Shown: positions 1 to 64,000 of the stretch, piece after piece | How the letters are laid out: the number at the start of each line of letters is the position of its first letter | How positions within the stretch are numbered: position 1 is the first letter of the stretch | From: Phormidium tenue FACHB-1052 | GTDB lineage: Bacteria; Cyanobacteriota; Cyanobacteriia; Phormidesmidales; Phormidesmidaceae | DNA: 64,000 nucleotides | NCBI RefSeq assembly: GCF_014696675.1 | Contig: NZ_JACJQN010000015.1 | Coordinates: forward strand, 62,001 to 126,000 | Direction of reading: 5' to 3' | Notes under the pieces: model-generated | Told to the model about the DNA's origin: nothing | Databases searched by the model: none | What the model saw: the letters and a program-made list of their open reading frames with translations, nothing else | Translations under genes and position numbers: made by a program

Positions 1-1
1 T

Positions 2-1351
2 CGCAACATTGCTGTTTTTGGCACCACCCGATCAGGTAAATCGGTATGTGTGTCAGGGATGTTGTCTATGTTTCTGGCGAAGGGTTACCCCATCGTATGC
101 CTGGACTACCCCAAACCGGATGGCACCTCCACCTTTACTGACTACGCTAAATTCCTAGGCGACCATGCCGCCTATTTCGATATTGGGCGAGAGTCCAACA
201 ACCTGCTGGAACTGCCAACCCTCACCGGTCTGAGCCCCGAAGATCGCGATGAACGTATGCAGGACTATGTTTCGTTCTTGGAGTCAGCCCTCGTCACAAT
301 GGTGTTGCCCTCCACCGAAAACCAGCAGCTGCTTGAGCAAACGGTCAGGAGCTTGATCGGCAGAGCTTTGAGTAAATTCTTTGTCGATGCCGACATATTG
401 AGTCGGTACAGGGCGGCTGAATCCGATGGGTTTGGCAGTGAGGCCTGGAAACGGATGCCCACCCTTGAAGATTTTATTGAGTTCTGCTCCTTCGACAAGC
501 TAGAGCTAGAAGAAAGCGGGAGTGATGAAATTGCCAATGCGGCCAGCCATATCAAGCTTCAGCTGAACTACTGGTTAAAATCGCGGATCGGTAAGGCGAT
601 CGGTCGGGCTAGCTCTTTCCGAACGGATGCCCAACTACTGGTCTTTGCTCTGAGAAACTTGAGCAACGAAAATGAGGCCGCGATTCTTTCTCTATCTGCC
701 TATTCTGCTGCCCTTCGCCGTGCCCTGGGTAGCCCAAAGTCAATTTTCTTTATCGATGAGTCACCGATCCTTTTTGAGTACAAAACGATTTCTCAACTGA
801 TTGGCCGATTATGTGCGAACGGTGCCAAGGCTGGCATTCGCGTCATGCTGTCGGCTCAAGATCCAGACACCATCATGAAGTCAGTGTCTGGGGCCAAGGT
901 CATGCAAAACATGAGCACCAAGATGATTGGCCGTATCCAGGCTGTGGCGGTGGACTCCTTTGAGACGTTGCTGGGGTACCCCAGAGAGGTGATCGCTAGG
1001 AATGCGACAGAGGCATTTTTTCCAAAGAGGACAGAGCTTTATTCAAATTGGCTGCTCGACATAGATGGGCAGTATCTCTACTGTCGCTTTTACCCTGGCG
1101 CAGTTCAAATTGCAGCAGTCGCTAACAACCCAGACGAACAAGAGCTGAGAGATTTGATGCTCAGCCGTCTCCGGCATGAAGGCAAATTTAAGGCCATGGC
1201 CAGATTTGCTGAATGCTACGTTAACGCCATTCGTAATGGCGGCGGAATAGCCGATCTGGTCGAGCAAGAAAAAGCTTTGGCGCAACGTGAATTAACCCAT
1301 GTCTACTCATCAGTGGAGCTTCAATCTCGACCCTTAAGTTCAGTTAATTAG
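2..1351 (+). CDS. virB4: VirB4-like conjugative transfer ATPase (5' truncated by the window)
   Basis: The reading frame is open from the first bases of the window, so the gene starts upstream and only its C-terminal part is present. A Walker A box (GTTRSGKS) is encoded at 20-43, before the first in-frame ATG at 50, so that ATG is internal. A hydrophobic Walker B strand ending in FFIDES is encoded near 748-765, and a later SAQD segment fits the VirB4/TraC fold. VirB4 proteins are membrane-associated ATPases that power assembly of type IV secretion channels. The following genes encode other channel parts on the same strand, which supports the call. The partial protein cannot be separated firmly from other FtsK/HerA-type ATPases. 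Confidence 0.8.
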   Translation, partial: RNIAVFGTTRSGKSVCVSGMLSMFLAKGYPIVCLDYPKPDGTSTFTDYAKFLGDHAAYFDIGRESNNLLELPTLTGLSPEDRDERMQDYVSFLESALVTMVLPSTENQQLLEQTVRSLIGRALSKFFVDADILSRYRAAESDGFGSEAWKRMPTLEDFIEFCSFDKLELEESGSDEIANAASHIKLQLNYWLKSRIGKAIGRASSFRTDAQLLVFALRNLSNENEAAILSLSAYSAALRRALGSPKSIFFIDESPILFEYKTISQLIGRLCANGAKAGIRVMLSAQDPDTIMKSVSGAKVMQNMSTKMIGRIQAVAVDSFETLLGYPREVIARNATEAFFPKRTELYSNWLLDIDGQYLYCRFYPGAVQIAAVANNPDEQELRDLMLSRLRHEGKFKAMARFAECYVNAIRNGGGIADLVEQEKALAQRELTHVYSSVELQSRPLSSVN

Positions 1352-1366
1352 TCATGAGGCGTATCT

Positions 1367-2740
1367 ATGAATCGACGACTATCAAAAACTGGATTGCGCT
1401 CATTAACGCTCGTTGGCGCATTGGCTATCGCCATGGCCCCTGGGGAGCCAGTACGGGCTCAGGCCATAAATCCGACTTCCATTACTGCTGACCCGACTGC
1501 GACATTCGCCCCGACTTCTACCACAGGCTCTATCCCTGGACTTGACGTGGGGGCGCTTGCCAATGGGGGCTGGGGTAGTGGTACGGGCAGCATTCTCAAT
1601 GGCGACCTGAGCAGCATCCTCAACGGCGGTGGTCTAGGCAGCATTCTCAATGGTGACCTGGGCAGCATCCTCAACGGTGGTGGCCTAGGCGGTATTCTCA
1701 ATGGCGACCTGAGCAGCATCCTTAACGGTGGTGGCCTAGGTGGCATCCTCAATGGCGACCTGGGAAGTATCCTCAACGGCGGCGGATTAGGTGGCATTCT
1801 CAACGGTGACTTAGCCAGCATCCTGAACGGTGGTGGCCTAGGCGGCATTCTCAATGGCGACCTGGGCAGCATTCTCAATGGCGGTGGTCTGGGCGGCATC
1901 CTCAACGGCGGTTGGGGCGGCACCCCCACTGGCGGTGGCCTGGGTGGCATCTTGACGGGTGGAGGAGGATCTAACAACCCTCTCGGGGACATTCTCAATG
2001 CCGGTGGCGGGTTTGGCGGCGGGGCTGTGCTTGGCCCTGGTGGTCTTTTTGGTGATGGCGCAGGCGCTGGGCATCGGGCTGAGGTTAATATCAGAACTCA
2101 GACCCTGGTTCAAGGTGTCGCGGCTCGCTCTCCAACCGTTGCTACGGCGGCGGGGCGCTTTCTGGACAACATTCGAGGTGGTTTTGGCACACCACCTGAA
2201 TTTATTACTGGCAGCTTAGGCGTTCCCGACGTGCTGGCATCCCAGCTCGCGCTCACCACTGCGATCGTATCTGGGGCAGAAAAGGGTTCACCTGGTGCGG
2301 CCTCCCAACGGGTAGACCGATTCAACATGAACCCGATCGCCCTAGCTGATACGGCGAGTAAAGAGGTCTCCCGTGCGGCGGCGGCTGGCTTCGCCAACTC
2401 CCTCCTCAGTGAGGAGGGCCAAGCGGGGATTGTGGCTGAGGTCAAGGCCACAGACGACACCTTGCAGGAAATCGTGGTTCTGGCTGAAGAGGCCCAGAGC
2501 CTGGATGTGACGCAAGACATTATGAAAAGCCACATTGCGGCCCTGGCGCAATCGTCGGCCATCGACGTGGCTCAGTACGGTCAAAGCATCCAGATGCGGC
2601 AGCAACTGGCGGCTGACTCGCTGGTGCAAATTGAAGCTGCCCGAGAGCTATCTGCTCTCAACCGGGCGCAATCTCGACAGGGCATGGCCCAGGCCGCTGA
2701 GGTGATCAACAGCTCGGCGGGCCTAGTGCTTTTCCAGTAA
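1367..2740 (+). CDS. Exported repeat protein of the transfer operon (possible VirB5/TrbJ-like role)
   Basis: A 457-residue protein with a Sec signal peptide (basic N-terminus, hydrophobic stretch, cut near AQA around residue 33). Residues 74-175 are Gly/Asn/Leu-rich tandem 17-residue units of the pattern GxILNGDLxSILNGGGL. The C-terminal 200 residues are Ala/Gln-rich and helical, as in TrbJ/VirB5 periplasmic proteins. Its place between VirB4 and VirB6 genes matches virB5 order in many operons, but no diagnostic motif is visible, so the VirB5 role is inference. A GAGG ribosome-binding site at 1356-1359 lies 7 bases before the ATG and fixes the start. The repeats could make the protein length variable between strains. 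Confidence 0.75.
   Translation: MNRRLSKTGLRSLTLVGALAIAMAPGEPVRAQAINPTSITADPTATFAPTSTTGSIPGLDVGALANGGWGSGTGSILNGDLSSILNGGGLGSILNGDLGSILNGGGLGGILNGDLSSILNGGGLGGILNGDLGSILNGGGLGGILNGDLASILNGGGLGGILNGDLGSILNGGGLGGILNGGWGGTPTGGGLGGILTGGGGSNNPLGDILNAGGGFGGGAVLGPGGLFGDGAGAGHRAEVNIRTQTLVQGVAARSPTVATAAGRFLDNIRGGFGTPPEFITGSLGVPDVLASQLALTTAIVSGAEKGSPGAASQRVDRFNMNPIALADTASKEVSRAAAAGFANSLLSEEGQAGIVAEVKATDDTLQEIVVLAEEAQSLDVTQDIMKSHIAALAQSSAIDVAQYGQSIQMRQQLAADSLVQIEAARELSALNRAQSRQGMAQAAEVINSSAGLVLFQ
1586..1942 (+). repeat. In-frame 51-bp tandem repeats
   Basis: Six consecutive 51-bp units run from 1586 to 1891, with a seventh degenerate unit to 1942. Each encodes 17 residues of the pattern GxILNGDLxSILNGGGL. 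Copies differ mainly at third codon positions and at the residue before SILN (S, G or A), so the array is old enough to have diverged while the protein pattern was kept. Confidence 0.95.
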
Positions 2741-2762
2741 CTAGCCCAGGCAACGGTTCTAC

Positions 2763-3935
2763 TTGGTGACGGCGATGAGCGTAATTTTCACGCAGATTTT
2801 AGGGGTGCAAGGTGCTGGCGAGCTGCTTCGCCAGGGCTTTGAGATGAGCCGTGACATCGGCGATATCTATAGCCTGTATTGGACGCAGCTGTTTACTTCG
2901 GAACTCTATACCCAAATCACTGGACTGGCACTGATCTTTGCCGTTGGGGCGCTGGTCTTGTTCATGATGCGATTTGCCTACATGGCCGTGCATGAGGATG
3001 ATTACCGAGAACCGCTGAGAATGTTGGTGTGGCCGCTGATTGTGGTTGCTCTACTGAGCAATCAAGGTAGCCTTTTGGGCACCTCTACTCGCTCTGTTCG
3101 AGATGTCATCAACCGGACGAACGAGCAGGTGCTGCAAGTCTCGATGTTGAACGTCACCTTGGAAGAAGCGATTCGGGGGGCGATCGCCAAGGGAGTTGTG
3201 GTTGCCGAGGTAGATGCCCAAGTGCAGCAATGTCAGTCCCTACTGGGTGAGGCTCAGATCCAGTGTCTGGAAATGGCCTATGAGCAGATCGAGGCGACGG
3301 TGGGCGACTTCAAGCAGCATTGGCTGGTAACGGCTACGGGCATTGCTGGCAGTGTCTTTCCTCAAATTGATATGACCTTGCAGATGGTGCGAGGGGCGAT
3401 CGACGCCTATAACACTGACGGTAGTGTGGGCGATATTCTGCCGGGTGCATTTGGGGGCCTGATTGGCTCCCAGTCCCGCGTGATTATCCATGCCTTTCTG
3501 ATGGCATTCCAGTGGGCGTTTGTGAATTTGATTCAAATTTCGCTATTGCTCACGGCGCTGATGGGGCCGTTTGCTGTGGCGGCCAGTCTGTTGCCCTTTG
3601 GCGGCAAACCCATCTTTGCCTGGATCACCGGATTCTTGAGTCTGGGGTTTGCTCAGATGGCCTACAACATCATTGTCGGCATGTGTGCCGTCGTGATAAT
3701 GAATGCCAACACCTTTGATACCAATGGTTTCCTGGTATTAATCGCCCTGCTGGCCCCGGCGCTGGCGCTGGGGTTAGCCAGTGGGGGCGGCCTGGCGATT
3801 TTCAATATCATGCTGGCCGGGTCAACTGGGGCCGCGACGATCCTGCTCAGCCGGATGGCGCTATCGACTACCCACGTCAGTACCAACCATTCCTCTCAAT
3901 CGGCCTATCCAAGACTGCCCCAAGGGGGGCGTTGA
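2763..3935 (+). CDS. virB6: VirB6/TrbL-like inner-membrane channel protein
   Basis: A 390-residue polytopic membrane protein. Hydrophobic segments lie near residues 50-75, 85-98, 240-270, 275-300 and 305-345, with a soluble loop around residues 105-235. This layout is typical of VirB6/TrbL proteins, which form part of the inner-membrane complex of type IV secretion systems. It lies between a VirB5-like and a VirB8-like gene, as expected. The start is uncertain: TTG at 2763, GTG at 2766 and ATG at 2775 are all in frame, and none has a clear Shine-Dalgarno sequence. The call rests on topology and neighbours, since this family has little sequence conservation. Confidence 0.7.
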   Translation: MVTAMSVIFTQILGVQGAGELLRQGFEMSRDIGDIYSLYWTQLFTSELYTQITGLALIFAVGALVLFMMRFAYMAVHEDDYREPLRMLVWPLIVVALLSNQGSLLGTSTRSVRDVINRTNEQVLQVSMLNVTLEEAIRGAIAKGVVVAEVDAQVQQCQSLLGEAQIQCLEMAYEQIEATVGDFKQHWLVTATGIAGSVFPQIDMTLQMVRGAIDAYNTDGSVGDILPGAFGGLIGSQSRVIIHAFLMAFQWAFVNLIQISLLLTALMGPFAVAASLLPFGGKPIFAWITGFLSLGFAQMAYNIIVGMCAVVIMNANTFDTNGFLVLIALLAPALALGLASGGGLAIFNIMLAGSTGAATILLSRMALSTTHVSTNHSSQSAYPRLPQGGR

Positions 3936-3985
3936 TTTCTGCCTGGGTGAGACTCCTTTGGCTGTAGACCCTGTAGGTAAATGAG

Positions 3986-4729
3986 ATGACGTTAATCAAC
4001 CCGAAAAGACAAGGTTTACTTGCAACCGAAAACCTCCTCCCCCTCTTTGTGTTGCTAGCGCTAGTGCTGGGCGGCCTCAATCTGTTGCTGACGGCAGTGC
4101 TAGGGATGACGACCAGTCAAATTGCCAGAAAGCCTGTCCCGACGCTGGTGCAAACCATTGATGGCAATTCGTTTACGGTGAAGCCGATCGACAACCTGGA
4201 TAGAACCCCGGAGTCGATTCGCCTGTTCACTCGGCAGGCAATGACGATGTTATTTACCTGGAATGGCGTCAGTCAAGCCCAGGATGCGACCGGGACCATC
4301 CAAACAACGACTGATTCAGGCGTCAAGGCAGGAAGTAACACGGTTACGACCAAGGCGTGGCAAGCGAGTTTTAGTCTTTCTGAAGACTTTCGGGCTTCAT
4401 TTTTGGAACAGGTCGGTGCATTGACCCCGCGATCGGTGTTTCAGGGGCAGGCGCAAAGCGTTTTCAATATTGAATCGCTGTCTGAACCTCTGCTCATTGC
4501 GCCTGGGTTTTGGGACGTAACCATGGTCGCGAACCTGATTATTTTTGACGTGAAAAATCCTGGTGGGATTGCGATTCCGGTCAACAAAGTGATTCGTATT
4601 CAGGCCGTTGAGCCACCCGCTGACCCGATGGAGGCTGAGGCGACGGCAGTGCAGCGGGCTGTCTATCAGGTGCGTTCGGCAGGACTGCAAATTACTGACA
4701 TTACTGAGATGACGGAGGCGGCAAGATGA
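3986..4729 (+). CDS. VirB8-like single-pass transfer protein
   Basis: A 247-residue protein with a short cytoplasmic N-terminus, one transmembrane helix at about residues 18-40, and a periplasmic remainder. Size, topology and position directly before the VirB10-like gene match VirB8/TrbF proteins, the bitopic assembly factors that link inner- and outer-membrane parts of the channel. No signature motif is visible, so the family is inferred from architecture and context. Its TGA overlaps the ATG of the next gene by 4 bases, indicating translational coupling. ATG at 3986 is used; an out-of-frame ATG at 3981 is not relevant. Confidence 0.6.
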   Translation: MTLINPKRQGLLATENLLPLFVLLALVLGGLNLLLTAVLGMTTSQIARKPVPTLVQTIDGNSFTVKPIDNLDRTPESIRLFTRQAMTMLFTWNGVSQAQDATGTIQTTTDSGVKAGSNTVTTKAWQASFSLSEDFRASFLEQVGALTPRSVFQGQAQSVFNIESLSEPLLIAPGFWDVTMVANLIIFDVKNPGGIAIPVNKVIRIQAVEPPADPMEAEATAVQRAVYQVRSAGLQITDITEMTEAAR

Positions 4730-6420
4730 CGACTGGAACTGAAAACGGAAATGGGGCGGCGATCGCTCCGAACACTCTAGATTTGCTGCTCGATGAAGGC
4801 GATCTCGATCGCGATGAGCTCTACGAGCTATCTCTGCTGGTTGGCATTCACCCAGAGAACGCCCCTTCTCATCCTGGAGCATTGGGTGATAAGTCGTTGG
4901 ATGGTGTGGCGACCGACCCCGATGGGGAAGGGGATGATGCAGAGGAGTTGGTTGACCGCGATGTGTTGGCCGGTCGTGTCCATGCAGACGGAAAGACCCG
5001 TACCCCGATCTGGGCTAACCCGCTGGTGAAGGCAGGTTCCGTCGCCCTGATTGGGGGTGTATGCATGGTGGTAGTGGGGGGTGTTTTATCGGGTTTCCAA
5101 AGTGCTGGAAAGCGAGATCTGACCCCAACGGCGAGGCCAGAACAAGCGCCGGAGCCGCCTCCAGATCTGACTCAGTTGGCCCTAGAGCGTCAGCGGCAGG
5201 AGATTGGGCAACTCAAGACGCGCAATGCCCTGGGGAATCAAACCCAGGCGTTGCAACTCCACGAGGCTCGAACCAATGGTGAAGGGAATGATCCATCAGC
5301 CGCCGAGTTACTAGCGTTGCGCAATCAGATGGCTCGCGCCCAGGCCGTACAGGAAGGGGGCGCTCAGCCTGCGCCGAATGCTCAGACTGCCGCTGCTGTC
5401 TCTCCCCAGGCCGTGCAACCCACTGGGCCAGTGACTCGCCCTGCGCCGTCCTATGCCCCTGTTGCGCCGCGTCCGACACCATCGCCTAGACCCACCGCAT
5501 CATCGCCTCCGCGACAACCCGTAGTGAATATGCCTCCCCCGCCTCCCCCCGAGGTTCTTTGGGCCTCATTGGCGGCGATGGGCAGCTATGGTACCGGCAC
5601 GGGGATGGAACCTGCCTTTACTCCAAGTCGTTCATCACAACCTGCGCCAGTAGCATCAGCCCCTTTGGCAGACTTGCCCCAGCAGCCCGCAGCGACTGGG
5701 CCTACCGCGCAACTTGTCAGCAATCCACCTCCTGCGTCGTTGCAGGTAGAGGAGGCTGCAATCCTAGGGCGACCTCTGAAGCGGGTAGCTCCCGGCACCA
5801 CGGCGGCGGCCACCCTGGTCGCCCCGATTTATTGGGCCGAAGATTTGAGTCGAGAACAGCAGAGTCAGCGAACGGCGATCGCCCTCAGCCAGCCACTTCT
5901 AGCTGATAACGGTGCTGTGGCGCTGGACGTTGGCACCGTGCTGGTGGCCGAGGTGTCTGTGCTGGCAGGCTCGGGGATGGTGGAGCTGTCGGTCACCGAT
6001 GTGGTCACGGTTGAAAATGGGGTGAGCAAGGTAACGCCAGTGCCCCTCAACCACCTGCTGATCACGGGCGGCAGCGGTAATCCTCTAATCGCTCAAGAGA
6101 TGCGCAATGGTGGCGAGGTCAGGGCGGCACAGATGCAGCTAGCCGCCCTGGGGGCGCTCGGTCATGTGGGCGAGCTGCTCAATCGTCCCCTTAGCCAACA
6201 GACGATTATCGGCGAGGGGGCCAGTGCTGTCGCCACCGAATACGCCCCGGTCAACATCATTGCGGGTCTTCTATCAGGCGCGGCTCAGGCTGTTTTACCC
6301 ATTGAGCAGCAGCGGGTGACTCAGCGCATTGACGACTACGACTCCCGCAACCGGATCTGGTTTCACGACACTGCGGAGGTGTCTGTCTTTGCCCTGAACG
6401 AATTTGTCTTTGAGCCGTAG
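4726..6420 (+). CDS. virB10: VirB10/TrbI-like protein
   Basis: A 564-residue protein with an acidic cytoplasmic N-terminus, one transmembrane helix near residues 103-123, a long Pro/Ala/Gln-rich periplasmic linker (about 130-330), and a C-terminal globular domain from about residue 360. The C-terminal domain shows alternating strands (a VAPIYWAEDL segment, a VLVAEVSVLAG segment) like the VirB10/TrbI beta-barrel domain. VirB10 spans the periplasm and senses energy from the inner-membrane ATPases to gate the outer-membrane pore. The proline-rich linker is the family's classic hallmark. The start overlaps the previous stop (ATGA). Confidence 0.8.
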   Translation: MTTGTENGNGAAIAPNTLDLLLDEGDLDRDELYELSLLVGIHPENAPSHPGALGDKSLDGVATDPDGEGDDAEELVDRDVLAGRVHADGKTRTPIWANPLVKAGSVALIGGVCMVVVGGVLSGFQSAGKRDLTPTARPEQAPEPPPDLTQLALERQRQEIGQLKTRNALGNQTQALQLHEARTNGEGNDPSAAELLALRNQMARAQAVQEGGAQPAPNAQTAAAVSPQAVQPTGPVTRPAPSYAPVAPRPTPSPRPTASSPPRQPVVNMPPPPPPEVLWASLAAMGSYGTGTGMEPAFTPSRSSQPAPVASAPLADLPQQPAATGPTAQLVSNPPPASLQVEEAAILGRPLKRVAPGTTAAATLVAPIYWAEDLSREQQSQRTAIALSQPLLADNGAVALDVGTVLVAEVSVLAGSGMVELSVTDVVTVENGVSKVTPVPLNHLLITGGSGNPLIAQEMRNGGEVRAAQMQLAALGALGHVGELLNRPLSQQTIIGEGASAVATEYAPVNIIAGLLSGAAQAVLPIEQQRVTQRIDDYDSRNRIWFHDTAEVSVFALNEFVFEP

Positions 6421-6429
6421 GATGCCACG

Positions 6430-7227
6430 ATGAAAGACCGGAACAGACTGCTATGCATAGCGCTGACGGCTTGTGCCGTCCCCCTCTGGTGGGTGGTGTT
6501 GGGGATACCTAGCTTGGCCCAGGGTCGCCCGCTGCGACAGGAGGTGCGGATAGAATCGGCTCAGGCGGGTACGGTACCGATCACGGTCTGGCCGGGGTCT
6601 GGGGCCAACCTCGACTTTTCTCGCCTCGGGCTGCGCATTTATAGAGCCTGGCTAGATGACCCATCTAAGCTGACCATCGACTTTGACGCGCCCCTCGATG
6701 CCGGTGGCGCTCAGGTGGTACACCTCCGGCGCATCAGCGGTGTTGCGTTCCAGGGATTGCCTTCTACCCCAGCTACCCTACTCTCCGTAGTGGCGCGAGA
6801 TGCCTCCGGTACAGCTCACCTTTTCCAGTTTCCGATCGCTTATGGCTCTGGGCCAGCCGACTACTCGACGATCGCGGTGGTTCCTGCCCCGGCACCAGCT
6901 GGCCCCAGGTTCATGATTCAAGCCTCGGCTATCCCTGGCCAGGGTGCTACTCCCCTAACGTTCTCCCACGGGATTGCGGCCCTGATTGAAGCTGGGACGA
7001 TCGCCCCCAATGGGCCAATGCACCAAAGTCTGAGGGCATTCCTGGCGTTGATCGCCAACGACGTGCCGGTGGTAGAGGCATCGGCTCAGACTGGTATAAG
7101 CCTGGAGGTGGTGCAGGCGGTGGCGATGCGAGGGCTAGAGCAGCAGCGCCAATCTATCCCGAGGCCCGGTATTGTCCCTGAGGATGCTGAAGCAGCACCG
7201 CTTGACCCGGCTGGAGGTGACGAATGA
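6430..7227 (+). CDS. Exported protein of the transfer operon, possibly VirB9-like
   Basis: A 265-residue protein with a signal peptide (cut near SLAQG, about residue 32). Residues 35-145 are predicted beta-rich, with phrases such as LTIDFDAPLD and a strand pattern broadly like the N-terminal domain of VirB9/TrbG. The C-terminal 60 residues are helical. Position after VirB10 and export fit an outer-membrane complex protein, but the C-terminal VirB9 domain is not recognisable, so the role is tentative. The stop overlaps the next start by 4 bases. Confidence 0.55.
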   Translation: MKDRNRLLCIALTACAVPLWWVVLGIPSLAQGRPLRQEVRIESAQAGTVPITVWPGSGANLDFSRLGLRIYRAWLDDPSKLTIDFDAPLDAGGAQVVHLRRISGVAFQGLPSTPATLLSVVARDASGTAHLFQFPIAYGSGPADYSTIAVVPAPAPAGPRFMIQASAIPGQGATPLTFSHGIAALIEAGTIAPNGPMHQSLRAFLALIANDVPVVEASAQTGISLEVVQAVAMRGLEQQRQSIPRPGIVPEDAEAAPLDPAGGDE

Positions 7228-8714
7228 TGGGGCGGGTGGCGTCGATCCCGGCGTTGATTCTCCTGGTGGCGCTGGGGGTAGTGTCTGGGGCCGGTGCGGT
7301 CGCATCCCCACCCAACCCAGCCTCTGCTCAGGAGACGCTGGCCCAGCCCGATGTCCTGCGAGTGGGGGCAACAGAGCAAACTTCCACCTCGGGCCTGACT
7401 GTCGCTGATTTTAATTTGCCGCTGGGGGTGCTGCGGATTGGCGATCGCCAGGCGGCTATACCTGACTGGCGGCTGATTGCCTTCTCTGACCTGCCCGTGT
7501 TGGCAGAGTCTGGAACCTGGGGGTCGGTGTCGTGGCAGCGGGGCGATGCGATCGCTGATGTGCTGACGGTGGGTGATTTGCAGGGTGGGTTTGACGTACA
7601 CCTATTGACGATTGCGGCGATCGCCGATCAACTGGGGGTGTATGCCAGCAAGGGCAGAGATGGAGGGATTAGAGCTATCCCCTTAAACAAGTTTGGGCTG
7701 CTGAACTATCAAACGCTCTCTTCCTTGGTTAGAGTTGCTCCGGCGCTCTTGTCTCTAAGGGTAAGTGACTCTCGGTTGGTCAAAGACCTGATTGCCATCG
7801 TTGACCCCACGTTCGTCGCGACTGGTGGCACCTTGGGCGAGTTGATCAAGCAGCACCCAAAGTATGGCGAGATCAGCTTGTCCTATCTCGACCTGGCCAA
7901 CTACACCTTCAGTGAGCTGCCGGGGATTGAGATCGCTCCGATCCAAAACTTTAGCCAGTGGGAGTCGGCCAAACTCACCGAGGTGCCGCTGCTCGAACAC
8001 CTCAGCCTGTGGACATTACCAGGCAAAATTGGCGTGCAGGGTGAGATCGCGATCGCCACCGTGCAGGAGGCCGACGAGGGTGCCCTCGAAGTAGTCTTTT
8101 CGGCCCCAGATTCAGCCCCAGGGCCGGCGCGATCGCTCACTTGGTGGGTTGGGCAGCTCCAGGTGGGTGGTTTGGGGACGGGCGACCTTACTACCGTCAA
8201 TCAGGGGTTAGAGCCGCTGGGTGCCGCCATCTATAACCCGTCGTTTAAGGTGGTGCCGCATTGGGTTTCCCGCGATGAGATCCAGCTGGTGGCTTACTTC
8301 AGAACCTGTCGGCGGTCGGGGGAGGGCACGGCGGCAGACTGTTCGCCCTACGGTATTGGCCCGATTCCCTTCATGGTGGTCAAGCCGGGGGATGCCGTCT
8401 TTTTGGGGCAACAGGCCTTTGGCGCTATTCCCTACAGCCCCACCCCAGAGACCCCAGCTCTAGCCCCAGATGAGTCGAGCCGGGTGAGCCAGGCGATTGA
8501 AGCTCTGGCTGATAATCCAGGGCCAGCCGGACTGGTGGCGTTTTCATCAACCCTGGCGCTGGCGCTGGTCTGGGGGCTGTGGAAGGGCAACCCAGCCCAA
8601 TTATTCACCCTGCTGGCTCAGGTAACCCGCGATCTGCCGCCCGTCCAGAACCAGTCCCAGAAACATTCATCGACTCGATCTCGACCTAACCCCAAGAGCC
8701 AGAAGAAGGCCTAG
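7224..8714 (+). CDS. Exported transfer-operon protein, paralogous to the N-terminal part of the 23.6 kb hydrolase
   Basis: A 496-residue protein with a signal peptide (cut near ASAQE, about residue 36) and a hydrophobic segment near residues 430-450 followed by a basic tail, so it is probably membrane-anchored. Its order of motifs matches the N-terminal 450 residues of the 23604-26036 protein: a D(V/I)LxxGDL block followed by a LTxAxIA block, a SELPGIE / GDIPGLD region, and a Cys-containing segment ending in IGPIP (near residue 378). The two are therefore probably paralogues. No known family is recognised. Export and operon position suggest a structural part of the envelope-spanning transfer machine. 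The start ATG overlaps the preceding TGA. Confidence 0.7.
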   Translation: MMGRVASIPALILLVALGVVSGAGAVASPPNPASAQETLAQPDVLRVGATEQTSTSGLTVADFNLPLGVLRIGDRQAAIPDWRLIAFSDLPVLAESGTWGSVSWQRGDAIADVLTVGDLQGGFDVHLLTIAAIADQLGVYASKGRDGGIRAIPLNKFGLLNYQTLSSLVRVAPALLSLRVSDSRLVKDLIAIVDPTFVATGGTLGELIKQHPKYGEISLSYLDLANYTFSELPGIEIAPIQNFSQWESAKLTEVPLLEHLSLWTLPGKIGVQGEIAIATVQEADEGALEVVFSAPDSAPGPARSLTWWVGQLQVGGLGTGDLTTVNQGLEPLGAAIYNPSFKVVPHWVSRDEIQLVAYFRTCRRSGEGTAADCSPYGIGPIPFMVVKPGDAVFLGQQAFGAIPYSPTPETPALAPDESSRVSQAIEALADNPGPAGLVAFSSTLALALVWGLWKGNPAQLFTLLAQVTRDLPPVQNQSQKHSSTRSRPNPKSQKKA

Positions 8715-8724
8715 GTAGCCCAGT

Positions 8725-10602
8725 ATGGTTGACACCGAACAAGCGCTATTGGCACAGTCTCCCCCGGCCCGGTCAACGGCCCTAGAGTCGGTAGGGAATT
8801 CGATCACCCCGGCACTGAAGCCGCTGATGGGCAGCAATGGTGTCATTCTGGGTGCGATCGCGCTGGTGTTCATGGTCATGCAGATCATGAAGGGCCGAGG
8901 AACCAGCGGCAAGATTGCTAGGGGCAGCGTCAGCGGTGGCGCGGAAAAGGCGCGAGCGAGAAAGCGGGCGATCGCCCAGCTCAAGGCCAAGAAGCATAAT
9001 TCTGTGGCCCTCTACATTGGCTCTCTGCGGCGCAACAAACAGGGTAAGCCTCGCAATGCCAAGGCCCTCTACCTGCCCGATGTGCAGCGGGGAGTGGCGA
9101 TCGCGGGTGGCCCTGGCTCGGGTAAAACCTATTCGGCGATTAACCCGCTGATTCGCGCGGCGCTGGATGAGGGTATGCCCGCCCTGGTCTACGATTTCAA
9201 ATATCCAGGGCAGGCTGAGTGCCTGGTGGCCTACGCGGCCCGCCGTGGCTATGACGTGCGCATCTTTGCGCCGGGCTACCCCGAGTCTGAGGTCTGCAAC
9301 ATCCTCGATTTCATGGCCGATGCCGACGATGCCCTGATGGCCCGGCAGATCGCGTCGGTGATGAACCGAAACTTTGCCCGCTCTAGCAATAGCTCCGAGG
9401 ATAAGTTCTTCGCTGATGCCGGTGACCAGCTGACCCAGGCCATTCTTATGCTGGCCAAGGGCATGCCCAACCCCGACCTGATGACGGCCAGCGCTGTGCT
9501 GGGTCTTGATGCGCTGCCCGCCCGCATTATGGAAGGCAAGCGCTTGGGGGAATTGGGCAGTCTGCCCCAGGGTTGGCACATTTCCCACTGGGTGTATTAC
9601 GCCTTTTCTCAACTCTTGCAGCTAAAAGACTCTGAAAAAACGGTGGCCGGGGTGATCGGCACCGCCAGCAAGGTGTTTTCTCGGTTCATGGCCCCCGAGC
9701 TGATCTCAACCTTTTGCGGTCAAACTACTCTGCCGATTGAGCTATCCGGTAAGCAGCTGGTGATTCTTGGGTTAGACCGGCGTAGACGTGAAGCCGTCGC
9801 GCCCCTGGTGGCTACGGTGCTGCACATGATGGTGACGATGAATGTCACTAAGAAACGGAGCGATCCGCTGCTGCTGGCCATTGATGAGTTGCCGACCCTT
9901 TACCTGCCCTATTTGACCCAGTGGCTCAACGAAAACCGTTCCGACGGCCTGTGTACGGTGATTGGCTTTCAAAACATCACCCAGCTAGAGGATGCCTACA
10001 AGCGAGAGCAGGCCAGGGCGATTCTGGGCGGTTGCGCCACCAAGGTGTTGTTCAATCCGCAAGATCCCGATAGCGCCCGGATGTTCTCGGATTATCTGGG
10101 CGAAGAGGAAGTGACGATCAAGCAAAAGTCGCGCAGCAGCGGCGGCAAAGGCGGAGCCTCACACTCGACCAGCGACCATTTGCAGAAACGTCCCATTGTC
10201 GAGTCTGCCCAGTTTAATCGGCTGCCGGTGGGGCGGTGTGTGCTGATTAGCCCTGGCTTTTGCCGCAAGGATGAGACCTCGATTCCCTTAATTTCGTCGA
10301 TTAAGGTGCCCAAGGCCGACGTGCTTGATGACGACTGGAGCGTTAAGACCTGGCCCAAGGTGAAGGCGAAACTGGAGGCCCGTACCCCGCAGTCGCTGGG
10401 TGATAGCGATCGCGCTCGGCAGGAGATTGCGATTCGGATGGCGATCGCAGCGGAGCTGCTGCCGCTGCCGGTCGATGGTGAGGGCGCTGAAGCGTCAGGG
10501 GGGCGATTTAATGGTGGGGTGCCCTCCATTTTGCCGACGCCGAAGGTTGGAGCACGGGTGATCAACGCAGCGGCATTGATGGAATTTACGGAGGCATTCT
10601 AA
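8725..10602 (+). CDS. virD4: VirD4/TraG-type coupling ATPase (T4CP)
   Basis: A 625-residue protein with one hydrophobic helix near residues 35-53, a Walker A motif (GGPGSGKT) near residues 130-137, the following VYDFKYP segment typical of TraG/TraD proteins, a Walker B strand ending LLAIDELP near residue 390, and a GFQN segment (sensor region) after it. Type IV coupling proteins bring the relaxase-DNA substrate to the secretion channel and pump DNA with ATP. Only one N-terminal membrane segment is visible, where two are usual. The TAA stop and the next ATG share one base (TAATG). Confidence 0.9.
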   Translation: MVDTEQALLAQSPPARSTALESVGNSITPALKPLMGSNGVILGAIALVFMVMQIMKGRGTSGKIARGSVSGGAEKARARKRAIAQLKAKKHNSVALYIGSLRRNKQGKPRNAKALYLPDVQRGVAIAGGPGSGKTYSAINPLIRAALDEGMPALVYDFKYPGQAECLVAYAARRGYDVRIFAPGYPESEVCNILDFMADADDALMARQIASVMNRNFARSSNSSEDKFFADAGDQLTQAILMLAKGMPNPDLMTASAVLGLDALPARIMEGKRLGELGSLPQGWHISHWVYYAFSQLLQLKDSEKTVAGVIGTASKVFSRFMAPELISTFCGQTTLPIELSGKQLVILGLDRRRREAVAPLVATVLHMMVTMNVTKKRSDPLLLAIDELPTLYLPYLTQWLNENRSDGLCTVIGFQNITQLEDAYKREQARAILGGCATKVLFNPQDPDSARMFSDYLGEEEVTIKQKSRSSGGKGGASHSTSDHLQKRPIVESAQFNRLPVGRCVLISPGFCRKDETSIPLISSIKVPKADVLDDDWSVKTWPKVKAKLEARTPQSLGDSDRARQEIAIRMAIAAELLPLPVDGEGAEASGGRFNGGVPSILPTPKVGARVINAAALMEFTEAF

Positions 10603-10808
10603 TGGCAGACCCCAGCTATCCCCCCAAGGGCATTGACCCCGAAATGGTGAAGACGGTGAACTGGCTTGCCGATATCATCACGGGCCGAGCCCCGCTGCCC
10701 GTGATCATGGATGCCGCTGCTGCTCAGGCCTCCTCAGATACCCCGGCGTCACAGGTCAAAGAGCCTGCACCCGAGACCACTATTCCAGACCCATGGGAGG
10801 ACGGTTGA
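10602..10808 (+). CDS. Small conserved-looking protein after the coupling ATPase
   Basis: A 68-residue acidic protein with one short hydrophobic patch near residues 20-33 and a Pro/Ala-rich tail ending in DPWEDG. No family is recognised. It starts inside the stop codon of the coupling ATPase gene (TAATG), and the next gene begins right after its own stop. The tight packing is the main evidence that it is a real gene, possibly a small partner of the coupling protein. Confidence 0.6.
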   Translation: MADPSYPPKGIDPEMVKTVNWLADIITGRAPLPVIMDAAAAQASSDTPASQVKEPAPETTIPDPWEDG

Positions 10809-10809
10809 T

Positions 10810-11805
10810 ATGGCTGGACTGGAAGAAACGACGGGGGTGCGCGGGCACGACGGCGATAAGGCCGAGCACTCTATCCGTGACGTGATGAGTGGAATTTTGG
10901 CGGCTATTGCCTTGATTCAGGGGCGGCGTGTGGTGGTTCACGATTCCCCATCCTCGCCAGTGAAGAAGGGGGATGAGCCATCGCCGCTAGTGCCTGGGCT
11001 CGCGCTGGAGGGTGCCCCAGAGCGCCTGGGGCTACCGGCAGGGCCGATTCATGCTGAGCCGGGGAAGGTGCCCGAGGGCCTGGGGCCACACCCCCCGACC
11101 GATCTGGTGACTACCCCTGGACGATCTCCCAGAGTGCAAGGGGTAGTGCAGATTCAGGTGGGTGACTCGGTGCTGTCTACCACCGAGGGCACTATGGTTG
11201 TAGACCTAATGCAGCACGAGCAGGTAAATCCTGGGTTTATTGACGGGCTGAAAATGGCGGTGAAAGATCGCGAACTGCCTGCCGATGCACCAGCGGTTTC
11301 GGTATTTCAGGACGGCAAGCTGGAGTTTTACCGAGATAGTGAGCAGATGTTTGCTTCGGCCACCTTTCGGCAGGAGCACGATGCCTCGGTGATGGATGCC
11401 GATGTGGTTGAGTCTAAACCAGCTTTAGCTAAAGCTAGGTTGCCTTCGGCGGGAGGGGAGGCGGATGGTGGCCCTGCTGATGCGGTGGGTGGGCAGCAGA
11501 TTGGGGTGGGGAGTTTGTTGTCTCGGGTGATGGATACCTGTTTTGACCCAGGGGGTGGCCCGGCCAAGTTAATTGGGGCTGACTATGAGGTTGAGCGCGG
11601 TGCAGATCGCTCGATCTCGCTGCGGGCGAAGGATGGCCGGGGGCAGATTTTTGCGGCGGATGCGGCGGGTGTGACGACGCAGAATGATTTGATGGGGCAG
11701 GATTATGAGCGGCTGCGGGTGATTGAGCAGATTGCAGTGCGGCGGGGGGTGAGTGCGATCGGGCCTGCAGTTGCGCCGCTCACGGGGGGGATTGAGCTGG
11801 ATTAG
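10810..11805 (+). CDS. Transfer-associated protein with C-terminal DGRG-type module
   Basis: A 331-residue protein. The ATG at 10810 is chosen because it directly follows the previous stop; the frame is open further upstream but that part overlaps the small gene. Residues 45-120 are Pro/Gly-rich and probably disordered. The C-terminal 70 residues read as a beta-rich module with a Y-x-(V/L)...ISLRAKDGRGQI pattern that also ends the large helicase and the primase of this window. I do not recognise the family. Location at the end of the first transfer cluster suggests an accessory DNA-processing role. Confidence 0.65.
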   Translation: MAGLEETTGVRGHDGDKAEHSIRDVMSGILAAIALIQGRRVVVHDSPSSPVKKGDEPSPLVPGLALEGAPERLGLPAGPIHAEPGKVPEGLGPHPPTDLVTTPGRSPRVQGVVQIQVGDSVLSTTEGTMVVDLMQHEQVNPGFIDGLKMAVKDRELPADAPAVSVFQDGKLEFYRDSEQMFASATFRQEHDASVMDADVVESKPALAKARLPSAGGEADGGPADAVGGQQIGVGSLLSRVMDTCFDPGGGPAKLIGADYEVERGADRSISLRAKDGRGQIFAADAAGVTTQNDLMGQDYERLRVIEQIAVRRGVSAIGPAVAPLTGGIELD

Positions 11806-12260
11806 CTAGCTATTGTGGTACCACGATAAAGAATTGCTGAAGTTATCTGCATAACACCCTGTAGGAAGTCTATTATGCAGAGCAAGAGCGGTATAGCACC
11901 CCGAGGCAGGGTAGTTATCAAGAAGTAGATCTGTATCAAACCTATTGTTGGGAGATAGCCCGATCAAAAACTGTATAACAACCTAAATCGGGGTATTATA
12001 CCGATATTTTTCAGCCTAGCACCCCTAAGGGGGTGATATTCAACAGACTAAATCGGAATTAAAAAACAGCCAATTCTTTACCTGAAATCGAATGTTCCTA
12101 CAGTTACTGCGTGCATTTACATGTAGAGCGATTTATTACTGATAAGGTCTAACTTAGGATCTGCTAATCATTCTGCCTACGGTGCTAGGCTTAATCAAAA
12201 GCCATCAGTCAGGCTAAACAGTAGTTATGTGCCCCTCCACAGTCAATAAATACATCATCC
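11806..12260 (+). other. Intergenic boundary between transfer cluster and AT-rich island
   Basis: No gene is seen in these 455 bases. Base composition changes here from GC-rich to AT-rich. There is a small hairpin (CACCCC-TAAG-GGGGTG, 12020-12035), and two copies of CTAAATCGG (11983-11991 and 12048-12056) flank it. The downstream half probably carries the promoter of the GTPase gene, but no convincing -35/-10 pair can be fixed. Confidence 0.5.
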
Positions 12261-13406
12261 ATGAACAATTACTCAATCATCATGCTCGGCCCTAGTGGCT
12301 CAGGGAAGACTGTATTCCTATCTAGTTTGTATAAGAAGCTTTCAACACAGAGTGATTTAGGATTTTTCCTTCAGGTCGATACTGCTGAAAAGCGTAAGCG
12401 ACTAAATAATATTTATACGCAAATTGCTGCCGACGAGAAATGGCCTTCTGGTACGAGATACAGCGAAGTTTCAGAATGGACATTTACTTGCCGAGTTCAA
12501 AATCCAAGCGATTTGTCAATTTATGATGCCTGTTCATTTACATACCTTGACTATGCCGGGGGAAGAATTACTGAAGAAGCCGATGAGGAAGATGGAAGTT
12601 TAGATTTTAGCGATAGATTTAAGGCAGCGGATGCTCTGCTGGGATTATTAGACGGCCAAAAGCTGTGTGCATTAATGAAAAAAGAAAAACTAGGTACAGT
12701 TTGGGCAGTTAACGACTTACGTAATATGATCGATGTAATGCAAGGGTCTCGTAGGCCTGTTCACTTTGTCATTAGCAAGTGGGATATTGTTGAGCAGAGC
12801 TACACACTAGAGCAAATTAGAGATCAATTGCTTGAAATTGATGAATTTAAGAACTTAGTCGGACTTAGAAACCACGCTGGTTCACCTGTCCGTCTTATTC
12901 CAGTCAGTGCAGTAGGCAAAGGCTTTGCGATTGCACAAGCTGATGGCAGCATGAAAAAGACAGGTGAATTACCTAAGCCATTTCAAGTTGAGGTTCCACT
13001 GGCTTGTATTCTGCCTGACATGATACAAGCGATGATAGAAGAGTTAGTGAAGAAGCGCGAATCTGAGCTAGAAACACCTATAGAGGTTAAACCTGATATA
13101 GGCTTTCTTGACTTCCTCGGCCAACTGTTTGCTGGAGGAGTAAAGGTAGTTCAAGATCTTCTGCCAAGGAAGTACCAATTTGCAGATGATGTTCTTAAAA
13201 CTCTAATAGAGTGGGCAGAAACTCCTGCGCAACAAAAAGTTGCCTTTGCCGCAAGAAGAACTGAAGAGCTAAGACGAGAACAAGCGGACTCTTTAAAGAG
13301 AGTAGCAAATGAAGAATCCGCTCTAGCGCATTCTATAAATTGTTTTGTATCAATTCAAAATCAACTTGCTTATCGGTTTCCTGCTTCTGAGTTAAGAGTA
13401 CTATGA
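12261..13406 (+). CDS. P-loop GTPase (TRAFAC / double-GTPase-like) of a putative conflict system
   Basis: A 381-residue protein with all core GTPase motifs: G1/Walker A GPSGSGKT at residues 10-17, a G3-type DYAG at 97-100 after a hydrophobic strand, and a G4-type SKWD at 172-175 (in place of N/TKxD). The motif order and the phrase SGKTVFLSSLY resemble the stand-alone GTPases found in bacterial GTPase-associated and NTP-dependent conflict systems. After residue 245 the protein becomes helical and charged, and it may be a switch or oligomerisation region. Its stop overlaps the start of the WD40 gene by 4 bases, so the two are surely co-translated. Exact family membership needs a profile search. 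Confidence 0.75.
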   Translation: MNNYSIIMLGPSGSGKTVFLSSLYKKLSTQSDLGFFLQVDTAEKRKRLNNIYTQIAADEKWPSGTRYSEVSEWTFTCRVQNPSDLSIYDACSFTYLDYAGGRITEEADEEDGSLDFSDRFKAADALLGLLDGQKLCALMKKEKLGTVWAVNDLRNMIDVMQGSRRPVHFVISKWDIVEQSYTLEQIRDQLLEIDEFKNLVGLRNHAGSPVRLIPVSAVGKGFAIAQADGSMKKTGELPKPFQVEVPLACILPDMIQAMIEELVKKRESELETPIEVKPDIGFLDFLGQLFAGGVKVVQDLLPRKYQFADDVLKTLIEWAETPAQQKVAFAARRTEELRREQADSLKRVANEESALAHSINCFVSIQNQLAYRFPASELRVL

Positions 13407-14968
13407 GCGAAATTCAAGCTTGGCGATTTCTAGTTAGCCGAAATCAATTTCTGGACTACAGAACCGTAGTAGCTCCTGACTTTATGTGCCAAGTTAACAT
13501 TGCTAGTCTTTTAGCAAAAACAGCAGAGGGTGATCCTATCGATGATAATCTGGCTTACTATCGAGAAATTTATGGATCAAAATGTGGAGATTTAACCATT
13601 ATTTATCGGGTTCATGAGGCTCAAGCTAAGGAAATTAACGATGGTGCAGAAGGAATCCTCAAAGATTCTTTCGGCAGGGAAATCTACCTCATAGAAGGAG
13701 TTGTTTTAAGAGGCATTCAAGCTTCTCTTGCCATAATGCTTGAATGCCTAGACTTTAATCATCAGCAACTTATTGAAGATTACCGTAATTTTTGGGAATG
13801 GGTTGCACCTCAATCGGCAATACCATCCGAAGTAAAAATACTCGCTCTTACAAATGGTACAGCGCTTGAGAAAATTAATTTGCCGCCCTATTCTCTTGGC
13901 AATAAGGGAGCTACTAGAAATATATCAGTAAAGGATAATTATAAAGAATTAGATGGACTTGATGAATTCACGCATAATCTGCGTAAGCCACAATCAATTG
14001 ATTTTTACGAAGAAATATATCAATGCTATTTTTTAAATGATGAGGAGATTCTGGTTTATCTCGGAGCAAGCCCAGTAGTCCCTCAAAATCGTAAAGTTGT
14101 GCTTTTTAATATCCAGACGGAGAATAGCCAGAATTTAATCGAGGGTGAACTTTTTACGCGCTCTATAGAAAATATCCACTTATCTTTTGATAGAAATACT
14201 CTAATCAGTTCAAATAGGAGATTCCTAGGCAAGGATGAAAGCTCACAGCATTTAGGGCCAGGGGCTTCTTTCCTTCCTTATTTTCTCAAAGCCTATATTT
14301 TCTCAAGTAAGAGGGAGGTCGTAATCTATGAAGGTGGTGGTGACATAATTGCTATTTCTAAGGATGGCAAGTGGGTAATTAATGCTTCTAGTAATCATTT
14401 AAATCCTGAACTTTTTGATATTAAAGGAGGTGGAAAGAAAATACTAGTGGGGGGACATAAGCATAAAATCACTTATGTGGCCTCAAGTTCTTATAATAAT
14501 GTGTTTGCAAGTGGTGACGAGAGCGGTTTTATTCGTCTATGGAGTTGTGACTCTTTTGACTCTATCGGAGGATTAGAGGTGTTCGATGACTCTATAGATG
14601 CTATTGCATTTTCTCCTCGTACTAGATTGCTCGTTTGTAGTGGAGATAAAGGAGAAATAAGAACAGTTGATTATAGAGATACCGTCGGTGCTAAGAACTC
14701 TCGAGAAAGAATCGGTACACATATAGGAACAAAAGGAAAAAAAACGAAAGTAAATGCTCTGTGCTTTAGCAGTGATGGCAAAATATTTGCTAGTGCAGGT
14801 GATGATGGATCGATAAGAATTTGGGATATTAGTAAAGGCCAAACTCAAGATGGCCAGCTATTATCTGGTCATTACAGACCCGTAACGTCGGTCAGCTTTA
14901 GCCCTAACGGAAGATTTCTTGCTAGTGGTAGCAAGGACTATACTGTAAAAATATGGCAACTTATTTAG
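13403..14968 (+). CDS. WD40-repeat protein with unrecognised N-terminal domain, GTPase partner
   Basis: A 521-residue protein. From about residue 350 to the end there are four WD40-type blades with the signatures FASGDESGFIRLW, VCSGDKGEIRTVD, FASAGDDGSIRIWD and LASGSKDYTVKIW; earlier beta-rich sequence (about 205-345) may supply more blades. The N-terminal 200 residues are mixed alpha/beta and match nothing I know. They have no visible nuclease, protease or membrane motif. WD40 propellers in bacterial conflict systems usually act as sensors or scaffolds. The 4-base overlap with the GTPase gene implies a fixed partnership, with the unknown N-terminal domain a possible effector or adaptor. Confidence 0.75.
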   Translation: MSEIQAWRFLVSRNQFLDYRTVVAPDFMCQVNIASLLAKTAEGDPIDDNLAYYREIYGSKCGDLTIIYRVHEAQAKEINDGAEGILKDSFGREIYLIEGVVLRGIQASLAIMLECLDFNHQQLIEDYRNFWEWVAPQSAIPSEVKILALTNGTALEKINLPPYSLGNKGATRNISVKDNYKELDGLDEFTHNLRKPQSIDFYEEIYQCYFLNDEEILVYLGASPVVPQNRKVVLFNIQTENSQNLIEGELFTRSIENIHLSFDRNTLISSNRRFLGKDESSQHLGPGASFLPYFLKAYIFSSKREVVIYEGGGDIIAISKDGKWVINASSNHLNPELFDIKGGGKKILVGGHKHKITYVASSSYNNVFASGDESGFIRLWSCDSFDSIGGLEVFDDSIDAIAFSPRTRLLVCSGDKGEIRTVDYRDTVGAKNSRERIGTHIGTKGKKTKVNALCFSSDGKIFASAGDDGSIRIWDISKGQTQDGQLLSGHYRPVTSVSFSPNGRFLASGSKDYTVKIWQLI

Positions 14969-15360
14969 GTCAGCAGTTCGGGCAGCTTTTTACTCGAGCG
15001 CTAAAGCCCTTAGTTGCTCCTTGGCTTGAATATCCAGAAAGGAGGATGAAACCCTTATTCTTTTGTTAGTCATCAAAAACTGTTCGGAGTACTTGGTAGA
15101 GATATACAGCTTTTCTTTCTCACGTGAGGCACATTAAAAGACCTGAAACCCTCTTGCTATAGGGTAATCTCAGATCTTGATTTGTACTTCACCTGACATG
15201 AAATCGTTGTAGATACCTCAAAAAACATAAATCTTATCGAGAATGAGGGCAAGATTTCAAAGGTTCTGGGCTCTGAAAAATCCCAATAAGGCGATTAATT
15301 GAGGTGCCCACATTTTGATCGCGATTAGAGAGTTAAAGGTTCAAGCGGAGCTTCAATAGT
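14969..15360 (+). other. Intergenic region upstream of the Trypco2-CHAT-NACHT pair
   Basis: 392 AT-rich bases without a credible gene. A small inverted repeat (ACCCT...AGGGT) surrounds TTGCTAT near 15145-15165. A GGAG motif at 15347-15350 precedes the next ATG by 10 bases. The spacing suggests that the downstream pair has its own promoter rather than being read only from the GTPase-WD40 operon. Confidence 0.5.
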
Positions 15361-15744
15361 ATGCTGGATGAAAAGTCAATTGGTTTAGCAGAGTTAGTTG
15401 AGCAGATTAAGCAAGAACTACTTTCTACTGCCCCGGGGCAAACTAATGATGCCCCTATTCTATTTGTCAACTCGGTTGAATTGGAACTCCAAGTAGTTGT
15501 TAAGCGCGGGGGTGCAGGTGGAGTCAAAGTAAACGTCATCCCGGTAGGCGGGGTTGAAATAGGCGGTACTATTAGTCGTGACGACGTTCATAAAGTGAAA
15601 GTGACACTATCACCTCTCTTTGATAAAGAGAAATTGATGGAGTTTTATGGAACGTTGCATTCGGACAAAGTTCCTTCGAGTATAAAACGAAGCTTAGATG
15701 CTCTTTTAAAGGGTAACGAGGAAGAACCACCGAGTGTTATTTAA
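15361..15744 (+). CDS. Trypco2-like small protein (trypsin-co-occurring domain)
   Basis: A 127-residue protein. It starts with an amphipathic helix (IGLAELVEQIKQELL), followed by strands containing VNSVELELQVVV, then VKVNVIPVGG and HKVKVTLSP. This helix-strand order with L-A-E-L and V-E-L-E-L signatures matches the Trypco2 domain described next to trypsin-like, CHAT and other effectors in bacterial conflict systems. No catalytic residues are expected, and the role is thought to be adaptor-like. It lies 35 bases upstream of a CHAT-NACHT gene on the same strand, the kind of neighbour the family is named for. A GGAG at 15347-15350 supports the start. Confidence 0.75.
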   Translation: MLDEKSIGLAELVEQIKQELLSTAPGQTNDAPILFVNSVELELQVVVKRGGAGGVKVNVIPVGGVEIGGTISRDDVHKVKVTLSPLFDKEKLMEFYGTLHSDKVPSSIKRSLDALLKGNEEEPPSVI

Positions 15745-15779
15745 TTTTCTCCTTTGACTGACTTCATATTGACTTGTGT

Positions 15780-18700
15780 ATGGAATTATTAAATGTTTAT
15801 CTATCTGCTATCGATGAAGTCAAATTCAAAGTAATCGTACAATCCAATGTGGTAGGGGATGCTGAAGCTGATTCAAAATTACCTTTCTTCGAGACCTCTA
15901 ATCAGTGGCGAACTACTTTAATTAAAGCGTTAGAGGTCAATGATTTTAGAGCTTCTGTTTTTCCAGAAAAAGCAGAGCAGGAGTGGATGGCACAACAAGG
16001 GTGGTTAAATAGCGATCGCCAAAGCTTTCATCCCGCTATGCTTGCTCGAATTGGACAGTCAATATACGATATGCTATTTCCACTGGGAGAAGTACGGGAT
16101 GCGCTTCAGCGTGCAATCTCTCATGCGGAAATTAAAGAGACCCAACTTCATGTTCAACTCAAATTCAGTGCAGATGTTACAAAGCGTAGTCGTCTCCCTG
16201 ATTATCCGTGGGAATTAGTGCATGATGGGCAAAAATTTCTAGTTCACCATCAACTCAGGTTTTCGCGTTATGTTGCTCATCTAGCAACTGTCCCTCAATT
16301 ACAACCTGTCCAACAACTTAAAGTCCTTTTGGTATCCTCAGGGGCTTCAGATGAAAGTAACGGATTACCGCCTCTCTCTAAGAAAGAACAAAAGGCCATT
16401 CTGAAAGGTTTGGAAAAAGCTCAGGAAGAGAAACATATTCAGGTTGACATTCTGGAAGCTGCTTCTCTCAATCAACTCCGCGCCTACTTGACTGAACATC
16501 AGCCGCATGTTTTCCATTTTGATGGACACGGGTTTTTTGGTAAGCGTTGCAATAAGGATTTCTGTCGCACTGCTCATAAGGATCTGAGTGCAAGGCAGTG
16601 CAAATCTTGTGGAGCAGATTTACCTGAACCACAAGGATACCTTCTGTTCGAGACCGAAGAAGATGAAGCTGATTATGTCAGCGCTATTGAACTGGGTGAG
16701 TTACTTCAAAAGGCTGGCTTTGGAGATCATTTGAACCGCCAGGGGGGCGTTGCTGTTGCAGTGTTAAGTGCTTGTAAGTCTGGTATGGCGCTAGGCGGGG
16801 ATTCTGTGTTTAACGGTTTAGCTCAACGCTTGATCAGCCATCGCCTACCCGCAGTCGTTGCAATGCAGTATAGCGTCCGAGTCAATAGTGCAACCCAGTT
16901 TGCTGAACAGTTTTATCGTTCTCTTGGTCGTAAAAATGCCCTGGCAACTGCTGTTAGCCAAGGACAAGAAGCAATGGGAGCAGAAGGAAATCAATGGTAT
17001 CGCCCAATATTATATTTGCGCTGGCCGGATCACGAAGGTGGGCAACTGTTCTCTCTAAATGAGAGTAATTCAAATAATTCACAACTTCTTCTGACATCTC
17101 CTGAGCCATATTTAGAATGGTTGATTCGTCACCATAACCGGTTGGAATTACGAGGTGTACGCGAGATACAAGGTTATCCAACCGTACCATTAGAAAAAGT
17201 CTATGTTGCCCTTAAAGGAGATCGAACTACTTCTACTGAACGCCTGAATGCTTATGAAGCCTTGAAAAGGGAAGAACAGTACCTGTTCAGCATCTTGCCT
17301 CAAATAGATGAAGAATTCACTGCTCAAGAAATAGAAGAAGAATTAGGGTTTATCAGAAGACATATTCTGGTTGGACATCCCCTCATGCCTTCGCTTATGG
17401 AGCGAGATCGTTCATCTTCCGATTTCGGATTTAAATCTAAAGTAATTACGTTAGGTGAAGCATTTCAGCATGAGAGATGGCTAGTTATTTTAGGTGATCC
17501 TGGAAGTGGTAAGACAACGCTTGCTCGGTGGCTAACAGTCAAGCTTGCCCAAGCGATGTTGACTAAAGCGAACAATGTCATCGTTTCTTTGGGAGAGGTT
17601 GATCCAGAAATTAAAGAAAGTAGCAAAACCGTAAACTTAGGTCTTAGCCGTTTACCTGTTTTACTCCGTGTATCAGACTATGCTGAGGCTTATGAAAAAG
17701 AGCCTTTGATGCTGATTGATTATTTGGGATACCATCCTTGGTTTGGCCAGTTTCCCAGCCATACCGGTGAAATGCTAGAACCACAGAGTCTAAATGCTCT
17801 CATCAAAAGCCATCTCCGCAGAGGAGAATCCGTAATTATCTTAGATGGTCTAGATGAAATTACAGGTTCAACCACACGAGAAGACATTGTCCGTGAGATT
17901 GAGACCTTTATTGAAGACTGGATTAACGGCAAAGGACAAACCAAAAGTCAGCAGTTGAATAATTACTGGTGGGATCTGCTTGACTTTGGAACTCCTGTTT
18001 CAACTGGTGGCAACCAGATCATAATCACCAGCCGCATTGTTGGTTACCATGCCTCTCCACTGAGAGGAAATTTGACCCACGTTACGATCGAGCCAATGCG
18101 TCGGGTTGCCGTGGAACATTTTTGTGACACGTGGACACTGGCTATCTATCAACAAATCAGACCGAATGATCCATCTGAGGTGACTGAGGGAATTGCAGCT
18201 AATGAGTCGCAAGCATTGAAGTCAGCGATTTACGATCCGGAGCGTCCACGTATTCGAGAACTAGCAAGCAACCCGCTATTGGTTACGATTCTGGGATTAG
18301 TTTTCCATTCACGAGGGAGCCTGCCTCAACACCGGGCTGAGCTTTATCAGCTTGCAATGGAGATCCTAATTGAAGATTGGAGGAAGACAGGATTAAATGC
18401 AGAAGAATTAATCATGGTGCTATCTCCGTTAGCAGCCCACATTCACCAGAACTATCCAACTGGGTTAATTGAGCACAGGGAATTGAAAGAACTCGTCGCT
18501 AAGTATTTACAAGGGGCACCGAGTTTTCGATTGCAAAATCAAATCATGCATGAGAAAGTAGAGAATTTCCTGCGAATTGTTCGGGAAGATGTCGGTCTTC
18601 TTGCAGCGCGTGGGGAATTTCTCTATGGATTTTTGCATTTAACATTCCAAGAATATTTAGCCGCTCTTTATCTAGTCCGATCTAAAGAAAATGCAGGCGA

Positions 18701-21700
18701 AGAGATTATAGCTCGGTTAGGTGATCCACGTTGGCGAGAACCCATCTTGCTGGCGCTAGGGCACGTCAGCTCTGCTTGGGGACCTGTAGCCTACGAAACC
18801 GTGCTGAGATCGCTTCTAGATGCTGATGATCCTTTGGAGGATCTGTTGCCACGAACGTCATTGCTAATTGTCGCAGCAATGGATGAAATGGTGACAGTCT
18901 CAGAATCTATTGTTCGAGAGGTTGCACAGAAGTTATTGTCTACCTATGCAAATCGCAACAGACTAATACGGTTTGAAAGCCTAAAAAAGCAAATTGAAAA
19001 TGCCTTCTCTCAACTTTATTCACAGAGAAATTTAAATACAATTGAAAGATGGCTCTGTGAAGTCTTAAGAAATTCATCACAGTTGAATCTTGATCTTGTT
19101 TTTGCTGCTGCATCTTTGATCCGACAACAGAAATGGTTTACGCCAGCTATTGCTCAAGCCCTTCTAGAAGCTTTGCCCTATGACAATGGGGCATGGAATT
19201 ACCCCATCAATCAATGCATTCAGGATATCATCACCCCACAACCTGAGCGTAAAGAACCAACTCCGCCTAAGCTGCCTACTGAAGAAGAATGGGAAGAACT
19301 AAAAACAAGCAATATTACTAAATATCAAGAGCTGCGAACAAATGTTTCAATTGCCCAAGCTGCTTATCAAGAACAAAAAGATAGATACGACAGATTGGTA
19401 GGACAGTGGGCTATTGATCTTCCTATTGATCACCTTCCTTTTAGAAGGGCTTTACAACAAAATCCACTACTGGTTGAGCGTATTAAATCTACCCCAACCT
19501 GGTTACGTTTAATTGTTGCTCTTTATGGTGGATATTATAACTATAAGGCCCCTGAAACTTTACGTGAGTATCGTGATATTGTGTTGTTCCTGCTAAAGCC
19601 GGACAAACTACGTCAGGACGAAATCGCACGCAATCGTGAATACTATATTGGAGACTTTGGGGCAGATGATCCTGTCTATAATGCTGCTGTATATCTTGAT
19701 GTTGGAATGGGTGGCAAGCTCGAAAGAGTAAAAATATCCCCTGAGTTTAAAGTTGAAGCTATTTATCGTGACTCACCATTAACTAACCGAATTCTTTCAG
19801 CTATCCGAAAAGGTGAGTCTGCCGAATCTCTGATTCCCCATCTCAGAAATCTTTGGAAGAATTCCAAGCATTTAGAGCAACAAGCTGATGCATTTATTGC
19901 TCTAGCTGCACTGGGAGAGAATTTTATTTCAGTACTAGGAGATGCCTCAGCAGTCAGCGGCAATCAGAAAGTCCTTAAATTGATCTTTGATGAACTTTCG
20001 CGACTAAAAGAATTCCTCAAAGATCCGATCACTCGTGCATTACAAGTTGAAGTTGAATTGCCAGAGCCATTAACTCATCCTGAAAAAATTAAAACAAAAG
20101 ATGGTCAAGATTATTTGACCATTACTAAGCGGGGTCAAGTAATTCTCTCTATAGAAAGCCTTGCCCAAACTCTACAAGATCTACATTGGAAAGATTTGCT
20201 ATCTGTACTAGCAAATCTTACGTTGGTTTATAGCAATAAGCCTTTAGAATACATCACTTGGGATGAGCACCTATCATCTCTCCCAAGAGCTTATGTCAAT
20301 GCAGAGTATTGGATCTGCCGATTCCTAGGAGAAGGTGGTGGAGGGGACGATTTTATCTATAAATGTGCTCTTGCTTTAGATAAAATGGCTGCTTCACCAG
20401 CAGATCTCATTATTCATTCTCTAGCCCTACTTTACCAAACTCAGAACTTGACTTGGAGTGAATACATTACAAGCTGGTTTGTAGAACGATTACCGCCTCG
20501 TTTTACCCCGCGCTCCGATATCCCCCTTGAAGTGATCGATGCTATTGAGAATATTAATACAGAAAAACTCCGTCCAGACCTGCGTGAAGCACTACGCTCA
20601 GTTTTTCTAGATGCTATGGTTCCTTTGGTGAAAACAAATTTTGACCTACTTCCAGAAACTTTAACTCTCAATTTATTGAATACGGTGAGTGGCGAGTCTG
20701 TCATCCACTCTCTAGCACCCCAGATACGTAACAGCTATGATAAAGCGGCTCGTATCCTGGAAATGATTAACCAAGTGGAAGATCCCTACTTTCGTTCAAG
20801 AGCTTTACTCAGGTTGGCTCGGTATCTTCCTTTCCGTTTTAATCATTTATTTAATCAATCACTAGAAGTTGCACGGACTATTGACGATCCTCATCTGCGT
20901 TGTCGAGTATTTGAGTACCTTCTGCCAAGCATACCTGTGTCAAGCTATGAGCAGATCTTACAAGAAACCTTGCTAAGTGCCCGCATTATTGCAGATCCTG
21001 ATGATAAAGCGAGGGCACTGGCAAGGTTGTCGAGGTTTTGCTTAGAAGGACAAGAGAAGAGTCTGTTGCAGGATGCGCTATTAGCAGCGTCAAATATTAC
21101 CAATGAATATCAGAAGGCAGAAACCCTACAAGGGTTGTATCAATCCCTAATTTCTTATCCTGACTTACTAGCACAGTTCCGTGTCATTGCCGGACAGATT
21201 TCTGATTTTTGGAGCCGAGCAAAAGCACTAGGTTTACGCAGCCCTCAACTTCTTCAACTCCACTCCAAACTGCAAGAAACATTGGGTGGCAGCGTAGATT
21301 TATGGTCTCCACTTGTGTTAGGGACAATTGTCAACGATCTGCTAACCTACTTTAATGAAGCAACCAACCTACTAGATGGTCAGTGGCTAGCATTAGCTAA
21401 TAGTCCTGAGCAAGGCAAAATCCGAAGCGTATACGAAGCAGGCATTGAGTGCGGGTTAACCCTAACCTATACAGCTGTTAGGGCTTTAGATCAGTTACTC
21501 AATAGTGGCAACGAAGAAATTGTTCGTCAATTCCTGCCCTTATTACAAGACCCTACACAAGATGCATTACCAACAATAGAAACCTGGCTGAATCATTGGG
21601 ATGAGAATATTGCTAATCATGCTGCTCTGTTTCTTTCAGAGAATGAAAGACGGCTAACCCCCCAAACAATTGATGGTTTAATCGCGTTACTAAATAGCAG

Positions 21701-23090
21701 AGAAGATCGATCTCGTACTCGTGCTTCTCTAGTACTCACAGGTGAAATCACGACCGTCAAACGAGAAATGAGATTTTTCCGAACTTCTGAACTTGACTTC
21801 TATGTTCTAGATGCTCTTGGGCAGGCAAAAAGCGATTATAAAAATGAATCCCCATTTGTCCATGGAATCATTTATTCAGCTCAGTATGATCTTATTCACG
21901 ATAATCCAAATTATATTGAGAAATGGGCTAAAACACTCCAATCTAATGAAGGTAATGTGAGCGCTGCTTCAGAAAACTTGATGGGTATTGCTGAACTTAC
22001 TTCAGAAACCTGGCCAACTTTCCGACAAGCTTTTGAAAATGGAAATAAGCAAGCTCAGAAGTCTATGACTTTTGCGCTCTGCTGGTTAGCCTTGGAAAAT
22101 AACACGCAGAGCTATACAGAGGATCCAGGTTCTTGGCTGAAGACACTAAATCTGGATGGGTTAGAAGATGTTTGTGCTTTGCCAAGGGTACCTTGTCCTA
22201 TCATTCAAGCAGCAATCAGTGCACTTCATCAAAAACATAATAACCCAGAGATAGATTTGATGGAAGCTGCTGAAAAAGAACTCAATGCCCATAAAATTGT
22301 TGCTGCAAAGGCATTGGCTGTAGAAGCAGATATGGTTAGGGATATGCTTGGGGAAATTGCGGCTTCTGTCACCTATTGGGTGGGTACGGGGAGTATTTTT
22401 AAGGATGCCTCAGAAAAGTATGAAGTTCTTATTGAGGATGAGCCAGAAATTTTTAGTTTTTTAGTTAGCTGGTTGACTAAAACCTTATCTACAAATGTTT
22501 GTAATGATGGCTATTTTTGGAAGCATACATTACTTTTAGCTGATGTCGCTGTTTATGCTGAGCGTTCTCCAGCGACCTTTGCTAACCTTGCTGGTGACTT
22601 TAACTTAGAGCCACTGCTTGCAGAAGCTGTCAAAAAGCATAACTCGACTCCTGGTCGGGTCGCGGCTATTCAGTTAATAAGCCACTTAAATAGGATCTCA
22701 GCCGATACCCTTGATGCGTTGCAGCAGGCTTTATTAGATCATCAATATGTACGAGAGGCTGCAATGGAAACACTCACCCGTTTACAACGGATTGAGGGTG
22801 AAGTTGTTGATAGTCTAATCAAGCGGCTTTACGACCAAAGCGCTACAGTAGCCTATACGTCTGCGAGAGTTCTCTCGTTGTTGGGCAGAAGCGACAAGAC
22901 AAAGCCTCAGCAACGCCACCGTATTTTGACAGCACTTGCTGATGCAGTTAGGTCATCGCAATCTCAACGGGGGATATATACAGTATCAGGGACAGGTGCT
23001 GATCAAGACTCTTATCTCCGATTGTTTTATCAAGGTCGCCTAGATCAAGTATTTTTTCAGGCTGTGTTAGAAGTATCAGGATCTTTGTAG
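15780..23090 (+). CDS. CHAT protease - NACHT NTPase - helical repeat protein (STAND-type defence protein)
   Basis: A 2436-residue protein (ATG at 15780; an upstream TTG at 15774 adds two residues). Residues 100-420 form a caspase-like CHAT domain with the dyad His250 (HFDGHG) and Cys332 (LSACKSG). A four-cysteine zinc-ribbon-like insert (Cys257, 262, 274, 277) follows the histidine. A NACHT NTPase follows: Walker A GDPGSGKT at 572-579, Walker B IILDGLDE near 686-693, a sensor strand IIITSR, and the helical motif FLHLTFQEYLAA near 950-961. The remaining 1400 residues are helical, HEAT-like repeats, probably the sensor. In related STAND systems, target binding by the C-terminus triggers NTP-driven oligomerisation and activates the N-terminal protease. 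Antiphage activity is inferred. Confidence 0.88.
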   Translation: MELLNVYLSAIDEVKFKVIVQSNVVGDAEADSKLPFFETSNQWRTTLIKALEVNDFRASVFPEKAEQEWMAQQGWLNSDRQSFHPAMLARIGQSIYDMLFPLGEVRDALQRAISHAEIKETQLHVQLKFSADVTKRSRLPDYPWELVHDGQKFLVHHQLRFSRYVAHLATVPQLQPVQQLKVLLVSSGASDESNGLPPLSKKEQKAILKGLEKAQEEKHIQVDILEAASLNQLRAYLTEHQPHVFHFDGHGFFGKRCNKDFCRTAHKDLSARQCKSCGADLPEPQGYLLFETEEDEADYVSAIELGELLQKAGFGDHLNRQGGVAVAVLSACKSGMALGGDSVFNGLAQRLISHRLPAVVAMQYSVRVNSATQFAEQFYRSLGRKNALATAVSQGQEAMGAEGNQWYRPILYLRWPDHEGGQLFSLNESNSNNSQLLLTSPEPYLEWLIRHHNRLELRGVREIQGYPTVPLEKVYVALKGDRTTSTERLNAYEALKREEQYLFSILPQIDEEFTAQEIEEELGFIRRHILVGHPLMPSLMERDRSSSDFGFKSKVITLGEAFQHERWLVILGDPGSGKTTLARWLTVKLAQAMLTKANNVIVSLGEVDPEIKESSKTVNLGLSRLPVLLRVSDYAEAYEKEPLMLIDYLGYHPWFGQFPSHTGEMLEPQSLNALIKSHLRRGESVIILDGLDEITGSTTREDIVREIETFIEDWINGKGQTKSQQLNNYWWDLLDFGTPVSTGGNQIIITSRIVGYHASPLRGNLTHVTIEPMRRVAVEHFCDTWTLAIYQQIRPNDPSEVTEGIAANESQALKSAIYDPERPRIRELASNPLLVTILGLVFHSRGSLPQHRAELYQLAMEILIEDWRKTGLNAEELIMVLSPLAAHIHQNYPTGLIEHRELKELVAKYLQGAPSFRLQNQIMHEKVENFLRIVREDVGLLAARGEFLYGFLHLTFQEYLAALYLVRSKENAGEEIIARLGDPRWREPILLALGHVSSAWGPVAYETVLRSLLDADDPLEDLLPRTSLLIVAAMDEMVTVSESIVREVAQKLLSTYANRNRLIRFESLKKQIENAFSQLYSQRNLNTIERWLCEVLRNSSQLNLDLVFAAASLIRQQKWFTPAIAQALLEALPYDNGAWNYPINQCIQDIITPQPERKEPTPPKLPTEEEWEELKTSNITKYQELRTNVSIAQAAYQEQKDRYDRLVGQWAIDLPIDHLPFRRALQQNPLLVERIKSTPTWLRLIVALYGGYYNYKAPETLREYRDIVLFLLKPDKLRQDEIARNREYYIGDFGADDPVYNAAVYLDVGMGGKLERVKISPEFKVEAIYRDSPLTNRILSAIRKGESAESLIPHLRNLWKNSKHLEQQADAFIALAALGENFISVLGDASAVSGNQKVLKLIFDELSRLKEFLKDPITRALQVEVELPEPLTHPEKIKTKDGQDYLTITKRGQVILSIESLAQTLQDLHWKDLLSVLANLTLVYSNKPLEYITWDEHLSSLPRAYVNAEYWICRFLGEGGGGDDFIYKCALALDKMAASPADLIIHSLALLYQTQNLTWSEYITSWFVERLPPRFTPRSDIPLEVIDAIENINTEKLRPDLREALRSVFLDAMVPLVKTNFDLLPETLTLNLLNTVSGESVIHSLAPQIRNSYDKAARILEMINQVEDPYFRSRALLRLARYLPFRFNHLFNQSLEVARTIDDPHLRCRVFEYLLPSIPVSSYEQILQETLLSARIIADPDDKARALARLSRFCLEGQEKSLLQDALLAASNITNEYQKAETLQGLYQSLISYPDLLAQFRVIAGQISDFWSRAKALGLRSPQLLQLHSKLQETLGGSVDLWSPLVLGTIVNDLLTYFNEATNLLDGQWLALANSPEQGKIRSVYEAGIECGLTLTYTAVRALDQLLNSGNEEIVRQFLPLLQDPTQDALPTIETWLNHWDENIANHAALFLSENERRLTPQTIDGLIALLNSREDRSRTRASLVLTGEITTVKREMRFFRTSELDFYVLDALGQAKSDYKNESPFVHGIIYSAQYDLIHDNPNYIEKWAKTLQSNEGNVSAASENLMGIAELTSETWPTFRQAFENGNKQAQKSMTFALCWLALENNTQSYTEDPGSWLKTLNLDGLEDVCALPRVPCPIIQAAISALHQKHNNPEIDLMEAAEKELNAHKIVAAKALAVEADMVRDMLGEIAASVTYWVGTGSIFKDASEKYEVLIEDEPEIFSFLVSWLTKTLSTNVCNDGYFWKHTLLLADVAVYAERSPATFANLAGDFNLEPLLAEAVKKHNSTPGRVAAIQLISHLNRISADTLDALQQALLDHQYVREAAMETLTRLQRIEGEVVDSLIKRLYDQSATVAYTSARVLSLLGRSDKTKPQQRHRILTALADAVRSSQSQRGIYTVSGTGADQDSYLRLFYQGRLDQVFFQAVLEVSGSL

Positions 23091-23260
23091 CAGATGGTTG
23101 TGTGAATTTTGAATTCAGGGATATCTGTGAAGTGACACATCAGGCTATTAAACAAATCGTTGCAGCGGCAGAATAAGGATGTTTAGTTAGAAATGAAAGG
23201 TTATCTACCGCCGCTGCACTCAACCGTTGGACCGTTTGAGCAGGCTCAAAAGGGATGGGC

Positions 23261-23430
23261 CCTTAGTGGTGCAGAAAACTTTTTTGAGTCTCATGATGGA
23301 TGACCTGAACAGCCAAAACAGTGGCTGAAACCCATTGCCCTCGTTTGTTTGACCAATAAACCTCAAGGTGGTCGTCTCGGTGAGAATCTTTGATTTATAA
23401 GGGTTTCAGGAGTTTTCTGCACCACTAAGG
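23261..23430. mobile_element. MITE-like non-autonomous element, 170 bp
   Basis: Perfect 20-bp terminal inverted repeats, CCTTAGTGGTGCAGAAAACT at 23261-23280 and its exact complement at 23411-23430, bound 130 bases with no open frame. Both ends are flanked by the same 8-bp sequence GGATGGGC (23253-23260 and 23431-23438), as a target-site duplication would leave. A second inverted pair lies inside (CTGAAACCC near 23313, GGGTTTCAG at 23401-23409). 8-bp duplications occur in several insertion-sequence families, so the mobilising transposase cannot be named. No second copy was seen in this window. Confidence 0.85.
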
Positions 23431-23544
23431 GGATGGGCCAGGGTTTTCTATGGTCGTTTTGCCGTCATGCCTATGCCTAGGGAAATCCAGCCTGTGATTT
23501 TTTAGCGCAAAATTATCAGTTCTTCATCCCCCGCATATCGCAAG

Positions 23545-23565
23545 CAATATAGCAGCCATATTGCC
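23545..23565. promoter_or_regulatory. Palindrome upstream of the VirB1-like operon
   Basis: GCAATAT and ATATTGC are exact inverted 7-mers with a 7-base spacer, 38 bases before the ATG at 23604. Size and place fit an operator or a hairpin in the leader. No regulator is identified. Confidence 0.35.
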
Positions 23566-23603
23566 CCATTACCGTTCAGGCATCAGCGCTCCGCGTATCC
23601 TGA

Positions 23604-26036
23604 ATGCTTGCAAAAATTAGCCTGGCCGCCACCCAAGAAGCAGCGACCCTCAGATCGCTGCTTCTCGCCCTGCTGGCTGCCCTTGCCCTCACTGGCCTGC
23701 TAGCCGTCGCTCAGCTCAACCCCGCGCTCGCCCAATCCGCTGCCCCTGTCACCTACCAAAACTTCCTCACCACCACCTTTCGCGACCTGGGCCTCGCTAC
23801 CACCCCAGGGCAAATCGCTGGTCTCCCCCCTGAACTGTCGAGCCAAACCGGGTTCGATACCGCCCGCAGCTGGCAGCCCGGCGCAGCTTTCACCGACATT
23901 CTTCGCCTCGGCGACTTGGGCAGCAGCTTTTTACCCCAGGCCCTCACCCTCGCCGAGATTGCCCAAGCCTCTGGCGTAGACACCGGCAATGTTTCCCTGT
24001 CTCAGTTGCACACCCTATTGCAGCGGCAGACCCTCGGCAGCCTGGCTAACCTGGCCGGTGTGCAACACCTCGCCCTTCAAGACGTGCCAGCCTTGCAGGG
24101 GGCCTTCAACGCCGCCGTGCGCCCCGAGCTGCTGACGCTAGCTGAGCGAACCGGAGACTTGCCTGCCGGGGCCATCAACCCAGAGCAATTTGTGCAGCAG
24201 GCTCTCAACCAATTCGGCGTCACCCCCATTACCGACCTGATTTCCTCCCCAGATCACCTCCTAGGCGGTGCCAACCTGGGAGAGATTCAATTTACCGGGC
24301 CAGCCCTCGACCAGCTAGAGGCCTTTACCGTCGGCGACATTCCAGGGCTAGATCAAATTGAGATCGCCGACCTCGGCGGCTGGCAAGAGCTAGCCATCAG
24401 CGACATCCCAGGGCTGGACCAAGTCCCCTTGGGAGCCTTCCCCGGCCTGCTGTCGGGGCTAGTCAACGGGTTTGGCGGCACCCACGATGTTACCTACGGC
24501 GACCAAGAGCACACCCAAACCCCCACCCAATTCTCAATCACTGGCTCTGACGTGGAAGGGTGGGAGGTGCAATGTGCCCAGGCACGGGGCTGCGCCCACC
24601 TGGAGCTAGCAGGACCAGGTAAGATGCACGGTGCCCAGTGGATTGCCGGGGGCACCGGGCCAGGCCAGCAGATGGTGCGCGGCGGCAGCGGCATTCTCGC
24701 CGCCGTCAATGGCGGTATGGAACCTACTGGGCGAGTGCCCTTTGGGGCCGTGTTCAAAGTCGTGCTGTCTGACACCACCGAGTCCGAGGGGACGGGGCAA
24801 TTTTCGCTATACACCCGCTTTTGCAGCAATTCATTCTTTGCCCCCCTGGGCTGTACCCCCTACTTTATTGGGCCTATCCCCATCTGGAGCACAACGGAAA
24901 AGGGCTTTGTTCTGACTGGCCCCTTAGACGGCAGCGGCGGGGCTTCGGGTGGCCTAGACGTCCCGCCAGAGCTTCAGCGCTACGTCAGCCAAGACCTGGG
25001 TGGTTCCTACTATGGCTCCGGTGGCTCTCCCGTGCAGATGGATGAGCCATGTCTGGATAGCTTGATCGGTGCCCTGCGCCATTCCAGTGAAGCTGCAGGA
25101 GCCCGAGAGCACATACCTCGCATCATCGCCGCCGCTAACGAGGCCGGAGTCACCGACAAAGCTCAGCTGGCCTACATCCTCGGCACCGTTTCCACTGAGT
25201 TAGAGGGGCGTTGGAGCCCAATCAGTGAGCAGGGGGTAGGCTGTGGCACCTATGGCAGCGGCTGCTACTACGGTAGGGGCTATGTGCAGCTTACCTGGGA
25301 GGCCAACTACCGCAAGATGGGCCAGGTGTTAGGCATCGACCTGCTCAACAATCCTGACTTGGCCAACGACCCCGACACTGCCGCCAAAATTACCGTCATT
25401 GGTATGCGCGACGGCCTATTTACCGGAGTGGGCCTCGACACCTACATCGGCAATGGCAAGGCTGACTTTCGTAATGCCCGCCGCATCGTCAACGATGCCG
25501 ACAAGATGGACTACACCGCCCAGCAGTCCCAACGCTTCTACGAGGCGCTGCAATCGTGCTCGACCCTCGAAACCCAGGCGGGCGGTGGCGGCGATCTCAA
25601 CGCCAAGATCATGGCCGGGGTGAGGGCCGTGCAGGCTGAAAACTTTAGCGCCTCTCGCATACCGGGCACCAACCAGGGCCGATTGGGCTGTGCGGGCATG
25701 GTCAACTACGTGCTGCACAAGGCTGGCATTCAGACCCTGGGTGGTGGCCCCCCCTACGGCAACCTAGCGGTGCGCGGCGTCGAAAGTGCCATCAAAGGCG
25801 GACGCGGCATTAGCGTCAACGCCAACGAAGCCCAGCCGGGTGACCTCAATGTCGTCGATATGGGGGCCGGACGACAACACATCGGCGTCTGTATGAATGC
25901 GGGATGCACCCAGGTGGTGTCCAACAGTTCATCCAAGGCAGCCAGGGGCGAGGCCTCGTTTATCTGGGTGTCCGACGGCTATTTCTCGCCTTCCTACGGC
26001 GGTGGGCGACGGGCGATCTATCGAGTAACCAATTAA
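23604..26036 (+). CDS. Exported two-domain peptidoglycan hydrolase of the transfer system (VirB1-like)
   Basis: An 810-residue protein with a long signal peptide (cut near ALAQS, about residue 44). Residues 45-450 share motif order with the 7224-8714 protein ([27 protein letters not shown]). Residues 480-660 resemble a GH19 chitinase / lysozyme fold: STELEG with candidate catalytic Glu532 or Glu534, then [11 protein letters not shown] and NNPDLA. Residues 670-805 look like an NlpC/P60- or CHAP-type cysteine peptidase, with Cys696 (LGCAGMVNY) and His759 (RQHIGV). Such enzymes cut the cell wall so that the secretion channel can assemble. It opens the second transfer cluster, followed after 13 bases by the next gene. 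Confidence 0.8.
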
Positions 26037-26049
26037 TGAGGCTGGCCAT

Positions 26050-26493
26050 ATGTTTGATCGATTTCTACGAAAAGCTCTCAACGTCTTTGAGAGCAAAACC
26101 TCTGCTTGGGCGGTCTTTGGCCTGTGTTTAGCTCTGGTGCTTCACACCATCATTTTGGTTCTGCCGGTCACCGCTCAAGACAGCCGTGAGATCACCTTCT
26201 CGGGGCGCACTCCCCGCGCCGCTGTGCAGGCGCTGCTCGACGACCAGCGCCCCCCGGAGGTGGAGGCCGAAATTGGTACCCTCTCCCAGACTGGCGACTA
26301 TGGCATTGCCGACTACTGGTATGGCGAAGGCGGCGGCATGACCCTGCTGCGCCGAGTTTCTGGTGGCTGGGAAACCTTTTGCGGCACGGGGGGCGCATGG
26401 CAGGCCAATGACTTGGTCAATTTCTGTGGCCTGTCTCTGGGCGATGCCCAAGCACTCTGGCAGCAGTACGTTGCCGATGGGGGTGGGCAATGA
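26050..26493 (+). CDS. Membrane-anchored or exported hypothetical protein
   Basis: A 147-residue protein with one hydrophobic helix at about residues 20-42, followed by an AQDSRE sequence that could be a signal-peptidase site, and a periplasmic domain with two cysteines (near residues 114 and 125) in Gly/Trp-rich surroundings. Not recognised. It lies between the hydrolase and lipoprotein genes and overlaps the latter by 4 bases (ATGA), so it is part of the same envelope-directed operon. Confidence 0.65.
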   Translation: MFDRFLRKALNVFESKTSAWAVFGLCLALVLHTIILVLPVTAQDSREITFSGRTPRAAVQALLDDQRPPEVEAEIGTLSQTGDYGIADYWYGEGGGMTLLRRVSGGWETFCGTGGAWQANDLVNFCGLSLGDAQALWQQYVADGGGQ

Positions 26494-27134
26494 AGACACA
26501 GCTCTTGATTTTGCTCCTGTGCGCTCTGCTGGCCGGATGTTCGGCACGGGCACAGAGCGATCGCATCCTGGGGGCCGAAGTAGTGCCCCCGGTCTTTAAA
26601 ACGGTGGCGGCAGAGGTTGAGGCCGCATCGAGCATCCCGGTGCTGCTGCCGACATCTATCCCCGAAGTGGTGCTTAGGGAACCTGCCCCCGACCAGGATG
26701 AGCCCTTTTACCCCTCGATCGCCAGGGCTGATCGGGGCGGCTATGACATCAACCTCGATGCGATCGACCAGTGTTATGGGGCCGGGTACTGCAACTTCGG
26801 CGTATTGGGTGCCATTCGCCTCACGGCAGACACACCCACAGTGGATGAGGAATATTCCTTTTACCTCGACCCCACCTATCAACCCATGATGCGCAGCGAA
26901 GAACCCATTGCCACGGTCACACTGAGCGGCGGTCTCACTGGCACCTTTATCCCCTGGGTCTGTGGGGCTAACTGCAACGCGGCCAAAGTCTTTTGGGAGG
27001 AACAAGGTATTCGGTACTTTGTCGGCATTCGCTCTGGCCGAATGCGCGATGTGGTGGCGATCGCCAACGCCATGATTGAGAATCAGCCTGCGTCAGGCGT
27101 ACCTGCTGCCGTTATTGAGGACACGGAGCCATGA
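26490..27134 (+). CDS. Lipoprotein of the transfer operon
   Basis: A 214-residue protein with a textbook lipobox (LLAGC, Cys17) after a hydrophobic stretch, so it is predicted to be lipidated and membrane-attached. The mature part contains cysteine pairs (CYGAGYC near residues 94-100, and CGANC near 153-157) that could form disulfides. VirB7-type lipoproteins are usually much smaller, so a direct VirB7 equivalence is doubtful. 4-base overlaps with the genes on both sides tie it to the hydrolase operon. Confidence 0.7.
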   Translation: MKTQLLILLLCALLAGCSARAQSDRILGAEVVPPVFKTVAAEVEAASSIPVLLPTSIPEVVLREPAPDQDEPFYPSIARADRGGYDINLDAIDQCYGAGYCNFGVLGAIRLTADTPTVDEEYSFYLDPTYQPMMRSEEPIATVTLSGGLTGTFIPWVCGANCNAAKVFWEEQGIRYFVGIRSGRMRDVVAIANAMIENQPASGVPAAVIEDTEP

Positions 27135-27421
27135 GCCAAATAGATCCGTTCGGTAGCCCTGGTCAACCCAATCAGCTCTCCCCTGAGTGGCTGGATCTTC
27201 TCTACTCGGTCTGCCCCACCTTACCGGAGAACGACTTTGAACCAGGGGGCAAAACGGAAACGGGGTTACCGATTCCGGCTGATGACCCGTTCTGGGATCA
27301 GGCGGCGGCCTTGGGGTATGACCGTCCCGATGCAGAGCCGGTCTTTTATCCCCCCGTCAGCGACGTGCTGATGGCTTCGTTTCTAGATGCTGTATTTGGC
27401 CCACCTTCTGTTGATCCCTAG
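27131..27421 (+). CDS. Small hypothetical protein
   Basis: A 96-residue acidic, Pro-rich protein with no membrane segment and no recognised motif. Its ATG overlaps the preceding TGA, and its TAG is two bases before the methyltransferase start. Tight packing within the operon supports its reality; function is unknown. Confidence 0.55.
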   Translation: MSQIDPFGSPGQPNQLSPEWLDLLYSVCPTLPENDFEPGGKTETGLPIPADDPFWDQAAALGYDRPDAEPVFYPPVSDVLMASFLDAVFGPPSVDP

Positions 27422-27423
27422 CG

Positions 27424-30400
27424 ATGGATGTCAACGAGCAAATTGAGCTGACCCGCGCCTACGGCGAGCACTTTAGGGCGGGCCACGCCTTCAAAAACAT
27501 CGTCGAGGCCAGGGCGTTCGCGGCGACGGTTCTGGGGGTGCCTGTCGAGCCCTCGACCATGCTCGCCAAGGAAGTGGATGAGGCGATTGAGTCGGGCCTG
27601 GTGCAGGCGGCCCGGCAGATAGTGGCGCAATCCGAGGGCGATCACCTGCTGGCCTTTGACGACCTGCTATCGCTCTATGAGGCTCAGCCCAACCTGCTGG
27701 TCAGAACCTCCGACAGCATGGCTCGGCAAGCCTACTCCACCCCGTTGCCCATGGCCTTTGTAGCAGGGCTGATCGCCCAAGTGCATCCCTCGGTGACCGT
27801 CTACGAACCCACGGCGGGCAATGGTTCCCTGCTGCTGCTAGCCGACCCAGCCCAGGCGATCGCCAACGAGCTCCATCCCCCCCGCGCGGCACATCTGAGA
27901 TCGCAAGGGTTTACGGTCACCGAACACGACGCCACCCAGTACCGACCGGATCGCCCCTATGACGTGCTGGTGAGCAATCCTCCCTTTGGCCTGCTGCGCG
28001 AGAACGGCACCGGGCCACCCCAGCGCTGGCAGCATGGCCCCGTCAGCACCCAGAAGATCGACCATGCGATCGCACTCCAGGCTTTACAGGGACTGGCTCC
28101 AGAGGGCAGGGCGTTACTCATCATCGGCGGCCACATGGGCAATGCCAGCGCCCGCCAATCGGCCTACCGAGGACAGGCCGACCGCAGTTTTTATTCCTTT
28201 CTCTACCAGCAGAGCGGCTGGAAGGTAGACGATCACTTCACCCTGCACGGCTCGATGTACCGACGGCAGGGAGCCGGGTTTCCTATAGATTTCATCTCCA
28301 TCGCGGGCCAAGGCTCCACCGACCTGAGGCTGCCCGGCGCTCAAGCCCCCCGTATCTATGACCGCTATAACGATCTCCGCGAGGTAGTCATCCATGCCGC
28401 TAGAACCTATGACGCAAAGTATCTGGACATCTCCCCTCCCGTTGAGCTACGCCCTGGATCACCCCGACGAGCCGGTTCAGGTCTGGACGCCGACCCGGTG
28501 GCCAGCGATGACTCAGGCCGAGGCAGGAACCTGGTGGACGACGGTGCCGGTACCCCCCAACTCACCGTTGATGACGCTGGAGGATTACCGCGCCCGCCTT
28601 CTCTGGCTGCTAGAGGTGAAGCTGTCCCAATTCCTCCTGGACAGGCAGGCGGAGGGGATGGCACTCAGTCAGGCGATCGCCTTGGCCAATCAAAGGGTCA
28701 ACGCGGTGCTACCGGAGGCCCACTGGATGCCGGGGACCGTGAGCCCGCTGGCCCGCCTGCTGAATTTGGATTACACCCCCCTGCGGGAATTGCTGTTTCC
28801 CCAGGGGGTGGAGGAGTTTCCAGTCCTGCCGGAAGCCATGACGACCGACACCCTGGAGATGATCACCGACAGCTGGAACCTGCTCGACTGGCTGAACAAC
28901 CTGCAAGCCCTGCTGATGGAGGACTCCCGATGGTAGCTCAAGCGAATACCGAGGACGATATCCTCCAGCAACCCCAGGATGATGCCGTCACCCTGCCCTA
29001 CAGGCCGCGATCTCAGGGCTACTCCCTGGGGGTATTGGCCCCGGCCTCAGCGATCACCGCTTACAGCAACGTGTTCGACCGTATCGAAGCGACCACGGGG
29101 CTGGGAGTCGATGCCTACGTTCAAGACCGACTGCAAGAACCCGATCTCGACTCCCTCTATAGCCACTACGCAGCAGAGCAGATCGACACCCTGGCCCTGG
29201 CCATCTACAACCACGAGTACAAGCAGCAGGCGACGGTCGTCGGGCACGATACCGGCATTGGCAAAACCCGGATCGTGGCAGGCCTCTGTCGCTATGCCCA
29301 AAACCAGGGGCTAACGCCTGCGGTGGTCACCGCTGACCCCACCCTCTACAAAGACCTGGTCTACCGAGATGGGCCAGACACCGGCAACCAGTTTCGCCCC
29401 TTCATTACCGACAATGGCCTCAACGTGCGGGTTGAAGACAGCAATGGCGAGCTGATTGGGCAAATTGAAACCCCTAAAAAAAATGGGGTCAACGTGCGTC
29501 GGTTTACCGAGCTGGGCACCATTGGCGACCACAACCTGCTGATGAGTACCTACGGGCAGCTCCAGGGCCTGGCCAGCAAAGATCGGCGGGCACTGTTCGA
29601 GGCGCTGGCTCCCAACCTGTTTTTGATTGCCGACGAGTCCCACAAGGCCGGTGGCCCCGCTGGAGAGTTTGAGATCAGCAGCTACGAGGAATCCGCCAGG
29701 GCCAAGAAGATGGCCGCCGGTAAGTTTATCGCCCCAGTGACCGAGTTTTTTCAAGATCTCACCCAGCGGGTGGGCGGGTTCGTCGCTAGTTCCGCAACGG
29801 CGATCAAAGAGCCGGTGGTGGCGGCCCGGCTGTTCTACCACACCACCGATTTCAAAGATGCCGCCGAAGACCAAAAGACCTTTGCCGGGCACCTCCAGGC
29901 GGGCGGTGCCGCCATGCAGCAAATGGCCTTTGGGCTCTGGTCAGAGTCCGGTGGGTGTATTCGCTTCCAGAAAGACTACTCCGGCGTTGATTTCAGCCCA
30001 GCCCCGGTAGCCGTCAGCCTTGATCGCGCCGAGGCCAACATTCAGCTGATGGCGGCCATCAACCGCTTTGATGAGTACAAGCTAGGGCTGCTCGAAGAGC
30101 TTGATGCCCGCATGGCTGAGACCGGCGAAGCCTTATTTCGCAATGACACCCATGTGGGCTATGCCGGAGTTGAGTCAACGACCTTTACCTCGGTGGTGCA
30201 CAACCTGGGAGCGATCTGCGCGATCGCCCTCAAGGCTGAGGCTACTGCCGACCTGGCGATCGCAGAGCTAGAGGCTGGGCGCAAGCCGGTGATTATGCTT
30301 CAGCGCACCGGGGAGTCGGTGCTCAAAGACCTGGTGAAGCTGACCAACGAGGGCATTGAGGCCGATAACGCGCAGTTCCCCGACGACCAGCGATCTACCC

Positions 30401-33400
30401 TCAAGCCGGGCGATGCCTTTGACATTACGGCGGGAGAATACTTCAAGCGATACCTCAACGCCGCTCGAACGATTCGGATTGTCGGTGCCCACGAGGATGA
30501 GGGCGGCGGGAAAGTCATTCTGCCACACTACCTGACCGACGACGAACTGGGTGAGCGGGGGGTAGAGATGTATAACCAGGTGCTGACGGCGATCGAGTCC
30601 AGTGACTGGACGGGACTCCCCGCCGACCCCATTGCCTACATGGAGGCCCGCATTCGGCAGGCGGGCTACAACGCGGTAGAAATGACCGGGCGGAGCCAGC
30701 GGCTGGAGTATCAACCGACCGAAGACGGGCAATTTGTGACGACCTACCAGGCCCGTAAGTCGGGAGCCGCCGCGAAGGTAGCGACGATCGCCGGGTTCCA
30801 GAACGGCACCGTCGATGCGGTGATCACTAACCTGACCACCGGCTACTCGCTCCATGCTGCGATCAATGGGGCCACAGACCTCAGACGCCGCTCCATGCTG
30901 ATTCTTCAGGCTCACCCCGATGTCAACCAGTGTGAGCAGTCGATCGGGCGCACCCATCGCAGCGGGCAGCTCGACCCGGAGGTACACCCGGCCACCGGCA
31001 CCGACCCAGAGGGTAATCCCCTGTGGGGGCAGAAGGCCGGTGAATTTGGCCTGCCCATGTTCAAGCTCGTCTATGGGGAAGGGTTACCCACCGAGGCCAG
31101 GGCAATGGCCGTTTTGATGAATAAAATGCGGGGACTCAAGTCCAACACCGCAGGCACGGGCGAAAGCCAGTTCTCTGGGGCCGATGTGCCTGACTTTTTG
31201 AACAAGTATGGCGACCAAGCGGCAGCCAACGCCATGGCGGCGATGCCCGAGGTCAACCAAACCCTCGACTACCCTTGTAGCCCGCCCGATCAAGATGGAG
31301 AGGTTAGGTATGGCGATGTGCGCAAGCTGACCGGACGGGTGGCTATTCTGTCGAGCGATCAGCTGCCGACCCCAAATGATCCTTACCCATCCCTGGCTCT
31401 TCAGGGTGAGGTTTACGACCTGTTGATTTCCGAGTACAACGGGCTCAAGGATCGGTTGACGGCGATGGGGGCCTGGGATCTCGATGCTCAAAAGATGGAT
31501 CTAGACGCCAGGCCCCTGCGCCGCAAGATGCTTCACAACGGCGATGGGGGCAACCCGTTCCGGCAGCCTGTCTACGCCCTGGAGGTAGAGGCCAAGACCG
31601 GGGGCAAACCCCAAACCACGTTGCAGGTGGTGCAGTCAGTTTGTGATGCCCTGGAGCTGGCTAAACCCGACGACCTGGAGGGGGTTGATCTAACGGTTGA
31701 CGGTGCGATTCGCCAGGCAGGACAAGCTCATGCCCAGGAGACGGTAGTGCGGGTGACCGCAGAGGGCGACGCCTTCCGGGAGGGCAAAGCTGAGCATTTT
31801 ACAGAAGCTCTGAACCGGGCTCGCCAGCAGCTTGAGGATGCCAATACGCGGCGCGAGGGGCTGAGGGATGAGCGCGATCAGTTGACCACAGCCCTAGAAC
31901 AGGTCATCCCTGAGTACACCGCTGCTAGGGAAGCGCTGAACCAGTCGGGAGCGGTGACCCCAGAGCGGGAAGCTGAGCTAGAAGGCCAGTATGAGCAGCG
32001 CCGGGTTGAGGCTCGCAATGCTCTCAAAAAAGTTGAAGGGAAGCTAACTAAGCAGGAGCAGCGGGTCAAAAACACCGAGAAGAAGGTTGCGGATGCCGAG
32101 AAGGATAAAGCTCAGAGCGCCATGATTTTGACGGCCCAGCAGAACGGTGTGCTGGGGAAGCTGCGGGAGTTTCCCATCGGCGCTCCGGTGCAGTTGGCCT
32201 CCCTCGATACCAGCCGGGCGCTGCCAGGGGTTATCGTCGGAGTCACCCGCCAGCAAAATGCCTCCAACCCAATTAACCCTGGGTCATGGCGATTCAGGAT
32301 TGCCCTGGCGGACGAGGCCGGAGAACTGTCGGTCAAATTTAGCGAACTTGGTCGCGATGTCGCCCTCAAACCCCAGGAAAATTCCTTTGTCTTCAAGAAT
32401 CAGCCGGGGCAGGTGTTGCAGCAGTACACCGAGGTGCCGACCTACAGTGTCTTTGACGAAAAGCAGATGGCCTCCCGCGAGCATCGCATGATGGTGGTGG
32501 GCCAGGTGCTCAAGTCTGACCTCGTGGGTCGGTTTGCCCTGATGCAGGACAACGAGGGGGAGTACCACCCGGCCTACCTCCTGGCCAAGGGCATCGACGC
32601 CGGAGAGATTGATAACCGCCCGATCTCGATTCAGCAGCCCGATCAGTTGATGGCATTCCTCTCGGCAACATCGAGGGCAGCCAGCTTTACGGATCGAGAT
32701 GGCGTTCTAGACGCTGAGTTTAACCTGCGCAATGAGCTGGTGTTGACGGTGCCTACCAGCAGTGCGGGCAAGAAGTTTTACCAGGACCGAGAGCTACTCG
32801 ATCTAGCGCAGGGGGAGTTTGTTTCCGGGACTCGACGGGTGGAAGGCGACAAGCCAGGTCGCACCACCGAAGAAAAGATGATGCAGATCAAAATTGGCGA
32901 TGCCAAGGCCCAAGACGATGTGCTGACCTACCTCGTTACCCGGCGCGGCATCAAGGCCACGTCGCATTTAGATGAGGCGACCGCCGCCGTGGGAGGAGAA
33001 ACAGCAGGTTGGGAACCGGCCACCACCTGGCTCCCCGTGGGTAACGAGGTCACCAGCAGCGACCGCAGCCGGGCCATTCACCCCATTTTGCGGGCCGAGC
33101 TGGAGCGCAATCCTGGGCTCATCCCTGACCCTGACGAGGACTGGTCCCCTAGCCGCTGGGAGGTGATGAACGCTGTCTCCGATCGCCTGTATTCCGGCAG
33201 CAACCTGGCCGACCTCAAGGCCGAATTCAACCTCTACGAGCCACCCCCGCCCGCGCTGACCTTTGACACCCTGGTCAGAGGTGGGGTGTTACAGACCGAT
33301 GGGCAGCCCCTGCACTCAGAGGCGATCGCCTTCCATGAGTATCTCGGTGCCTCGTCTAGCGGTGCGACCCCTGATGTCTTGATGCAGCGGGCCGTAGAGA

Positions 33401-35607
33401 CTCTGGGCGGCGAGATATCCCAAGATAGGGCGATTGAGGCGATGGGGCGCACCTACCGCCGCCTGAGCGATCACCTGGAGGCTGGCCTGGATCTGGAGAT
33501 GGCTAAGTCCGCCATGGACAACGAGGACTCTGCCTTCTTGGGACAGTTTGCTGCCGATAGCCCTGAGCTGGAGGAACGCATTGCTGGGGCTGTGCGCCAG
33601 GTTGTCGCAGAGGCCTTTGATGAGGCGATAGCCGTCCAGACCCAGGAACAGCAAGATGAGGCTGTGCGGCAGGCGGGCCGACAGCGGTTGCGTGAGATGT
33701 CCCAGGAGGGTGGCCCCCAGGTTCTGGCACCCTCCCAGCAGACGACCCCGATCGGCCAGGCCGTTGCCCGATTGCTTCAGCAGGGCGGGCTCCAGCAGGC
33801 GGTCATGGTTGATGGGAACGACGATTTTCATCTCAGGGTGTCCAATGAACCCTACATGGATCTGGTGGTTGAAGCCCATCCTAATGGGGTGGGCGGCAGT
33901 GATTTGTACCTGACCCACTACGCCACTGGCAACGGGGATATGTGGATTGATACTGAGATGAAGATGGACATTCAGCCCGATGGACATCTTCAGTTCGTTG
34001 AAACTGCGGTGCAAGGGTTTAATGGCGGCGAACTGCGTGCCCCCGATCGCACCTTTGGCATGATATTTGCGCGGAACTTGCTGGAGCAGGGCTTTGGGGA
34101 AGCGAGCTCAGAGGCTTATCTGACCCAGTTGGGTCAGGAGGCGATGGCTGAACCGGGCCTAGAACCTGCCTCCCAACCCCTTTCTCCGCCGGAGCCTTTG
34201 AGTCCCTTAGATGCGCTATTCCAACAGCGCCCCGATCTGTTCCATGAGTTTGATCGGTCTGAATTTGAGGCACTGGCTGCCGACTCGCCTGAAATGCTCT
34301 ATCAGGACGGTGAGCGGGGATTCTTATGGTTGGAGGGCCACAATAATCCCTATGCCTATCAGCAAGATGCGGTGAGAGATGCCTTGGCTGGGGCATCAGT
34401 GCCTCACCTGGCATCAGCCTACGATCCGCAGGTTATCCCGGATACGACGATATTGGGAGGGGTCGTAGGAGCCACGGAGATGCGGCCAGCCCAAGATATT
34501 TATGACGATCTGGGGCTGGTGGTGCAACCCTTGTACCCTCAATCCTCTCAGGATGCGCCTGTCAGCAGTTCGTCGCCGCAGCCTGACCCGTCCACCGATG
34601 TAGATGAGGTATTGATTCTCGATCTTGACCCTGGGCTACACCATCCACCGCCCCCGGCGGTAGAGGTGCCAACGGGGTCTCCTGGGCTTGAGGCGCTCGA
34701 ACGTGGTGGCGCTGTACTCACCTTTGAGGCTGGGGAGCGACTTTGGGAACTACAGCTTTCCCAGGATGAGCTGGCCATGGTCAACGCCTCCATGCAAAAT
34801 GCTAAGGCCGTAGTGCGTGAGAGTGGCACAGAGGTTGGGGCTCAATGGATGGAGCAAGCGGCCAATACCATCGCCACCAAAGCCTTAGGCGATGAGTACG
34901 GAGACCCCGTGAACATCAGAGGTGCTGTTGGTCAACTGATGGCGGAGTTCTATACCTCGCTGGATGCAGAGGTCAACCCTGCCATTCAAAGTGCTACGCC
35001 ATCTGAGCGGCAGGCCAATCCCGGTGGAGTAAATTTGCCCCCTACGCTTCCCACCGCCGAGCAACCCTCCGTTGATGCTCTGCCCGAGTCGTCGCCGGTT
35101 GCCCTAGCAGAGCCGGTACAGAGCCAGGCTCTGCTTAAAGATTTGCGTGAATGGTATTCCCAGGCGCGGGCCTTGGGGCGATCGCCGTTGCACCTGGAGC
35201 GCATTGAGCAGATCGGCCAAGCGGTCAAATCGGGGCATGAGGGGGAGTACGGCGACGTAGACAGAATCACACGTCAGCACGACCAAAAGGCCTATCTTCA
35301 GCAGGCCGCTAACGTTTTGGCTCAGTCTAAATACCTGTTAGCTCAGTTAGGGCAAGACCAGCCCGATGGCTCAAAAGTCTTTGCTGGCAAGACCTATACC
35401 CTTCTCAGTCAGGGCGATGCGATCGCGGTTTCGGCGAGAGAACGAGGCGAAATTTTTAACGCCAAGGGCAGCCGAGTCTTGCACAGTCAGGGGCTGAGTG
35501 CCGAAGATGCCCACAAGTTTAGTGCCCAAGTGTCTCGGGTGCGACAGGCACTAGCGGCACAAGCTACCCCTCACTCAGCTGCTATCCCGGCTGTTTATGA
35601 TCGGTAG
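27424..35607 (+). CDS. N6-adenine methyltransferase / strawberry-notch-like helicase reading frame
   Basis: One uninterrupted 2727-codon frame. Residues 75-330 form an amino-methyltransferase domain with catalytic NPPF in the phrase VSNPPFG. Residues 500-1290 form a helicase of the strawberry-notch / SNF2-related type: a GHDTGIGKT Walker A, an IADESHKAG box, and a C-terminal segment with QSIGRTHRSGQ. A long coiled coil follows (about 1460-1565), then a poorly conserved tail ending in a beta-rich DRG-type module. Similar giant proteins occur on phages and plasmids (DarB-like) and may modify and guard incoming DNA. The stretch 28394-28936 reads as Pro/Gly-rich filler in this frame and as a proper protein in another. 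A strong ribosome-binding site precedes ATG 28930, so the helicase may be a separate 2225-residue protein. Confidence 0.8.
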   Translation: MDVNEQIELTRAYGEHFRAGHAFKNIVEARAFAATVLGVPVEPSTMLAKEVDEAIESGLVQAARQIVAQSEGDHLLAFDDLLSLYEAQPNLLVRTSDSMARQAYSTPLPMAFVAGLIAQVHPSVTVYEPTAGNGSLLLLADPAQAIANELHPPRAAHLRSQGFTVTEHDATQYRPDRPYDVLVSNPPFGLLRENGTGPPQRWQHGPVSTQKIDHAIALQALQGLAPEGRALLIIGGHMGNASARQSAYRGQADRSFYSFLYQQSGWKVDDHFTLHGSMYRRQGAGFPIDFISIAGQGSTDLRLPGAQAPRIYDRYNDLREVVIHAARTYDAKYLDISPPVELRPGSPRRAGSGLDADPVASDDSGRGRNLVDDGAGTPQLTVDDAGGLPRPPSLAARGEAVPIPPGQAGGGDGTQSGDRLGQSKGQRGATGGPLDAGDREPAGPPAEFGLHPPAGIAVSPGGGGVSSPAGSHDDRHPGDDHRQLEPARLAEQPASPADGGLPMVAQANTEDDILQQPQDDAVTLPYRPRSQGYSLGVLAPASAITAYSNVFDRIEATTGLGVDAYVQDRLQEPDLDSLYSHYAAEQIDTLALAIYNHEYKQQATVVGHDTGIGKTRIVAGLCRYAQNQGLTPAVVTADPTLYKDLVYRDGPDTGNQFRPFITDNGLNVRVEDSNGELIGQIETPKKNGVNVRRFTELGTIGDHNLLMSTYGQLQGLASKDRRALFEALAPNLFLIADESHKAGGPAGEFEISSYEESARAKKMAAGKFIAPVTEFFQDLTQRVGGFVASSATAIKEPVVAARLFYHTTDFKDAAEDQKTFAGHLQAGGAAMQQMAFGLWSESGGCIRFQKDYSGVDFSPAPVAVSLDRAEANIQLMAAINRFDEYKLGLLEELDARMAETGEALFRNDTHVGYAGVESTTFTSVVHNLGAICAIALKAEATADLAIAELEAGRKPVIMLQRTGESVLKDLVKLTNEGIEADNAQFPDDQRSTLKPGDAFDITAGEYFKRYLNAARTIRIVGAHEDEGGGKVILPHYLTDDELGERGVEMYNQVLTAIESSDWTGLPADPIAYMEARIRQAGYNAVEMTGRSQRLEYQPTEDGQFVTTYQARKSGAAAKVATIAGFQNGTVDAVITNLTTGYSLHAAINGATDLRRRSMLILQAHPDVNQCEQSIGRTHRSGQLDPEVHPATGTDPEGNPLWGQKAGEFGLPMFKLVYGEGLPTEARAMAVLMNKMRGLKSNTAGTGESQFSGADVPDFLNKYGDQAAANAMAAMPEVNQTLDYPCSPPDQDGEVRYGDVRKLTGRVAILSSDQLPTPNDPYPSLALQGEVYDLLISEYNGLKDRLTAMGAWDLDAQKMDLDARPLRRKMLHNGDGGNPFRQPVYALEVEAKTGGKPQTTLQVVQSVCDALELAKPDDLEGVDLTVDGAIRQAGQAHAQETVVRVTAEGDAFREGKAEHFTEALNRARQQLEDANTRREGLRDERDQLTTALEQVIPEYTAAREALNQSGAVTPEREAELEGQYEQRRVEARNALKKVEGKLTKQEQRVKNTEKKVADAEKDKAQSAMILTAQQNGVLGKLREFPIGAPVQLASLDTSRALPGVIVGVTRQQNASNPINPGSWRFRIALADEAGELSVKFSELGRDVALKPQENSFVFKNQPGQVLQQYTEVPTYSVFDEKQMASREHRMMVVGQVLKSDLVGRFALMQDNEGEYHPAYLLAKGIDAGEIDNRPISIQQPDQLMAFLSATSRAASFTDRDGVLDAEFNLRNELVLTVPTSSAGKKFYQDRELLDLAQGEFVSGTRRVEGDKPGRTTEEKMMQIKIGDAKAQDDVLTYLVTRRGIKATSHLDEATAAVGGETAGWEPATTWLPVGNEVTSSDRSRAIHPILRAELERNPGLIPDPDEDWSPSRWEVMNAVSDRLYSGSNLADLKAEFNLYEPPPPALTFDTLVRGGVLQTDGQPLHSEAIAFHEYLGASSSGATPDVLMQRAVETLGGEISQDRAIEAMGRTYRRLSDHLEAGLDLEMAKSAMDNEDSAFLGQFAADSPELEERIAGAVRQVVAEAFDEAIAVQTQEQQDEAVRQAGRQRLREMSQEGGPQVLAPSQQTTPIGQAVARLLQQGGLQQAVMVDGNDDFHLRVSNEPYMDLVVEAHPNGVGGSDLYLTHYATGNGDMWIDTEMKMDIQPDGHLQFVETAVQGFNGGELRAPDRTFGMIFARNLLEQGFGEASSEAYLTQLGQEAMAEPGLEPASQPLSPPEPLSPLDALFQQRPDLFHEFDRSEFEALAADSPEMLYQDGERGFLWLEGHNNPYAYQQDAVRDALAGASVPHLASAYDPQVIPDTTILGGVVGATEMRPAQDIYDDLGLVVQPLYPQSSQDAPVSSSSPQPDPSTDVDEVLILDLDPGLHHPPPPAVEVPTGSPGLEALERGGAVLTFEAGERLWELQLSQDELAMVNASMQNAKAVVRESGTEVGAQWMEQAANTIATKALGDEYGDPVNIRGAVGQLMAEFYTSLDAEVNPAIQSATPSERQANPGGVNLPPTLPTAEQPSVDALPESSPVALAEPVQSQALLKDLREWYSQARALGRSPLHLERIEQIGQAVKSGHEGEYGDVDRITRQHDQKAYLQQAANVLAQSKYLLAQLGQDQPDGSKVFAGKTYTLLSQGDAIAVSARERGEIFNAKGSRVLHSQGLSAEDAHKFSAQVSRVRQALAAQATPHSAAIPAVYDR
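28394..28936 (+). CDS. 180-residue protein overprinted on the methyltransferase-helicase frame
   Basis: This frame encodes a well-formed, Leu/Trp-rich helical protein (for example LEDYRARLLWLLEVKLSQF and the tail SWNLLDWLNNLQALLMED). The large frame over the same bases gives a Gly/Pro/Asp-rich sequence of the kind produced by a wrong frame. A GAGG at 28381-28384 lies 9 bases before its ATG. Its TAG overlaps the internal ATG 28930 of the helicase part. Both signs favour a real gene between a methyltransferase and a helicase gene. The puzzle is that the methyltransferase frame then has no stop of its own. Function unknown. Confidence 0.55.
   Translation: MPLEPMTQSIWTSPLPLSYALDHPDEPVQVWTPTRWPAMTQAEAGTWWTTVPVPPNSPLMTLEDYRARLLWLLEVKLSQFLLDRQAEGMALSQAIALANQRVNAVLPEAHWMPGTVSPLARLLNLDYTPLRELLFPQGVEEFPVLPEAMTTDTLEMITDSWNLLDWLNNLQALLMEDSRW
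28918..28932 (+). promoter_or_regulatory. Ribosome-binding site and ATG inside the long frame
   Basis: GGAGGA at 28918-28923 sits 6 bases before an in-frame ATG at 28930-28932, and this ATG overlaps the TAG of the 180-residue gene. It is a near-ideal start site and argues that the helicase part is translated on its own, coupled to the overlapping gene. Confidence 0.6.
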
Positions 35608-35697
35608 TACCCATACAGGTTTAGTCAGATGGCCCAGCCTTTGATGTTGATGGACTGCCTCTGAGTCAAGCCCACCTCCATTGCTCACATTTCACCG

Positions 35698-37491
35698 ATG
35701 AACGCATTATCGCCATGGCCAAAGCAGCTATCCGTGCAGGATGTGGCGAAGTGGTTGTTGAAAAATAACCTACCACCGCTTCCCATTGCGCCAGAGCAGG
35801 ATGCTTACCAGTACCCCAAGGTAAATCCTGACCGCCCAGACAGGGGGATTTACTGCCATATCCCCTTGGTTGAAGTCGATGGGAAGCTTTGCCCGGTCTC
35901 TAGATTCACCGGTAAAAATCCGAGCTACCTGGATGCCGACGGCCATCCGCACAGTGTCAATCACCGAGACTTTCAGTCCAGAATGCCTGAGCCCAGTGAG
36001 CTGAAAGCCTGGTTTTCCAATCCCCGAAATGGAATTGCCACGCTAGGCAATGAGCGTACCGTGTTCATTGACTTCGATGTGAAAAACTTTGGCTCCCGAG
36101 ATGCTTGTGATACCGCCGTTTTAGCTTGGGCTGAGACCCATCCTCAACTGAAGCAGACCTATGCAGAGCAGACCCATCGGGGCGGGTGGCATTTTATGGT
36201 GCAACTGGATCACCCTAAAGACTTTACCAACTTTGCCCTAGAACCCGGTGGCCAGCATGTGGGTGAGGTGCTTGGAGTCGGCAGGGTCTGTGTACTGGCT
36301 CCGACCATTGGGCCCACAGGCAATCCTTACCGGGCTAAGCATCTCGTGGCGGCCCCAGTGGCCGTCGCAGAGCTCTCAGAAATCGGGATCTTTAAGTCAG
36401 GGACTCAGACTGCAACAAAAAAATCTGAGCATGGTGTTCCCCTTGGTGAGACTGTTCCTGTCAAGGCTCGGCCCTGGCGTAAAAAGACGCTGCCAGGGAG
36501 TTCGACTGTAGACCTATCAGATCTGATCTCAGACCGCGCCAGAGACGTTCTATCAGGCGGTGGAGGTGGGCATAGCGATCGCTCCTATGCGATCGTGTCG
36601 TTGGCCCGAGAGGCATTTGGCTGGGAGAACTGGGCTAGAGAGAATCGTATTCCCCTGAGCGGGCAGAGTGCTGAAGCGCTGACGATCCAAGGGGGACTCG
36701 TCCACGGGGCTGATGAGGATCACATTCACAGAATCATGGATGGAGCGTCATTGGAACTGACCCGCCCCTCTTGTGAGTATCAAGGGGCTGAGTTCCCCTG
36801 GGTACGATTACGAAAAGTTTCTCCGACGATGTTTGAGCAAAAGGCTCCGCTGGCCATGAAGCTTCCGGTAGATCGAAGTCGGCTAACCGTGAAGCCTAAT
36901 CAAATCGTTAATGAACCCGTCGATCTAAATCATAACTTGTTATGTGCGGCCAGTCGGGTTTTGCACGAGAGAGGGCAAGTTGGAACTAACGATTTGATGC
37001 TTGCCTTTGTGGGCGATCAATATGCTGTAAATCTCGATAAAGAAGGGAAGCTGAGTATTTTGAAGGATGGACAAACTATTTTCGCCTATGAGGATAGGAA
37101 AACTGTCTTTAATCGATCTCAAGCCAGCGATCCAAAATCACTTCTGGTTGATGCAAAGATTGAGTCTAGTGCAGGTGAACAGGATGCTGACATACAGAAT
37201 CCTTCTAAATCAGTTGAATTACTAAATCTTGCTTCTTTGATTCTGTCTCGTGCTGGTCAGCCTAGCGAGCTTGGCGGGTTTAAGGTCGAGGGGCGAAGAA
37301 ACTCAGTCATCTTGACCGAGGAGGGAGTTTTGCTAGCTACTCAAGAAGGAAGAACTGTCTTGAGGGCAAAAGGATCTGTTATAGAATTTAGTAGAGCATC
37401 TGAGCCTGTTTTAGAAGATTTTAGGAATGCAGTCTCTGTCTTAAGCCAGCAGAAGCCAGGACATACTAAATCCCAGCAGTTTCAGATTTAG
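35698..37491 (+). CDS. Prim-Pol type primase/polymerase
   Basis: A 597-residue protein. Residues 90-240 contain the archaeo-eukaryotic primase signature: a FIDFDV strand with the metal-binding D-x-D at about 124-126, then GGWHF near residue 165 with the conserved His. This matches the bifunctional primase/polymerase domain of plasmid and phage replication proteins, which make primers and short DNA. The region after 270 is not recognised. Two C-terminal beta-rich modules (about 425-475 and 515-590) resemble the module ending the helicase. It follows the helicase by 90 bases on the same strand and suggests replication or complementary-strand synthesis of the element. Confidence 0.75.
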   Translation: MNALSPWPKQLSVQDVAKWLLKNNLPPLPIAPEQDAYQYPKVNPDRPDRGIYCHIPLVEVDGKLCPVSRFTGKNPSYLDADGHPHSVNHRDFQSRMPEPSELKAWFSNPRNGIATLGNERTVFIDFDVKNFGSRDACDTAVLAWAETHPQLKQTYAEQTHRGGWHFMVQLDHPKDFTNFALEPGGQHVGEVLGVGRVCVLAPTIGPTGNPYRAKHLVAAPVAVAELSEIGIFKSGTQTATKKSEHGVPLGETVPVKARPWRKKTLPGSSTVDLSDLISDRARDVLSGGGGGHSDRSYAIVSLAREAFGWENWARENRIPLSGQSAEALTIQGGLVHGADEDHIHRIMDGASLELTRPSCEYQGAEFPWVRLRKVSPTMFEQKAPLAMKLPVDRSRLTVKPNQIVNEPVDLNHNLLCAASRVLHERGQVGTNDLMLAFVGDQYAVNLDKEGKLSILKDGQTIFAYEDRKTVFNRSQASDPKSLLVDAKIESSAGEQDADIQNPSKSVELLNLASLILSRAGQPSELGGFKVEGRRNSVILTEEGVLLATQEGRTVLRAKGSVIEFSRASEPVLEDFRNAVSVLSQQKPGHTKSQQFQI

Positions 37492-37664
37492 TCTACCTGA
37501 CGTGGGAGAGTGTACTGGTCACCGTGTTGCAGAAATGATCGCAGAGGCTGGCAGCGATTATGAGCCAGGTTGATACACTTCAGATTTGAATTGGTGAATT
37601 AAGTCGTAGGCTACAGGGGAATCTTGAGAAATAGCAGCGCCATTTTCTATAGGAGACTAGACCC

Positions 37665-38318
37665 GTGGTACACGCCGTTTTGCTGGGTGACTCTATCTTT
37701 GATAACGCCACTTATGTGCCAAACGGGTTGCCCGTTCAAGAGCACCTGCGCGCAGCGCTGGATTCTTTAGGCACTGATCAGCACCAAGTACTTCTATTGG
37801 CGGTAGATGGTGATTGCATTGCAGATGTTCATGATCAAATCAAGGCATTGCCTGTGGAGTCTACCCACCTGTTTTTGAGCGTTGGTGGGAACGATGCCCT
37901 GGGATACGCTGCCCAGTTGCAGAGCCGAGCCGATTCTTTGTCCGTAGCCCTAACGGCAATGGCGGAGATGAAAACAGAGTTTAACCACCAGTACAATGAA
38001 CTTCTGAATCAGCTGTCAGCATTTAAAAAACCGCTGACAGTCTGCACCATCTATGACCAAGCCCCTATCCAAGACCCTGGGCTGCGTCTATTGGCTTTTA
38101 CGACCCTGTCGCTCTTTAACGACTGCATTACCCGGCAGGCGATTCAGTATGGTCTGCCCCTAATCGACCTGCGGTTGGTCTGCTCTGACCCAGGTGACTA
38201 TTCTGCCGTTTCGCCCATTGAACCTTCCCACCAAGGGGGACAGAAGATTGCCCAGCGTATTGCTACAGTCATCAGCCAGCACGACAAGGCGATCGCCCAC
38301 ACTGTCTGTTATGCATAA
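37665..38318 (+). CDS. SGNH/GDSL-like hydrolase
   Basis: A 217-residue protein starting at GTG 37665, with an AGGAG site at 37651-37655. SGNH blocks are visible: LLGDSIFD with nucleophile Ser10, SVGGNDALG near residues 73-80 (the N block), and SHQGG near residue 189 with the catalytic His, preceded by Glu-Pro rather than the usual Asp-x-x. The family comprises esterases, lipases and acyl hydrolases; the substrate cannot be told. No signal peptide is seen, so it is cytosolic. It is convergent with the DISARM operon. Confidence 0.75.
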   Translation: MVHAVLLGDSIFDNATYVPNGLPVQEHLRAALDSLGTDQHQVLLLAVDGDCIADVHDQIKALPVESTHLFLSVGGNDALGYAAQLQSRADSLSVALTAMAEMKTEFNHQYNELLNQLSAFKKPLTVCTIYDQAPIQDPGLRLLAFTTLSLFNDCITRQAIQYGLPLIDLRLVCSDPGDYSAVSPIEPSHQGGQKIAQRIATVISQHDKAIAHTVCYA

Positions 38319-38409
38319 GGTGGTAGGGCTCAGTGATGACCGCCTGGGGCGGGTGTTGGATCGCCTTTTTGAGTAGCGTCAACCTGTGGACTGTCGGTAG
38401 TAACCCTCC

Positions 38410-39210
38410 TTACAGTCCTGGAACTCGTTCTAAAAGGCCTTGAACAACCAGCATTTCAAACTGGGAGCGGATGGCCTTAGCGAGAACGCGATCGCGCATC
38501 AGTACCCCAGCCTCAATGTTGCGCTCATGGGCCGCTTCGGTGAAGTTAGCGGAGGTGATCAGCAGGCGCTCTTCATCGACGACAACGCACTTGGCGTGGA
38601 GGCAGGCGTTAGACCCGGCGGTCATTAGCATGGTGCGGGGGTCGTGAAAGACTTCTGGCAGGCGTTGACCGGGCCAGACGCGCTGGCGAAAGGTCTCGGT
38701 AAACTGCCGGAGCAGTACAGTGGCTGGGGTACGGTCTTGGTACTTACGTTTGACGTTGAGGAACATTCTGACCTGGAGGGCGGGATTGGCATCCATTCGC
38801 TGGGCCAGGGGGCGAAAGAGGTCGTAGCCTTTGGTGCCCTGGTCGATGGCAAAGCTGGAGATCAGCACGCTGTGCTGGGCGCTGCTAAAGAGCTCGCGCA
38901 CCACAATGCCGGTATCTCGGCTTTCGCTACCTAGGACTTCTGGCCCCGTCCACACCAAGTCCACCTGATCTTGTTTGGCCTGGGATGCGGCCCGCTCTTC
39001 GGCGAGTAATTTGAGCATGTAGGCGAGCGGCCTGGGGGCCATGCCCTGCTGGTGTAGGTGGTTAATTTCCTGGACGACGGCGGCTAAACCCTGCTCGGGC
39101 ACGTAGGTACACAAAGAGACGGTTGAAACCGGCAGACTAAGCCTGCCAGACTCTAGAGCCTCGGCAATGCCCAGTAGGGCTGGGCGACTTAGCCGCACAA
39201 AGGGCGACAT
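38410..39210 (-). CDS. drmC: DrmC, phospholipase-D-like protein of DISARM
   Basis: A 266-residue protein with one phospholipase D HKD motif: LHAKCVVVDEERLLITSANFT near residues 205-225, containing H-x-K-x4-D and the downstream S-A-N. This is the domain type of DrmC, the last gene of DISARM operons, and it follows drmB directly (its ATG shares a base with the drmB stop). DrmC was reported as non-essential for protection in the Bacillus class 2 system, so its role is open. It is the 3' end of the operon and faces the SGNH gene. Confidence 0.85.
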   Translation of the reverse strand: MSPFVRLSRPALLGIAEALESGRLSLPVSTVSLCTYVPEQGLAAVVQEINHLHQQGMAPRPLAYMLKLLAEERAASQAKQDQVDLVWTGPEVLGSESRDTGIVVRELFSSAQHSVLISSFAIDQGTKGYDLFRPLAQRMDANPALQVRMFLNVKRKYQDRTPATVLLRQFTETFRQRVWPGQRLPEVFHDPRTMLMTAGSNACLHAKCVVVDEERLLITSANFTEAAHERNIEAGVLMRDRVLAKAIRSQFEMLVVQGLLERVPGL

Positions 39211-41111
39211 CAGTACACTCCATCGGGAAAGAACTCGGCTCCTAACCCCTCAACAGTGCTGGTGACCAAGGCACGATCAAGCATCTCGTTGCGCCGTTCG
39301 CAGGAGGTTTCGGCAATAAGCAGGCAGCCGTGGCAGGCCGCCCCTTGCAGGAATCGGTCTTCCTGGACGTTATCGGGCTCGTGCTGGGCGCAAACCGGGT
39401 CGTTGGAGCAGAGCCGCCCCTGCTCCAGGGCCTTACCGAGGTGGTACTCAATCCGTCTGCCAACCTCGACTAGGCCACCCAAGGTGCCTTCAGAACCCGA
39501 GGTGCCGGTGTGGAGGAGAATGCCGTAGCCGATATCTGGGAAGGCATAGATCCGCTCACGGATGGCGCTGGAGGCGTAGCCACACTCCAGAGATACAGCG
39601 GTGATCAGCAGGTGGGAGAGGGAGTGGAGCATGATGTAGGCTTCACCGGGAAACTTGGCCTTGTCTTGGGGGATGCCCCGGTTCTCTGCCCATTTGCTAA
39701 AGCCCTGATTGAGAGCCTTGGTTCGGTCAATCACGTTTTGCCGTTGTTGCCAGCGTTCTACCTGTTCTTTGTTGAAGCTGATGAAAACCCCCTCGCCTAG
39801 GTTCTCAATCGCGGGCACCCAGTTGGGCTCAAAGTCTAGGCTGGCTCGGCGTACACCAATAGCTAGATCGTCGATTTCCCCTTCGATGTTGGTTTGAGCC
39901 GCCTCGAAACGGGTGAAGCCGATCAGGGCCAACACCTCCCTTAGGCGATGCACCAGGACAACTTTATCGATGAAAGGTTGCCACTTAGGCTCTAGAGAAC
40001 TGGGTTTGCGGGTATAGCCTTCAAAGATCTTGTCGCTGGAGGGAGCCTCTTTGCCTTTCTCTTCAGGACAGGCCAGTAATGCCTCCAGTTCCACCTGTTT
40101 GATGCTTTTGTCGGGGGTAGAAAGACCGGCTTTGCGGCGTTTAATCTCAGCCCAGACGGCCTCTGCGCCAAACTCTACCAGGTCGGCAAACTTGGCTTTG
40201 CGCAGCTCCTTGGTGACGTCAGCGATGTCTTCGGTGTATTGCAGGTCTTCTTCGTAGAAGCGGTCAACGGCCTGCTTCAGCGCAGCATCCTTGTCGGGCA
40301 TGGAGATGACGCTGAGGATTTGGCTGAAGTAGGCGTTGCTGGCCGATCGCACCAAGAGCCGGTTGTACTCGGGCTTATCGGTGGCGATAATCTCGCCAGT
40401 ATCGGTGACCCGGTGGCGGCGGCAGGATTCTTTGCCTCGGGCACCCAGCCAGGGGCGGTGGCCTTCGCAGGCTCCTAGCACCTTGGAGTCAGTGATCTTG
40501 GCCTGAGAGAGGGGGCGCAGGCTGGCGCACTGCTCGCACCTCACAAAGATTTCTTCAAAATCGTTGCCGGAACCGGCTTCATCGAGCCAGAGCTGGCCCC
40601 GGCACTTGGCCTGGAAGTCGTTGTGGACAAAGGCGTTCCAGTTAATGTCGCTGAGGTGGCCATTGGTGCAGGCCTGCACAAAGCGCACCGGCACCGCCTG
40701 CACTGATTTACCTTCAAACCGGGCTCCCCCCTTGACGGCGCTCCAAGAAATCAGGGGGCGGGTGCGGTAGGATTTGCCCGCTCGCTCAATCGTGCGATCG
40801 ATCTGGGCGAGAAACCAGGTGGGGAACACGAGGGCATCAACGCCGCTGATAGGCGCTTTGGGGTCGCTAGTTTTGCTCGGTGGGCCAAAGAGTTTAACCT
40901 CGTGGCCATCGGGCAGGTTGAGGCTCTTGGCCACCTTGTACTTAAGGCGGTCTTCTCGGATGTAGGGCTTGTCGCCTTTCCAGTAGCTGAGGCCTGAAAT
41001 AATCACCGACCGGGCGGGTAGGTCTACCATCGAACCGGGGCCGAAGGTGGTGAGCATTTGGCTCTGGCGCAGTTCGCCGCTGGCTTTTTTGGTTTTGTTG
41101 GGCTGGCTCAT
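39210..41111 (-). CDS. drmB: DrmB, DUF1998 protein of DISARM
   Basis: A 633-residue protein starting with a basic tail and the phrase SQMLTTFGPGSMVDLP, typical of DrmB N-termini. The C-terminal 130 residues form the DUF1998 region, with a cluster of cysteines (CSNDPVC, CHGC, and a later Cys) that probably binds zinc. An additional Cys cluster lies near residues 185-235. DrmB forms a complex with the DrmA helicase in characterised DISARM systems. The start overlaps the drmA stop by 4 bases. Confidence 0.9.
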   Translation of the reverse strand: MSQPNKTKKASGELRQSQMLTTFGPGSMVDLPARSVIISGLSYWKGDKPYIREDRLKYKVAKSLNLPDGHEVKLFGPPSKTSDPKAPISGVDALVFPTWFLAQIDRTIERAGKSYRTRPLISWSAVKGGARFEGKSVQAVPVRFVQACTNGHLSDINWNAFVHNDFQAKCRGQLWLDEAGSGNDFEEIFVRCEQCASLRPLSQAKITDSKVLGACEGHRPWLGARGKESCRRHRVTDTGEIIATDKPEYNRLLVRSASNAYFSQILSVISMPDKDAALKQAVDRFYEEDLQYTEDIADVTKELRKAKFADLVEFGAEAVWAEIKRRKAGLSTPDKSIKQVELEALLACPEEKGKEAPSSDKIFEGYTRKPSSLEPKWQPFIDKVVLVHRLREVLALIGFTRFEAAQTNIEGEIDDLAIGVRRASLDFEPNWVPAIENLGEGVFISFNKEQVERWQQRQNVIDRTKALNQGFSKWAENRGIPQDKAKFPGEAYIMLHSLSHLLITAVSLECGYASSAIRERIYAFPDIGYGILLHTGTSGSEGTLGGLVEVGRRIEYHLGKALEQGRLCSNDPVCAQHEPDNVQEDRFLQGAACHGCLLIAETSCERRNEMLDRALVTSTVEGLGAEFFPDGVY

Positions 41112-44100
41112 TCGTCGTCTCCGGCTACGCCTTCCATGGTGTACGGGTCTCGAATCCAGAGGTTGACGCTGGCTTCTACGTCGCGCAGGCTGCGCTGGGT
41201 CTTAAACTTTTGCTCATCGGCGGGGCGTTTCTCGGCAGACAAATCGAGGGCATCGACCAGCAGGGCAGGGGCCAGGTCGGTCTCTTTTTGGTATTGCAAG
41301 CGGGTTTCGCGGGTCAAAATTCGCTCCCAGGTATCGAGCAAGTCAGTGACCTGCGATCGCACCCTCACCCGCAGATCATTCGCCGCTTCACCATCTAGAT
41401 CAGGACTGTGGCCCTCGGCCCGGCGGGCAATGGCTTCCACCATGGCCGCGACCGCTGCCCGTTGGTCGGTCAGGTTAGAGGCCCCCATTGGGCTGGTCAT
41501 CGCGGGTACGCCTAGTCGAGCCAGGGCTACCATGACTCCCGCTAGCCCGCGATCCAGCGCCCGAGGCGAGAACGGGGTAACGCTGGTGGCCTCGACCGCT
41601 CGGTAGAAGCTGTTGTGCCAGCTTTCAAAGCGCTCATAGTGGGAGCGATCGCGGGGTCGGTGAATGTTCATCAGTGTTACCACCAGCCCCGGCTTGTTCT
41701 TGTCGCGCCCGACCCGACTAGTGGCCTGGATGTATTCAGCGGCGGTCTTGGGTTGCCCCAGCACCACCATCAGGCCCAGGCGAATAATATCGAGGCCCAC
41801 TGAAATCATGTTGGTGGCCAGGGCCACATCGACCCGGTCATCTTCGTGGAAAGGGGTGGAGAGGCGGCGCTTGGTGTTAGCGATTTTGTTGGTGCTCACC
41901 CGCGAGGTCAGTTCTTCCGGCATCTCGTCAATTTTGCGGTCGAGGAAGGGGCCGACTAGCTCACCCTCTCGCAGGCGATCGCTGTACTTGGTCAGGCGAG
42001 AGTTGACCTCGTCCTCCACAATGCGGCGGCTGCCCCCCAGTTCTCGCAGGGAGTTGAAGTAGCCCATCAGGGTCATGTAAGGGTCAGCGGGGTTGTTTTT
42101 ATTGCGCTTGCCCCCAGCTTCTACCCACTGTTTCTGGGCTGCCGCTAGCAGGGCCAGATAGACCCGCAGCAAAATCACTTTTAAGCTGCGACCCTGGGCG
42201 GCCACCCCCACGTAGAGCCGACCGGGCGCTTGAAAGTCGGTTTTAGCAAAAAATGAATCGTGGCGATCCGGGCCAGGGGGCGGAAAGATATCGACTTGGC
42301 TGCGGCCAAAGAGGGCCTGGATCTGGCGGCTAGCCCGACGCACCGTGGCCGTGGAGGCAATCACCTTGGGGCGAATGGTATGGCCATTCTCTTCGCGGCA
42401 GCACAGCGTATCGATCGCCGTTTCGTAGAGTCCTACCATCGTTCCCAGGGGGCCAGAAATCAGGTGTAGCTCGTCCTGAATGATCAGGTCGGGTGGGGGA
42501 AGATAGCCCGCTAAGGGGCGTCCCGCAGTCGTGGGGTCACCGGAGCTATAAAAGCCTTCGCCCTCCTGGTAGTGAGTGACTCGACCAAACAGGGCACCCG
42601 TTTGGCCGACCCAGGGCAGGGCCGCAAACTTATCGACGGTGGCGATGATGAAGCAGGGCAAGCGGCGGTAGATCGGCTCGTCTACAGCCAGGATGGGTAA
42701 AGGATTGCGGCTGCGGAAGTCGCAACTTCGGTTAACGCAGACAATTTTGAGGGTTTTGGGCGCGTCTTCGGTGGGCAAGAGCTGGAAGGAGTTGGTGGTA
42801 AAGCCCTCGCCGCACCAGGGGCAGCGCTCTAGGGGAATGGGAGAGGGTTTACTCTTGCTGTCTCGCTTAAAGTCCAAGGTGCGATCGCGGGCCGAATACT
42901 CATCTTTATCGCCCCGTTTGCCCATGCGGTTGGGGGTAGCCCCCTGGCCCACCCAGAGGCCGATTTCAAAGGGCCAGGTGCCCAGTTTGTCGGGCACCTT
43001 TTGCCGCTCTAGCTCTAGGGCGCAGATCAGGCGCGAGGCCCGCTCTAGCTGGTCGAGGGTGAGCAGACGTAGGGTGTAGCGCATCAGCACGCTCAGGCCA
43101 GCGGCCTGGATGCCGGGGTACTTGAGCCGCCGCAAAATTAGGGTGAAGGCGGCTAGGCCCAGATAGGCCTCGGTCTTACCGCCCCCGGTGGGGAAGAACA
43201 GCAGGTCTACTGTCTTGCGATCGTCGTGGATGGGGTCAGCTAGCCCCACCAGGTTGAGCAAAATAAAGGCGAGCTGGAAGGGTCTCCAGGTAGGTTCTGA
43301 AAAGCTCTCGGGGGGGTGGCCCTCTTCTTGACTGAGCTGGCGGCGGCGGGCGGTGGCGATCGCCCGATTGGCCACTTGAAAGGCCTCTAGCACCTGGGGG
43401 TCTTGTAGAGCATTGAGACCGGCTTCGATGCGATCGCAGACCCGACTCGCCCGATCCAGCAGGTTTCTGGCCACGTTAGCAGCTTCCTGGGGGCTGATGG
43501 CTACAGCCCGCTGGGTGGCAATCCAGGCGCGGTATTCGGTGACCAGTGGCCCTACCATGCCGCGAATGGCGGCGGCATCGGCGGCTAAGGCTAGAGATTC
43601 CATGCCCAGCTGTACCCCTTTTGGAGCGGTGGGGGCCACGCGGGGCACTTCAGCGATCGGTATCCAGGTGGTGCAGACTTCGGTGCAGCGGCTGCCCTGG
43701 GCATCTATAGCTAGGGCCGAGACGTTGTGGCCCACGGCAAATTCGTAGTCGTCGCGGTACTGGAGAGCGGCCACGGCCTCATCCCAATCGTCGGTGCTGA
43801 CGCCTCGGGGGTCGGGTCGAGGCACAAACCCCTCGGTGCAGCGAATATTGAGGTGAGTTTGAAAGGCAAAGGTGGCGTCGCGCTCCCCGGAGGTGACCTG
43901 GCGATAGTTAACCAAAAAGACCGATACCGCTTTAGTGCCGTAGGGGAAGCGGTTATCCAGCACGGGGCGACAGGTGACCACCAGGTTGAGGCCGCTGCCG
44001 CCGGGGATGTCGATGGCAAAGGGCTCGGGTCGTTCTTCAATGGGGACGGTGAGAGCGGCCTGTTGGGGTACCCGCTGCCATTGTTCGGGCTTTTTCTTGC

Positions 44101-44509
44101 GCTTCGACTTGCCCTGTCCCTCTTCGGGGTCGTCCTCTACGGGGGTGAGGGGAATGTAGTCGCCCCAGGTGACTTGGGCCTCTAGAGTGGTGGTTTTGCC
44201 CGATAGTAAGCAGCTCAGCCCCATGGAGGAGGGAAACAAGGCTTTGCGGGCGGCGGGTTTGTCGGGAGTTTTGCTGTCCTCGCTGGAGTCGCTGGTGGTG
44301 ACTTCCTCGGGTAGGTCGTCGTCGGCATCGTCGTCGGAGCGCAGGTCGGGGGGTGCGCCAAAGGGGGCCAAAAAGCCGGTCAGGTACCACTTGGAGGGAG
44401 CCTGCCTGAGGATTTCCTCGGCGTGGTCGGTGTTTTGGGGGGTGGGACCGACCAGGTCAATGTTGAGGGCATCCACCAGGGTGGCGCGAATTTCGGCGGA
44501 GGTAGTCAT
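41108..44509 (-). CDS. drmA: DrmA, superfamily 2 helicase of DISARM
   Basis: An 1133-residue protein with Walker A FPTGGGKTEAY near residue 440, a DEXH-type box in LIIQDELHLI near 680, and the C-terminal helicase motifs MISVGLDIIRLGL and YIQATSRVGR near 895-935. An acidic low-complexity stretch lies near residues 55-90 and a basic one near 130-140. DrmA with DrmB is the core of all DISARM classes and acts on invading DNA. It is separated from the rest of the operon upstream by five toxin-antitoxin type genes and lies 47 bases after the PIN gene. Confidence 0.92.
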   Translation of the reverse strand: MTTSAEIRATLVDALNIDLVGPTPQNTDHAEEILRQAPSKWYLTGFLAPFGAPPDLRSDDDADDDLPEEVTTSDSSEDSKTPDKPAARKALFPSSMGLSCLLSGKTTTLEAQVTWGDYIPLTPVEDDPEEGQGKSKRKKKPEQWQRVPQQAALTVPIEERPEPFAIDIPGGSGLNLVVTCRPVLDNRFPYGTKAVSVFLVNYRQVTSGERDATFAFQTHLNIRCTEGFVPRPDPRGVSTDDWDEAVAALQYRDDYEFAVGHNVSALAIDAQGSRCTEVCTTWIPIAEVPRVAPTAPKGVQLGMESLALAADAAAIRGMVGPLVTEYRAWIATQRAVAISPQEAANVARNLLDRASRVCDRIEAGLNALQDPQVLEAFQVANRAIATARRRQLSQEEGHPPESFSEPTWRPFQLAFILLNLVGLADPIHDDRKTVDLLFFPTGGGKTEAYLGLAAFTLILRRLKYPGIQAAGLSVLMRYTLRLLTLDQLERASRLICALELERQKVPDKLGTWPFEIGLWVGQGATPNRMGKRGDKDEYSARDRTLDFKRDSKSKPSPIPLERCPWCGEGFTTNSFQLLPTEDAPKTLKIVCVNRSCDFRSRNPLPILAVDEPIYRRLPCFIIATVDKFAALPWVGQTGALFGRVTHYQEGEGFYSSGDPTTAGRPLAGYLPPPDLIIQDELHLISGPLGTMVGLYETAIDTLCCREENGHTIRPKVIASTATVRRASRQIQALFGRSQVDIFPPPGPDRHDSFFAKTDFQAPGRLYVGVAAQGRSLKVILLRVYLALLAAAQKQWVEAGGKRNKNNPADPYMTLMGYFNSLRELGGSRRIVEDEVNSRLTKYSDRLREGELVGPFLDRKIDEMPEELTSRVSTNKIANTKRRLSTPFHEDDRVDVALATNMISVGLDIIRLGLMVVLGQPKTAAEYIQATSRVGRDKNKPGLVVTLMNIHRPRDRSHYERFESWHNSFYRAVEATSVTPFSPRALDRGLAGVMVALARLGVPAMTSPMGASNLTDQRAAVAAMVEAIARRAEGHSPDLDGEAANDLRVRVRSQVTDLLDTWERILTRETRLQYQKETDLAPALLVDALDLSAEKRPADEQKFKTQRSLRDVEASVNLWIRDPYTMEGVAGDDE

Positions 44510-44556
44510 GGTGTCAGATCCTAAATAGCAGCAGGGCGGCCTACGGGGTTAGCCCA

Positions 44557-45057
44557 TCAATCCAGTTCACCGGCTTGGCGCAGGGCGATGTTAATTACAG
44601 TCTCGCTGAGGCGAATTTTGCGGCTGAGCATGTTGTCGATGGCGGATTTAACTGAGAGTGACGGATCTTTTTGTTTGGCTTTTAGCAAAATGCCGACGGA
44701 GCCGGTTAACGTTAGGCCGCTGAGTCGGGCAACTCGCCGCCCAACGGCTTCATCAATGCAAACGGTGGTGATGTTTTGGTCGAGGGCCAGTTGAATAACA
44801 GAGGCTTCTCCCAGGTCGAGGGCGTTGAGCAGAAAGGGAGATATAGCTAGGGCAGTGGTTTGTTTGTGAAGCCAGGTAGCCTGCTCAAACTCAGGGACGG
44901 CAAATTGGCTGGTGCCCCCTCTTGAGATTTCTTGGCAGACCTCGAAGGGCACCCAAACCTTTTCATAGAGAGGCTCTAAGCGGGTTAAGTCTCCCCAGGC
45001 TGCTACTAGCGCGATGAGGGGAGAGGTGTTGATCACAATCTGGGTTGTCTCAGGCAT
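44557..45057 (-). CDS. PIN-domain protein, DUF3368 type (putative toxin)
   Basis: A 166-residue protein from ATG 45057, chosen because it overlaps the antitoxin stop by 8 bases; an upstream in-frame start at 45096 is possible. The N-terminal strand reads VINTSPLIAL, with Asn where many PIN nucleases have the first metal-binding Asp. LDLGEASVIQLAL provides a later acidic site, and VCIDEAVGRRVA the next. This is the pattern of DUF3368 proteins, which pair with UPF0175 antitoxins. The Asn substitution raises the question of whether it is an active RNase. Confidence 0.8.
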   Translation of the reverse strand: MPETTQIVINTSPLIALVAAWGDLTRLEPLYEKVWVPFEVCQEISRGGTSQFAVPEFEQATWLHKQTTALAISPFLLNALDLGEASVIQLALDQNITTVCIDEAVGRRVARLSGLTLTGSVGILLKAKQKDPSLSVKSAIDNMLSRKIRLSETVINIALRQAGELD

Positions 45058-45304
45058 TGGCGATGTCCGACAGAAGCTCTTCTTCGGAGAGGTCAATCAT
45101 GGGAACGCCATAATCGCCCAGCTTGAGCAGAAAGGTGACGCGATCGACCCCTAGCAGGGCTGCCGCCATGCCGGAGGAAAGCCGCTGTAGCTCGAACAGC
45201 TTGACAGCCATGGCCCAGCGGGCTTCTTGTTCAAATTGCTCGCGGGTGCGGCCCACGGCATCGGGGAAGGTTTCGGGGTATTCGATAGTGAGTTGCAGGG
45301 ACAT
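45050..45304 (-). CDS. UPF0175 family antitoxin-like protein
   Basis: An 84-residue protein with the UPF0175 layout: an N-terminal strand (LQLTIEYPETF), a charged helix (REQFEQEARWAMAVKLFE), a short helix pair (LSSGMAAALLGVDRVTFLLKL), and a YGVPMIDLSEEEL tail. The family is the usual partner of DUF3368 PIN proteins, and the next gene is one. It probably binds DNA and neutralises the toxin. Confidence 0.82.
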   Translation of the reverse strand: MSLQLTIEYPETFPDAVGRTREQFEQEARWAMAVKLFELQRLSSGMAAALLGVDRVTFLLKLGDYGVPMIDLSEEELLSDIANA

Positions 45305-45352
45305 GGGGCTTTGTCTCGATGGTTGGGGTTACGACTAGAAACTGCTTAACGT

Positions 45353-45724
45353 TTAGTTTTGCTTGATCGTGGGGATCTGTTGTTTGCTTTCCCCTTCGCT
45401 AGGCACCTCGGCATCGTGAATATCGGCGATCGCACTGTCGATCTCCTCGGTATGGTTGGCATAGTAAGCCCGTGCTACGGTCAGATCAAAAGGGGTGAGG
45501 CTAGGGAAGTTGTGCAGCAGCTCGTTGTCGTCGGCTCCCTGGTGTTGGAGGGAGATGAGCGTCCAGATGGGGATGCGGGTGCTGCGAATGCGGGCATGGC
45601 CTCCGCAAACCCCTGGTGTTTTCTGCACGCTGCGGGTGGCGAGCTGTTCTTGAAACAGGGCGTAGTCCTCTGGGGGTAAGGACTCGATCGCCTGCACGAG
45701 GGATTCGACGAGTTTGGCATTCAT
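45353..45724 (-). CDS. DUF433 domain protein
   Basis: A 123-residue protein. ATG 45724 is chosen because it overlaps the nucleotidyltransferase stop by 4 bases; the longer upstream frame is only a shadow of that gene. The DUF433 core is residues 35-95, with the phrases GGHARIRSTRIPIWTLI and FPSLTPFDLTVARAYYANH. DUF433 proteins are helix-turn-helix-type small proteins often found as antitoxins. Pairing with a MNT-type nucleotidyltransferase is seen in cyanobacterial genomes. Confidence 0.8.
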   Translation of the reverse strand: MNAKLVESLVQAIESLPPEDYALFQEQLATRSVQKTPGVCGGHARIRSTRIPIWTLISLQHQGADDNELLHNFPSLTPFDLTVARAYYANHTEEIDSAIADIHDAEVPSEGESKQQIPTIKQN

Positions 45725-46032
45725 AGGGGAATAGCCTCCTGCATGACGCGATCGCGGATGCGCTCTTTGAGCATGGCTGGGGTGGCTACGTCTACCTTGT
45801 GCTCTAGCAAGGCTTCTAGCTCTTGAACTAGCCCTATCGGAAACCATGGGCTGCGGCGGGCGGGGTCGTAGTCTACGAGTAGGTCGATGTCGCTGGTTGC
45901 GGTGGCTTCGTTGCGGGCGATGGAACCAAAGACGCGAATGTTATAGGCTCCGTGGCGATCGGCGATCGCTAAAATTTGGTCTTTTTTGGCCTGGAGCAGG
46001 TCTTGGAGGCTGGGGCTAGTTGGAGTTGTCAT
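45721..46032 (-). CDS. MNT-type nucleotidyltransferase (putative antitoxin-like)
   Basis: A 103-residue minimal nucleotidyltransferase with the signature VFGSIARNEATATSDIDLLVD (GS...D-x-D) at about residues 34-54. MNT proteins act in HEPN-MNT toxin-antitoxin pairs, where they AMPylate the HEPN toxin. No HEPN gene is present here, and the neighbour is a DUF433 gene, so the pair may work differently or be a remnant. Starts and stops overlap with the genes on both sides. Confidence 0.82.
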   Translation of the reverse strand: MTTPTSPSLQDLLQAKKDQILAIADRHGAYNIRVFGSIARNEATATSDIDLLVDYDPARRSPWFPIGLVQELEALLEHKVDVATPAMLKERIRDRVMQEAIPL

Positions 46033-46217
46033 GGTTCTGGGGGATTTTGGTTTTGGTGGTCCATGGTCATGGTTCTAGCTTGAAGGCTGTGGAGGGTGGT
46101 GATGTAGAGGCGGACGGCATCTTGGATGATGGCTAGGACGGTGCGGTTTTGTTGTTGAGCGAGGGCTTCCAGTTCATCTTGGATGGGTTTGGGTAGAACA
46201 ATGGGGACTTTATCCAC
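46029..46217 (-). CDS. Ribbon-helix-helix-like small protein
   Basis: A 62-residue protein with a strand VPIVLPKPI followed by two helices (QDELEALAQQQNR, VLAIIQDAVRLYITT), the shape of CopG/RHH DNA-binding proteins. It overlaps the nucleotidyltransferase start by 4 bases and lies 4 bases after the drmMI stop. It may be an autoregulator of the inserted toxin-antitoxin block. Confidence 0.6.
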   Translation of the reverse strand: MDKVPIVLPKPIQDELEALAQQQNRTVLAIIQDAVRLYITTLHSLQARTMTMDHQNQNPPEP

Positions 46218-46221
46218 AGGT

Positions 46222-49200
46222 TTAAATCTCCATACCGGGAATAGTGGGCGTTTCGGGGGCTGATTTTGTTTTCCTTGACCCTTGTGAACGTTGAACGCTG
46301 CCTTTTGCCTTTTTCGCTCCCTCTGCCGCCTTATGCCCCCTTACCTCTTCTAAATGGCGCTGTTGGTTGAGGTCGAGGAGGCGGGCGAGTACTTCGTCGT
46401 GGGTGGCTTCGGGCCATTTGTAGCGCCAGGGGAGTTTGCGTTTGCCGGTGCTGATGAGGGCACCAAAGGCGGCGGCTTCGTCGGCTGTGACCCAGAAGAG
46501 GTCGCCGCTGGCAACTCGCTCAGCAGCTTCGGGGGGGAGGTCGTCGGGGTCGGTGTCGAGGTAGTCGAGGGCAAAGCCGCAGGTGGTGTCGATATCGGCC
46601 CAGCCGTAGGCGGCGAGGACGGCGCGATCCATCTGATCGTGGAGGTGGCGGAGGTGGAGGATGTCGGGGTGGGTTTCGGTGGGGTCGTGGAAGCGGTTGT
46701 AGGTGTCGGTGAGACCCTCGTTGTTGCGCACCATGAGGTCGGCGCGGTAGTCGTAATAGGTTTTGCCGATGGCTTCTAGGGTGGGGTCGGTTTCCCAGTT
46801 TTCGGGGAAGGGCAAAGTATCAAAGCAAACGGAGGAGGTGTAACGCAAGTCATCTTTCATTGATGAGCCAAAGAACTTAGCCCAAATCTCATGAATCCTG
46901 GATTGAAGAAATGCAAAATCACCATATTTCTCAAAGGCAAATACAACTACGCCTTCTGTGAAAACAACATTAACTGGCAAGAATGCCATACTTAGATACT
47001 GACTAACTCGTGAAATAGCAAGAGTTCTTGAATTATCACTAATTTTCTCATATAGTTCTTTTCTCATTCTCCAGAACTTCCACCAAGGCCAGTTTGCAAC
47101 ATCCTGTGCCTTGGTCATTCTTTCTGGCTTCACTTTCTCCTCGACAATTTGGATCAGATCAGGCCATTTACGTGCCTCATCCTCACTTCGATCACCAAAA
47201 TTGATTATGTATCTTGTAGGTTTTTGCTCAGGATGTGAGTTGATTTCTGAGCCGCCGATATATGGAAATATGACTTCCTTGTTTTCAGAATTAGATTGAA
47301 TTAACGAGTACATCTCGGTAACTGAAGTCGCCTTTTCTTTGCCATCCTCAAAAAGAAAACCATCTCCATAAGGCTTAACTCCTTCATAAACGAGATCGGA
47401 GTTTTGAGGAAGGGATTTTGGATCCTCATGGCTACCGGCATGGAATAGAAATGCCGTAATTTTTGTCACTTCTCGTTTGTTTAGGCGAAATGGAGCGGGC
47501 AAAGATCCTTTGAAAATATGAACTAGGCTAACGATGACAGCAGCTAAGCCGGGCCAGCGGAATCTACGCTCTGCTTCAAAGATTGTCCCTCCTTTTTTGC
47601 AAATCCAACTAAGGCTGCCAGTTCGAGTATCACCTTGAGAAATGGTATTAGTTGCAACTAGGCCCAAAGCTGCTTCCTTGCGTATGAGATCGAAAGCTCT
47701 CCTAAAGAAATAAGCAACTAAATCAGTTCTGTTTCCAGTCTCCGGAAAAACGTTTGTGATCCAATCCAGATACTCCTTTGAGGAAGAACCTGAAATCAGA
47801 GTTCCACCCAAAAACGGCGGATTCCCCACGATCGCATCAAACCCAGGATTCTCCCGATCAAACACCTCTGGAAACTCAATTTCCCAGTTAAACGGCGTGA
47901 TGGGCTTTTCAGCATTGCGGATAGAGTTCTGGATTTCGGTGAGGGGGGAGTAAGTGGATGCGTCGATGGGTGAATGGGTAGATGGATCGCCCTGGGTGTA
48001 GACAGATTGTCGCCAGGTGCGGACGAGGTCGGCGTATTCCGAGAGTTTAGCTTCGCGGTCTTTCTTGCTCTTGCCTGCAAAAAACGCCGCAATCTTCACA
48101 TCGCCAATCAGCTTCGCCTCCTCCAGTTCCCGTTCTGCCCGTTGCCACTGGGCCAGTTTCTCCTCCGCATCCGCATCCGTCCGCGTATCCAGCGCTTGTA
48201 TCTGGGTGCGGTACGCCTTCGCCCGGTCTACCTTTTCCTTCAGGTACTTAAACAGCGGCAGGTCTTCCGTCGTGTCTTTGCCAAAGCTGCCAATCTCCGC
48301 CCGCGTCAGCCCCACCAGCGAATCCCCACACTTCAGCGCATGATCCACAAAGGTAAAGGGCTGGTCTTTGGCCAGCGTCACCAGCCACAGCGACAGCTTC
48401 GCCAGGTTCACCGCAAAGGGGTTTTTGTCTACCCCATACAGGCACCGCTGCGCCACCAGGCGACGGGCATAGAGCAACGGTTCCACCGCCGCAGGCAGGT
48501 CAGCGGGCTGGCCGTGGGTATCCCACGCTTCCACCAGATTCTCCGCCAGTTGCCGACAGGCCTCCACCAAAAATGCTGCCGACCCCATCGCCAGGTCGCA
48601 CACCTTCAGGTTCAAAATCTGCTCTGGGGTGGGGCGATCGCCCAACTGCTCAAAAATGGGGCGCAGCGTGGTTTCTACAATCGGCTGGGTCAGCTTTCGC
48701 GGCGTGTAGTGCGAGCCCGTGCGGCGGCGTTCTTCCCCCGGTTGCAGGTACAGATCACCGGGAGGCAACAGGTTCAGCGTCCGCGACGACACCCGACTGC
48801 CCAGGGCCGCCACCAGATCGGCTGGGGTTGTGGCCTCCTTCAGCGCCGGCGCCCCCTTGCCCGTCAGCTTGCACTCGGCCCAGTCTTGCAGCACCTTGGC
48901 GCGGTTCCCCGGCTTCTCCGCCAGCAGCGCCTCGACATTGATCACCACATCCTTCGGCTTCACCGCAATGGAGAGCCCCTCGGCCACCTCCACCTCGTAG
49001 CCCATAATCGCCTCATACACCGAGCCGATCTGCTCCACATCCAGCGCCCGGTACGAGAGGCGTTCCCCCTCCAGCATCAGCAGCTTGTCGAGCATTCGGT
49101 AAATCACCCCATCGGCAATGCGGGGCGCTTCTACCCGGCCATGGGTTTCATACTGGGTGCCCTGGGGTCGCCCTTCTAAAAACGGGTACTCGTCGGGGTC

Positions 49201-50346
49201 AAACAGTTGCCCGTGGCGGGCGGGCAGATATTCGTCGTAGGCACCGCCGCCGTCATACACCAGCCGAAACAGGCTCAGCAGCGTAGCCCAGGCCCCATAG
49301 CGCTGATCCATCGTGTCGGGGTAGCTGCCCGCGTCTTCCCGCAGCTTTTCGTAGAGGCCCGACACGGCATAGTGGCGCTGGTAGACCTCATCGTCGGGCA
49401 TCAGCCCCTCGTCTTCGGCGTAGAGCAAAAACACCAGCCGCATCAGTGTGGCGATCAGGCCACCGTAGATGTGTTGGCCCTCACCCCCGGCCCCTCTCCC
49501 AGAACGGGAGAGGGGAGATAAGAGGGGGGCAAAGATTTTGCCGTTGGCGGCAGCATCTGCCGCCTGGAAGCCGCGCAGCAGTTCCCATAGGGCATCGAGC
49601 ACCTGGCTGGCCAGCTTATTCGAAACCTCGGCCTGGTAGTTGCGGCTCTCCACCAGCAGCCGGTTTAACCGCTGGTTTTCGGGCACGTTAAAGAGGCGAT
49701 CGGCCCCAATCAGCAGATTCAGCGCCCCCAAAATTAGCCGCCCCGGCACCTCCACCATCGCCTGTACGGGAAACGTCAGATACCCCGACGACTCGCCACT
49801 GGGGGCGTACACCAGCCGCATCTCCGTACCATTCACCAGCAGCCCGGTAGGAATCCCCGTCTCCCGCAGCAACCGCTCAAACTTGGCCTGAAAACTCGCC
49901 TTCCACCCCTGCCCCGTCGCCGCCGCCGGATCATCCTCATCCAACGGCAGCCCCGGTGCCATTTCCTGCACCAGCAAAACCCACTCGTCGCTGTCGGGGT
50001 CTTTAACCCCATAGGTGGGCCGCAGGGTCTCGCCATAGCTGGGCAGTACCGCCGAGAGGCGATCGGGCAGGTCTGCCGCCACCACCAGGTCTTCGGGCAT
50101 CCAATTCAGCACTTTCTGGGTAAAGGCGGGGAAGTTCTCAATCCAGGCAATACCCTCATTCTTATGGCGCGGGATCGCCTCGGTGGAGACTACGCCTTGC
50201 AGCCGCTCTTGCAGGTCTACCAGTTTGGCGCGATCGATCACCGCCTGGGCTTTGATCAGCGCAGGCGGCGACACGACCAAACCCACCGGTTGCAGCAGGC
50301 CGAGCCATTCTTGGTGTCTAAGGATGTCGAGGTCTTTAGATGGCAT
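46222..50346 (-). CDS. drmMI: DrmMI, adenine-specific DNA methyltransferase of class 1 DISARM
   Basis: A 1374-residue protein with the N6-adenine methyltransferase motifs AMGSAAFLVEA (motif I, near residue 585), VDKNPFAVNLAKLSLW, and the catalytic NPPF (near 842-845, phrase IVGNPPFLGG). Long N- and C-terminal regions are of the type seen in DrmMI and in PglX/type IIG enzymes. Presence with drmD, drmA, drmB and drmC makes DrmMI the best reading. It would mark host DNA as self. A palindromic repeat is inserted in frame near residues 268-288. The middle part (46.8-47.8 kb, the putative recognition region) is more AT-rich than the rest, suggesting exchange of specificity. Confidence 0.88.
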   Translation of the reverse strand: MPSKDLDILRHQEWLGLLQPVGLVVSPPALIKAQAVIDRAKLVDLQERLQGVVSTEAIPRHKNEGIAWIENFPAFTQKVLNWMPEDLVVAADLPDRLSAVLPSYGETLRPTYGVKDPDSDEWVLLVQEMAPGLPLDEDDPAAATGQGWKASFQAKFERLLRETGIPTGLLVNGTEMRLVYAPSGESSGYLTFPVQAMVEVPGRLILGALNLLIGADRLFNVPENQRLNRLLVESRNYQAEVSNKLASQVLDALWELLRGFQAADAAANGKIFAPLLSPLSRSGRGAGGEGQHIYGGLIATLMRLVFLLYAEDEGLMPDDEVYQRHYAVSGLYEKLREDAGSYPDTMDQRYGAWATLLSLFRLVYDGGGAYDEYLPARHGQLFDPDEYPFLEGRPQGTQYETHGRVEAPRIADGVIYRMLDKLLMLEGERLSYRALDVEQIGSVYEAIMGYEVEVAEGLSIAVKPKDVVINVEALLAEKPGNRAKVLQDWAECKLTGKGAPALKEATTPADLVAALGSRVSSRTLNLLPPGDLYLQPGEERRRTGSHYTPRKLTQPIVETTLRPIFEQLGDRPTPEQILNLKVCDLAMGSAAFLVEACRQLAENLVEAWDTHGQPADLPAAVEPLLYARRLVAQRCLYGVDKNPFAVNLAKLSLWLVTLAKDQPFTFVDHALKCGDSLVGLTRAEIGSFGKDTTEDLPLFKYLKEKVDRAKAYRTQIQALDTRTDADAEEKLAQWQRAERELEEAKLIGDVKIAAFFAGKSKKDREAKLSEYADLVRTWRQSVYTQGDPSTHSPIDASTYSPLTEIQNSIRNAEKPITPFNWEIEFPEVFDRENPGFDAIVGNPPFLGGTLISGSSSKEYLDWITNVFPETGNRTDLVAYFFRRAFDLIRKEAALGLVATNTISQGDTRTGSLSWICKKGGTIFEAERRFRWPGLAAVIVSLVHIFKGSLPAPFRLNKREVTKITAFLFHAGSHEDPKSLPQNSDLVYEGVKPYGDGFLFEDGKEKATSVTEMYSLIQSNSENKEVIFPYIGGSEINSHPEQKPTRYIINFGDRSEDEARKWPDLIQIVEEKVKPERMTKAQDVANWPWWKFWRMRKELYEKISDNSRTLAISRVSQYLSMAFLPVNVVFTEGVVVFAFEKYGDFAFLQSRIHEIWAKFFGSSMKDDLRYTSSVCFDTLPFPENWETDPTLEAIGKTYYDYRADLMVRNNEGLTDTYNRFHDPTETHPDILHLRHLHDQMDRAVLAAYGWADIDTTCGFALDYLDTDPDDLPPEAAERVASGDLFWVTADEAAAFGALISTGKRKLPWRYKWPEATHDEVLARLLDLNQQRHLEEVRGHKAAEGAKKAKGSVQRSQGSRKTKSAPETPTIPGMEI
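49491..49515. repeat. GC-rich palindromic repeat inside drmMI
   Basis: CCCCTCTCCC-AGAAC-GGGAGAGGGG is a perfect 10-bp stem with a 5-base loop, embedded in a longer segment (about 49476-49530) that encodes SPLSRSGRGAGGEG. Repeats coding for L(T/S)PxPSPxGEG-like peptides are common dispersed elements in cyanobacteria and some other bacteria. Here one has inserted in frame in a coding region without breaking the gene. Confidence 0.8.
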
Positions 50347-50395
50347 GGTGACAATGAACTGTATTGCAGAAAAATGCTTACTTTGAGAGTGCTGC

Positions 50396-52381
50396 CTAAC
50401 CTAGCCCAAAATTGGGATGGGGTTTGAAGTAGTCCTGAGCTCGAATCAATACGGATTGCCTCAGTTCCTGGTCAAGTTGTTTACCCAACCAAAGACCTGG
50501 TTCTACCTCCTCATCTACAGCAACTCTTACGGGTTCTGTTATTTCTGGGATCTGCAACTTATAGGTATTGCCAGCAACGACGTGCTCTTTGACCATCACT
50601 TGCAAGACGTCCAAGTCTTGCTCAGCAGCTAACTGAGTTGGTCGAAGCCGAAGGTCATCACCAGACATAGAAAAGACTTGAATACCCTCTTTGTCTTGCC
50701 AAAAGACATAGCCATTTAAACCTGGTTTAAGTGCCGCAAGCGCTGGTTTAGCATCCTCTAGCCCATAAGCTTGGAACTCTCTGACCTCTTTCTTGGTTTG
50801 GCCAAAATCAGTGAGCTTTTCCCACCACCGCATGGCCTTCAGGCAAGCATCGGCATGGCGCTCAAGCTCCTTCACTGACGGGAGATTTTCTAGTGCCTGT
50901 TCGTGCTTCTGCATTTTGTTGCGAATGCGCTCTTGCCGCCGCCCCACATCCGTAGGATTGTTTTGCATAGCTTGCAGGAGCAACATCTGCTCAAGCTTAA
51001 GGTCAGCGGCAATAAGCCCAATTAAGCACTGCATATCGTGGAGCGCCTGCTTCCCATTTGACTTAAGTAGCTCTGCCGCACTGCGGGCACCTTGACGACC
51101 TCGTTGATATCTAGTGTGTTTCGCCTTATCTCTAAACCGTTCGACGAGCAGTCGATTTCGCTCAAGGATTGCCAAAATGTTCTTCTCGACCAGAGCTAAA
51201 CGGTTACTAGCATCTGCTGTGAACACGCCAGTGTTCATCCGCTCTGCCTGGATGTCGTCCAAGACGTTGATAGCGTAGTAGATTTCGCCCAGCACCTCGG
51301 CTTCTTGCCTGACATGGAGTTCTTCCAGGGTTTTCTCCATGTGGGCCAGTCGCTGATTGATTTGGTTTAGCTGCTGGGTACCCACAATTGCATGGAGCAC
51401 CTGGTAGGCAACCACAGGAGCCAGAATGGGCACAGCAGAAGCTTGAGCAAACTGGAGTTGCCCAGCAAACTTACTTCCAGTGACATTTTTCACAGTTCCA
51501 AGAGACGCGCCGCCACTTTGAACCATCTTGTAAATTCCCTTGGATATACCAGAAACCAGTTCTGGCGGGCCGACCACCCTAAGCAGCTGCCCTGTCTGTA
51601 AACCAGAAGCCACCACTGCTGAGGTCGCCCCTAACTGGTCTACTACTGCTGAGTTCAATCTGCCTTGATGCCAAGCATTTGGGCTATGTAAGCTTAAGCC
51701 CCGAAAATGGTCTATGAGCTGCTGGCTTTGCTCAGGAGAATATTGCAGTAGTGCCCCAACCGTATTACCAGCTGGATCTTGCAGTTCTGTAAACGAAGCA
51801 GTTTCCTCTGATACGGGTTGGTAAGCCTCAACATCCCAACCCTGATGACTGATTACCTTTAGAACAATCTCTTCTACCGAGCCGTTTTCGGCTGAGGCCA
51901 GTTCCTCGTCTTCACTGGCGGTTTCCTCAGCTTTGGTCTCACTCTCACGCTTCGGACTCTGAAAAACGGAGAACATGGCTCCCAAAGCGTTGTCGGTGAA
52001 GTCCTGGATGTTTGTCAAACCATTTGCGATCGCATCTTCGACAACATCTCCCATGTCAGTGACTCCGCCTTGAAGATTATCAACCGCTTCTGTAACCTCC
52101 TTTGAGGGCCATACTGATTTAGTAAAAGTTTGAAAGCTTTTCAGGCCCTGATTGACAACCCCTTCTAAATCAGGGACTTGAGTTTCGCTGTCTTCCGTTT
52201 GGGGTAAGTCGAACACGGCTTCATAAGCTTGCTTCCAAGCATCGCACCCATGAAGGGCTGGTAATCTGTTCTCTTCAGCAAACTCCAGCCATACTTGATT
52301 TTTTCGCAGTTCCCTAGAGGTAGCCACACCAAAATGGCTACATAAAGCCTGTTTACAATCCCGTAGTCTCATGCTTTCCAT
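50396..52381 (-). CDS. Unrecognised 661-residue protein inside the DISARM operon
   Basis: ATG 52381 is chosen over an upstream GTG/ATG region because AAGGAGG lies 8 bases before it, overlapping the drmD stop. Residues 1-60 form a small helical domain with two cysteines. Residues 80-190 are acidic and probably flexible. Residues 190-270 form an alpha/beta segment. Around residue 310-345 there are hydrophobic helices that could enter a membrane. Residues 350-560 form long coiled coils, and a beta-rich domain ends the protein (VFWQDKEGIQVFSMSGDDLRL onwards, shortened here). No family is recognised and it is not one of the named DISARM genes. Its place between drmD and drmMI suggests a function in the same system. 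Confidence 0.8.
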   Translation of the reverse strand: MESMRLRDCKQALCSHFGVATSRELRKNQVWLEFAEENRLPALHGCDAWKQAYEAVFDLPQTEDSETQVPDLEGVVNQGLKSFQTFTKSVWPSKEVTEAVDNLQGGVTDMGDVVEDAIANGLTNIQDFTDNALGAMFSVFQSPKRESETKAEETASEDEELASAENGSVEEIVLKVISHQGWDVEAYQPVSEETASFTELQDPAGNTVGALLQYSPEQSQQLIDHFRGLSLHSPNAWHQGRLNSAVVDQLGATSAVVASGLQTGQLLRVVGPPELVSGISKGIYKMVQSGGASLGTVKNVTGSKFAGQLQFAQASAVPILAPVVAYQVLHAIVGTQQLNQINQRLAHMEKTLEELHVRQEAEVLGEIYYAINVLDDIQAERMNTGVFTADASNRLALVEKNILAILERNRLLVERFRDKAKHTRYQRGRQGARSAAELLKSNGKQALHDMQCLIGLIAADLKLEQMLLLQAMQNNPTDVGRRQERIRNKMQKHEQALENLPSVKELERHADACLKAMRWWEKLTDFGQTKKEVREFQAYGLEDAKPALAALKPGLNGYVFWQDKEGIQVFSMSGDDLRLRPTQLAAEQDLDVLQVMVKEHVVAGNTYKLQIPEITEPVRVAVDEEVEPGLWLGKQLDQELRQSVLIRAQDYFKPHPNFGLG

Positions 52382-52389
52382 TGCGTCTG

Positions 52390-52396
52390 CCTCCTT
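52390..52396 (-). promoter_or_regulatory. Shine-Dalgarno site deciding the 52381 start
   Basis: On the minus strand AAGGAGG overlaps the TAA stop of drmD and is followed after 8 bases by ATG 52381. This supports translational coupling of the unknown gene to drmD. Confidence 0.7.
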
Positions 52397-55300
52397 AGCT
52401 CGATACTGGCCATAAATACACAATTCCCACCGGCTCAATGCGCTCAGCCTTGACCTGATAGGTCTGCTGAATCCGCTCCGGCTCCGTCACAATCTCCTCC
52501 GCCAGTTGCTCCACCCTAGTGCGCCAGTGCCGCCGATCCGCCTCGATCTGTCGCATCTCGTCGCGGTTAAATAGCCCGAGCTGCAACGTCTCATACTGCT
52601 GCTCCTGCTTCAGAATTCTGTCCCGCTGTTCCTCCAGCAGCGTCTTCATCTCTGCTGCTTCGCGATCGCCCCGCTGGGCCAGCTTCCGCTTTGCCCGTTC
52701 CGTCAGCTCCGTCGCCCGCCGCTCCAGGTTCGGCAGCAAATCCTCCACATCGCGGCCCACAAACCCCTTCAGCCGCTCCATCAGCGTCTCCGGCACCTCC
52801 TGGAGCCGCCGATTCGCCAGCGAGGCCTCCAAGATTTGCATCACATCCTTTTTCTCCCCCTCCGTCAGCGGGCGCAGCTTGCCCCTGCCCCTAGCCTCCG
52901 GGTCTAGCCACTCCGCCGCTACCGTCACCACCTCATCGTGCAGCCGAGCCGCCCGCTCTCCATAGAGCGACAGCCGCCCCAAAATAATCACCCTCGGTAT
53001 CGGGTCATCGGTGCGGCACACACAGGCCCGAGTCAGCTCATCGTAGAGAAACCCCTGGGAGAGAAATCGCCCCAGCAGCCGCTGCACCATACGGTGCTCC
53101 AAGTGCAGGTGCACCACCTCCCCATCCAGCGACCCCGGATCGCGAAACACCACCGGGCGAATCGGCGCTTCCTTGCGCCAGTCCCACAGCTTTTGGCCCC
53201 GCTGCCGAGGTGCCCGCAGGGTATCGAGGGTTGTGGCCCAGGAGGGGTCGGCCCCGGCCTGCTGGTCGAGGGCGGGCACCGTCCAGCGGCTGCGCTCTTC
53301 GTTGTCCACCGCCTCTGCCGCCGAGAGGGGCGCTAGCGCCGCCGACCCCATAATCTCCAACGACACCGACAGGGCATCGCGAAAGTGGCGATCGCTCAGC
53401 CCCAACCACTCCTTCGAATCGCGCAACATGCCCTCTAGCTCCACCTGCTGCTGCCGCAGCTTGTCTTGCCTGAGGCGAATCGCCTCCAGCTCTTCTTTAA
53501 TCGCAGTGCCCCGCCCGGTAGACTCGGCATCGGCCTGGTCGGCATTATCAATGGCACCGCTCAACGCCTCGGTCTGCTCAGCCCGGATGCCCTGCTCCAG
53601 CAGTTTCGTCACATTCTTTTCCACCACTGGTGACAGGCTGCCCAGTTCCTCCTGAATGCGCTGGGTCTTTTTCACCAGCACATCAATCACCCGATCTTCG
53701 GGCCGCTGGAGCAAGACAAAGTAGTGGCAGCGAACAATAGGCGATCGCTGCAATTTGCGGTCAATCCGCCCGTTGCGCTGCTCCATGCGGCTGGGGTTCC
53801 AGGGCACATCAAAGTGAAATAGGTCGGCGCAGAAGTTTTGCAGATTCACCCCCTCCCTCGCCGCATCGGTGGCGATCAGAATTCGCAGGGGGTTGTGGGC
53901 CGGGTCAGCGTTGAAGGCGGCTTTGATTTCCTCGCGGCGATCGTCGCCCATGCCGCCGTGGAAGGTGCCAATACGATCATCCTCGCGATCGCTGCCCGCG
54001 ATGATCGCCTTGAGCTGCTGCTCCAGATAGCGCTTGGTGTCGGTGTATTCCGTAAAGATTAGCACCCGCCGATTTAGCCACTTGGCCCTGGGCTGCCCCA
54101 GGTCGGGGCAGAGGTTTTGGCGCAGCCATTTCTCCAACTCCACAATTCGGCTATCGGGCTGTCGCCGGGCCTGCTCCGCCAGTTGGGTCATCTCTTCCAG
54201 CAGGGCCAGCTCCTCCTGAGAAATTGCCTCCCCGGCGGCGTAGGTGGCTTTCTCCATCTGCCGGTCTTCCTCCGCCAGCACCTCGTCTTCTTGCAGGTCG
54301 GCCCGGTCATCGTCAGATCCAGGACTCTCTAGCAAGAGGGACAGGCTGCCCTGGGTCACGTTCTGCTGTTGCTGAACCTGCCGCTCAATCGCCCGACGGT
54401 GGACGCTGAGGGTGCGGGCAAAGGCTTCGATCGACGACAGCAGCCGCTTTTGTAGGTTGGTGAGCACCAGCAGGGCCGCGGTCTGGGTTGAGCGGGGGGC
54501 ATCCTTCAGGCGCTGCTCCCGTTGCTTGCGGTAGGTTTGCAGTAACCGAGCCAGCTTTAGCTCTGGCGCATCCTCCGGCAGCTTATCAATCACCACCGGC
54601 ACAATCTCCCGCTTGGGGAAGTCGGGCTCGTTGATTTCCCGCAAGTCTTGCTTGAGCCGCCGCACCATCACCGCATCCAGCAGCTTTTTGCTGCGTACCG
54701 GCACCCCCCGGCAAAACCGCTGGGGGTCAAGAATTTCGAGCAGGGCCGCAAAGCTATTGGAGTGGCCATTGTGGGGCGTGGCCGACAAAAACAGCCGGTG
54801 CTCAAACCGGGGAGCCAGCTCGCGCACCACCTTTGTCAACTGCGAATCCACGGCATAGCGCGAGGCACTGGCCGGAGCGGCATTGTGAGCCTCATCTAAA
54901 ATCAGCATCGACCCGGCGGAGAAATCGCCCAGCCAGTCCCGCAGGGGGGCAGCATAGGTTTCATCCCGCAGCAAGGCATGAGAAATAATGAAGCGGGTGT
55001 GAGTCTTCCAGGGGTTGATACCATAGCCCCGCTCGCGCCGTTTAGAGGCCACAAACTCGCGATCAAACACGATGAATGTGAGGCCAAAGCGGCTCTCCAT
55101 CTCCTCCTGCCACTGGCGCACCACCGACGGCGGGCAAGAGATCACTACCCGCTTAATCTTCTGCCGCATCAGCATCTCGCGCAGGATCAGCCCTGCCTCA
55201 ATGGTTTTGCCCAGCCCCACATCGTCGGCAATGAACAGATTCACCCTGGGCATCCGTAGGGCTTTGCGTAGCGGCTCTAGCTGGTAGGCCTTGACCTCAA

Positions 55301-55658
55301 TCCCCGCCCGATAGGGGGCCTGAAAGAGCCTTGGCTCGGTAGAGGTGACGCAGTTCCACCGCAGGGCGTGGAGGTAGGCAGAGAAATAGCGCGGGTCATC
55401 AAAACCCTTATGGGCCACCGCCTCCCAGGAGGAGGTTTCGATCACCTGGGCGTCGATCTCCCGTTCCCAAAACACCTCTAGCGCTTCCCCCTGGGCATCA
55501 TCTTCCAGGCAAGCCAGGCGCACCAGGGTATCGCCCGTGGCCACCGAGGCAGGGGTTATTTCTTCGATGAGATACTGACGAGACCGGACTCTTACAATTT
55601 GCCCCAAGCCAAGATTCAATGGCCGTTTTGGTTCGGCTAGTACTCTGACACTATCCAT
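52395..55658 (-). CDS. drmD: DrmD, SNF2-family helicase of class 1 DISARM
   Basis: A 1087-residue protein from ATG 55658, with AGGA upstream; a TTG at 55673 is an alternative. Helicase motifs: DDVGLGKTIEAGL (Walker A, near 145-155), ILDEAHN (DEAH, near 253), and in the C-terminal lobe ATDAAREGVNLQ and QRNGRIDRKLQ (near 595-635). This is the SNF2-like helicase that defines class 1 DISARM, in contrast to DrmE of class 2. It would remodel or translocate on incoming DNA. It is the first named gene of the operon, 72 bases downstream of the three-gene helical cluster. Confidence 0.88.
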   Translation of the reverse strand: MDSVRVLAEPKRPLNLGLGQIVRVRSRQYLIEEITPASVATGDTLVRLACLEDDAQGEALEVFWEREIDAQVIETSSWEAVAHKGFDDPRYFSAYLHALRWNCVTSTEPRLFQAPYRAGIEVKAYQLEPLRKALRMPRVNLFIADDVGLGKTIEAGLILREMLMRQKIKRVVISCPPSVVRQWQEEMESRFGLTFIVFDREFVASKRRERGYGINPWKTHTRFIISHALLRDETYAAPLRDWLGDFSAGSMLILDEAHNAAPASASRYAVDSQLTKVVRELAPRFEHRLFLSATPHNGHSNSFAALLEILDPQRFCRGVPVRSKKLLDAVMVRRLKQDLREINEPDFPKREIVPVVIDKLPEDAPELKLARLLQTYRKQREQRLKDAPRSTQTAALLVLTNLQKRLLSSIEAFARTLSVHRRAIERQVQQQQNVTQGSLSLLLESPGSDDDRADLQEDEVLAEEDRQMEKATYAAGEAISQEELALLEEMTQLAEQARRQPDSRIVELEKWLRQNLCPDLGQPRAKWLNRRVLIFTEYTDTKRYLEQQLKAIIAGSDREDDRIGTFHGGMGDDRREEIKAAFNADPAHNPLRILIATDAAREGVNLQNFCADLFHFDVPWNPSRMEQRNGRIDRKLQRSPIVRCHYFVLLQRPEDRVIDVLVKKTQRIQEELGSLSPVVEKNVTKLLEQGIRAEQTEALSGAIDNADQADAESTGRGTAIKEELEAIRLRQDKLRQQQVELEGMLRDSKEWLGLSDRHFRDALSVSLEIMGSAALAPLSAAEAVDNEERSRWTVPALDQQAGADPSWATTLDTLRAPRQRGQKLWDWRKEAPIRPVVFRDPGSLDGEVVHLHLEHRMVQRLLGRFLSQGFLYDELTRACVCRTDDPIPRVIILGRLSLYGERAARLHDEVVTVAAEWLDPEARGRGKLRPLTEGEKKDVMQILEASLANRRLQEVPETLMERLKGFVGRDVEDLLPNLERRATELTERAKRKLAQRGDREAAEMKTLLEEQRDRILKQEQQYETLQLGLFNRDEMRQIEADRRHWRTRVEQLAEEIVTEPERIQQTYQVKAERIEPVGIVYLWPVSS

Positions 55659-55730
55659 ATCTTTTCCTGGCAAGTGACCCGAAAGTTCTAGACGCCCTTA
55701 TCGCTCTTTCTCAGCCATTTTAGCTACGCA

Positions 55731-56456
55731 TTAAATATTCTTTGATACCTGTTCACCCTCGATTCTTCTAGCTTCTTTGACTGTTGAATCAATTACATGA
55801 AATTTGTCGAGATGCTGTTCTATAAAAAATTGACCTTTGTCCGCCAAAATGCTTATATTCTGGTTCAATAGTTTAATATCAGCATTCAACTCAAGAAGAA
55901 AATTGTGAGCCGTATTGATTATATTTGCAAGCCTTTGATCCACAGCTTTAATCAAAATCTCTTGAGCCATGGCATTGCCGGAAAATCTTTCTTCGATTTT
56001 TTTTAAGTCTTCAGCGGCTTCATTAAATGCACTATCCTGAAGTTCTTTGTATTTTATAGTTCTTTCATATACGAGAGTTTGCGCTTTGTCCCGCAAGTCA
56101 AGTTGCATGTGACCAATGGCGTTAATAGCATTGACGTTCAGCTTAGTTAGTTCTTGTTGATATTTCATGATGGCTTCAGAAACAGCCGTCATTCTTGCGA
56201 ACTCCCTATCTTTCTTGCATTGTTCTATCTCCACCAAAATTCTTTTTATTTCCGTTTCCTTTTTGATCGAGAGATTGACCTCTAGCTCTTTCTCTTCTCG
56301 CCTAAGCTGAGCCTCTATATTCTTCGAGGCAGCTTGTTTTTCTAGATCTCTCTTATGTTCTGCTGCTCTTAAAGGCTCACTTGCCCAGTCCGTCATCAAC
56401 TTGATCGGTGCATAAACAATGTCGTCTAGCTTATCGAACATTCCAAATATAGACAC
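55731..56456 (-). CDS. Unrecognised helical protein A of a three-gene cluster
   Basis: A 241-residue, AT-rich-coded protein that is almost wholly alpha-helical. Residues 30-85 form a charged coiled coil rich in Lys/Glu, and further helices continue to the end. No signal peptide, catalytic motif or known family is seen. It starts one base after the stop of the preceding gene and is followed by drmD, so it may share the DISARM transcript. Confidence 0.65.
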   Translation of the reverse strand: MSIFGMFDKLDDIVYAPIKLMTDWASEPLRAAEHKRDLEKQAASKNIEAQLRREEKELEVNLSIKKETEIKRILVEIEQCKKDREFARMTAVSEAIMKYQQELTKLNVNAINAIGHMQLDLRDKAQTLVYERTIKYKELQDSAFNEAAEDLKKIEERFSGNAMAQEILIKAVDQRLANIINTAHNFLLELNADIKLLNQNISILADKGQFFIEQHLDKFHVIDSTVKEARRIEGEQVSKNI

Positions 56457-56936
56457 TTATCTTTCCTCCATTAGAGATTTTAATTGGCGTTGAAACAGGG
56501 CTTTGTCTTTTCTATGTAGATAAAGCAGTTTCTTGTAATTCTCACTCGATCTCTTATTGACATCGAGAATCGCCTTTAGAGATTGTCGCTTGTCTTCAAG
56601 AATACTGTAGACAAAGTCTCCACTCTCTTTGGATAAGGTTGAGTCCTTGAATTCAATATATTTTTGAATAAAGGCCAACATTGAGTTTAAGAAAAGCTTT
56701 TGCACCTCGTCCGTGCCCTCGGGAAGGGCGCTGGAAACACAATCCAAAAACTGGAAATGATGATTTATCCAGCCAATAAAAAAATCCTCAATTGCAAGCT
56801 CCATCAAAAGAATGTCATCCTCAAACTCAAACATAGGAATAAAGACTTCTTTTTCTTCATTGAGAAATGCAGAAAGAAGATTTTGACGACATTTCTTAAG
56901 ATAGGCTAGTATTTCAAGGGTTTCTTGATTTTTCAT
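56457..56936 (-). CDS. Unrecognised helical protein B of a three-gene cluster
   Basis: A 159-residue helical protein with an acidic/aromatic middle (phrases PMFEFEDD and IEDFFIGWINHHFQF) and a basic C-terminal helix. No known family. Its ATG overlaps the stop of gene C by 4 bases and its stop abuts gene A, indicating that the three products are made together. Confidence 0.65.
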   Translation of the reverse strand: MKNQETLEILAYLKKCRQNLLSAFLNEEKEVFIPMFEFEDDILLMELAIEDFFIGWINHHFQFLDCVSSALPEGTDEVQKLFLNSMLAFIQKYIEFKDSTLSKESGDFVYSILEDKRQSLKAILDVNKRSSENYKKLLYLHRKDKALFQRQLKSLMEER

Positions 56937-57547
56937 TCATTGCCTAACCCTGAATTCATCTTCGCATTGTCCATCTCTTTTCTGGCTTCTTGCTTGATTT
57001 CACTAACCATGTCTAAAGTATTCTCTTCAATGAGGCTGGCAGATAAATCCAGACTTCTTGTATAGCTTTCTACAAGTTCTTTTATCCATACAGAGGCTAC
57101 TTTATTGTCTACTTGAGATGTAGAAAGAGTTTCGGAAACTTCCTTAAGCGATTCGGCAAAAAACTTTGTGCGCTCCTTCCTCACTTCCTCTTGCAAGCTT
57201 GTCGCAAATTTTATCTCTTCCTTGTAGTTCTTTATCAACTCTAGATAATTTTTCTCGTATTCATAGAGGATACTTAGTTTCTCCTGTAATGTCGCTAGCC
57301 CTACATTGCTTTCAATCTTAAAAATAATAGACTGAAGAAATACCTCCTTCACGCTATTGTCCATGTCTAACTTTTGAACCATAGCCTGCAGGTCGGCCTT
57401 AAGGTCATCAAGCTTGCTGTTTGTTTCGTTTTGATTTGGCATTACGTGATCCTGATTAAACGTTTCACTTTCTTGATTATAGGGATCTAACCCTTGGCCA
57501 TCTGACTTGGAGAAGTCAAGCTTATTTTTGCCTTTGCGGTTGAACAT
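56933..57547 (-). CDS. Unrecognised coiled-coil protein C of a three-gene cluster
   Basis: A 204-residue protein: a disordered, Asn/Gln-rich first 45 residues, then heptad-like helices to residue 195. It is the first gene of the cluster. 220 AT-rich bases upstream (57548-57768) are available for a promoter, but no clear -10/-35 is fixed. The three proteins have similar size, composition and helix content, which suggests one multi-subunit assembly. Function unknown. Confidence 0.65.
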   Translation of the reverse strand: MFNRKGKNKLDFSKSDGQGLDPYNQESETFNQDHVMPNQNETNSKLDDLKADLQAMVQKLDMDNSVKEVFLQSIIFKIESNVGLATLQEKLSILYEYEKNYLELIKNYKEEIKFATSLQEEVRKERTKFFAESLKEVSETLSTSQVDNKVASVWIKELVESYTRSLDLSASLIEENTLDMVSEIKQEARKEMDNAKMNSGLGNE

Positions 57548-57768
57548 TTGAAGTGATAGTTGGGAGCATTTGAAGGCTAACCATCAAAATCATCTTAGGT
57601 ATAGAAAGCCATAGGTTTAAACCTTTTTCTGAAAGTGCATTGAAAATCCCTAAAAATGATAGAAAAATTTATACAACCTTTGCCTAATTTTTGAGGGAAT
57701 ATCTTAACAGGAAGGTCACAGTATAAAGTCTTTCCTTCGGCGGTTAGCGTTTGTTCTGTAAGTTGCCC

Positions 57769-58038
57769 TTATTTAGAGAGTAAATCCGTACCTTTTAATC
57801 GCATAACAGCAATCAATCGGCGGGCATATTCAAGGCAAGCTAAAATGTCGTCTCGTGTTAGTTCTGGATAAATCTCCAAAACCCCTTCTAAAGATGCCCC
57901 CTCGACCATAGTCACTAGCACCCTCTCAACGGTTATGGTTCGCCCTCGGATAACGGGCCTACCCCCAAATAACGTTGGGTCTACTGTGATGCGCTCTAAG
58001 AGCGTTCTCTCATTCATTGGCATGGGCCGAATCATCAT
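57769..58038 (-). CDS. DUF433 domain protein
   Basis: An 89-residue protein with the complete DUF433 pattern: RITVDPTLFGGRPVIRGRTITVERVL, then YPELTRDDILACLEYARR (given here in shortened sense; the key residues are GGxPxIRGxRI-like and the LTxxDIxAxLxYA helix). Several in-frame ATGs exist (58038, 58023, 58017); the last gives the usual family N-terminus. The family typically acts as an antitoxin to PIN toxins, but no toxin gene follows, so it is an orphan. Its promoter would overlap the operator-like palindromes near 58040-58127. Confidence 0.75.
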   Translation of the reverse strand: MMIRPMPMNERTLLERITVDPTLFGGRPVIRGRTITVERVLVTMVEGASLEGVLEIYPELTRDDILACLEYARRLIAVMRLKGTDLLSK

Positions 58039-58039
58039 A

Positions 58040-58055
58040 AAATGTCCGTGCGCTG
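58040..58055. promoter_or_regulatory. Degenerate copy of the WYL-gene palindrome
   Basis: AAATGTCCGTGCGCTG matches the perfect palindrome at 58112-58127 in 12 of 16 positions, including the central TGTCCGT. It lies right before the divergent DUF433 gene. Two related sites 72 bp apart suggest one regulator controls both genes. Confidence 0.45.
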
Positions 58056-58111
58056 TTGCTTTTCCCCATCATGGCAATCACAATAGAGATATTCAAGGCT
58101 TAATCCATGTA

Positions 58112-58127
58112 AAGTGTCCGTACACTT
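58112..58127. promoter_or_regulatory. 16-bp palindrome, putative operator of the WYL regulator
   Basis: AAGTGT-CCGT-ACACTT is a perfect inverted repeat (6+6, 4-base centre) ending 3 bases before the GTG at 58131. Autoregulation through palindromes at the own promoter is known for BrxR/CapW-type WYL regulators of defence loci. Direct binding here is inferred. Confidence 0.6.
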
Positions 58128-58130
58128 AGG

Positions 58131-59003
58131 GTGATTACCAAAATGACTCGCAAGGGCCGCGCACTGACGCTCTCAGTTTCAGACCAAGAAAAAACACAGC
58201 TAGAGCAGCTGGCGCTGGCGTTTGGCCAAACTTGGGGCGACAACCCCAATGTCTCAAAACTGGTCAAGGCCATTGCCAATAGTGAGCTGCGCCTGGCTAC
58301 TAACCACGACTGGGAGCGCGATCGCATCAATGCCCTCAACCGTGCCCGCAACCTGTGCGTTGACCTGGGCTATTTGGCCGAAGCCGTGGCGATCGCCGAG
58401 TTGTTGCTAGAGCGCAGCGAGATCAACCTACCCCTGCGGCAAGAAATTCAAGCCTTTGTGGATCGGCCTAGCACTCCCTGGCGCATGGAGATCGAGCGCT
58501 GTATCCTGCGTCAGCGTCCCTTTCGCCTCACCTACCAAGACGCCGCCGGTCGCCTGTGGAACTTCACTATCCGCCACGCCAAAATTGTCACCCAAGAAGA
58601 CCGCCAGTACTTGGAATGCTGGTGCGAGGAGACCGAAGGCAGCCGCGACATTGATGCTCTGCTCCACAACTGGTCCCTCCGCCTCGACCGTATCCCCGAC
58701 GAAGCCGTCATATCCCCGGCAGAGGGGCACTGGCAACCTCAGCTCAGCACCATTCAGGTCGAGTTCTGGCTACTGAACAGTCTGGCCTTTAGCTATCGCT
58801 CCAAAACCGAAGCTGACCTGGTGAACGAGTGGCTGCCTGACCAACAGGCCCGCCGCATTGTGCGGCAGATCGATCACACCTTTTGGTTCTTTCGCGAAGT
58901 CCGTCGCTATGGGGCCAACTGCATTGTCGTAGGGCCAGAGGAGGTGCGTGCAAGATTTGCTGAGGATGTTGCGCGGATGAACCAGCATTACTGCTCTAGC
59001 TAG
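58131..59003 (+). CDS. WYL-domain transcriptional regulator
   Basis: A 290-residue protein (GTG 58131, or ATG 58143 for a 286-residue form). The N-terminal 90 residues contain a ribbon-helix-helix/HTH-like segment (NVSKLVKAIANSEL). Residues 120-205 match the WYL fold, with phrases RPFRLTYQDAAGR and a following strand pair. The C-terminal part is a WCX-like extension. WYL proteins bind ligands, often nucleic acid or nucleotides, and regulate defence islands such as BREX, CBASS and CRISPR loci. It is divergent from the DUF433 gene and upstream of DISARM, so a role in controlling that island is plausible. Confidence 0.8.
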   Translation: MITKMTRKGRALTLSVSDQEKTQLEQLALAFGQTWGDNPNVSKLVKAIANSELRLATNHDWERDRINALNRARNLCVDLGYLAEAVAIAELLLERSEINLPLRQEIQAFVDRPSTPWRMEIERCILRQRPFRLTYQDAAGRLWNFTIRHAKIVTQEDRQYLECWCEETEGSRDIDALLHNWSLRLDRIPDEAVISPAEGHWQPQLSTIQVEFWLLNSLAFSYRSKTEADLVNEWLPDQQARRIVRQIDHTFWFFREVRRYGANCIVVGPEEVRARFAEDVARMNQHYCSS

Positions 59004-59194
59004 CCATGTAGGCGCGCAGATTCCACTCCGAGGGCATTCATGGCTACTAGTTGAGCCATCAGGATGGAGATTAGCTCCTCCAACTCCTTACGAGTCAGCT
59101 TGGTGCGATCGCCGTTTTCGATGGGCTTGTCCATCGTGGTGATGATTTCGCTGCAGGTCGTGTCGAACGTTTGGGATAGAGAGGCTATAGCCAC
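59000..59194 (-). CDS. Small hypothetical protein
   Basis: A 64-residue protein whose C-terminal half is a Leu-rich helix (KELEELISILMAQLVAM). It converges on the WYL gene with a 4-base overlap of the 3' ends. A shorter start at the internal MDKPIEN is possible. No family is recognised, and the evidence is only the reasonable composition. Confidence 0.4.
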   Translation of the reverse strand: MAIASLSQTFDTTCSEIITTMDKPIENGDRTKLTRKELEELISILMAQLVAMNALGVESARLHG

Positions 59195-59613
59195 GGTTGG
59201 TTAAACGGTACGTTAGTGAACGGCATCGTCTACTAGGTTTATTATGGCAGTCAATAAATCTATGTCGGTCAATCTAGAGTTTTTCGCCGGGTTAGGAATA
59301 GGCTCAGCCCAGGTCGTTCTCCTGTCAGGCGCGTGAAATCGGAAGCGGTTTTTCCGATTTCAGAGGAGCGATCGCATGGGCGGGATTGCTAGGGATGGCG
59401 GGAAAGCAAAAGCCCCCGATGCGATTCCCCTTCGGGGACACGGTGTGAACGCCAGGGGCCGAAGTGAAATTCCGCTGGAGCTAGGGTAGCAGTCTCTACC
59501 GCTCTGGCCCTGACGGTAGGCGATCGCCTTCTAGGCCCAGAGACTTTGAGTTTGTCGCCACCCAGGCAAACGTAGACTGTAATTTTAAGTACCCCTGTAA
59601 GCCCCAAAACCCC
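59195..59613. other. Intergenic region with strong hairpins
   Basis: No convincing gene in 419 bases; short minus-strand frames here are Arg/Pro-rich and overlap hairpins. A perfect 11-bp stem-loop lies at 59334-59362. A CCCC-TTC-GGGG hairpin follows near 59430, and GGTAG...CTACC pairs near 59485-59500. A structured RNA is possible, but no known class (for example cobalamin or TPP riboswitch) could be matched. Confidence 0.45.
59334..59362. repeat. Perfect 11-bp stem-loop
   Basis: TGAAATCGGAA and TTCCGATTTCA are exact complements with a 7-base loop (GCGGTTT). No T-run follows on either strand, so it is not a clear terminator. Confidence 0.7.
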
Positions 59614-60201
59614 ATGGCTGACCAGCTAGAGCATATTGCGGTAGGAGAGCGTTTAGATCGCCCCCACGAGGCTGAGGGAGCAAGATTTAGCTGGGCCGAT
59701 GACTCTTGTGAGTTGTTGATCAGCCTCAGCAAGCTACGCCCAGCAGAAATCAGAGGGATTGAGCATGGGGTGTTTGAATTTGGGCTGAATGTTGTTGAGT
59801 CTATGCCCTTTGTCTGCTTTCGAGTGTTTGAGGTGGTGGGTAACCGGGGTTTTGGCCGACCACAGCAGGGAAAGGTGGTGTTGCCCTGGCATGAATGCCC
59901 CTTCCATCTAGCCCGCTTTCACCCCGAGGCTCTGCCCCCCTTTGATGCCTTCAGGACGATTCCAGAGGCCCGCCTTGGCATCATCGTCATTTTGACCGAC
60001 TGGCCGGGGATGACAGTCAAAGCGCTGCGGTTCTTTACCATGTCGCCCTTCTTTACCCAGAAGTTGATCGAGGCGCTGCTGACCACCGCCCCAGCCTATA
60101 CCTTTGAGGGCTATGAGCAGGGGGTAAAGCGAGTGTTTCAAACCTACCCCACCAATGCGATCGGTGAGGGTTCGCGGGTACGCTGCAAGTCTGGGGATTG
60201 A
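59614..60201 (+). CDS. Hypothetical protein
   Basis: A 195-residue soluble protein with regular alpha/beta character and phrases such as FEFGLNVVESMPFVCFRVFE and GIIVILTDWPG (each within a strand). It has no catalytic signature I recognise. It is 23 bases upstream of the broken nuclease gene on the same strand, so the two probably formed an operon. The start ATG has no clear Shine-Dalgarno sequence. Confidence 0.6.
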   Translation: MADQLEHIAVGERLDRPHEAEGARFSWADDSCELLISLSKLRPAEIRGIEHGVFEFGLNVVESMPFVCFRVFEVVGNRGFGRPQQGKVVLPWHECPFHLARFHPEALPPFDAFRTIPEARLGIIVILTDWPGMTVKALRFFTMSPFFTQKLIEALLTTAPAYTFEGYEQGVKRVFQTYPTNAIGEGSRVRCKSGD

Positions 60202-60224
60202 CTACTCATCGATCAAGAGAAGCT

Positions 60225-61247
60225 ATGACAGATTGGGTGTTCACCAGTGAGTTCGACCTAGAAGAGTTCATTTGGGCTAGTTTAGAGCCACTGTTCAACC
60301 TCAAGCCCCTGGCCCGCTAGTACGGCATCAAGGGCCAGATCTGCGACATCCTGGCCACCACCCCAGAACACCAACTGGTCGTCCTCGAACTAAAGAATGT
60401 CGAAGATCGCTACGTGGTCCAGCAACTCACCCGGTACTACGCCAGCTTGCGCCAGGCTCAGCCCTTTGCTGACCAGGTAGACTACAGCTTGCCCATCCGC
60501 CTGGTGGCGATCGCCCCCACCTTCCATGCCCACAATCACATTGATCGAGAGCATAGCCGCCTCGACTTCGAGTTTTGCCGATTCGCGATCAGTGGCGCTG
60601 GCGATCGCTTCGGCTTTCAGCTTGCCAGCGCTGACTCAGCAGCAGAAACAGCAGTTGAGATAGATGCCAGATTTCATCCTTTCCTTCAGCCCATTGATGG
60701 GGAGCCAGCGCCCACGCCTGCGCGGGTCATTGGGCGGCCACCCAAGTCTCTGCGGGCGCAGCTGGAGCAGATGACCCCAGAACGAGCCGAACTGGCTTCA
60801 GCCTTGAGGCTCCAAATCCTTGAGTTTGACGACCGCATGAGGGAAGTAGGCCGATCGAGTCGAACCCAGTATGGTCTGGCCAAGGGCGAGAAGGAGGTCT
60901 ACAAAACCAAGCTGTGCGCCGAGTTCTTTCCCCCTGGAGGCTTCAACCTACCCGCACTGTACCTAATGCTGCCTTACCCCAAAAAAGAGTTTGGGGCACC
61001 AGGCCATAGATACAAACAAGAAAGGGTGAAAGGGTTGGCCTGGGCTAATATCTCACTGTGGTTTGAAGAAAAGACTGTCACCTTCTATCTGGGGAAAAGT
61101 CGTGCTGGGCTGACCCAGTACCATTTCACCTATGGGGGCTATGCCAAGCTCTGTGAGCCGCTACTGGGCTATAGACCACAGTTTGAGTCAGTTGAAGATC
61201 TGGTTGCATTGGCTCTAGCGGAATGGAAGCAGGTAGTGGAAGCGTGA
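60225..61247 (+). pseudogene. PD-(D/E)XK nuclease-like gene interrupted by a nonsense codon
   Basis: From ATG 60225 the frame reads 31 residues, meets TAG at 60318-60320, and stays open in the same frame to 61247 (341 codons in all). Right after the stop come GQICDILATTP and LVVLELKN, the D...ExK core of RecB/NucS-like nucleases (D near 60345, E-L-K near 60390). The likely original codon at the TAG is CAG (Gln), giving an RQY phrase seen in such proteins, so one C-to-T change would explain it. A restart at GTG 60414 would lack the catalytic core. The C-terminal half is a separate, unrecognised domain. Confidence 0.75.
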
Positions 61248-61393
61248 GTCTTCACCCTTGCCTACTGTGCTGGAAAGCTAAACATCTGCACCACATAGAT
61301 TTCAGTCTCCGTGGGCGAGGCTACGATGCCATAGCCATGGTGTAGTGGGTAGTCAGCAGGTTCTCTCTGTGGCCTTATCTGAATCGAGGATCG

Positions 61394-62278
61394 TCATCGG
61401 TCTTTCCTAGCCTTCACCAGCCAAACCCCTCTCTCCTGCTGGTGACCACCCACCTCTGCTGTCACTGGCATAGACTTTGGGTATCTACCGTGCGCCTGTC
61501 CAATATCCTGAGGTTTGCTTACTTCAGCACTCCAGCCATAGCCCTGCAATAGCTGCTGAGGTTCGTCGCAGCCAAATTGCCAGTGGCGTACCACTCGCCC
61601 CCGATCGGCGTTCTCAGCGTTGTGAGCTGCCAGTATAGAACCGCTTTTTACCGCATCCATGCCCAGCACACTACCAGGGCAACTCAACGCCGCAATAGTC
61701 CTCAGTAGAGAGTGAGCTGAAGGTTCTGGCAGGTACATGACAACGCCTTCAAGGAGCCAGATAGTAGGACTTTCCTGCCTCAAACCTGCCTCTAGTAGTC
61801 GAGCAATCCACCCTGACTGAAAATTTTCCAAGTCCCCAGCAATCATATAGTGGCGACAGTTCGGTTTGATGTTCCGTAGGGCATTGGCCTTGTAATCTAA
61901 AACCCCTGGCAAATCGACTTCATAGAGGGTGGTAGCAGGTGGACAGGGTAACCGATAGGCTCTGGTATCGAGTCCTGAACCCAGGATGACGACTTGAGGC
62001 TTGGAGAACTGGGGCAGCGTGGCCAGCAGCAGGTCATCAAAGAACCGGGTACGGATGGCAATGTAGCGGGTGCGCTTGGCAATAATATCTGCGAGCGATC
62101 GCCCCTGTCTGTCTGCTACTTCCCGCCATTTAGCTAATAAATGCTCAACTTCATCACCAGCCAAGTCTTTTGCATAAGGGTCATTGAATAGGGGGGTAGG
62201 GAGAAACTGCTCTATAGCCCGCTTAGCCGCCACAATCTGGGCGGTATAGGAAACGGGGTCAGTGGAAGTAGAGGACAC
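61394..62278 (-). CDS. SAM-dependent methyltransferase, TIGR00027-like
   Basis: A 294-residue protein with the class I methyltransferase motif VVILGSGLDTRAYRL near residues 95-110, followed by YEVDLPGVLDYKA (acidic strand-end binding SAM) and WLLEGVVMYLPE near 175-187. This order is typical of the TIGR00027 / leucine carboxyl methyltransferase-like family. The substrate is unknown, as small molecules or polyketides are common in relatives. It lies 25 bases downstream of umuC on the same strand. Confidence 0.82.
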   Translation of the reverse strand: MSSTSTDPVSYTAQIVAAKRAIEQFLPTPLFNDPYAKDLAGDEVEHLLAKWREVADRQGRSLADIIAKRTRYIAIRTRFFDDLLLATLPQFSKPQVVILGSGLDTRAYRLPCPPATTLYEVDLPGVLDYKANALRNIKPNCRHYMIAGDLENFQSGWIARLLEAGLRQESPTIWLLEGVVMYLPEPSAHSLLRTIAALSCPGSVLGMDAVKSGSILAAHNAENADRGRVVRHWQFGCDEPQQLLQGYGWSAEVSKPQDIGQAHGRYPKSMPVTAEVGGHQQERGVWLVKARKDR

Positions 62279-62303
62279 AGGTAAGAATTTTAGTAGCTGG
62301 TCT

Positions 62304-63611
62304 CTACAGTTTGGCCTGAGCGGTGTCCCGCTGTCTTATAGGACTGACCTGCCAAGCTTTCACAGTTGGGATCTCCCCCCAGTGAGTCGTATAGCGCTGG
62401 GAGAAATACTCTGACCGCATCGCCCAGGTAGGCTTGAGGCCCATCGCGCCAAACTTCACAGCATCAGGGCTGAGCTTGCGGTTGAGGTTATCCATCGCTG
62501 CCATCAAGCGATCGCGCTTCTCAGTATCCACCGGGGCCGCAAACAAGCTGCCTTGCACCTCGCCCACAGGGGTTAGCTCAGTGGCGATGACTTTGGCCTT
62601 CAGGTACTCATACCCCGGTGTAAATGCTGCTTCAGCTAGCGTCATGGCCTCATGGATGAGCACAGCGGTATCGTTAGTGGGCGGGTCGAGAGCCACAGAG
62701 CGGGCGGCACCATATTGGTTCTCGGGGCGGTAGTAGCTGGTACGCATGGAGACGGTGAAGTGACCCGCCACTAGGCCATCGGCCCTGAGCTTCTCGGCAC
62801 AGCGGGTGGTGTAGGTGGCCACAGCCTCTTTGATGTCCGATAGTTCTGTGACCAGGTGGCCAAAGGAGCGAGAGACAATCCGCATGGTGACCGGGGCGGC
62901 TACGGGCTCCATGGGGAAACAGGGGGTGCCGCGCAGCTCCAAAAGGGTTCTCAGGCCCAGTACGCCAAATTTCTTCTTGATCACTCGCTCGTCAGCCTGC
63001 TTGAGTTGGAGCACCGTTTTGATGCCCATGCCGTTGAGCTTGGCCTTGAGATTCTTGCCAATGCCCCATACCTCCCCCACGTCGAGGCTGGCCAGCACAG
63101 CGTCAGGATCGGCCAGGGATTCAAAGTCGAGTACTCCATTCAGGTTTGGGTAGCGCTTGGCCTCATGGGCCGCTAGCTTGGCCAGGGTCTTGGTTTTGGC
63201 AATGCCCACCGATACCGGAATGCCCGTCCACTGCTTGACGGTGGTGCGAATCTTCTGGCCGTAGTCCCCCAGGTCAGCTTTGGTGAACCCGTGCAGGCCC
63301 AAGAAAGCTTCGTCGATAGAGTATTGCTCGACCTCGGGGCTGAAGTGCTGAAGGGTCTGAATGACCCGCCGCGACATGTCTTTGTAAAGCACCGGGTTTG
63401 ATGAGAAGGCGTGGATCTTGCCCCGGTTCACCAGGTCTTGGATAGGGTACAGCGTTGCCTGCATGGCCACCAGCGGCTTTGCTTCGGGCGATCTCGCCAC
63501 GACACACCCATCATTATTTGAGAGCACCACCACTGGCTTGCCCTCCAGGTCGGGCCGGAAGACTTTCTCACAGGATGCGAAAAAAGAGTTGCAATCTACC
63601 AAAGCGAACAT
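62304..63611 (-). CDS. umuC: UmuC-like Y-family DNA polymerase
   Basis: A 435-residue protein of normal UmuC length. It starts with [13 protein letters not shown] (metal-binding Asp and the Y-family steric region) and has SIDEAFLGL near residue 98, holding the two catalytic acids. Fingers, little-finger and C-terminal regions follow as usual. The family performs error-prone translesion synthesis as the catalytic part of DNA polymerase V. The segment [19 protein letters not shown] differs from the usual ARSNEAKALGIKMGxPxF, mainly in the KMGxP loop. No umuD gene is found upstream within the window, although 389 bases are available. Confidence 0.9.
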
Positions 63612-64000
63612 GGCTAGACCCTAGAAAGAATAAGGGTTTACAGCATTGGAGGTAGGGAAGATAGATGCAGTAGTAATCCTATACTATCCTCTGCGGTGGT
63701 TACTGTCCTATCGTCACCAGGGCAGCATGGGCCAACGTCTTTGGGCCACTGCGATCGCGCTAGGACATTGTGCTTTAAAAACAAACCCCCACTGGCCAGC
63801 GCTACCAGTGGGGGTTGCTCTCAGGGTGTATCTACGCTCTAGGACGCTCTCAGGAACTCGCTGTGGGCCTATGGTGCCCTTGGTTTGGGGGGTATTCGTA
63901 GAGGTTGGCCAGATTGCGCTGTTTGGCGTATCCCTCGGGCCTGATGTGATCTCATGCAGCCGTAGAGCTAGGTGCGCTCACACTCAACCACTAGAACTAT
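63612..64000. other. Intergenic region upstream of umuC
   Basis: No complete gene in 389 bases. The umuC promoter is expected near 63640-63700, where TATACT-like and AGTA/TACT elements occur, but a LexA box cannot be fixed. A strong terminator (63774-63816) facing left suggests a further minus-strand gene to the right of the window. Confidence 0.5.
63774..63816 (-). terminator. Rho-independent terminator, minus strand
   Basis: A perfect 12-bp stem (AACCCCCACTGG / CCAGTGGGGGTT, 63784-63795 and 63805-63816) with a 9-base loop is followed on the minus strand by TGTTTTT. It would end transcripts entering from the right and insulate umuC. Confidence 0.75.

Follow-up and report, generated by a model that had tools for sequence, protein, structure and literature searches.

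Adenine methyltransferases joined to an SF2 helicase, sometimes of the strawberry-notch-like type, have been described as a DNA methylase-helicase dyad carried by plasmids, phages, and conjugative elements, where they are proposed to protect or mark incoming DNA (Iyer et al. 2017, PMC5512222). The locus studied here has this architecture, with N6_Mtase and Helicase_C_4 in one polypeptide and the NPPF motif present, but its linker appears to encode another protein, while the main text of that paper does not contain the word "overlap" and its section on the dyad presents no second gene. In phage P1, a protein of 146 aa, Ulx, is listed as a helper in the localization of the methyltransferase-helicase antirestriction protein DarB (PMC9024508, PMC12810830); its gene lies next to that of DarB but is a separate, downstream one. 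The closest precedent found is the HNH endonuclease hidden in a phage methylase, the ShiLan domain (PMC11855218), in which a second protein is likewise encoded out of frame in a mobile-element methylase that stays open in the host frame. Long ORFs lying over annotated genes are also known from E. coli O157:H7 (PMC9927249, PMC7103648), but those cases are antisense, whereas the overlap described below is on the same strand and occurs in many lineages. No published report of it was found in the open-access literature searched.

The locus in the window

The window is the whole 64,000-nt stretch of Phormidium tenue FACHB-1052 that was analyzed. Its methyltransferase-helicase gene is a single long open frame (Table 1), the product of which matched the Pfam families N6_Mtase (3.7e-06), Helicase_C_4 (1.9e-07), and DUF6908 (1.7e-17). 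A sequence-only reading had drawn attention to a dual-frame stretch between the two domains, and the observation proved real and, if anything, understated. The 2,727-aa frame runs open through the whole of the smaller ORF. The two start signals that it had named are also present; the internal ATG of the helicase is in the fused frame, with an overlap of the TAG of the middle gene (28934-28936). Its contrast between a filler-like fused frame and a regular protein in the other frame is borne out by the share of order-promoting residues within the overlap, 18% in the fused frame against 47% in the 180-aa frame. The linker of the fused protein is probably disordered. We consider these 540 bp to be, very probably, a true same-strand overlapping gene from which both the fused protein and a small acidic protein would be made, with a helicase-alone product as a further possibility.

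Table 1. Features of the methyltransferase-helicase locus (window positions)
Feature	Coordinates	Strand	Remarks
Fused methyltransferase-linker-helicase ORF	27424..35607	+	2,727 aa, one open frame
Adenine methyltransferase part	27424..28398	+	SNPPF at residues 184-188; methyltransferase profile A2 ends at ~28398
Shine-Dalgarno-like GAGGT of the candidate overprinted gene	28381..28385	+	8 nt before ATG 28394
Candidate overprinted "middle" gene	28394..28936	+	180 aa, ATG...TAG, +1 frame relative to the fused ORF
Fused-protein linker	28399..28929	+	Gly/Pro/Asp/Arg-rich, read in the fused frame
GGAGGA ribosome site of the internal helicase start	28918..28923	+	6 nt before ATG 28930
Strawberry-notch-type helicase part	28930..35607	+	possible own start at ATG 28930

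By methyltransferase, the closest named relatives of the window are Nodosilinea and Leptolyngbya, and its own genome has a second copy on another contig (C12). A gene for a type IV secretion coupling protein lies in the window at 8725-10602. The same contig stretch also holds a DISARM defense operon detected by PADLOC (38410-55673, minus strand: DrmC, DrmB, DrmA, DrmMI, and DrmD), inside which there is a 680-aa gene without a match (50396-52438), and a GTPase-like gene (DO-GTPase1) followed by a WD40-repeat gene (12261-14968).

Reading frames and start signals in related loci

Relatives were gathered through the methyltransferase and not through the small ORF. The resulting 179 loci comprised 80 of the 120 confirmed relatives on genome contigs, 80 of the 188 on IMG/VR contigs, 15 plasmid or phage records, and 4 from the genus of the window. 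Both domains lay in one open frame in 156 of them (fused loci) and were split in five, while 18 had no usable helicase match, being contig ends, permuted loci (L041, L109, and L119), loci with other helicases (L048 and L049), or short, probably broken methyltransferases (L124, L125, and L130 among them). Five loci with no convincing junction ORF by eye (L045, L046, L047, L115, and L120) were excluded from the small-protein statistics and retained in the 156-locus frame test. L005 and L006, duplicates of L054 and L053, were removed from the start-site, four-fold, composition, codon-usage, and charge counts, and the 156 fused loci include further near-duplicates. Host names are those given by the records, because some carrier genomes are metagenome bins.

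The +1 frame stayed open for 80 codons past the methyltransferase in 154 of the 156 fused loci, the exceptions being an Acinetobacter (L046) and a Serratia (L047), and the +2 frame in none. As a control, the +1 frame was open in 3/156 inside the methyltransferase and in 0/156 inside the helicase, and removal of twelve near-duplicates left 142 of 144 open past the methyltransferase. The three reverse-strand frames of the linker were open over 80 codons in 54, 58, and 31 of the 156 loci, and so the linker is stop-poor on the reverse strand. When an iterated profile built from the family of the window was run against the six-frame set of all loci, it recovered 129 segments in the +1 frame (E < 1e-3) and none in the fused frame. 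Of its five other matches, two were in loci that lacked a helicase anchor, the standalone L041 being one, two were in split loci (L063 and L098), and the last, a second copy nearby, was on the reverse strand of L096.

Carriers joined by the profile included cyanobacteria, a Desulfovibrio, a Rhodospirillales, a gammaproteobacterial metagenome-assembled genome, and many viral contigs. Of the 151 small ORFs, 24 stayed outside the profile, including the ones in Thalassospira, a Bacteroides phage, and a Moraniibacteriota record; these share position and frame with the rest and may be either very divergent members or a separate family. No convincing homologous ORF was found at the locus in Pseudomonas, Acinetobacter, and Serratia (L045 to L047) or in Persicobacter (L044). 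In wider searches, the middle profile was present in 7 of 386 genomes across the phylum and in 25 of 63 across the family. Among nine annotated overlapping records, the middle gene was annotated in Gloeobacter only (the plasmid gene tables are incomplete), and there the fused frame is open even though the small and helicase genes are annotated separately. In plasmid pAQ6 of Picosynechococcus PCC 7002 (L244, 4692-10574), a cyanobacterium in common laboratory use, the overprinted ORF (5539-6090) is intact inside the fused gene, the methyltransferase part of which matches its profile only from profile position 117 onward. L112, L134, L141, L208, and others have linkers of ~600 to 1,800 nt, in which the overprinted ORF takes up the first part only and further sequence precedes the helicase.

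Within the genus of the window, both frames are open in three other genomes, where identity to the small protein of the window reaches 93, 93, and 73%; in the most distant of the three, the fused-frame linker has 57 to 58% identity in its two central 60-column blocks. A match to the small protein adjoins 28 of the 29 helicase places in the genus (paired by eye), the exception being a partial match. The pattern that the sequence-only reading had named as refuting it, a single fusion with a conserved linker over an alternative frame without conservation, was not what we found among close relatives, where the alternative frame is the better conserved of the two.

To place the start of the small ORF, scanning began 45 nt upstream of where the methyltransferase profile ends and stopped at the first ATG, a choice made by position and ATG and not by Shine-Dalgarno match. 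Of 149 loci, 146 have an ATG as start, and in 142 the start falls between -25 and +20 nt relative to the profile end, two figures that are partly inflated by this rule. The same does not apply to the ribosome site: a 6-nt Shine-Dalgarno match preceded 78 of the 149 small-ORF starts, against 104 of 5,951 other off-frame ATGs, and AAGGAG is often found in relatives at the position of the GAGGT of the window. These signals bear on programmed frameshifting, in which the small frame would be joined to either the methyltransferase or the helicase and become a domain of an alternative fusion. The sequence-only reading had offered frameshifting as one way to obtain both a fused and a separate helicase, and the small frame of L083 is indeed continuous with the helicase frame, but that locus comes from a metagenome-assembled genome in which one indel suffices. 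Frameshifting is not required, given an ATG and, in most loci, a Shine-Dalgarno site that belong to the small ORF itself, and we regard it as highly improbable.

For a separate start of the helicase, an ATG in the fused frame was counted within -30 to +45 nt of the stop of the small ORF in 133 of the 149 loci, the 16 with long linkers being left out. It was present in 56 of the 72 loci from genomes, plasmids, and phage records, 30 of them with a Shine-Dalgarno-like 4-mer, and in none of the 61 viral-contig loci, where the helicase would be reached via the fusion or another kind of start. Of the two sets, only the first makes the proposal of a fused plus a separate helicase plausible. This holds for the window, which belongs to the group with a good internal site, and for other cellular records, as a local feature.

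Constraint on both frames and rearranged loci

In order to estimate how many stops the fused frame should contain, the residues of the small protein were kept fixed while their synonymous codons were drawn anew from those used elsewhere in the fused gene. At the locus in the window, 4.9 stops were expected in the fused frame, which was open in 0.55% of the draws. Over 151 loci, 1,079 stops were expected and none was seen, and among 85 non-redundant fused loci (middle proteins <60% identical) the expectation was ~565, again with none. The fused frame was open by chance in ≤1% of draws at 123 of the 151 loci. The choice of loci by their open fused frame hardly matters here, because 156 of the 161 loci in which both domains were located are fused.

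Silent sites of the small frame are also slowed. In 32 independent pairs, four-fold sites differed at 488/1,915 (0.255) in the small frame, compared with 1,261/3,226 (0.391) in the methyltransferase flank and 1,537/4,010 (0.383) in the helicase flank, and the small frame was lower than the flanks in 30 of the 32. With the sites at which T would make a stop removed, the values became 0.264 versus 0.390 and 0.381, so stop avoidance alone does not explain the difference. At the protein level, the small protein was on average 51% identical and the linker 39% in pairs of the 0.7 helicase-identity bin, and in 182 of the 188 pairs it was the small protein that scored higher. In the 0.4 and 0.5 bins, the linker was slightly higher on average (the small protein led in 741 of 2,436 and 657 of 1,945 pairs), which may be an alignment effect of low complexity. 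Codon usage of the small frame was nearer to the flanks than that of the linker in 90 of 149 loci, with no clear preference for the small frame.

None of the five split loci has a stop that simply ends the methyltransferase before an intact small gene. In L063, L083, and L108, a long open frame still spans the small ORF, and the break in the fusion as a whole lies at another point; L098 is broken; and in Persicobacter (L044), the methyltransferase and the helicase are two separate genes with no small gene. In L083 (3914-8945), the methyltransferase frame is open to 5440, and the junction at which the small frame runs on into that of the helicase involves a one-base change, either real or an assembly error.

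Three permuted loci, L041 (a Leptolyngbya boryana plasmid), L232, and L233, have the order small gene, helicase, and methyltransferase, with the last two fused. Their small gene stands alone just before the helicase, and neither of the other two forward frames is open across it. In a methyltransferase tree (built quickly, with some long branches and an arbitrary root), the three formed one clade (SH-aLRT 99) inside an overlapping cyanobacterial clade. This nested position indicates that the free small gene was most likely derived from the overlapping state, and once freed it survived and stayed beside the helicase.

The sequence-only reading had also allowed for three ordinary genes, the methyltransferase of which had recently lost its stop, leaving a linker open by accident. 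The helicase in the group of the window does have its own ATG and a GGAGG site, the annotation of Gloeobacter lists the small gene and the helicase gene separately, and Persicobacter keeps methyltransferase and helicase apart, with the middle gene absent. However, the single open frame of 156/161 loci, extending to Gloeobacter itself, the lack of a nearby fused-frame ATG throughout the viral-contig loci tested (61/61), and the stop deficit of the 85 fused loci make a lost stop very unlikely. The dual open frames, the stop deficit, and the nested standalone clade argue instead for the other option of that reading, real overprinting, in the form of a deeply conserved gene and not of a recently lost stop.

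The predicted small acidic protein and its possible role

The predicted small proteins range from 83 to 233 residues across the relatives and are acidic, with a median net charge of -11 and a pI of <5 in 130 of 149; that of the window has a net charge of -13 and a pI of 4.3. The share of order-promoting residues was 40% for the small proteins and 18.5% for the linkers, with the small protein ahead in all 149 loci. Over 70 members, W31, P33, R72, P143, L163, and W166 are near-invariant. AlphaFold2 gave a confident fold for a viral-contig member of 131 aa (pLDDT 95.3) and moderate fold confidence only for the protein of the window (pLDDT 76.7).

Comparison of the 70 members with Pfam, NCBIfam, PHROGs, and PADLOC gave no convincing family match; the weak ones were two members to one unnamed PHROG and one to Arm_PDR, and the protein of the window alone had two weak NCBIfam matches, far below the cut-offs. 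The best E value in a PDB sequence search with the small protein was 0.063. Foldseek found no match with an E value of <0.5 for the window and viral-contig models against the PDB or for the viral-contig model against BFVD, and VIA-align on the viral-contig model returned none with Z ≥ 2. As a sole query, the small protein of the window had no relative among viral contigs or plasmids, and that of the viral contig had none among phages or plasmids. Going by these comparisons, the small acidic protein appears unclassified, with no convincing counterpart among the families and solved folds searched.

Ulx was tried as a homolog of the middle protein and rejected (score -2.2, E = 0.55 in a two-protein search). 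In the same kind of search, DarB matched the methyltransferase profile weakly (E = 0.0003), and the helicase query was not significant (E = 0.11). P1 darB (L245) has a 177-codon +1 open stretch before its helicase part (nt 1940-2470), which is Arg/Ser-rich, has its first ATG 50 codons in, and has no profile match; the probability of its being open is 0.0018, a value for a chosen stretch.

The resemblance to ShiLan, likewise open in the methylase frame of its host with the ORF hidden in another (PMC11855218), would suit a selfish homing element inserted out of frame. Unlike that domain, the small ORF shows no HNH or other endonuclease family in any of the 70 members, is near-universal in the fused relatives (154/156) and not sporadic, begins with an ATG and a Shine-Dalgarno site instead of a GTG without one, and occupies a fixed domain junction; its derived standalone copies remain next to the helicase. 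A homing insert is accordingly a highly improbable origin. As for a chance open frame produced by G+C-rich, stop-poor, low-complexity linker coding, the small frame is open with P > 0.05 in 92 of 151 loci when the linker residues are held fixed, the reverse-strand frames are often open as well, and a 121-aa Arg/Ser-rich +1 ORF with a GGAGG site in Pseudomonas looks spurious, but loci at 38% G+C (L143 and L145) still have the ribosome site and match the protein profile, it is the small frame and not the linker that resembles a folded protein, standalone homologs exist, and the +2 frame is never open, leaving this explanation a next to negligible chance.

With overprinting as the preferred reading, one mRNA would give the methyltransferase-linker-helicase protein by straight read-through, and internal initiation in the +1 frame, where the methyltransferase domain ends and the small ORF has its Shine-Dalgarno site and ATG, would give the small acidic protein. 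A third product, the helicase alone, may start at the ATG beside the small stop in the window and in many other cyanobacterial loci. By architecture, the fused protein is of the antirestriction type, the kind of methyltransferase-translocase for which a role in shielding mobile DNA that enters a cell from restriction by the host has been proposed. That the small gene adjoins the start of the helicase, also in the permuted loci, suggests that its product is a partner of this enzyme, perhaps as a regulator or as a loading or localization factor, and from its charge alone a DNA mimic is possible.

A bolder version, which we hold tentatively and think somewhat more apt to be wrong than right, is that overprinting fixed an unrecognized family of small acidic proteins in the linker of mobile-element methyltransferase-helicases before the cyanobacterial, proteobacterial, and viral lineages sampled here diverged, and that the small protein is either a subunit that the enzyme requires or an inhibitor built into it (a DNA mimic, perhaps), the linker itself being a by-product of out-of-frame read-through of the older gene. 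If so, the overlap would tie the two products together, and neither could be lost or freely changed without the other.

Overlapping genes are known as a kind; what sets this one apart is its depth, position, and near-universality. An overlap of 83 to 233 codons, with ribosome sites, recurs in many cellular and viral lineages, and its standalone descendants provide natural controls. It would add an unclassified protein to a widespread antirestriction-type system, and why the overlap has been kept for so long becomes a testable question.
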